A stretch of 22,369 bases of DNA from a virus: IMG/VR virus record IMGVR_UViG_3300021185_002927, positions 1 through 22,369 of that record. The stretch is one strand, 5' to 3'. The position numbers and the translations under genes were made by a program. The notes beneath the pieces were generated by a model. The model did no database searches, was not told the DNA's origin, and saw only the letters and a list, made by a program, of their open reading frames with translations. How positions within the stretch are numbered: position 1 is the first letter of the stretch; every line of letters begins with the position of its first letter. Below are positions 1 to 22,369 of this stretch, piece by piece.

Positions 1-2
1 GT

Positions 3-3000
3 GATATAGATATAACAGGAGGTAGTGGTGTAAACACTGAAGAACTTAATGCAGCAACAAGCTCATTATCAGGCTCTCTAGGAACAGAAATATCAGCATC
101 AGACGCAGCATTTTCAGCATCAGTAGAGAATACTACTAATACATTAGATGGAAAAATATTTACAGATAGTGCAGGTAGAGCAGTAAGACCACCAACAGCA
201 TCAGCTGAAGGACTTTATTTAGCTTCTACAAACTTAGGATTCTATAAAGATGGTGAATGGAAAACCTACATGGATAATCAAGGGGATTTCTTCTTAACAG
301 GTTCTGAAGGTAATAAATTAGCATGGGATTCATCGACCGGAACATTAGAGATAGCCGGAGCAATAAATATCACATCAGGAAACGCTGCAACTCAAGATTA
401 TGCATCAACTGAGGCATCAGCATCTGCAGCAGCAGCAGAATCAGCTTCTTTAGCTATAATATCACAAGTCTCTGCTTCACTCTCAGGATCAATTAGCTCA
501 TCAACAGCTACACTACAATCAGGGTTAGACTCAGCAAACTTAGTACTAGCTGGTAAATCAGCTATATTTAGACAAGCCGAAGCACCTTATACTGCATCAG
601 GTACTATAGGGGATATGTGGATAGATAGTGACGAAGGAAACGCTGTAAAGATATGGTCAGGAGACGAAACAGGATGGGCAACAACCCCAGATGAAACTTA
701 TAATCAAATAACTCAGATATCAGGAGCAATAGATAATGTATCTTTAGATATATTTACAGACTCATCTGGTAGAATAGTAAGAACACCGGATACGTCATCT
801 GCAGGACTGTACTTAGGAGATGAAGCATTAGGTTTTTATTCCGAAAGTGAATGGAAGACCTACATGTCTAATAACGGAAACTTCTACTTAACAGGAAGTG
901 ATCAAGGAGAATTTTTAACTTGGGATGGAGGACAATTAAGCATTAAAGGATCTATTAATATCACAGGAGGTAATGCAGCTACATCAACAGACGTAAGTGA
1001 CGCACAAACAGCAGCAGAAACATTTGCATCAGCATCAACAGCTAATGCTATATTAAGTGGATCAGCAGCAGCATCAGAAGCACAAACAGCTGCAGAAACA
1101 ACCGCAGCAGCAGCACTAGCAACCGCTACAGGTTCATTAGATACAGCATTATCAGCATCAATATCAGCATCAAATGCATCATTTGCAACTCAAGCACAAA
1201 CCAACGCAGCATTTGAATTAGTACAAGCTGGGTTAAATTCAATATTTAAACAAAATGAAGCACCAGCAACGGAAAGTAGACACCAAGGAGATATTTGGAT
1301 AGATGCAGATGCAGGTAATCAATTATATGTTTTTAGTGGAAGCGAATGGGTAACCGCATCTGATACAACATACGATCAATCACAGCTTATATCAGATACA
1401 GCTGCTACACAGTCGTTAAATACATTTACAGATTCTTCAGGTAGAATAGTTAGAACTCCTTCAACAACACAAGACGGACTATACTTAGGTGATTCAGCTC
1501 TAGGTTTTTATTCAGGAAGCAGCTGGAGAACTTATATGGCTGATAACGGGAATTTCTTTTTAACAGGAAGTGCTACCAATTTCTTAAAATGGGATGGACA
1601 ACAGCTAACTATTGCAGGGACTATAAATATAGTAGGAGGAAACGCTGCTACAAATCAAAGCGTAAGTGACGCACAAACAGCAGCAGAAAACTTTGCAACT
1701 ACCGCTAGTAATGCAGTATCAGCCTCTCTAACAGGTTCAATAGCAACAGCACAACAAGCAGGAGAAGACGCAAGTACAGCAGCTTTACAAGCACAACTTA
1801 CTGCATCAGCAGCAACAGAAACTGCCGAATCAGCATCTGCAGAAGCATCGACTGTACAAGGAAATTTAGATTTAGCAACCGGCTCACTAGAGACATCAAT
1901 AGGTAATGTAGCAACAACAGCATCATTAAGTGCATCAGCAGCACAAACAGCTGCAGAAAACTTTGCAACTACTGCTAGTAGCGACGCACAAACTGCTGCG
2001 GAAGCATTTGCAACCACTGCTAGTGATGCTGCTCAAACAGCAGCAGAATCGTATGCGGACACAGCAACCGATGCATTAACAGGTTCAATCAATACAGCAT
2101 TAACAAGATCAGTAGATGCAGCAGGACAAATAACATTCCCAGCAACACCTTCAGGAGAAGGGTTATATATAGGAGCAGATAAATTAGGGTTCTACGGAGA
2201 AGCAAACGTACTAGGGACTACCGGTAATATGTGGAGAACTTTAATATCCTCCTCAGGTGAGTTCTACCTACTAGGCGATTCAGGAAGCACAGGATTAGCA
2301 TGGACAAATAACGAATTAACAGTTGACGGTACAGTAATTGCAAGAGCAGGAGAAATAGGAGGTATAACTTTAGAAGACTCTAAACTATATAACGGAGAAG
2401 GAACACACAGTGATGCAGATACTGGATTCTATTTAGACTCTTCAAGTAACTTCTCTCTAGGAGATAAGCTAGTATGGGATGGAGAAAATCTATCCATAGA
2501 AGGTAGTATAACAATCACAAACACAACATACGCTCTACTATCAGACTTTAATACTGCAACCGGATCATTAGAAACAACAATAGGTAACGTAGCATCTACC
2601 GCTTCAGCAGAAGCATCTGCAGCACAAACAGCAGCTCAAAACTTCGCAACTACTGCAAGTAATGATGCACAAACAGCAGCAGAAACAACTGCAGCAGCAG
2701 CCTTAAATACAGCAACAGGATCGTTAGAAACATCAATAGGGAACGTAGCAACAACTGCATCTCTATCAGCATCTGCAGCTCAAACAGCAGCAGAAAACTT
2801 TGCAACTACTGCTAGTAATGATGCACAAACAGCAGCAGAAACAACTGCAGCAGCAGCATTAAATACAGCAACAGGATCACTACAAGAGTATGCAGACGGA
2901 GCAGTTTCTGATGTTACAGGATCAATTATTGATGCTCAATCAACTGCAAATGCAGCAACAAGTTCTGCAGCATCAGCTCAATCAACCGCAAACGCTGCTA

Positions 3001-6000
3001 CAAGTTCTGCAGCATCCGCCCAAGCAACTGCCGATGCAGCAACAGGTTCAATAGAGACATTAATAGCAGTAACTAGTTCATTTGTAAATCCTACAACTTA
3101 CGATTTCGGACCTTCCGCTCAAATGACACTAAATACATTAGGAGACACTCCTAATGGAGCTGGGTTATATCTTGGAGGAGATAAACTAGGTTACTACAAC
3201 GCATCTAACTGGATGTCCTATATGGGCAACGATGGTACATTTATACTTTCAGGCTCTGGAGATGATGGATTAATCTGGAACGGCTCTAGTTTAAGAATAG
3301 GAAACCCAGGAATTTCTCCAAGTTTAGTATACGGATTTTGGCCCGGTACATTAGATGATAATGTATTTGACTCATCAGACGGTATGCTTATTACAGCAGT
3401 TACCTCACCAACAGCTGGAGCAACATTCCAAAATACAGGGTCAAGCGCTTGGGATGAAGGATTCCATACAAAAGCAGTTTTCGATAGAAACGAAGGACAG
3501 GTATTCGAATGGGATGTAATAGCAGGAGACCAGTACCCAGCAACGTATTTAGGATTATACGAAGAATCTCCACAAAGATTTGATTATGACCAATTAATTT
3601 GCGGTTTCTATTTACAATCCAGAAAAATAATGGTAAAAGAGTTCCTGCCTGGAGCTGACACTGTTGAACATGATCTAGCAACTAACGCTTGGGATGATGA
3701 CCCAGACTTTTCTGAAGCTCAATATTTTAGATTGAGACTTACTATTAAATCTGAAGGTGCGGTATACGAAGCATTTAAAAATGGAGATTTCACTTCTCCT
3801 TTGGGTACTATAGATACAACAAGTAATGGTAGTACAGCACAGTACTTTAGACCTGGGATAGTAATTCACTACAGTGACGACGTAGCAGCACATACAGATA
3901 ATAAATTAATATTGATGCAAATGTCCGCCGGTGCTACGATTGGACAAGCAACAAGAATATCAGGTAACGCAGTTCAAACAGGAGCAATTATTTCAACTAA
4001 TTGGGGAGCACAATATGGAACCCAGTTAGATCTAGAAAATAGTACATTTAAACTAGGAGGATCTACATCTCCTAAACTTAGTTTTGATGGTACAAACTTA
4101 AGTGTTGTGGGTAACATAACAGTTACTAACCCTGATACTTTTGCAACACCTTCTTCAAAAAATAAATCTGACTACAATATTATTCTAGTCGCAACAGGAA
4201 GTGCTAACTCATCAACTTCTGCTTTTACTATATCAGAAATAAGTAACTTAGGATATACCGGAGGAAACAACGGTTCTCATTTCTATGATAATAATAATGA
4301 TTCAGATGGGAATATAAACCCATCAAATATTGTAGGGTACGATAGTGTAGATTATGATATGTATGTTTTTGATTGCCGTAACTGGGCGATAAACGGCTCA
4401 GAAGTTCAATTAGCATTAAACTTATTTGACCAAGGAAAATCAGTATTAGTAACAGGTAATGATAATATTGAGGCTAACTACACAGGATCATACAATACAG
4501 AATGGCCTATAGTAACTACCGTAGACGCTTCTGGAACCTGGCAACAAGGAGCTCTAGCTACAGGTTCAGGTATACCGTCATCTCATCCAATACTCTCAGG
4601 AGTTACGGAATTTGGTACTGATACAAATAGCGATACCGGTAAAAAAATTACAAAGTTAAAAAGGCTGCCTCAAGGTGGTTCCATTGTAATGCCTTTAGGA
4701 GTATCCGGAAGTACACAAATGACAGCCACCACCAGTGAATTTATATCAGGAAGTGGAGCAGTGATAGGGTTCTTAATGACAAATCCTAGAGGTGGTAGAT
4801 TGATAAATTTAAATATATACGGATTAAGCAGTGTTAATAGTAAGTTAAGAGAGAACATTACTAATTTCTTACTAAGAACAGATCCGGCAATTGAAGCACA
4901 TTACCTACAAGTAACCTCAATCACAGGTGAAATGGTTAATACAGGTAGAGTAGAATCTACTAACTATATACATGGATCTGGAGATTTTTCAACACAAGGA
5001 ACAAGGATAGATTTAGATAACGGTAGTATTAGAGGAACACAGTTTGAAATAGATACATCAGGTAACGCTAAATTTGCAGGAGATATCACTGGTGCTAGCG
5101 GTATTTTCTCAGGGAATATTACAGCAGCAGGAGGAACAGTAGGTGGGTATACAATACACGGTGATAAGCTATTTACAGGAACAGACGAAAATGTAAGCAC
5201 ATATACATCTACTGCAGGTAGGTTGATTGTATCTTCAAGCGGCGCAATACATACGAATAAATTTTACGTAGATAAAAACGGTAACGCAGGATTTAAAGGT
5301 AGTCTATCCGGAGCAGACATAACAGGTGCAAACGGAACCTTTACCGGTACGGTAGAAATAGGAGGAACAGACTTAACTTTAGCAAACACGTTAAATACAG
5401 AAGATCCAATGTCAGCAGCTTCGTTGACATTTAATCCTAATTTCTTGCAAGTAGCAAGTGACGGTAGACCAGCAGGTGTATACGCCATCTATGGTTCATC
5501 AACAGCAAGCAATATATCATATTCAGGTTCAGCCTCAGATGGAGTAGTAGCGTTAGAATCAAACAGCGATAATAGTATAGGTGCCGCTTTCAGTGCTTTC
5601 TCAGTAGAAAGTGGTAAGAAGTATAAGTTAATAGTAAGATTAAAGTCATCTCAAACAAGTAATAACGGGCTATATATTAGAATGGCGGAATTAGATTCCG
5701 ACATGCCAACTAACACTGTAGCAATTAGTGGTAATACCGTAAATGAAACAAGAGCTGCAGATGGATCTAGAGCACAAGGCCCACTATCTAACTTTTCAGT
5801 TGATGGAGCATCAGTACCAAGTTTTAACAATATAGAAACAAATGAGGATGCTTATAGAGTATACCAAGCTATTTACACACCTACTTCTACAGCTAAGTAC
5901 GCTTCACCTAACATATTAAATTGGGATGCATTAGGTAATGAAGCTCTATACATCGATAGAGTTATAGTACAAGAAACATCCGATATATATACAGGGACAG

Positions 6001-8282
6001 TAGGAGGATGGACAATATCAGATAGTGCAATTTATTCAAGTCCGACACCTGATACAGCAGAGTTTACAACCACAGGAATAACTATAGCTTCGAACGGAGG
6101 TTTTCACTCACCTAACTTTTACATATCATCTTCAGGACAAGCATATTTTAAAGGATTAATTAGTGCTAGTGCTCTTTACGGTTCGGAGATATACGGTACA
6201 ACAATAGAAGGAGGGTCAATACTAGGTGGTACATTAGCTGGAGGTTCTTTAGCAATACCTGAGGCAACTGGATCAGTCACATCTTCTTTTATAGTAGATT
6301 CAGAAGGAAATATGACAGCATCAAACGCTAATATTTCCGGTATTGTAAACGCAGATGGTGGAACGATTGGAGATTGGGTTATAGATGAAACTACAAACGT
6401 ACTAAGAGATTCAGATTCAGAATTAATACTAGATCCTAATACCCCGGAAATTGCAATGTTCTCCTCAGGATCTAAAAAATTATCTCTATCACCAGTAGGG
6501 TCATTAACTCCTACAGGTGGTCAGTCAACAAATATTACAGGGTTGAGTATTAGTAATTCTTTCTCTGTCTCATCAAACAGTTCTAATAATAACGATGTAA
6601 ATACATACGTAAACGGTACCCTAAGTACCCAAACATATACTGCTGGAGGACCTGGAGACTATGTTATGTTTGTAGACGTCCCATCATTTAAAGTTGGAAA
6701 ACCATCGGGTGAATATTCTAATAGTGTTTCAAATCCAACATATACTTCAACCGCCGGTGCAAATCACGGACTCTACCCTCAACCTAACCCAGCATATAAC
6801 AGAGCAAGTTTATATATAGAAGCAGTTAAGGTGAGCGATAACACTGTGTTAGGTTCTACATTAATAGGAGAATCCTATGCTTTCCAAAATAAAGGTTCAT
6901 GGACATACTACTACGCTTCAGGATCATCATCATCATCCACAGGTGGAACTGGTCTGCAACCAGGCTTCCAATCAGTAGAAGCTAATACAGAGATAACTGT
7001 AAAAAATGGAGGTTTTAAATTAGCTAAAGACATTACAGTAGGGGATAAAATTATAGGTATAGAGTTTTCTGAAAATACTAACAGAGTAACAGAAGCTGAA
7101 ATTACACAAGTAAGTTCTAGAGAAGTTGAAGAAACTTACAGAGTTGTAACAAACCTAAAAGAGGTTGTTGTATCTGATAGTCATGAATTTGCAATCGCAG
7201 GTAACGAAAGATTAAAAGTTAAAGATTTAATACCAGGAGAAACACTACTATACACACTAGAGAATAATACAATTCAGCAAGAAGTAGTTGAATCGGTAAT
7301 ATTAGAAAACTCAGAAAATAAACAAGTATTTACATTCGAAGTATCACCAACACATAACTATATTTCTGACGGTATACTCTCACACAATGCTGCAGCAGAA
7401 GGATTTGGTCCAAGCGACGGTGGTAATGATGACCCCTCAGATGACGATGGAGATGCTCCAGGATCAGGTTATACCTGGGAGGATAATGATACGACAGCTA
7501 ACGCCAACCCTACTTGGATAACTCAATCTGCAATTAATGATAAGCAGATAAATATGCAATTAAGTGCAGGTGGGGATATTAAGTTTAGATATAAGTGGAG
7601 ATATACAGCTAGAGCTAAAAAGCAATACTCATGGGGTTCTACAAGTAGTAGTTATACTGCTAATTACGCCTCTCATACCTTCAACGGCTGGGTTACAACA
7701 CCTACAATTTCAAACAAGACTGCAAGCATACAAACTCCTAGTAACTTTGTAGAATTGAAATCTGGAGGTATACAGATTGTATCTTCTGATACAAAATTTG
7801 TGACAATGCCAAGATTGGATAATACAGGGGATGAATTTGATATATTATTCAAAACAGCAGGTGGAACAATGGCAACTCACCATATTAGACCAGTTAGTTC
7901 CGCTAATAATAGTGAATTAGGTACTAGTTCCTATAGGTATAGTAAACTAAATGGAATAGATATTAGTAATTTAGTTGTATCTGTAGACGAAGGACCAAAC
8001 ACAGGAACTACCACTACTAATAATGTCACAGATAACTTTGATAATTATACGAAATTACCTGGAGGGTTAATAATACAGTGGGGGCATATATACGATACAT
8101 CAAACCCGAGACTAGTAACATTCCCAACAACATTCCCGAATGCTGTTCATTCTGTTGTGTGTTCTACTAATAGAAACTCATCTGGATCTAGCGGTTACAA
8201 CCACGTTTATGATTATAGTAGATCCAAAGCAAGCTTAATACTTGACGCTTCATATGGGTTCTGGGTAGCATTTGGTTATTAA
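3..8282 (+). CDS. Giant modular tail fibre / host-recognition protein, 5' end outside window
   Basis: The frame is open from the first bases, so the ATG at 270 is internal and at least 2759 codons are present. Visible parts in order: five copies of a GLYL..LGFY..W.TYM..G.F.LTGS module (about 150-3310) separated by Ala/Thr/Ser-rich helical spacers; two copies of an IF(R/K)Q.EAP..GD.WID segment (564 and about 1245); a beta-sandwich-like stretch (3330-3930); a Rossmann-like stretch (4160-4905); beta-repeat segments with G.(V/I)GG(W/Y).I motifs; a carbohydrate-binding-like stretch (5440-5990); a Hint domain (6972-7388); an Asp-rich linker; and a C-terminal tip GGLIIQWG...WVAFGY typical of gp53-like fibre C-termini. 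It probably forms a long trimeric adsorption fibre. The assembly chaperone lies 11 bases downstream. Fibre identity is secure from the repeats and tip; individual domain names apart from Hint and tip are inference. Confidence 0.9.
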   Translation, partial: DIDITGGSGVNTEELNAATSSLSGSLGTEISASDAAFSASVENTTNTLDGKIFTDSAGRAVRPPTASAEGLYLASTNLGFYKDGEWKTYMDNQGDFFLTGSEGNKLAWDSSTGTLEIAGAINITSGNAATQDYASTEASASAAAAESASLAIISQVSASLSGSISSSTATLQSGLDSANLVLAGKSAIFRQAEAPYTASGTIGDMWIDSDEGNAVKIWSGDETGWATTPDETYNQITQISGAIDNVSLDIFTDSSGRIVRTPDTSSAGLYLGDEALGFYSESEWKTYMSNNGNFYLTGSDQGEFLTWDGGQLSIKGSINITGGNAATSTDVSDAQTAAETFASASTANAILSGSAAASEAQTAAETTAAAALATATGSLDTALSASISASNASFATQAQTNAAFELVQAGLNSIFKQNEAPATESRHQGDIWIDADAGNQLYVFSGSEWVTASDTTYDQSQLISDTAATQSLNTFTDSSGRIVRTPSTTQDGLYLGDSALGFYSGSSWRTYMADNGNFFLTGSATNFLKWDGQQLTIAGTINIVGGNAATNQSVSDAQTAAENFATTASNAVSASLTGSIATAQQAGEDASTAALQAQLTASAATETAESASAEASTVQGNLDLATGSLETSIGNVATTASLSASAAQTAAENFATTASSDAQTAAEAFATTASDAAQTAAESYADTATDALTGSINTALTRSVDAAGQITFPATPSGEGLYIGADKLGFYGEANVLGTTGNMWRTLISSSGEFYLLGDSGSTGLAWTNNELTVDGTVIARAGEIGGITLEDSKLYNGEGTHSDADTGFYLDSSSNFSLGDKLVWDGENLSIEGSITITNTTYALLSDFNTATGSLETTIGNVASTASAEASAAQTAAQNFATTASNDAQTAAETTAAAALNTATGSLETSIGNVATTASLSASAAQTAAENFATTASNDAQTAAETTAAAALNTATGSLQEYADGAVSDVTGSIIDAQSTANAATSSAASAQSTANAATSSAASAQATADAATGSIETLIAVTSSFVNPTTYDFGPSAQMTLNTLGDTPNGAGLYLGGDKLGYYNASNWMSYMGNDGTFILSGSGDDGLIWNGSSLRIGNPGISPSLVYGFWPGTLDDNVFDSSDGMLITAVTSPTAGATFQNTGSSAWDEGFHTKAVFDRNEGQVFEWDVIAGDQYPATYLGLYEESPQRFDYDQLICGFYLQSRKIMVKEFLPGADTVEHDLATNAWDDDPDFSEAQYFRLRLTIKSEGAVYEAFKNGDFTSPLGTIDTTSNGSTAQYFRPGIVIHYSDDVAAHTDNKLILMQMSAGATIGQATRISGNAVQTGAIISTNWGAQYGTQLDLENSTFKLGGSTSPKLSFDGTNLSVVGNITVTNPDTFATPSSKNKSDYNIILVATGSANSSTSAFTISEISNLGYTGGNNGSHFYDNNNDSDGNINPSNIVGYDSVDYDMYVFDCRNWAINGSEVQLALNLFDQGKSVLVTGNDNIEANYTGSYNTEWPIVTTVDASGTWQQGALATGSGIPSSHPILSGVTEFGTDTNSDTGKKITKLKRLPQGGSIVMPLGVSGSTQMTATTSEFISGSGAVIGFLMTNPRGGRLINLNIYGLSSVNSKLRENITNFLLRTDPAIEAHYLQVTSITGEMVNTGRVESTNYIHGSGDFSTQGTRIDLDNGSIRGTQFEIDTSGNAKFAGDITGASGIFSGNITAAGGTVGGYTIHGDKLFTGTDENVSTYTSTAGRLIVSSSGAIHTNKFYVDKNGNAGFKGSLSGADITGANGTFTGTVEIGGTDLTLANTLNTEDPMSAASLTFNPNFLQVASDGRPAGVYAIYGSSTASNISYSGSASDGVVALESNSDNSIGAAFSAFSVESGKKYKLIVRLKSSQTSNNGLYIRMAELDSDMPTNTVAISGNTVNETRAADGSRAQGPLSNFSVDGASVPSFNNIETNEDAYRVYQAIYTPTSTAKYASPNILNWDALGNEALYIDRVIVQETSDIYTGTVGGWTISDSAIYSSPTPDTAEFTTTGITIASNGGFHSPNFYISSSGQAYFKGLISASALYGSEIYGTTIEGGSILGGTLAGGSLAIPEATGSVTSSFIVDSEGNMTASNANISGIVNADGGTIGDWVIDETTNVLRDSDSELILDPNTPEIAMFSSGSKKLSLSPVGSLTPTGGQSTNITGLSISNSFSVSSNSSNNNDVNTYVNGTLSTQTYTAGGPGDYVMFVDVPSFKVGKPSGEYSNSVSNPTYTSTAGANHGLYPQPNPAYNRASLYIEAVKVSDNTVLGSTLIGESYAFQNKGSWTYYYASGSSSSSTGGTGLQPGFQSVEANTEITVKNGGFKLAKDITVGDKIIGIEFSENTNRVTEAEITQVSSREVEETYRVVTNLKEVVVSDSHEFAIAGNERLKVKDLIPGETLLYTLENNTIQQEVVESVILENSENKQVFTFEVSPTHNYISDGILSHNAAAEGFGPSDGGNDDPSDDDGDAPGSGYTWEDNDTTANANPTWITQSAINDKQINMQLSAGGDIKFRYKWRYTARAKKQYSWGSTSSSYTANYASHTFNGWVTTPTISNKTASIQTPSNFVELKSGGIQIVSSDTKFVTMPRLDNTGDEFDILFKTAGGTMATHHIRPVSSANNSELGTSSYRYSKLNGIDISNLVVSVDEGPNTGTTTTNNVTDNFDNYTKLPGGLIIQWGHIYDTSNPRLVTFPTTFPNAVHSVVCSTNRNSSGSSGYNHVYDYSRSKASLILDASYGFWVAFGY
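2658..2878 (+). repeat. Pair of 65-base near-identical direct repeats, 156 bases apart
   Basis: 2658-2722 and 2814-2878 differ at one visible base (a cc/ca change in the Ala codon before Leu). They encode SNDAQTAAETTAAAALNTAT. DNA-level identity, and not only protein-level, suggests recent unequal exchange or slippage in the fibre spacer. Confidence 0.8.
2934..3053 (+). repeat. Three tandem 42-base units in the fibre spacer
   Basis: Units starting at 2934, 2976 and 3018 encode AQSTANAATSSAAS twice and then the diverged AQATADAATGS. They form a 14-residue periodic Ala/Ser/Thr segment, probably a coiled-coil or helical shaft. Confidence 0.8.
6972..7388 (+). other. Hint (intein-like) domain embedded in the tail fibre
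   Basis: 139 codons with Hint blocks in the right order. Block A is SVEANTEITVKNG followed by LAKDITVGDKI, with Ser where the N-terminal nucleophile sits. Block B is VVVSDSHEF, with His at 7182 matching the TxxH motif. Blocks F/G are SPTHNYISDGILSHN, ending in the His-Asn pair needed for Asn cyclisation. There is no room for a homing endonuclease. The residue after Asn is Ala, not Cys/Ser/Thr, so ordinary protein splicing is not expected; this is more like a bacterial-intein-like or self-cleaving Hint. The domain is richer in Lys and Glu than the flanking fibre, consistent with an inserted unit. Cleavage activity is inference. Confidence 0.85.
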
Positions 8283-8293
8283 AATAAAAAATT

Positions 8294-8686
8294 ATGGAAA
8301 AAAAATACTTTGGACATTACAATAGCAACACAGGAGATTATGAAGGGTTTTACCCAACAGACATTTATACCAATATTAGTGAAATACCTACACCTAATAT
8401 AGAATTAACTAAAGAAGAGTGGAGAGAAGCACGTTCACCTAAGCGATTTAGGGTAATAGAGAATACACACACAGAAGTACCATATACTAGTGAGGAAGAG
8501 AACATAAAATCACTAAGTGCTACTAGGACACAAAGAGATAGCTTACTTAAAGAAACAGATTGGGTAGTTCTACCTCATTCCCCAATTACAGGTTCTAAGT
8601 TAGATGAATGGGTTACTTATAGACAAGCGTTAAGAGATGTAACCTCTCAAACACCTCCCTACACTTTACCAACAAAACCTGAATAA
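8294..8686 (+). CDS. Tail fibre assembly chaperone-like protein
   Basis: 130 residues, 11 bases after the fibre stop. The C-terminal part has the layout of phage tail-assembly chaperones (PF16778-like): RDSLLKETDWVVLPHSP, then DEWVTYRQALRDV, and a Pro-rich end PPYTLPTKPE. The N-terminal part (GHYNSNTGDYEGFYP) resembles the variable portion that fits the partner fibre. Position directly behind the fibre gene supports a role in folding or attaching that fibre. The start ATG follows an A-rich stretch with no Shine-Dalgarno. Family assignment is from remembered family motifs. Confidence 0.8.
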   Translation: MEKKYFGHYNSNTGDYEGFYPTDIYTNISEIPTPNIELTKEEWREARSPKRFRVIENTHTEVPYTSEEENIKSLSATRTQRDSLLKETDWVVLPHSPITGSKLDEWVTYRQALRDVTSQTPPYTLPTKPE

Positions 8687-8688
8687 AG

Positions 8689-8717
8689 TTGTTTCTTAAC
8701 TTATAATTTACTAAATT
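8689..8717 (+). promoter_or_regulatory. Candidate promoter TTGTTT-N17-TAAATT, near-leaderless
   Basis: TTGTTT (8689-8694), 17 bases, then TAAATT (8712-8717). The expected start of transcription is within a few bases of the ATG at 8725, so the mRNA could be leaderless. The 15-base string AAAGTTGTTTCTTAA (8685-8699) is repeated exactly at 16514-16528 in the other gap that starts a new gene group. Read as TTG-N20-TAnnTT it fits the Bacteroidota -33/-7 layout in part. Confidence 0.5.
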
Positions 8718-8724
8718 CAATAGT

Positions 8725-9204
8725 ATGGCAACAATCCCTGGATGGACATATAAAGGAAAAACAGTAACTGAGATATCAGATATGCCAGAAGGTACTTATG
8801 GTTTTATTTATGAAACTACTCATAGACCTACTGGCCAAAAGTACCTAGGTAAGAAAGTTTTATTCTTCGAACGTAATAAAAGACTAGGAAAAAGAGCTTT
8901 AGAAGCTTTGAGAGAAGAAAGAAAAGCTAAAGGAATCGGAGGTAGAATACCCTTGAAACAAAAAGTTGTAACAGAGTCTGATTGGAAAGATTATTACGGA
9001 TCTCATAAAGAAATTTTAAAATTAGTTAAAGAAAACGACCCTAATAGTTTTGAAAGAAAAATTTTAGAGTACGTACCTAATAAAAAGCTACTTACATATT
9101 ATGAATGTAAATACCTATTTATAAATGAAGTACTAGAGAATCGAAATACTTATATAAATGATAATGTATTGGGTAAATTTTTTAGAAAAGATTTTAACTT
9201 ATGA
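8725..9204 (+). CDS. GIY-YIG-superfamily nuclease, possible free-standing homing endonuclease
   Basis: 159 residues. YGFIYETTHRPTGQKYLGKK supplies the GIY (GFIY) and YIG (YLGKK) elements; SDWKDYYGSHKE and FERKILEYV follow, then YYECKYLF with the likely catalytic Glu. This is the layout of small phage GIY-YIG proteins (WK.YYGS, then an E.K helix). It has its own promoter-like element and stands between the fibre operon and the cargo genes, as expected for a free-standing mobile nuclease, but it could also be a phage repair or host-DNA-degrading enzyme. The downstream gene overlaps its stop by four bases (ATGA). Confidence 0.7.
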   Translation: MATIPGWTYKGKTVTEISDMPEGTYGFIYETTHRPTGQKYLGKKVLFFERNKRLGKRALEALREERKAKGIGGRIPLKQKVVTESDWKDYYGSHKEILKLVKENDPNSFERKILEYVPNKKLLTYYECKYLFINEVLENRNTYINDNVLGKFFRKDFNL

Positions 9205-9617
9205 AATTAAGAGACATACTATTAAAAGAAAATAACAAATCTTGCCCCGCTGCTACACAGGATTTGATGCTCAATACAAAAAATAGAGATGCATCTATAA
9301 AAGCTCAACATATACAGTATGGACCGCTAAACGTAAATAAACCCGGTAGCTACTGGAAAGAAATAGCAAAGTACTGGAATACAACAGAGGAAGCAGCAAA
9401 GGATACAAATTGCAGTAACTGTGTAGCTTTTGATATTTCACCAAGAATGGATGAATGTATGCCAGGGATAACCTCAGATGAAGAAGGAAGATTAGGCTAC
9501 TGCTGGATGCACAACTTTAAATGTCACTCAGCTCGTAGTTGTAGAACATGGGCAAAAGGCGGACCTATAAATTCAGATAAGATATCAAAAGAGTGGCAAG
9601 AAAGAAATACTAAATAA
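9201..9617 (+). CDS. Cys-rich, HiPIP-like protein with capsid-targeting-like leader
   Basis: 138 residues. It begins MKLRDILLKE, a 10-residue helix ending in L-K-E. Seven Cys follow: 15, 71, 74, 86, 101, 108, 114. The spacing C71-x2-C74-x11-C86-x14-C101 is close to that of high-potential iron-sulfur proteins (C-x2-C, C, C), and the C-terminal GYCWMHNFKCHSARSC and RTWAKGGPI form a conserved-looking end. It could bind an Fe-S cluster or zinc. Translationally coupled to the nuclease gene upstream. Function unknown; metal binding is inferred from Cys spacing. Confidence 0.7.
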   Translation: MKLRDILLKENNKSCPAATQDLMLNTKNRDASIKAQHIQYGPLNVNKPGSYWKEIAKYWNTTEEAAKDTNCSNCVAFDISPRMDECMPGITSDEEGRLGYCWMHNFKCHSARSCRTWAKGGPINSDKISKEWQERNTK

Positions 9618-9623
9618 AATAAG

Positions 9624-10328
9624 ATGATAAAATTAAAACAAATAATAGGAACTCCATCATTACAGTACCATTTAGATAACAATCTCTCTTTATATGAGAA
9701 TGTCTACCGTTATTCTAGTGAAAGCTTTATAGATTTATTTGCAGAAGCAAGAAATGCCTGGAGAGACGGTCTTATAGAACTCAACGAAGAAGATATACAG
9801 TTACTAGAAGATACTGATATTGGAATGTATGGAGTATACGAAGGTAGTAAAGTACCTTTAGATTTACCTATGATAAGAGAAGCTACTGAATATAAGGGTA
9901 GAAAATTAAGTCATGAAGAAGAAGATAGATTAGACTTAATTGCACATCGTGAATTCGATGGTGTAAGCTTTAGTAAATTATCTGATGAGGATAAAGCAAA
10001 AGTATTTGCACAAAGAGATAAAGTAGGTGTTAACGAAGCTGAATATAAAGGAAGAGAAGTACCACTAAACAAACCTAAAAGAGGTGGACCTAAAAAGTTC
10101 TTTGTGTATGTTAAGAATCCAAAAACAGGTAATGTAAAAAAAGTAAACTTTGGAGATAGCGGCAACTTATCAGTAAAAATAAAAGAACCTGGAGCACGAG
10201 CATCATTCGCAGCAAGACATAAATGCTCTACTAAAAAAGATAAAACAAAAGCAGGATACTGGTCTTGTAACATAGGACGTTATTGGAAATCATTAGGAGG
10301 ATCTAAGAATTTCTCCGGGTACTGGTAA
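9624..10328 (+). CDS. Basic phage protein with conserved C-terminal domain (DUF5872-like)
   Basis: 234 residues. The N-terminus MIKLKQIIG resembles the leaders of neighbouring genes, though the first [L/I]-x-E is L-Y-E at 23-25. The middle is acidic and contains EATEYKGRKL and later EAEYKGREVPL, an apparent internal duplication. The last 90 residues are basic: KKFFVYVKNPKTGNVKKVNF, then ARHKCSTKKDKTKAGYWSC and a Tyr-Trp end. From memory this C-terminal block recurs in marine T4-like phages as a domain of unknown function (I believe DUF5872). A head or DNA-associated role is possible. The family name is not certain. Confidence 0.75.
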   Translation: MIKLKQIIGTPSLQYHLDNNLSLYENVYRYSSESFIDLFAEARNAWRDGLIELNEEDIQLLEDTDIGMYGVYEGSKVPLDLPMIREATEYKGRKLSHEEEDRLDLIAHREFDGVSFSKLSDEDKAKVFAQRDKVGVNEAEYKGREVPLNKPKRGGPKKFFVYVKNPKTGNVKKVNFGDSGNLSVKIKEPGARASFAARHKCSTKKDKTKAGYWSCNIGRYWKSLGGSKNFSGYW

Positions 10329-10341
10329 AAAACATAAGACG

Positions 10342-10962
10342 ATGGGAGTAACACAAATTGGGACTACTAATATAAAAGCATCAGATCTTAGGAAAACATC
10401 TGCTACGAATTTTGATAGCGGTAATACCAACACACCAAGTGACTTTTTAGGTTTGAACTTTATGGCTGGGAGTGTAGTACCAGCAATATCTGCTCCTAGT
10501 TGGTCTTCCGGCGGTGCCGCATTCAAAGGTATTTCCTCTTCCCAAAAAGGCTTCCGCACTACTACTGGTTTTAATACATCAAAGTATAGAGTTATAGCAT
10601 TAAGTGCTACCAACTGTCAAATAAATCTTAGCTACCCAACAACAAACGTAAGTGGTATAGTTTGGAAACCTGGATCATCACCTTCCGTAAACAGACTACA
10701 TATTACTGCTGCAGAAACAGCAGACGGCAAAAAACTATTCTTACCGGGAATAGAAAACGGACATACGTACAGTTACATCACTATATCACTCAGTAATTTT
10801 AGCTATGGATATGAAAGAGGTACAAGTTACGTTTGGTACACTCCGACAGGAGGTTTTGTAACAGCATTTCAATCACCAACTAATAACTCACTTACCATAT
10901 ACCCTAATGCCTATACAAGTGATTCTTACTTTCACTTAAAACATTTCGCAGCAACAATATAA
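10342..10962 (+). CDS. Hypothetical protein, probably virion surface or fibre-associated
   Basis: 206 residues, rich in Ser/Thr/Asn/Gly and aromatic residues, with few charges; predicted mostly beta. It opens MGVTQIGTTNIKASDLRKT, similar in style to openings of small phage tail proteins (a T..I..SD(I/L)R pattern). No signal peptide, no leader of the kind seen in its neighbours, and no catalytic motif. Composition resembles the fibre gene rather than the cargo genes. I do not recognise the family. Confidence 0.65.
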   Translation: MGVTQIGTTNIKASDLRKTSATNFDSGNTNTPSDFLGLNFMAGSVVPAISAPSWSSGGAAFKGISSSQKGFRTTTGFNTSKYRVIALSATNCQINLSYPTTNVSGIVWKPGSSPSVNRLHITAAETADGKKLFLPGIENGHTYSYITISLSNFSYGYERGTSYVWYTPTGGFVTAFQSPTNNSLTIYPNAYTSDSYFHLKHFAATI

Positions 10963-10971
10963 AGTTAAAAA

Positions 10972-11229
10972 ATGAGACCCTATACAGAACAGATAAAAGG
11001 TAATTACTCAATTAGAGAGTTTACTCAAACTACTCCTGAAGACGAATTTGTATGGCATAGAGATAGAGAGGATAGGGTAATAGAGACTTTAAAAACAACA
11101 GACTGGATGTTTCAACTAGAGAATAAATTACCAATAAACATATCTGAATCACTATTTATACCAAAGGGAGTATACCATCGTTTAATAAAAGGAACAGGTA
11201 ACCTTAAAGTTAAAATTTATAAACTATGA
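10972..11229 (+). CDS. Small cupin-like protein
   Basis: 85 residues. FVWHRDREDR in the first half and LFIPKGVYHRLIKG in the second resemble the two metal-binding strands of a single-domain cupin, with His and acidic residues placed as in the first motif and PKG..H as in the second. Such short WHRDREDR proteins occur in large marine phages by my recollection. Substrate is unknown. The following gene starts inside its stop codon (four-base overlap). Confidence 0.6.
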   Translation: MRPYTEQIKGNYSIREFTQTTPEDEFVWHRDREDRVIETLKTTDWMFQLENKLPINISESLFIPKGVYHRLIKGTGNLKVKIYKL

Positions 11230-11567
11230 AATTATCTAATATACTTTTAGAGCTAGACTTTGATAAATACAAAGAAGAAGAAGCTGAATTGGCTAGGGAG
11301 ATTAATACTAAGTTTGGAATAACACCATACGTAAGAATGGGAGATTACTCTAGCGGAAGGGAAGATAACGATCCTTTGAAAGACAAAGGTCACGGTAGTG
11401 TAAGCTTCAAGGTAAAGAGTGAATTTGAAGAAAACGAATGGAAAGATGTGATTAACTTTATTAAAAACAAAGGATACGAAATCAGACAAGAGAGTAACTA
11501 CTACGACATCGAGCCAGGAGAAAGAGAATGGTTCCCTAAAATAGACTTTATATTTAACAGTAAATAG
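11226..11567 (+). CDS. Hypothetical cargo-type protein with capsid-targeting-like leader
   Basis: 113 residues. It opens MKLSNILLE, nine residues ending in L-L-E. The remainder is a compact alpha/beta domain: acidic helix KYKEEEAELAREI, then GHGSVSFKVKSEF, EWKDVINFIKNKGYEI and a C-terminal strand PKIDFIF. No recognised catalytic motif. It is coupled to the cupin-like gene and is 5 bases before the mini-kinase, whose first codons (atgaaattatc) are the same, pointing to a shared leader. Function unknown. Confidence 0.65.
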   Translation: MKLSNILLELDFDKYKEEEAELAREINTKFGITPYVRMGDYSSGREDNDPLKDKGHGSVSFKVKSEFEENEWKDVINFIKNKGYEIRQESNYYDIEPGEREWFPKIDFIFNSK

Positions 11568-11572
11568 AAAAT

Positions 11573-12001
11573 ATGAAATTATCAAGAGTCATACTAGGGG
11601 AAATCCTTTACTACGATCCGGCTTTTGAAAAAGCAACAGACGCACTAAGAGACCAAGGTGCAAAGTATCTAGGATCTGGAGACTACGGTTCTGCTTTCCT
11701 TCTTAACGGGAGAGTGTATAAAGTAACAACAGATGAAATAGAACTAGAACACGCGGAAGTACTTAAAGGTAAGAAAACAAACAACTTTGCTAAAATATAC
11801 GATGTAGAAGTTATCAACCCTAAACTAGGCATTATACAAATGGAAGTCTTAGGAGAATTCAGAGGCGACATACCAGAAGAATGGATCGAAGAACTAGAAA
11901 AAGAATCCGCAAGGTTAGGAATAGATCCAGAAGAATTAGATATTAGACCCTCAAATATAATGGTAAACCAAAAAAAACACTTAAAATTAGTTGATATTTA
12001 G
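11573..12001 (+). CDS. Miniature protein-kinase-fold protein with capsid-targeting-like leader
   Basis: 142 residues. The leader is MKLSRVILGE (L-G-E at 8-10). Kinase elements follow in order: glycine-rich loop GSGDYG (34-39), VYK with the ATP-binding Lys at 50, an acidic helix with Glu 59/62, a hinge IIQMEVLGE, catalytic loop LDIRPSNIMV with Asp123 and Asn128, and LKLVDI with Asp141 in the DFG position. Distances D123-N128 (5) and N128-D141 (13) equal those of canonical kinases. The protein stops one residue after Asp141, so it has no activation segment or C-lobe helices. It could be a minimal phosphotransferase or a nucleotide-binding remnant. Confidence 0.75.
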   Translation: MKLSRVILGEILYYDPAFEKATDALRDQGAKYLGSGDYGSAFLLNGRVYKVTTDEIELEHAEVLKGKKTNNFAKIYDVEVINPKLGIIQMEVLGEFRGDIPEEWIEELEKESARLGIDPEELDIRPSNIMVNQKKHLKLVDI

Positions 12002-12019
12002 GATTATTATTCTTATATT
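11991..12019 (+). promoter_or_regulatory. Candidate promoter TTGATA-N17-TATATT before the primase gene
   Basis: TTGATA (11991-11996) lies in the end of the mini-kinase gene and TATATT (12014-12019) in the gap, with exactly 17 bases between. The expected transcript would have a leader of about 20 bases before the ATG at 12046. Same TTG-N20-TAnnTT spacing as the other gap promoters. Confidence 0.45.
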
Positions 12020-12030
12020 ATAAGATAATA
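12005..12030. repeat. AT-rich inverted repeat in the kinase-primase gap
   Basis: CTTATA (12012-12017) and TATAAG (12019-12024) flank one T, and the pairing extends outward through TATTAT/ATAATA with one bulged T. It overlaps the promoter-like -10 element. No U-tract, so a terminator is unlikely; an operator or a weak hairpin is possible. Confidence 0.4.
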
Positions 12031-12045
12031 GTTACGGACAACTGT

Positions 12046-12969
12046 ATGGATTATACCTTTTTATTAGGTTCTATTGAAAATTTACTTGGTAAATCTCATA
12101 AAAGAGCTAGAGAAAATTATGCATTTCACTGCCCTTTCTGCAACCACAGAAAGCCTAAGCTTGAAATAAACATGGCTACTAATGAAAAAGGGCATAACCC
12201 TTGGGAATGTTGGGTATGTCAAACTAAAGGCAGGACAATTAGATCTCTCCTAAAACAACTTAATACACCTAAAGATCAAGCATTACAGATATTAAAGTAT
12301 CTTCCTAAAGGATCTCAAATTGAGTATAAAGGTATAACATCTGTTGAACTTCCAAAAGAGTTCCAAAGACTAGACCAAGCAACAAACACTTCAGTAATTG
12401 CAAACTTAGTTAAAAAATACTTATATGAGAGAGGACTTACCGACAATGATTTTATTAAATATGGTATTGGATACTGCACAAGTGGAGAGTATGGAGGACG
12501 AGTTATTTTACCGAGTTATTCTGGATCCAATAGGCTCAACTATTTTGTTGGAAGAAGTTATGATGGCAACTATTTTAAGTATAAAAACCCCGAAGCTTCC
12601 AAAGACATAATATTCTATGAAAACTTAATAAACTGGGATTGTCCAATAATTTTATGTGAAGGAGTTTTTGATGCAATAGCAATACGAAGAAATGCAATAC
12701 CAATTTTAGGTAAAAGTATATCAAATGAACTATGGAAAAAAATATTATCAAGCCGTCTTACTGACATTTATATAGCTTTAGATGAAGATGCACAAGACGC
12801 AGCTTTAGGCATTGCTGAAAAATTAATATCAGCAGGATTTAGAGTATTTCTAATAGAACTAGCAGGTAAGGATCCATCCGAAATGGGTTTTAAAAAATTT
12901 ACTGAACTAGTACAGAACGCAACAGAACTAGATTTTAGTAAGATAATGTTGCAAAAACTAAACTTATGA
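12046..12969 (+). CDS. DNA primase (zinc ribbon + Toprim)
   Basis: 307 residues. The N-terminal zinc ribbon is CPFC (29/32) and CWVC (55/58). The Toprim core has ILCEGVFDAIAI with catalytic Glu205 and IALDEDAQ with Asp246 and Asp248. It makes RNA primers on the lagging strand and probably acts with a phage helicase encoded elsewhere, like gp61 of T4, though the length and zinc ribbon also resemble compact DnaG-type phage primases. It starts a new transcription unit behind a promoter-like pair and is coupled (ATGA overlap) to the nuclease gene, forming a replication pair. No leader of the cargo type, as expected for a cytoplasmic replication enzyme. Confidence 0.88.
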   Translation: MDYTFLLGSIENLLGKSHKRARENYAFHCPFCNHRKPKLEINMATNEKGHNPWECWVCQTKGRTIRSLLKQLNTPKDQALQILKYLPKGSQIEYKGITSVELPKEFQRLDQATNTSVIANLVKKYLYERGLTDNDFIKYGIGYCTSGEYGGRVILPSYSGSNRLNYFVGRSYDGNYFKYKNPEASKDIIFYENLINWDCPIILCEGVFDAIAIRRNAIPILGKSISNELWKKILSSRLTDIYIALDEDAQDAALGIAEKLISAGFRVFLIELAGKDPSEMGFKKFTELVQNATELDFSKIMLQKLNL

Positions 12970-13748
12970 TTAAACAAGGAATGAACATTCTTGAACAGAA
13001 TGAAAAGAAGAGATTAGATTTTAACCCGCAACTAAAGCAGATTAATTTCTTAGATAGAAGAGTTTATAAGAGAGGCGAAGGAGTATATTACCCGTCCGTA
13101 ACAACTATACTTCAGTATATGCCCAAAAACAAGTTTTTTGAGTCTTGGCTTAAAGACGTTGGGCATAACGCCGATCTTATTATGAGACGAGCTGGAAAGC
13201 AAGGAACTCAAGTACATGAAGCATGTGAACAGTTAGTACTAGGTAAAGAAGTTACCTGGATGGATGATTATGGTAATGCTAAGTACTCTCAAATAGTTTG
13301 GGAAATGATATTAAAATTTGCTGACTTCTGGAGGACACATAAGCCGGAATTAATATCTGCTGAAGATTTTGTATGGTCAGACGAACATAAGTATGCAGGA
13401 ACAGCAGATCTAGTTGTAAAAATGCACGGACAAATATGGTTACTAGATATTAAAACGTCTAACTCAGTTCATAAATCTTTTGACTTACAGCTTTCAGCTT
13501 ACGCAAAAGGATTAGAAGAAGCTAAAGGCATAAAAATAGAACGTACAGGTATCATATGGTTAAAAGCTCACTCTAGAGGTCCATCAAAACAAAAAAACGT
13601 AATACAGGGTAAAGGATGGAAGTTATTGCAAATTGATAAAATAGATGAGAATTTTGAGTTATTTAAAATGATATACAAGTTATATTCTCTAGAAAACCCT
13701 AATACTGAACCTATTTATAATAGTTACCCAACATCATTAAAACTATAA
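12966..13748 (+). CDS. PD-(D/E)XK exonuclease, Cas4/RecB-like
   Basis: 260 residues. The motifs of the family are present: GTQVHEACEQL with the conserved His84, KYAGTADLVV with Asp148, LLDIKTSNS with Asp161 and Lys163, and a following QLSAYAKGL helix with the Q.xxY motif. It probably processes DNA ends in recombination-dependent replication or degrades host DNA. The start ATG at 12966 overlaps the primase stop; Met6 at 12981 is an alternative. No Cys cluster for an Fe-S centre, unlike typical Cas4, so it is closer to the iron-free phage exonucleases. Confidence 0.85.
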   Translation: MIKQGMNILEQNEKKRLDFNPQLKQINFLDRRVYKRGEGVYYPSVTTILQYMPKNKFFESWLKDVGHNADLIMRRAGKQGTQVHEACEQLVLGKEVTWMDDYGNAKYSQIVWEMILKFADFWRTHKPELISAEDFVWSDEHKYAGTADLVVKMHGQIWLLDIKTSNSVHKSFDLQLSAYAKGLEEAKGIKIERTGIIWLKAHSRGPSKQKNVIQGKGWKLLQIDKIDENFELFKMIYKLYSLENPNTEPIYNSYPTSLKL

Positions 13749-13752
13749 ACAT

Positions 13753-14625
13753 ATGGTAAAGAGAAGTGTACTTTTAATTTTAATAGCATTTTTAATAAGC
13801 AGTTGCGGCGTAGGCTTTAAGTATACTACGCTAAACCATGCAGGACATATTGACGGTATATATTCCAGTAATGATATTAAAATTGATACATTAAATGAGT
13901 TCCAAGTAAGAAATAAACTCAGAACAGACTTCCAGTTTAGATATAACTTTGCACAATATGCGCTATCTCAACCTACATCATTTGATTGGAATAACCGTAT
14001 ACTAGGTAACAGATACAACTGGAACAGACCCTATTACGGCTACTATTGGAATAGAACTCAAATGTGGCATGATTGGGTATGGGGGTATCCATATTTTACT
14101 CCACACAGATGGTCACCGTTTGGGTATGATAGATGGGGATATGGAATACACTATGGCTGGAACAATCACGGATGGAGATACAACAGGTACTATAACAATG
14201 GATGGAATAATTACGGATGGAGTAACCTATACGGGTATAGAGGTAGAGTAAACTACCGCCCTAATTATAATAGAAGGAATAATTCAAACTTTGTAATTGA
14301 AGAAGACGGAGTACGGTGGTATAGCAGTTCCAGTGATAATACTAATAGAAGAACTAATTATAATAAAAGAGTAATACGTAACAGCAATGATAAAACTATC
14401 AACAATAATCCTAGAGGATACAGCCGCCCCGAAAGCAATAATAATGGCGGGAGGAGCAGGATCAGGGAAAACATACCTACTCAACCAGTTAGGACTAGAC
14501 AGCCTAATACAATTCAACCCAGACAAATACGTGGAGGACAAAGACCACCCGTATTACAACAAACTAGGACCAGCAGCCAATCAAACGTCAAAGGACGCAA
14601 TGGCAGCAGCAGAGGAAAAAACTAG
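13753..14625 (+). CDS. Flavobacterial-type lipoprotein, cargo gene
   Basis: 290 residues. The N-terminus is a clear lipoprotein signal: basic MVKR, hydrophobic SVLLILIAFLIS, then lipobox ISSC with Cys at about 20. The mature part has an aromatic and Asn-rich middle (for example NGWNNYGWSNLYGYRG) and an Arg/Asn/Gln/Ser/Gly-rich tail. This composition is typical of poorly characterised outer-membrane-attached lipoproteins of Bacteroidota, and I know of no phage structural family like it. It may alter the infected cell surface, for example as a superinfection barrier. The last 79 codons overlap the next gene in another frame. Lipoprotein call is secure; role is inference. Confidence 0.75.
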   Translation: MVKRSVLLILIAFLISSCGVGFKYTTLNHAGHIDGIYSSNDIKIDTLNEFQVRNKLRTDFQFRYNFAQYALSQPTSFDWNNRILGNRYNWNRPYYGYYWNRTQMWHDWVWGYPYFTPHRWSPFGYDRWGYGIHYGWNNHGWRYNRYYNNGWNNYGWSNLYGYRGRVNYRPNYNRRNNSNFVIEEDGVRWYSSSSDNTNRRTNYNKRVIRNSNDKTINNNPRGYSRPESNNNGGRSRIRENIPTQPVRTRQPNTIQPRQIRGGQRPPVLQQTRTSSQSNVKGRNGSSRGKN

Positions 14626-15328
14626 CTTTGTCTGGGATACTACTGCCTCTGGTGTAGGTTTCCAAAAAAACTTAGATAAACTACTTGCTTTAGGGTATGA
14701 AGTTTACATGGTTATGGTGTATGCTCATCCTATGATCTCATACGTATCTAATTTTATGGCTAGAGAAAGAAATATACCTGGAGACTCTGTTTTTGCAACC
14801 TGGAGAAATGTGTATGCTAAAATAGAAGATTTTAATAGACAATTAAAAGGTAATTTATCTATATTCGTTAGTGATAGAGGAGGGAAATACAAAAAAGAAG
14901 TTGAAGGATTTGACAAAGCTGCTAAAAACGGCTTAAGTGGAGTAAAAGATTACTTAGAAAAATTTAACGAAGATAATAACGTTGGAGGATCTTCATTCTT
15001 TGTACCAGTAGAAATGACACCTGAGGAAGAGCAGCAGTTTTTAAAAGATGTTGGAAGTATAGATTGGAATAAAGACAATAGGTCAGAAGATAAAGCAATT
15101 AAAACCGCATTTTTAAAATCCTTTAGAAAGAATGGAGTCGGTCCAGGACAAGATAAACTTAGAGATGCAGTTAAGAAATACAGAGATAGTAGTGAGAAAA
15201 GGAAACAAAAGGCAGATGAAGTATTAGATAATATCGTAGATATGATATATAATCCAACATTTCAAGAAAAGCTAAAACACTCCTCAGTATCAGAAATAGA
15301 TTCTAAAGTACAAGCATTTTTAGCATGA
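14387..15328 (+). CDS. Zeta-toxin-like P-loop kinase with capsid-targeting-like leader
   Basis: 313 residues. The leader is MIKLSTIILE (I-L-E at 8-10). Walker A is GGAGSGKT (22-29), followed by QFNPDKYVED and SFVWDTTASG, which resemble the substrate/base region of zeta-toxin and related kinases (NPD, then an internal D). The C-terminal half is helical and charged. Likely a small-molecule or nucleotide-sugar kinase; the true substrate is unknown. Start and Walker A both lie within the lipoprotein gene, so the ATG at 14387 is needed to make an active kinase. The stop overlaps the next ATG by four bases, so it is probably cotranslated with the nucleotidyltransferase fusion. Confidence 0.8.
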   Translation: MIKLSTIILEDTAAPKAIIMAGGAGSGKTYLLNQLGLDSLIQFNPDKYVEDKDHPYYNKLGPAANQTSKDAMAAAEEKTSFVWDTTASGVGFQKNLDKLLALGYEVYMVMVYAHPMISYVSNFMARERNIPGDSVFATWRNVYAKIEDFNRQLKGNLSIFVSDRGGKYKKEVEGFDKAAKNGLSGVKDYLEKFNEDNNVGGSSFFVPVEMTPEEEQQFLKDVGSIDWNKDNRSEDKAIKTAFLKSFRKNGVGPGQDKLRDAVKKYRDSSEKRKQKADEVLDNIVDMIYNPTFQEKLKHSSVSEIDSKVQAFLA

Positions 15329-16512
15329 TAGCACTATACCCAGGAGCATATAAACCACCACATAGAGGACATTTTAATGTAGTAAAATCTTTACTAGACG
15401 GTTCATATAACGGTTCGGTATACGACAAGGATAATTACAAAGAGACAGGTGCAAACTTACTTAAAGGAAAAAGTAATAATAAGCCTAAAATTGATAAAGT
15501 AATAGTATTTGTAGGAGCAGGGGAGAGAAACGGTATATCTAAGGATGAGTCAATGTCTATATGGAATATATACTCTAAATATTTAGGTAATGTAGAGATA
15601 CTAGATGGAGGTAAGAATCCAATGTTTGCAGCTAAAGACTATGCACAAGCAAACCCTGATCAAGAATTTGTATCAGTAACAGGTATCAGAGGAGATAAAG
15701 ATTTTGTGGACTTAAGAAGAGTGACAACATTTAAAAACGCTCCAAATGTAAGTGGATTAGCTCTAGCAGCAGCACCAGGTTCAGGTATTAGAGCAACAGA
15801 CTTTAGAAATACAATATTATCTGGAAATTTAGACAAGGTTTTAGATTTCTTCCCAGAAGACCTCTCTAGAGAAGAAGTGTTAGGTATACTAACAGACTTA
15901 AAAGATAAAATAGTATCGGAAATATTAGCTAATAATATTGAAGGTTTTTTAACTAACTATTTTGTTACAGAAGAGATAGAAGATAAAAAGACTATAAAAG
16001 AAAATAATACAAAAACAGACATAAATAACCTTTATAATTACCTAACCAGATTAGTACCGAATAACACAGAGATAGAATACAAAGGAGATCACTTAAGAGT
16101 TGGATTTAAACAAATCGCCGAAAGTAAAGAGAGTAAACTAGAATTAAAAGACTTTATATCTTCACTAACCGAATATATGATAGACCAGGGTATGGAGATA
16201 ACTCCACTACCGAACGTAACTATTAAAAAAGATCAAGCAAATGCTTCAAACTTTTTTGGGAGAACAGCATATTATGACCCGAATAGTAAAGAGATAGTAC
16301 TCTACATATCCGGTAGACATGACAAAGACATAGTAAGGTCGTACTCACATGAAATGGTACATCATATGCAAAATTTAAAAGGTACTCTTCACAACATACA
16401 GACTCAAGATACAAACGCAGATAGTGATTTATTAGAGTTAGAAAAAGAAGCATACTTAATAGGAAACATAACATTCAGAAACTGGGAAGATAATTTAAAA
16501 AATAACTACTAA
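15325..16512 (+). CDS. Nucleotidyltransferase / HExxH metallopeptidase fusion
   Basis: 395 residues. The N-terminal half is a HxGH-type nucleotidyltransferase of the NMN-adenylyl/cytidylyl transferase group: YPGAYKPPHRGHF with H13-R-G-H16, and SGIRATDFR (from 153) in the place of the ISSTxxR motif. A charged linker follows (about 210-235). The C-terminal half holds SYSHEMVHHMQ with H342-E-x-x-H346 and a downstream LEKEAY in which Glu375 could be the third zinc ligand, as in gluzincin peptidases. Probable roles are nucleotide transfer (NAD-related or cofactor chemistry) and protein cleavage, but the substrates are unknown. It has no leader of its own; it follows the kinase gene with a four-base overlap. 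Confidence 0.75.
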   Translation: MIALYPGAYKPPHRGHFNVVKSLLDGSYNGSVYDKDNYKETGANLLKGKSNNKPKIDKVIVFVGAGERNGISKDESMSIWNIYSKYLGNVEILDGGKNPMFAAKDYAQANPDQEFVSVTGIRGDKDFVDLRRVTTFKNAPNVSGLALAAAPGSGIRATDFRNTILSGNLDKVLDFFPEDLSREEVLGILTDLKDKIVSEILANNIEGFLTNYFVTEEIEDKKTIKENNTKTDINNLYNYLTRLVPNNTEIEYKGDHLRVGFKQIAESKESKLELKDFISSLTEYMIDQGMEITPLPNVTIKKDQANASNFFGRTAYYDPNSKEIVLYISGRHDKDIVRSYSHEMVHHMQNLKGTLHNIQTQDTNADSDLLELEKEAYLIGNITFRNWEDNLKNNY

Positions 16513-16517
16513 AAAAG

Positions 16518-16546
16518 TTGTTTCTTAATATTAATTTTCGTATATT
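16518..16546 (+). promoter_or_regulatory. Candidate promoter TTGTTT-N17-TATATT before the HAD gene
   Basis: TTGTTT (16518-16523), 17 bases, TATATT (16541-16546), giving a leader of about 20 bases to the ATG at 16576. The string AAAGTTGTTTCTTAA (16514-16528) is identical to 8685-8699. A 10-base palindrome TTAATATTAA (16525-16534) lies in the spacer. Confidence 0.5.
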
Positions 16547-16575
16547 AAGTATTAATAGTATAAACTAAAAAGGTT

Positions 16576-17166
16576 ATGAATACAAGTATAGTAGACTTAT
16601 TAGAAGCACATCCACCGACTGTAGAAGAGAAAATCTCTAAATATCAAATATACTGTGATATGGATGGAGTATTAACAGATTTTGAAAGTAGATTTCATGA
16701 AAAGTTAAATCAAGTAGGACCTAAGTACTACCCTCTAAAAGATATAAAAAAGGTAGTTAAGCCCAAAGACTTTGAAGCAATATTTGGTATGACTGAATTC
16801 TGGAAGTTCATAGATCAAACAGTAGGTGTAGCATTTTGGGTAGGTATGGACTGGATGCCAAGAGGAAAAGAACTATGGAGTTTTATATCTAAATATAACC
16901 CATCTCTACTAACTTCTCCATCCAGAGACAATACATCTAGACTAGGAAAAAACCTTTGGACTAAAAACAATCTTACACCAAAACCTAAAGTAATATTTGC
17001 ATACTCAGCTAATAAACAGAATTACGCTAACCCTAACGCTATACTTATTGATGATAAAAAATCAAATATAGAAGAATGGCGAGCGAAAGGCGGGATAGCA
17101 TTTAGAGTAAAAGGAGGAGATATAACAGAAGCAATTAACGGACTAAAAGAATTAGGATATGAGTAG
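16576..17166 (+). CDS. HAD-superfamily phosphatase, 5'(3')-nucleotidase-like
   Basis: 196 residues. YCDMDGVLTDFE gives the HAD nucleophile motif (Asp28, Asp30); LLTSPSRD is motif II (Thr/Ser), and ILIDDKKSNIEEW is motif IV (Asp159/160). Size and the DMDGVL form fit the deoxyribonucleotidase (NT5C-like) group, so dNMP or sugar-phosphate dephosphorylation is plausible. The N-terminal MNTSIVDLLE (10 residues, L-L-E at 8-10) precedes the HAD core by about 13 residues and resembles the capsid-targeting leader. Overlaps the next gene by eight bases. The ATG is preceded by AAAAGG, the nearest thing to a Shine-Dalgarno in the window. Confidence 0.8.
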   Translation: MNTSIVDLLEAHPPTVEEKISKYQIYCDMDGVLTDFESRFHEKLNQVGPKYYPLKDIKKVVKPKDFEAIFGMTEFWKFIDQTVGVAFWVGMDWMPRGKELWSFISKYNPSLLTSPSRDNTSRLGKNLWTKNNLTPKPKVIFAYSANKQNYANPNAILIDDKKSNIEEWRAKGGIAFRVKGGDITEAINGLKELGYE

Positions 17167-17731
17167 TAATCTTAAAAAAGAATTTAAGCATTCAGATGTA
17201 GAGAGAATGCGTAATATTATAAAAAAAGATTATACCGGAAAAACTAAACTTCAAACAGGTTATAAAAAAATTCATAAAAAGTATAAAGAAGGAGACATAT
17301 GGGAAGAAGCAGGTAAAAAGTGGACTATAAAAAATGGACTTAAACAGAATATAACTAAATTAGACGCTGCAAAAAACGCCATTAAAGTCCCTTTAACTTG
17401 CCCTAAATGCGGTAGAGCCATTAAATCACATATATCTAAAGAAGCTTACAAGGTAAATAAAATGTGTTTTGATTGTGTAATAGACTGGCAAGCTGAACTG
17501 AGAGAAAAAGGATTACTCGAAGAGTATTTAATTCATGCTAAAAAAGGCAACTTGAAATACTATATAAATGAAATTGAAGCACAACTAAAAGATACTTTGG
17601 AACAGACTAACGACTACGTTACTGAACAAGGAGATATCGAAAACTGGAATAGTAGTAAACAAAAGGAAAAAGCAATCGTTACTGAAAAAGTTAATGAATA
17701 CATAACCTACCTAAAGAGTAAGTTAAATTAG
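17159..17731 (+). CDS. Zinc-ribbon protein of unknown function
   Basis: 190 residues, strongly basic in the N-terminal half. CPKC (Cys81/84) and CFDC (Cys103/106) form a zinc ribbon about 20 residues apart, preceded by EGDIWEEAGKKWTIKNG and KLDAAKNAIKVP, a block I recall from other T4-like phages. The C-terminal third is a charged helical segment. DNA or RNA binding is plausible but not shown. It begins inside the end of the HAD gene and is followed by a 47-base gap. Confidence 0.65.
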   Translation: MSSNLKKEFKHSDVERMRNIIKKDYTGKTKLQTGYKKIHKKYKEGDIWEEAGKKWTIKNGLKQNITKLDAAKNAIKVPLTCPKCGRAIKSHISKEAYKVNKMCFDCVIDWQAELREKGLLEEYLIHAKKGNLKYYINEIEAQLKDTLEQTNDYVTEQGDIENWNSSKQKEKAIVTEKVNEYITYLKSKLN

Positions 17732-17741
17732 CCTCTATTTA

Positions 17742-17773
17742 TTAGATATACTTATAATCTTATATATATCTAA
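17742..17773. repeat. AT-rich inverted repeat with TATAAT in the loop
   Basis: TTAGATATA (17742-17750) pairs with TATATCTAA (17765-17773). The 14-base loop holds TATAAT (17753-17758), which could be a -10 element, but no TTG stands 17 bases upstream. TCTATTTATT (17734-17743) here is repeated in the next gap at 19736-19745, in each case within three bases of the preceding stop. Confidence 0.45.
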
Positions 17774-17778
17774 AAAGT

Positions 17779-18135
17779 ATGACACAGAAACAACTACTAG
17801 AATCAGTTCTAAATGAACTAGTACATATTAAAAAACATATGCCGAATGGTGAGTTAAAATCCATGCAGTCGGATATGAAAGCTTTGAAGGAGGATGTATC
17901 GGATTTAAAGTACACATTACTCAACCCAGAAGACGGAGTAATAGTTAAAACAAACCAAAATTCTCAATTTAGAAAAAAAATGGAAGTGGGCGAAAAAGAA
18001 TTTAGCTCAAAAATGATAGAATTAGACGATTTAAAAAGATGGAAAGATAGTGTATCTAAAGCCCTTTGGATAATATTTGGAATACTCGCAGGTTTGGTAA
18101 TGAAAGTATTTGTAGAGTTTTTAAAGTTGAAATAA
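17779..18135 (+). CDS. Coiled-coil protein with one C-terminal membrane segment
   Basis: 118 residues. The N-terminal two thirds are amphipathic and charged (LKSMQSDMKALKEDVSDLKY), then a membrane helix ALWIIFGILAGLVMKVFVEF (95-114) and a short basic tail. This layout is like small holin-related proteins of the XhlA group or a membrane tether, but no lysis partner is visible here. The opening MTQKQLLE has L-L-E at 6-8, weakly like the leaders elsewhere. Function unknown. Confidence 0.65.
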   Translation: MTQKQLLESVLNELVHIKKHMPNGELKSMQSDMKALKEDVSDLKYTLLNPEDGVIVKTNQNSQFRKKMEVGEKEFSSKMIELDDLKRWKDSVSKALWIIFGILAGLVMKVFVEFLKLK

Positions 18136-18138
18136 ACT

Positions 18139-18723
18139 ATGAAAGTTCCATCTAATATAGAGAGTATAATAAGAGAATCACTAAGAGATTGGTTTAAGAA
18201 AGAGAAGTGGGTACGCATTTCTTCTTCCGGGAATATAGCTGGTGATTGCGGAACATCAAAAAATAAGAAAAACCCAGACAGGTGTTTACCTAAAGCGAAA
18301 GCACAGAGTTTAACTAAAGGGCAAAGAGCCGCTACAGCAGCAAAGAAAAAGAAAGCAGGTAGTAAAGGAAAAACAGTCGTGAAAAATACTAAAAAAGCAA
18401 AAGTAAAGAAAGAAGGACTTTGGGCTAATATAAACGCTAAGAAGAAAGCAGGAAAAAAATCTTCCCATAAAAACTCTAATGCATATAAAGACGCTAAAAA
18501 AGCAGGTACGTCTTTAGAGAAAACTAAAGAAGGAGTTACAAAAGAAGATTTAAAAAATTTAGTAGTGGGTATGGTACACGAAACTACTAATGAAAATACT
18601 ATCATGGAAAAAGATGATAGATGTACTAGATTAGCAAAATCAAAATATGACACCTGGCCATCAGCATACGCCTCCGGGGCAGTTGTCCGTTGTAGAAGAG
18701 GTGAAATTTGGAAGAAAAAATAA
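18139..18723 (+). CDS. Basic two-module phage protein (DUF6321-like plus WPSAYASG module)
   Basis: 194 residues, very Lys-rich. Opening MKVPSNIESIIRE ends in I-R-E. Module 1 is EKWVRISSSGNIAGDCGTSK with NPDRCLPKAKAQSLTKGQRA and a basic Lys tract, which I recall from T4-like cyanophages (I believe DUF6321). Module 2, the last 40 residues, is DRCTRLAKSKYDTWPSAYAS with GAVVRCRRGEIWKKK, also recurrent in such phages as a separate short protein. The linker DLKNLVVGMVHE between them looks like a second leader. The protein is suited to binding DNA in the head. DUF name recalled, not verified. Confidence 0.75.
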   Translation: MKVPSNIESIIRESLRDWFKKEKWVRISSSGNIAGDCGTSKNKKNPDRCLPKAKAQSLTKGQRAATAAKKKKAGSKGKTVVKNTKKAKVKKEGLWANINAKKKAGKKSSHKNSNAYKDAKKAGTSLEKTKEGVTKEDLKNLVVGMVHETTNENTIMEKDDRCTRLAKSKYDTWPSAYASGAVVRCRRGEIWKKK

Positions 18724-18724
18724 A

Positions 18725-18925
18725 ATGCCTGCAAAACTAAAACCAAGTACTAAAGAGTACGTAAGAGATGTTAACAATAGAATAACAAATAAGTGGTTCT
18801 GGAAACATTACACTGTATCCGCTACCTCTACCGAAAATCTAAAAAAGTTTTATACTGACCCGAATTACAGAAAGAAAAAAAATGTAATACTTAAAGAACT
18901 GAAAAAGAGAAATGAAGAAATCTGA
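18725..18925 (+). CDS. Small conserved phage protein
   Basis: 66 residues from the ATG at 18725, two bases after the previous stop. The frame stays open upstream to 18647, but that start would lie in the end of the preceding gene and gives a non-conserved tail, so 18725 is preferred. The sequence MPAKLKPSTKEYVRD and TNKWFWKHYTVSATSTENLK is of a kind I recall as a small protein of T4-like marine phages. Basic and helical. No known function. Its last 14 bases overlap the next gene. Confidence 0.7.
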   Translation: MPAKLKPSTKEYVRDVNNRITNKWFWKHYTVSATSTENLKKFYTDPNYRKKKNVILKELKKRNEEI

Positions 18926-19112
18926 GTTGACTCAAATCATAAAAGAAGTATTGCAAGAAGGTCCCCACGATCCGGTTAAGCCCGGCATACTCAAAAAACG
19001 TTTAGGTAAATTATCCTGTTCTAAAGTTAGAAAAGCAAAATCAGGATTAAAAGATAAAGGTACTCACTATGCGAAAGCACTCCAAAGATACTTAAACTAC
19101 CATTGTCAATAA
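18912..19112 (+). CDS. Small basic protein with capsid-targeting-like leader
   Basis: 66 residues. The leader [16 protein letters not shown] holds two [L/I]-x-E sites (I-K-E and L-Q-E). The body, [20 protein letters not shown] followed by [15 protein letters not shown], is basic and helical and resembles a short conserved phage family of unknown function. If the leader is cleaved at L-Q-E, a 50-residue basic peptide remains, reminiscent of T4 internal head peptides. It overlaps its neighbours on both sides. Confidence 0.7.
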
Positions 19113-19735
19113 AAATAGCAAATACCGCCCTTAATAGAACAGCGTTCTTTACAGACCCAACAGAAGACGTAAACGTACTGAGAGATAAAAACTCAGTAGA
19201 CCTGTTTGATCAAAATGGGTACCACTTAACAAAAGCAGAACAAGCATACCTAACTTACAACGGATACGAACCGATAACTAGAAGACACGAAGATTGTTTA
19301 AGATACGATTGGCTACTATGGGACAAAAAAGAAGGCGCTCATATAAACCATTCAGACTTATTTGAAAGAAAAGGATTTTCCTCTACGGCTAAAGTACAAT
19401 TAGAAGCAATGGCAGAATATAATCCAATGCTTTGGAAACTTATTAAGATGAAACCAAAATGGGGAATAGATATCTCTATAGATTACGTCTCAGAAGATAA
19501 ATGCTTCGAGGTATTTCACTACGAGTGGGATTCTTTTATATATGACGATGTTATTGAAAAAAAGTTGGAAATAGAACAATTTATTCTTACATTAGATTGG
19601 GATCAAGTAGCTATAGATCTATGGAAAGTTAAACATGAATGGATAAATTTAGATTTTTTCGAACAAACACAATGGAGAACAGATTTCTTCGGTTTAGAAC
19701 CTGAGAAGTTTAAAAACGTTATTTGGGAAGAGTAA
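19103..19735 (+). CDS. Conserved hypothetical phage protein, TTG start
   Basis: 210 residues. The only start near the conserved N-terminus is TTG at 19103, which overlaps the preceding gene by 10 bases; the next in-frame ATG is about 100 codons downstream. Contents: [35 protein letters not shown], and near the C-terminus [35 protein letters not shown]. Trp- and Asp/Glu-rich. From memory the HYEWDSF region recurs in large phages, but I cannot name a function. The end is followed by a 40-base gap. Confidence 0.65.
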
Positions 19736-19751
19736 TCTATTTATTTATATA
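19723..19751 (+). promoter_or_regulatory. Candidate promoter TTGGGA-N17-TATATA before the long acidic gene
   Basis: TTGGGA (19723-19728) sits in the end of the preceding gene, TATATA is at 19746-19751, and exactly 17 bases separate them, with an ATG 24 bases after the -10. A palindrome TATAGCTATA (19748-19757) overlaps the -10. Weaker than the others because the -10 is TAnnTA and the -35 is TTGGGA. Confidence 0.4.
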
Positions 19752-19775
19752 GCTATACAACATAAAACTAGTAAT

Positions 19776-22369
19776 ATGACTTACGAAGAATTAAAAGTAC
19801 GTTTAACGTCTGTAGAAACAACCCTACAGCAATTACAAACAACAGAGTCTACCAAATTATCTACAACTTATATAGAAGATTCAATAGAACAGTTAAACAT
19901 AGTACGTGAAAATATACTCTCTAAAATGAAAATAATAGAAGAAGGAGACGAAACTATGTTCGTTTCCACTAAAGGTGGCGACACTAAAGCAGTAAAAATG
20001 GATAGAAAAGCAGCAATGGACCTAAAAAAAGATCCTGCAATCACAGGGATAGACACTGCCAAAGGAGCAAAAATAAAAGAAGCGGAAGATAAAGGAGTTG
20101 CTTTTTCTACAACGGAAACAAAATTAATAGCAAAATCAGTTGGTAAAGCTTTAATAATAACACTCAAGAAATTAGGAGACGAAATAGCAAGAATTAAAGC
20201 TCATAGAATAGAAGAAAATAGCTTCGATATATTTATAGATTATAAAGCAGAAAAAGGAGTAGATGAATTTTCTTTTTATATAAAAGAAGATATGTTGCAT
20301 CTAGTTGATTTTTCTTTTGATAAAGAATTAGTTGAGGTTGGAGTTAAACCTTCAGGTGAAGCTATTGTAAATGTAGACGTACTATCAAATGAATTACTAA
20401 AACATTTTAAATCATTAAGTGAAGGAGGAGATTACGATCCTGACCAAGAACAGAAAGATGATGAAGAAGATCATGGAGTAGGTTACGATGACGAAGGACG
20501 CCCCTTAGGAGAAGGTGAAGGAGATGACCATCACTATATCAAAGTAAAAGCACACGATTACAAGAAAGCTATGGCTATCTTAGATCAAAACGTAGATCCA
20601 ACTTATGTTAAGATGGAAGTTATTGACAATGACGGAGCTGGAAATGTGATTATATACTTTATATTTAAACATGAAAGCGGTTTTGACGACATGTACGATG
20701 ACTCAGAAAATCAAGATTCAGAATTTTACCAAGAACCAGATGAAGATCCACAAGCATTCGTTTACGATGTAGTAATGGATTTACGGGCTAACGATATTGA
20801 ATTAGCAGATCATTCAGCAGATATGGATGAAGCATTAGATATTAATGACCCAGTTCTTATGAAAATGAGAGTTGCTAAAAAAAGAAACGCTGATCTTAAG
20901 AAAGTAGATCAAATGCACGCCCGTGATAGAAAAGATCAAAGAATAAACGGTAGAAAAAGACTCTTAATCAAACAGCTTAAAGATAAAAGAGCTGAGATAG
21001 AAAGAGAGATGGAGAATGATCCAGAAATCGAACCAACAGGAGGACCAGTAGCTGATAGATATGGTGATATGTTAAATAAAATTGACAACGCTATAGAAAA
21101 AGCAGCAGGTAGAATTAAACCTTTAGATTACGATACTGCAGTAGGCAAAGTAAATGAGGACGAAGGACACTTAGTTACCTTTGGATATGATTTAGATAGA
21201 ATTCAAGATGTAGTTGATCATTTAAAGTCTAAATATAAAGAAGGACAAGATTTTGAACTTCATATAGGTAGGGGAGATGATTTACCTAATGCAGTGACTT
21301 TAAAGAATCCTGATTTAGAAGGTGATTATGACTTAAACGATATGCTAAACGCAGCACAAGACGATCAAGATAGATACGATGCTTACACCGACTACGACCA
21401 ACGCAGAAGAGAAGAGGACGATTATTACGAAGATCCTAACTACTATAAAGAAGAAAGAAATATGAATGAAATTAAAGCTGCTAAAATACAAGCAGCTCAT
21501 AGTAAAGTAGTTAACATAATGAAAGACCTTGCTAAGAAATATAAAGCAGGCGATAAATCAGTAGTAGATCAACTAAAAACACTTACAATCACTAAAAAGA
21601 AACTAGAAAAAGAATTAGAAAAAGCAGTAGCCGGTACACACCATGGACAGGAGTTAGACGAAAAGCAGCTACATGAATATGCTTCTAGAGATTTAGATGA
21701 AATATTTGGAGCATTAGGGTATAGACAAGGTTTTGATGAATTTATAGAAGATAATCCTGGAGCTGTAGAAGTTTTAATGGAATGGATAAGCTCAATCTCA
21801 GAATTTAGAAGTAGGTTATCTCAAGAATACGATAAAGAAGAATTAGAAAGATTAGGATTCTACGATTTTGACGAAGATGACTTTAATGAAGAAATTAGAG
21901 AGTCACTAAACCCAGAAGTATCTAAATCAGTAGATCGCTTTATTAAAGCTATGGCTAAGAGATACGGATATAAAGAGCAAGATGCTGTTTATGCTATTAT
22001 GGCAGCTTTGAAACAAAGAGATTTTGATGGAGTAAATGAATCTAAATATGAAAAAGAAGAAACTACTCAACAAACAATTGATAGATTAAAAGCAAGAATA
22101 GCCGACCCAAATGATGGAGGGAATGTACCTTTTTTAACCCAAAAAATAAAAGATCTAGAAAAATCATTAAATGAAGACTTATCAATGAAAATTGGTAAAG
22201 TAGTAGCTATAAAAAAATACAATGCAGTTAAGAATCAAAAATTACCTGTAGATGTAAAAATAACCGACTATATTAAAAAACCAGGCTCAAAGGATTTTGT
22301 AGAGTATGAACATAAAGGAAAGAAAAGAAAAGTTTCTATTGACGTATTCAAATCTATTTTAGCTGAATC
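19776..22369 (+). CDS. Giant acidic structural-type protein, 3' end outside window
   Basis: The frame from ATG at 19776 has no stop before the right edge, so at least 864 codons. It is very rich in Asp, Glu and Lys. Segments: N-terminal coiled coil (EELKVRLTSVETTLQQLQTT), an alpha/beta part (about 19900-20420), an acidic low-complexity linker (20430-20530), a second alpha/beta part, Lys/Arg-rich helices (20880-21120), an Asp/Tyr-rich stretch (21370-21470), and a helical block with LDEIFGALGYRQGFDEFIED and SVDRFIKAMAKRYGYKEQDA. Near the edge are short beta-like segments. This looks like a multi-domain virion or prohead-core polyprotein, with abundant [L/I]-x-E sites available for a prohead protease, but no enzyme is recognised. 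Start is supported by the upstream gap and promoter-like pair. Confidence 0.7.
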   Translation, partial: MTYEELKVRLTSVETTLQQLQTTESTKLSTTYIEDSIEQLNIVRENILSKMKIIEEGDETMFVSTKGGDTKAVKMDRKAAMDLKKDPAITGIDTAKGAKIKEAEDKGVAFSTTETKLIAKSVGKALIITLKKLGDEIARIKAHRIEENSFDIFIDYKAEKGVDEFSFYIKEDMLHLVDFSFDKELVEVGVKPSGEAIVNVDVLSNELLKHFKSLSEGGDYDPDQEQKDDEEDHGVGYDDEGRPLGEGEGDDHHYIKVKAHDYKKAMAILDQNVDPTYVKMEVIDNDGAGNVIIYFIFKHESGFDDMYDDSENQDSEFYQEPDEDPQAFVYDVVMDLRANDIELADHSADMDEALDINDPVLMKMRVAKKRNADLKKVDQMHARDRKDQRINGRKRLLIKQLKDKRAEIEREMENDPEIEPTGGPVADRYGDMLNKIDNAIEKAAGRIKPLDYDTAVGKVNEDEGHLVTFGYDLDRIQDVVDHLKSKYKEGQDFELHIGRGDDLPNAVTLKNPDLEGDYDLNDMLNAAQDDQDRYDAYTDYDQRRREEDDYYEDPNYYKEERNMNEIKAAKIQAAHSKVVNIMKDLAKKYKAGDKSVVDQLKTLTITKKKLEKELEKAVAGTHHGQELDEKQLHEYASRDLDEIFGALGYRQGFDEFIEDNPGAVEVLMEWISSISEFRSRLSQEYDKEELERLGFYDFDEDDFNEEIRESLNPEVSKSVDRFIKAMAKRYGYKEQDAVYAIMAALKQRDFDGVNESKYEKEETTQQTIDRLKARIADPNDGGNVPFLTQKIKDLEKSLNEDLSMKIGKVVAIKKYNAVKNQKLPVDVKITDYIKKPGSKDFVEYEHKGKKRKVSIDVFKSILAE

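Follow-up and report, generated by a model that had tools for sequence, protein, structure and literature searches.

Why does a phage tail fibre carry an intein-like Hint domain just ahead of its tip, and what can such a domain do when Ala stands where an intein is expected to have Cys, Ser or Thr? The question is raised by an IMG/VR viral record of 22,369 bases, which was analysed over its whole length (hereafter the window). Because the residues for cutting are kept and the residue for joining is absent, the fibre probably cuts itself instead of splicing in the normal way. Our best guess is self-processing at Asn139, the last residue of the Hint. Judged from its sequence, the domain is of a known kind, resembling the A-type bacterial intein-like (BIL) domains, in an unusual host, a phage tail fibre.

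The Hint domain and the layout of the tail fibre gene

The window begins within the tail fibre gene (positions 3–8282; all features described here lie on the + strand), which runs off the record at its 5′ end. With 2759 residues visible, the fibre is at least 2759 aa long. The gene was identified by its open frame, by a Gp53-like C-terminal tip (8052–8279; Pfam PF21882, Gp53-like_C, E = 1.9e-15) and by PHROG tail fiber families, which match the C-terminal piece of the protein. A tail assembly chaperone gene (8294–8686; Pfam PF16778, E = 6e-14) follows directly downstream. The Hint domain lies in frame within the fibre at 6972–7388, exactly where the preliminary description had placed it, and runs for 139 aa from Ser1 to Asn139, a length that leaves no room for a homing endonuclease. 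It is preceded by a Ser/Gly/Thr-rich linker, SGSSSSSTGGTGLQPGFQ (6918–6971), and followed by a C-terminal piece of 297 aa (7389–8279), which begins with a Gly/Asp-rich linker and whose release by a cut at Asn139 is predicted. The stop codon (8280–8282) stands 297 residues after Asn139, so that the C-terminal piece of about 297 residues with a gp53-like tip, as described earlier, was recovered. The G+C content is 0.31 in the Hint and 0.38 in both flanks.

Blocks A, N2, B, N4, F and G could be read by eye in the Hint, and the Ser nucleophile and full set of blocks reported before were thus found again. We take 6972–6995 (SVEANTEI, placed by alignment) to be block A, with the nucleophile Ser1 at codon 6972–6974; 7137–7190 to be block B, with Ser68-x-x-His71; 7326–7367 to be block F, with His128; and 7368–7388 to be block G, with the terminal His138-Asn139 (7383–7388). 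The next codon, GCT (7389–7391), places Ala at +1, as previously noted.

Curated intein models by themselves gave a borderline call for this Hint. TIGR01443 (intein_Cterm) scored 16.4 bits, above its cut-off of 15.6; TIGR01445 (intein_Nterm) scored 12.5 bits, below its cut-off of 24.5; and Pfam Intein_splicing scored 25.4 bits (E = 1.4e-5) with a cut-off of 35.8. Against a profile of 23 Hints from outside the fibre group, the fibre of the window reached 63.6 bits (E = 1.6e-19), whereas none of 500 shuffled versions of the domain exceeded 13.3 bits; these 23 Hints are partly dependent on the window, having been collected by a search started from a window-containing profile. Moreover, a profile of nine fibre-group Hints built without the window gave it 33.9 bits (best shuffle, 9.5). 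The AlphaFold2 model of the Hint had a mean pLDDT of 70.6 and a pTM of 0.71, with residues 16–21 and 23–36 below 50. This model, poor in its N-terminal third, reached Z scores of up to 18.6 against mini-inteins, 17.1 against the Clostridium BIL domain 2lwy (rmsd 2.2, 135 residues) and 17.9 against Tetrahymena BIL2. The profile and fold comparisons indicate that the Hint domain in the fibre is real and that its fold, as modelled, is intein/BIL-like.

Relatives of the fibre and the variable insertion site

Relatives were collected from viral contigs by the Hint, by alignment, by the relatives' tip domain and by a block F–G DNA pattern, which matched 15 contigs. Fifteen other IMG/VR contigs carry a Hint ahead of a C-terminal tip, making 16 with the window. 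Among the fifteen, L002 comes from the same virus as the window (99.95% identity over 13,119 bases), ten are long fibres or fragments (L004–L009 and L019–L022), and four (L003, L011, L012 and L161) are shorter proteins that have the tip domain alone in common and lack the shaft. The window shaft matched the upstream parts of nine of 13 relatives at E = 0.01 or better, with L161 outside the comparison; those without a match were L003, L011 and L012, whose upstream parts are short (proteins of about 500 aa, or cut), and the fragment L020. On this result the label "long fibre" is restricted to L004–L009 and L019–L022, and the likelihoods assigned below are unchanged. In the relatives, the C-terminal piece is a domain of 180–219 aa, which in L012 and L161 is truncated where the contig stops and which is unrelated to that of the window; PHROGs and Pfam name nothing in it, and its model (pLDDT 50.9) was too poor for a fold search. 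The C-terminal piece of the window has no relative in IMG/VR viral contigs beyond the same virus, and no Hint-less homologue of the window fibre was found in viral contigs.

The window Hint is 25–30% identical to the Hints of other viruses in the group. Ser68, His71, His128, His138 and Asn139 are invariant in all 16 tip-proximal Hints. Position 1 is Cys in 14 and Ser in two, the Ser1 of the window differing from the Cys of other viruses. At position 121 in block F, where inteins often have Asp or Cys, the alignment of 16 has Thr in the window and Asn in the other Hints. The +1 residue is Ala in five, Thr in four, Met in three, Ile in two and Gly and Val in one each; among ten representatives at 95% identity, it is Ala in three, Ile and Thr in two each, and Gly, Val and Met in one each. 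An internal translation start of the tip at +1 was considered and dropped, since most of the listed +1 codons of the relatives are neither ATG (three) nor GTG (one; other codons in the remaining ten listed). The tree has the fibre-group Hints as the neighbours of the window (96/91, with long branches), and its backbone is weak.

Since several scans had used the Hint motif, contigs reached via the tip domain served as a check for bias. Of 27 such contigs, an intact Hint is present in 13 and absent from 13, and the remaining one (L163) starts inside the tip. No Hint profile score in this set falls between 8.8 and 227.5 bits, so that the forward frames showed no half-decayed copy. L151, which lacks the Hint, and L009, which has it, share 98.7% DNA identity over the 4520 bp downstream of the site, and this near-identity starts 21 bases after the last base of the Hint; upstream, identity is 79% over 145 bp near the site and 91% over 969 bp farther off. 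In these relatives, the stretch is variable and the Hint within it is optional. The pair also shows that the same tip works attached to the shaft, which equally fits ligation or no reaction.

Substitution rates were estimated by NG86 for close Hint pairs, dS above about 1 being unreliable. L003 and L011 (+1 Gly and Ala) gave dN 0.025 and dS 0.894, L004 and L005 (Val and Met) 0.034 and 0.283, L019 and L020 (both Thr) 0.054 and 0.227, and L011 and L012 (both Ala) 0.066 and 2.271, the last dS falling in the unreliable range. L008 and L009 (both Ile) gave 0.122 and 0.161, indicating weak constraint. These values indicate that, in the relatives, the Hint is conserved under purifying selection while the +1 residue drifts; for such a comparison the window's own copy has a single relative, the same virus. 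The degenerate intein considered in the preliminary description was set aside as the main reading, because the active-site residues do not vary among the 16 Hints and the forward frames of the 27 contigs showed no decayed copy; the low dN/dS of close pairs points the same way.

Class assignment and predicted self-processing

A-type BIL domains (Amitai 2003, Dassa 2004 and Aranko 2013, as cited in excerpts of PMC4031507, PMC7765530 and PMC5874633) keep His-Asn and usually have no nucleophile at +1; according to the same excerpts, they are located in variable regions and their main activity is cleavage. The window Hint, by its sequence and modelled fold, is probably such a domain. It has the Hint fold (the Z scores to 2lwy and BIL2 resting on a model poor in its N-terminal third), the terminal His-Asn, present in the whole group, and no Cys, Ser or Thr at +1, as in 12 of the 16 Hints, the other four having Thr. 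In relatives, the site lies in a variable region of a non-conserved protein (L151 versus L009; 13 of 27 tip-domain contigs without a Hint). The comparison of related fibres for the domain and its +1 residue, proposed at the outset, was thereby carried through. The earlier reading as a whole is partly supported; the A-type BIL frame was missing from it.

Known A-type BILs such as 2lwy share with the window the fold, an N-terminal nucleophile, His-Asn, the lack of a +1 nucleophile and a variable, non-conserved site, but they occur in bacterial proteins, whereas the window Hint belongs to a phage tail fibre and is known from sequence. The mini-inteins NpuDnaB (4o1r, Z = 18.1) and Ssp DnaB (1mi8, Z = 18.4) have the same fold, blocks and His-Asn; unlike them, the window has no Cys, Ser or Thr at +1, and its host is not an essential enzyme. 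The likeness to Tetrahymena BIL2 (6y75, 6tmm) is one of fold: BIL2 sits in a eukaryotic polyubiquitin locus and, in excerpts of PMC8616854, makes an isopeptide bond. A B-type BIL, which has no intein-like block G, was ruled out by the His-Asn of block G and the TIGR01443 score. A Hog domain is a Hint without the terminal His-Asn, followed by a sterol-recognition part; it was ruled out by the His-Asn and by the phage fibre tip downstream. The suggested likeness to intramolecular chaperone release is an analogy only, as Pfam found no S74 or G2 peptidase domain of a self-cleaving chaperone at the C-terminus (a 298-aa C-terminal query returned nothing but Gp53-like_C at E up to 1), and the tail assembly chaperone is encoded by the separate gene downstream.

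We hold, with slightly better than even confidence, that an A-type BIL Hint in the variable linker between shaft and tip is kept for self-cleavage that would free the tip, with ligation as a lesser outcome. Since the window fits the A-type BIL sequence features given above, we infer that Asn139 cyclises after folding and that the chain is cut ahead of Ala+1, which would release the tip segment. Ser1 would form an N-terminal ester, whose hydrolysis would give N-terminal cleavage as a lesser outcome; less often, the new amino end of the tip would attack this ester, and shaft and tip would be rejoined without the Hint. We likewise infer that the Hint is active, that it cleaves mainly at its C-terminal end and that this cleavage has a role in tail maturation. 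A use for a self-cutting module is plausible, since cutting of tail proteins during assembly is known: in excerpts of PMC10038345, the T5 and lambda tape measures and T4 gp5 are cut, ahead of a C-terminal part as proposed here. Unlike in those proteins, the putative cutter of the window fibre is part of its own chain. The fold, the invariant active site, the drifting +1 residue, the low dN/dS, the absence of decayed copies and the variable site were counted for self-cleavage; the attached tip of L151, Thr+1 in four of 16 Hints, the weak constraint between L008 and L009, and Thr121 were counted against it.

L151, with the same tip and no Hint, would also suit a BIL domain that mainly splices: Asn would cyclise first, the tip amine would attack the N-terminal (thio)ester, and a continuous mature fibre without the Hint would result. 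The adjoining N- and C-termini of the Hint fold favour this. Ser gives an oxygen ester of lower reactivity, however, which tells against Ser1 in this role, as do the bulky Val and Ile at +1 in relatives. Excerpts of PMC4031507 state that A-type BILs also splice and propose this same route, in which the freed amine attacks the (thio)ester; reviews call cleavage dominant, and one, in excerpts of PMC7765530, describes A-type BILs as unable to ligate. We consider predominant splicing unlikely. That the Hint is silent, a folded remnant of an intein which the flexible linker tolerates and which undergoes no reaction, is quite improbable. Linkers flank the Hint on both sides, it is optional between the nearly identical phages L151 and L009, and it need not disturb the fibre, since its termini lie side by side; however, the invariant active site, the low dN/dS of most close pairs and the lack of decayed copies in the 27 tip-domain contigs (forward frames) argue against passive tolerance.

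An ordinary class 1 intein with canonical splicing is scarcely credible, in keeping with the early doubt about such splicing. The intein fold, a Cys or Ser at position 1, the terminal His-Asn and the Thr+1 of four of 16 relatives would suit one, but the Ala+1 of the window, in place of Cys, Ser or Thr, cannot take the acyl group, and the insertion is in a variable linker, whereas a conserved active site would be expected to host such an intein. By analogy with BIL2 (lysine) and Hedgehog (cholesterol), the tail Hint might act as a built-in transpeptidase, which after Asn cyclisation would transfer the reactive (thio)ester at the shaft end to another molecule, at an amine or hydroxyl, and so cross-link the fibre covalently to a neighbour or the host surface, which we regard as very improbable. 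If the Hint is active, the tail fibre would carry a cutter (or ligase) of its own immediately before the tip, and BIL domains would gain a concrete natural setting; if inactive, it would be a clear example of a non-essential site that tolerates a Hint.

Hint domains without a +1 nucleophile in other tail proteins

A tblastn comparison with 50,697 phage records took as queries the Hint and the C-terminal piece of the window and, from L004, L045 and L177, their Hints or fibre end. The matches listed were enzyme inteins, unplaced proteins and the Gp53-like part of Escherichia fibres, together with one Vibrio phage tail fibre that matched the tip domain weakly (E = 6e-3); none of them was a Hint in an annotated fibre. 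The H53 match adjoins ribonucleotide reductase genes, and the H41 and H39 regions are unannotated. No BIL domain in a phage tail appeared in excerpts of the literature that links BIL, Hint or intein domains to phages, tail fibres or tape measures (including PMC7664689, PMC3556154, PMC5526547 and PMC3091684).

In viral contigs, a general block F–G pattern found at least 121 motifs in at least 119 stretches, with Ser at +1 in 57, Cys in 34, Thr in 18 and other residues in 12. The 12 lie in six long fibres, one short tip-domain protein, three tail-tip proteins and two tandem Hints. The two tandem Hints are C-terminal and sit in unplaced host proteins. For the Cys, Ser and Thr cases, 93 of 109 C-terminal flanks were scanned (those left aside being repeats or of insufficient length); portal, thymidylate synthase, helicase and terminase were foremost among the best 25 of 64 families, and these 25 included no tail family, portal itself being a virion protein. 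A +1 codon starting with G (Ala, Val, Asp, Glu or Gly) occurs in 17 viral contigs, 14 of them in tail or tail-like proteins: long fibres (L002, L103), short tip-domain proteins (L003, L012, L129, L172), tail-tip proteins (L045 and L094 by PHROG; L135, L179 and L181 by likeness) and tape measures (L176 and L177 by PHROG; L174 by eye). The hosts in L175, L178 and L180 are unplaced. The pattern search found no +1 codon starting with C in viral contigs, and all these locations hold for Hints that fit the block F–G pattern. In 48 cellular loci, mostly haloarchaeal, all 54 motifs have Cys, Ser or Thr at +1.

The tree, weak in its backbone, keeps the tail-tip and tape-measure Hints apart. In AU tests, forcing 22 tail-Hint rows into one clade, chosen after inspection of the tree, gave a worse fit (p = 0.040), so that a single clade of all tail Hints is rejected at no more than a borderline level; the window with tail-tip Hints gave p = 0.080 and with tape-measure Hints p = 0.048. 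Of greatest interest is the recurrence of such Hints across several tail proteins. Because Hints without a +1 nucleophile occur in tail-tip and tape-measure proteins as well, it suggests a general idea, that some phages may mature tail proteins by a Hint where T5, lambda and T4 use proteolysis. The tape-measure Hints without a +1 nucleophile lie near the C-terminus of the tape measure.

Hint domains in tape-measure and tail-tip proteins

Among the viral contigs compared with the window, Hint domains were found in the tape-measure proteins of L174 (11042-13147; assigned by eye), L176 (2725-6771) and L177 (1-3957), the latter two assigned by PHROG. The +1 residue following the terminal Asn was Val or Ala, and the domain lay 78 aa (L174), 93 aa (L176) and 123 aa (L177) from the C-terminus. 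From these sequences, it is possible that the C-terminal-proximal Hint cuts its own tape-measure protein. The tape measures of T5 and lambda are matured through proteolysis, as a passage of PMC10038345 describes, whereas those of L174, L176 and L177 carry a candidate self-cutting Hint.

In the J-like tail-tip proteins of five other contigs (L045, L094, L135, L179 and L181), the Hint lies about 50-75 aa in and is flanked by Gly-rich stretches (KGGGSG before and HN-GGGSK after), with Gly at +1.

Tandem and unnamed Hint-bearing proteins

Tandem Hint domains were located at the extreme C-terminus in L032 (5730-7949) and L074 (13998-14603), where a single Lys follows His-Asn of the last Hint and the preceding Hint has Phe at +1. 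No PHROG family assigns a name to the Hint-bearing proteins of L180 (650-3121; +1 Val, with just seven residues remaining after the domain), L175 (12309-14003; +1 Gly) and L178 (7268-8788; +1 Gly).

Shaft/tip junction of L151 and L009, and other genes of the window

L151, a Hint-less relative with the same tip domain, matches the Hint-bearing long-fibre relative L009 over 4520 bp at 98.7% identity (from 1629 and 9096, respectively). This stretch has a sharp edge within the fibre gene, at the shaft/tip junction, which, judged from the alignment, is a recombination boundary.

In the window, a SegE-like GIY-YIG endonuclease gene (8725-9204; Pfam E 7e-26) lies a short distance downstream of the fibre and tail assembly chaperone genes; that its product might aid spread of the fibre end is a pure guess. 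The window also encodes a Zeta-toxin-like kinase domain (14387-15328; Pfam E 9e-12) and a DNA primase (12046-12969; phrog_47 E 2.5e-43), the latter adjoined by a PD-(D/E)XK nuclease-like gene (12966-13748) scoring slightly below the Pfam cut-off.

Follow-up and report, generated by a model that had tools for sequence, protein, structure and literature searches.

Predicted capsid-targeting leaders of several classes on unrelated proteins of a T4-like phage group related to Flavobacterium phage immuto

The window, the whole stretch of DNA analysed, is a 22,369-base IMG/VR virus record with 22 genes used in chance tests. It is a fragment of a T4-like phage akin to Flavobacterium phage immuto. An earlier note on this DNA, made from the letters only, had named nine open reading frames as opening with a short leader like the T4 capsid-targeting sequence. 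All nine start where it placed them, and the leader peptides read as quoted. Its list of members stands in part: 9624 belongs with a longer leader only, and 16576, 17779, 18139 and 18912 carry leader subtypes other than MKLxxIILE. All features described below lie on the + strand.

Type 1 leaders are of the MKLxxIILE kind. MKLRDILLKE (9201–9230; gene 9201–9617) fits the strict pattern given below, is kept by 9 of 10 family members and opens a Cys-rich protein of 138 aa. MKLSNILLE (11226–11252; gene 11226–11567) fits both the strict and the T4-derived patterns and is kept by 11 of 12 family members. At this locus, immediately upstream of the kinase-like gene, other phages encode this leader on unrelated bodies (MKLTNIIFE, 143 aa, in the relative G001; MKLSSVILE, 99 aa, in G015). 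MKLSRVILGE (11573–11602; gene 11573–12001) is present in 15 of 16 family members, and E10 is invariant down to 43% identity. The protein has a weak Pkinase match. Its AlphaFold model has a mean pLDDT of 56, with the leader (pLDDT about 25) outside the predicted fold, and the fold matches are mostly to kinase folds (E about 0.005). Since the model is of low confidence, the assignment as a likely minimal protein kinase rests on these fold matches and on motif order. MIKLSTIILE (14387–14416; gene 14387–15328) is kept by 77 of 79 relatives and opens a Zeta_toxin-family P-loop kinase (Pfam Zeta_toxin, E 9e-12, match from residue 11). A tblastn search with this Zeta-type protein against deposited phages gave no match.

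The remaining leaders are variants. MNTSIVDLLE (16576–16605; gene 16576–17166) opens a 5'(3')-deoxyribonucleotidase (phrog_2643, E 7e-22), in which an extension of more than 20 residues precedes the catalytic DMDGV; the Atu_ph07 homologue is without such an extension and starts almost at the catalytic motif. In some nucleotidase relatives the final leader Glu is Asp; in T4, Glu-to-Asp at the leader end blocks cutting, not targeting (PMC9026906). The T4-derived pattern is matched by MTQKQLLESVLNE (17779–17817; gene 17779–18135), a weaker case, by MKVPSNIESIIRE (18139–18177; gene 18139–18723) and by the 12-residue type 3 leader (18912–18947; gene 18912–19112) of a 66-aa basic protein. In G001 the counterpart of 18139 has a different leader (MKQSTVRDIVKE), and the body is conserved from ESLRDWFKKEKWVR on. 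A weaker case is also made by 9624 (gene 9624–10328), with an N-terminus conserved in relatives: its leader is plausible only in a longer form, MIKLKQIIGTPSLQYHLDNNLSLYE (9624–9698), ending LSLYE or LSLHE, with [L]-x-E at residue 25 instead of 10. Only the start of a large acidic protein is present at 19776–22369, where the window end cuts it. Judged by position and shared sequence, its presumptive counterpart in immuto opens with the leader MKKLIRIVE. The nuclease at 12966, which the earlier note had flagged as a partial match (ILE), was rejected as a leader protein: its N-terminus is as invariant as its body, and Glu is replaced by Lys in one relative.

In the 167,696-base record G001 the Zeta-type gene has 92% protein identity to that of the window, and gene order agrees across the shared stretch. 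G001 encodes a T4-type gp21 protease (PF03420, E 6.6e-37) and a gp23 capsid protein (PF07068, E 4.7e-79). The region that matches the window lies upstream of gp21, from about 27 kb to about 12 kb before it. Among cultured phages, the Flavobacterium phages vB_FspM_immuto have the closest gp21 (75% identity), and the gp20, gp21 and gp23 annotated in their record follow the same order. The prohead protease that the earlier note had proposed to look for is thus of the T4 type (S77). It is encoded, together with a gp23-type capsid protein, in the relatives and in immuto, and the window fragment is without both. A search of the window, itself a fragment, for Peptidase S78 gave no match; the S77 protease is encoded outside this stretch. 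For the metagenomic records, gene starts were assigned with our own gene caller.

The strict pattern was set as M-[K/R]-L-..-I-I-x-E, with E at residue 8–12. It is found in 4 of 22 window genes, compared with 0.07 expected from shuffled N-termini and none of 97 internal Met positions. Across 11 genomes and large contigs, including the window, 3–8 genes each match against 0.07–0.26 expected, so that such leaders are about 20–60 times commoner than in shuffled N-termini. Internal Met positions in the relatives gave one strict match in about 5,400; random N-termini of these genomes do not match equally often. In Bacteroidota phages of other lineages (phi38:1, phi14:2, crAss001; gp21 not searched for in these) the strict pattern occurs in none of 225 genes. 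A first, looser pattern ([L/I]-x-E with early Lys or Arg) exceeded shuffling about 2- to 5-fold and was dropped in favour of the strict and T4-derived patterns.

Because the strict pattern had its origin in the very observation under test, a second one was fixed from published T4 mutagenesis. In T4 IPIII, residues 4 and 7 serve targeting, and residues 8 and 10 serve processing (PMC9026906). The T4-derived pattern, looser than the strict one, requires hydrophobic residues at −6, −3 and −2 from Glu, equivalent to IPIII residues 4, 7 and 8 with Glu at 10. Matches were found in 5 of 22 window genes (0.5 expected), 12 of 183 genes of G001 (2.6 expected) and 16 of 217 genes of immuto (4.3 expected). 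Deviations from T4 spacing occur at −6 in 9201 and 11573 (the front hydrophobic residue is at −7) and at −3 and −6 in 16576. In 98 kb of T4 the same pattern gave 8 matches (2.5 expected): IPII, IPIII, Alt, gp24, gp2 and three others. Five of the eight are internal or gp21-cleaved head proteins.

A pattern-free comparison was made on 2,121 phage proteins. These were grouped by body (residue 21 onward) into 452 families, and N-termini were compared between families. Family pairs scoring at least 30 numbered 68, compared with 5 after shuffling. The first cluster is the MKLxxIILE leader, on 17 families; the leader family that the earlier note had described on unrelated proteins is real. A few of the 17 join by looser likeness (e.g. 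families 47 and 61). The second cluster consists of secretion and lipoprotein signal peptides (11 families) and serves as an internal control. The leaders cluster apart from these signal peptides and do not have a hydrophobic core of at least 10 residues. The third cluster is a second leader, M-NFDLRKFL-EN, on 7 families. The 249-member family 0, probably linked into a chain by acidic low-complexity sequence, was not taken as a single real family; bodies with the second leader were regrouped separately, which gave 18 unrelated body groups when bodies beyond residue 34 were counted. A third class, MKKSELxxIIKE, occurs in immuto and at 18912 in the window. Short N-terminal leaders are thus common to unrelated bodies; the comparison across related genomes, suggested in the earlier note, found the leader kept while bodies differ.

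Leaders are also exchanged on homologous bodies. Family 9 is encoded directly after gp21, between gp21 and gp22 in G001, where it opens with MKLASIILE; in several other phages it opens with MKLSELILE. In L065 a 31-residue leader of the second type replaces MKLSELILE, and the body is 91% identical. The L065 protein reads MENSFNLRKFLSENKLTTNSRVLAETEILKE followed by SDENQLGAELAKA, and its siblings read MKLSELILE followed by SDETQLGAELAKA. The junction falls directly after L/I-x-E (ILKE). It is present in three contigs, all of one lineage; a synonymous base sets one of them apart, which makes an assembly error unlikely. The old leader may survive in the last residues of the new one (EIL-E), in which case the cutting site was kept in the exchange. 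The family-9 body bears a leader of the third class in immuto and L128, and family 124, with type 1 in three phages, has type 3 in immuto. The leader is thus a separable module, with its boundary at the predicted cleavage site.

Leader synonymous sites are saturated in the eight families compared (pS 0.62). In these families pN/pS is 0.32 in the leader, 0.44 in residues up to 30 and 0.32 in the body; members were picked by pattern, which favours the leader somewhat. The profile is as for a signal followed by a linker. Judged from the codons, selection acts on the leader residues at the protein level.

Most leader genes of the three classes are found from −27 to +8 kb of gp21. With this interval picked with the map in view, leader genes near gp21 and elsewhere number 6 of 36 and 1 of 147 in G001, 6 of 39 and 2 of 165 in G015, 4 of 45 and 2 of 151 in G016, and 9 of 37 and 3 of 180 in immuto. 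A few leader genes, those of families 66 and 96, stand well away from the head genes, in the early region. Within the bodies of leader families [L/I]-x-E sites are depleted (ratio 0.65 compared with 1.20 in matched families, P about 0.01), a depletion to be expected if these bodies have to escape further cutting by gp21; families and distances in the depletion and clustering tests were chosen after looking. At the place aligned with the T4 cut, gp23 of this group has V-A-E or V-S-E rather than [L/I]-x-E, which is consistent with cleavage, not proof of it. gp22, considered as a site-rich gp21 substrate, has a mild excess of sites only and was not used as support.

In published work the T4 leader is said to be perhaps a general way in which T4-like phages load proteins (PMC9026906, PMC3012670). 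As in T4 IPI–IPIII, an N-terminal leader of about 10 residues stands here on otherwise different proteins, with hydrophobic residues at T4 positions 4, 7 and 8, Glu at 10 and a gp21-family protease in the phage group. Unlike in T4, the leader sequences are non-T4 and of several classes (9–31 residues), cargo families are many more and include enzyme-like domains, and the hosts are Bacteroidota. The propeptides of T4 gp24 (MAKINELLRE) and Alt (MELITELFDE) have the same −6, −3, −2 and Glu spacing. The gp24 leader is close to MKLRDILLKE of the window, and Alt is an injected enzyme, but the bodies of both are unrelated to those of the window. In phage P1, an N-terminal signal of DarB directs a large protein to the inside of the capsid, and a reporter as well; that lineage is different, and the parts of the account available describe no [L/I]-x-E leader family on many proteins (PMC9024508). 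Ejection proteins of SPN3US/phiKZ-type phages are described as head proteins trimmed by a prohead protease and ejected with the DNA (PMC7411985, PMC5694885). This likeness is one of description.

The leader family, its sharing and swapping among bodies, the selection upon it and its linkage to gp21 are established from sequence. They are probably explained by a capsid-targeting and cleavage system like that of T4, with leaders of several classes on many cargoes. In this system the leader is short and amphipathic, its hydrophobic residues lying at about −6, −3 and −2 from Glu, and would dock the protein onto the prohead scaffold core. The phage gp21 would cut after the Glu of [L/I]-x-E, and the mature protein would be freed inside the head. 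Most cargoes would leave with the DNA on ejection. At least three classes (MKLxxIILE, M-NFDLRKFLxEN and MKKSELxxIIKE) would be interchangeable. The window cargoes would be the Zeta_toxin-family P-loop kinase, the minimal kinase-like protein, the deoxyribonucleotidase and several unknowns. The capsid-targeting interpretation, already offered in the earlier note, gains support from gp21 and gp23 in the relatives, the leader beside gp21, the swaps, the selection and the clustering. Against it count the leader genes of the early region, the V-A-E or V-S-E of gp23, the mild excess of sites in gp22, the shifted front hydrophobic residue in 9201 and 11573, the Asp in some nucleotidase relatives and the fact that the window fragment is without gp21. 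In the literature searched, no paper describing capsid-targeting leaders for this phage group was found, nor any virion proteomics, N-terminal sequencing or targeting assay for immuto or its relatives; a Flavobacterium phage paper (PMC7077304) concerns other phages and is without mass spectrometry.

A nearer alternative accepts targeting to the prohead core, and perhaps cutting by gp21, and holds that the proteins have a part in head assembly or remain in the capsid instead of being injected. The family-9 protein encoded after gp21 and the large acidic proteins do look like core or structural components, and T4 gp67, gp68, gp21 and gp22 are core proteins of such sort. Kinase-like, Zeta_toxin-type and nucleotidase domains, however, are not expected in a scaffold, and bodies at one locus differ between phages, like the internal protein sets of T4. 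This alternative is held to be unlikely, at perhaps one chance for every three against.

More improbable still is that the leaders are amphipathic N-terminal helices serving another purpose, such as docking to a membrane or host complex, without cutting by gp21. Such helices have many uses and some leader genes lie in the early region, but the terminal Glu is conserved, the swap junction falls directly after it, the gene adjoining gp21 carries a leader, the T4 residues that matter are matched, and the three Bacteroidota phages of other lineages have no such leader. The shared start could also follow from 5' ends that are rich in AT and weakly structured and so aid translation, a cause the earlier note had allowed for, or from unselected recent copying of 5' ends. 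The genomes are indeed AT-rich, and start codons often overlap the preceding gene. A translation effect is at odds with the codon analysis, in which synonymous sites of the leader vary to saturation and its residues are kept; barring a gene-calling artefact, it is rejected on this ground. Shuffled and internal controls are near zero, and the three Bacteroidota phages of other lineages lack the leader; these two causes together have a negligible probability.

If the capsid-targeting and cleavage reading is true, the proteins that T4-like phages deliver with their DNA would be readable from leader sequence, for uncultured marine phages too, and candidate injected effectors would be named in a group that has a cultured phage among its members. 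In the natural swap of leaders evolution has, as it were, done its own experiment, which suggests equivalence of the leader classes. Phage-based protein delivery would also gain new loading tags. On a broader view, for which the chances appear about even, an abundant group of marine Bacteroidota phages would possess a general head-loading code, in which several interchangeable leader classes open the way to the prohead core. Each virion would thereby be armed with ten to twenty injected enzymes, a set that changes and has among its members minimal kinases, nucleotidases and kinases of the Zeta_toxin type.

Microcystis phage Mel-JY01 (L173), whose host is a cyanobacterium according to its annotation, is a more distant relative, with 54% identity in gp21, the T4-type prohead protease. 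Similar leaders, MGKLINILLSE and MKIKKIIFE, are encoded near its gp21 (L173:11243-14461). In Pelagibacter phage HTVC008M (L256:46563-49001), a P-loop kinase-like gene with the opening MIPFILKE directly precedes a cytidylyltransferase gene. This arrangement resembles the gene pair at window positions 14387-16512, which suggests that the leader system extends beyond Bacteroidota phages. The second product of the window pair (15325-16512) is nucleotidylyltransferase-like, with a metalloprotease-like HEMVHH motif in the C-terminal part. Its nucleotidylyltransferase-like motif begins at residue 6, so that no space is left for a leader; the upstream neighbour does carry one.

The family-9 core protein, encoded directly after gp21 (including L042:13061-13606), contains two long hydrophobic stretches. 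About 37 residues on there is a second site that is almost invariant, [V/L]-[N/Q]-E with V, A or S after it; it may be an additional gp21 cut.

The tail-fibre ORF of the window (270-8282, 2670 aa) includes an intein/Hint-like segment at 6963-7392, possibly an intein or a self-processing domain; the segment, running from near SVEANTEITV to near ISDGILSHN, was recognised by eye only.

Leader-bearing families 96 and 66 (G001:36293-36829 and L039:27805-28167) are located in the early region of several genomes, distant from the head genes. Should their members be packaged, they would be good candidates for injected proteins that act early.
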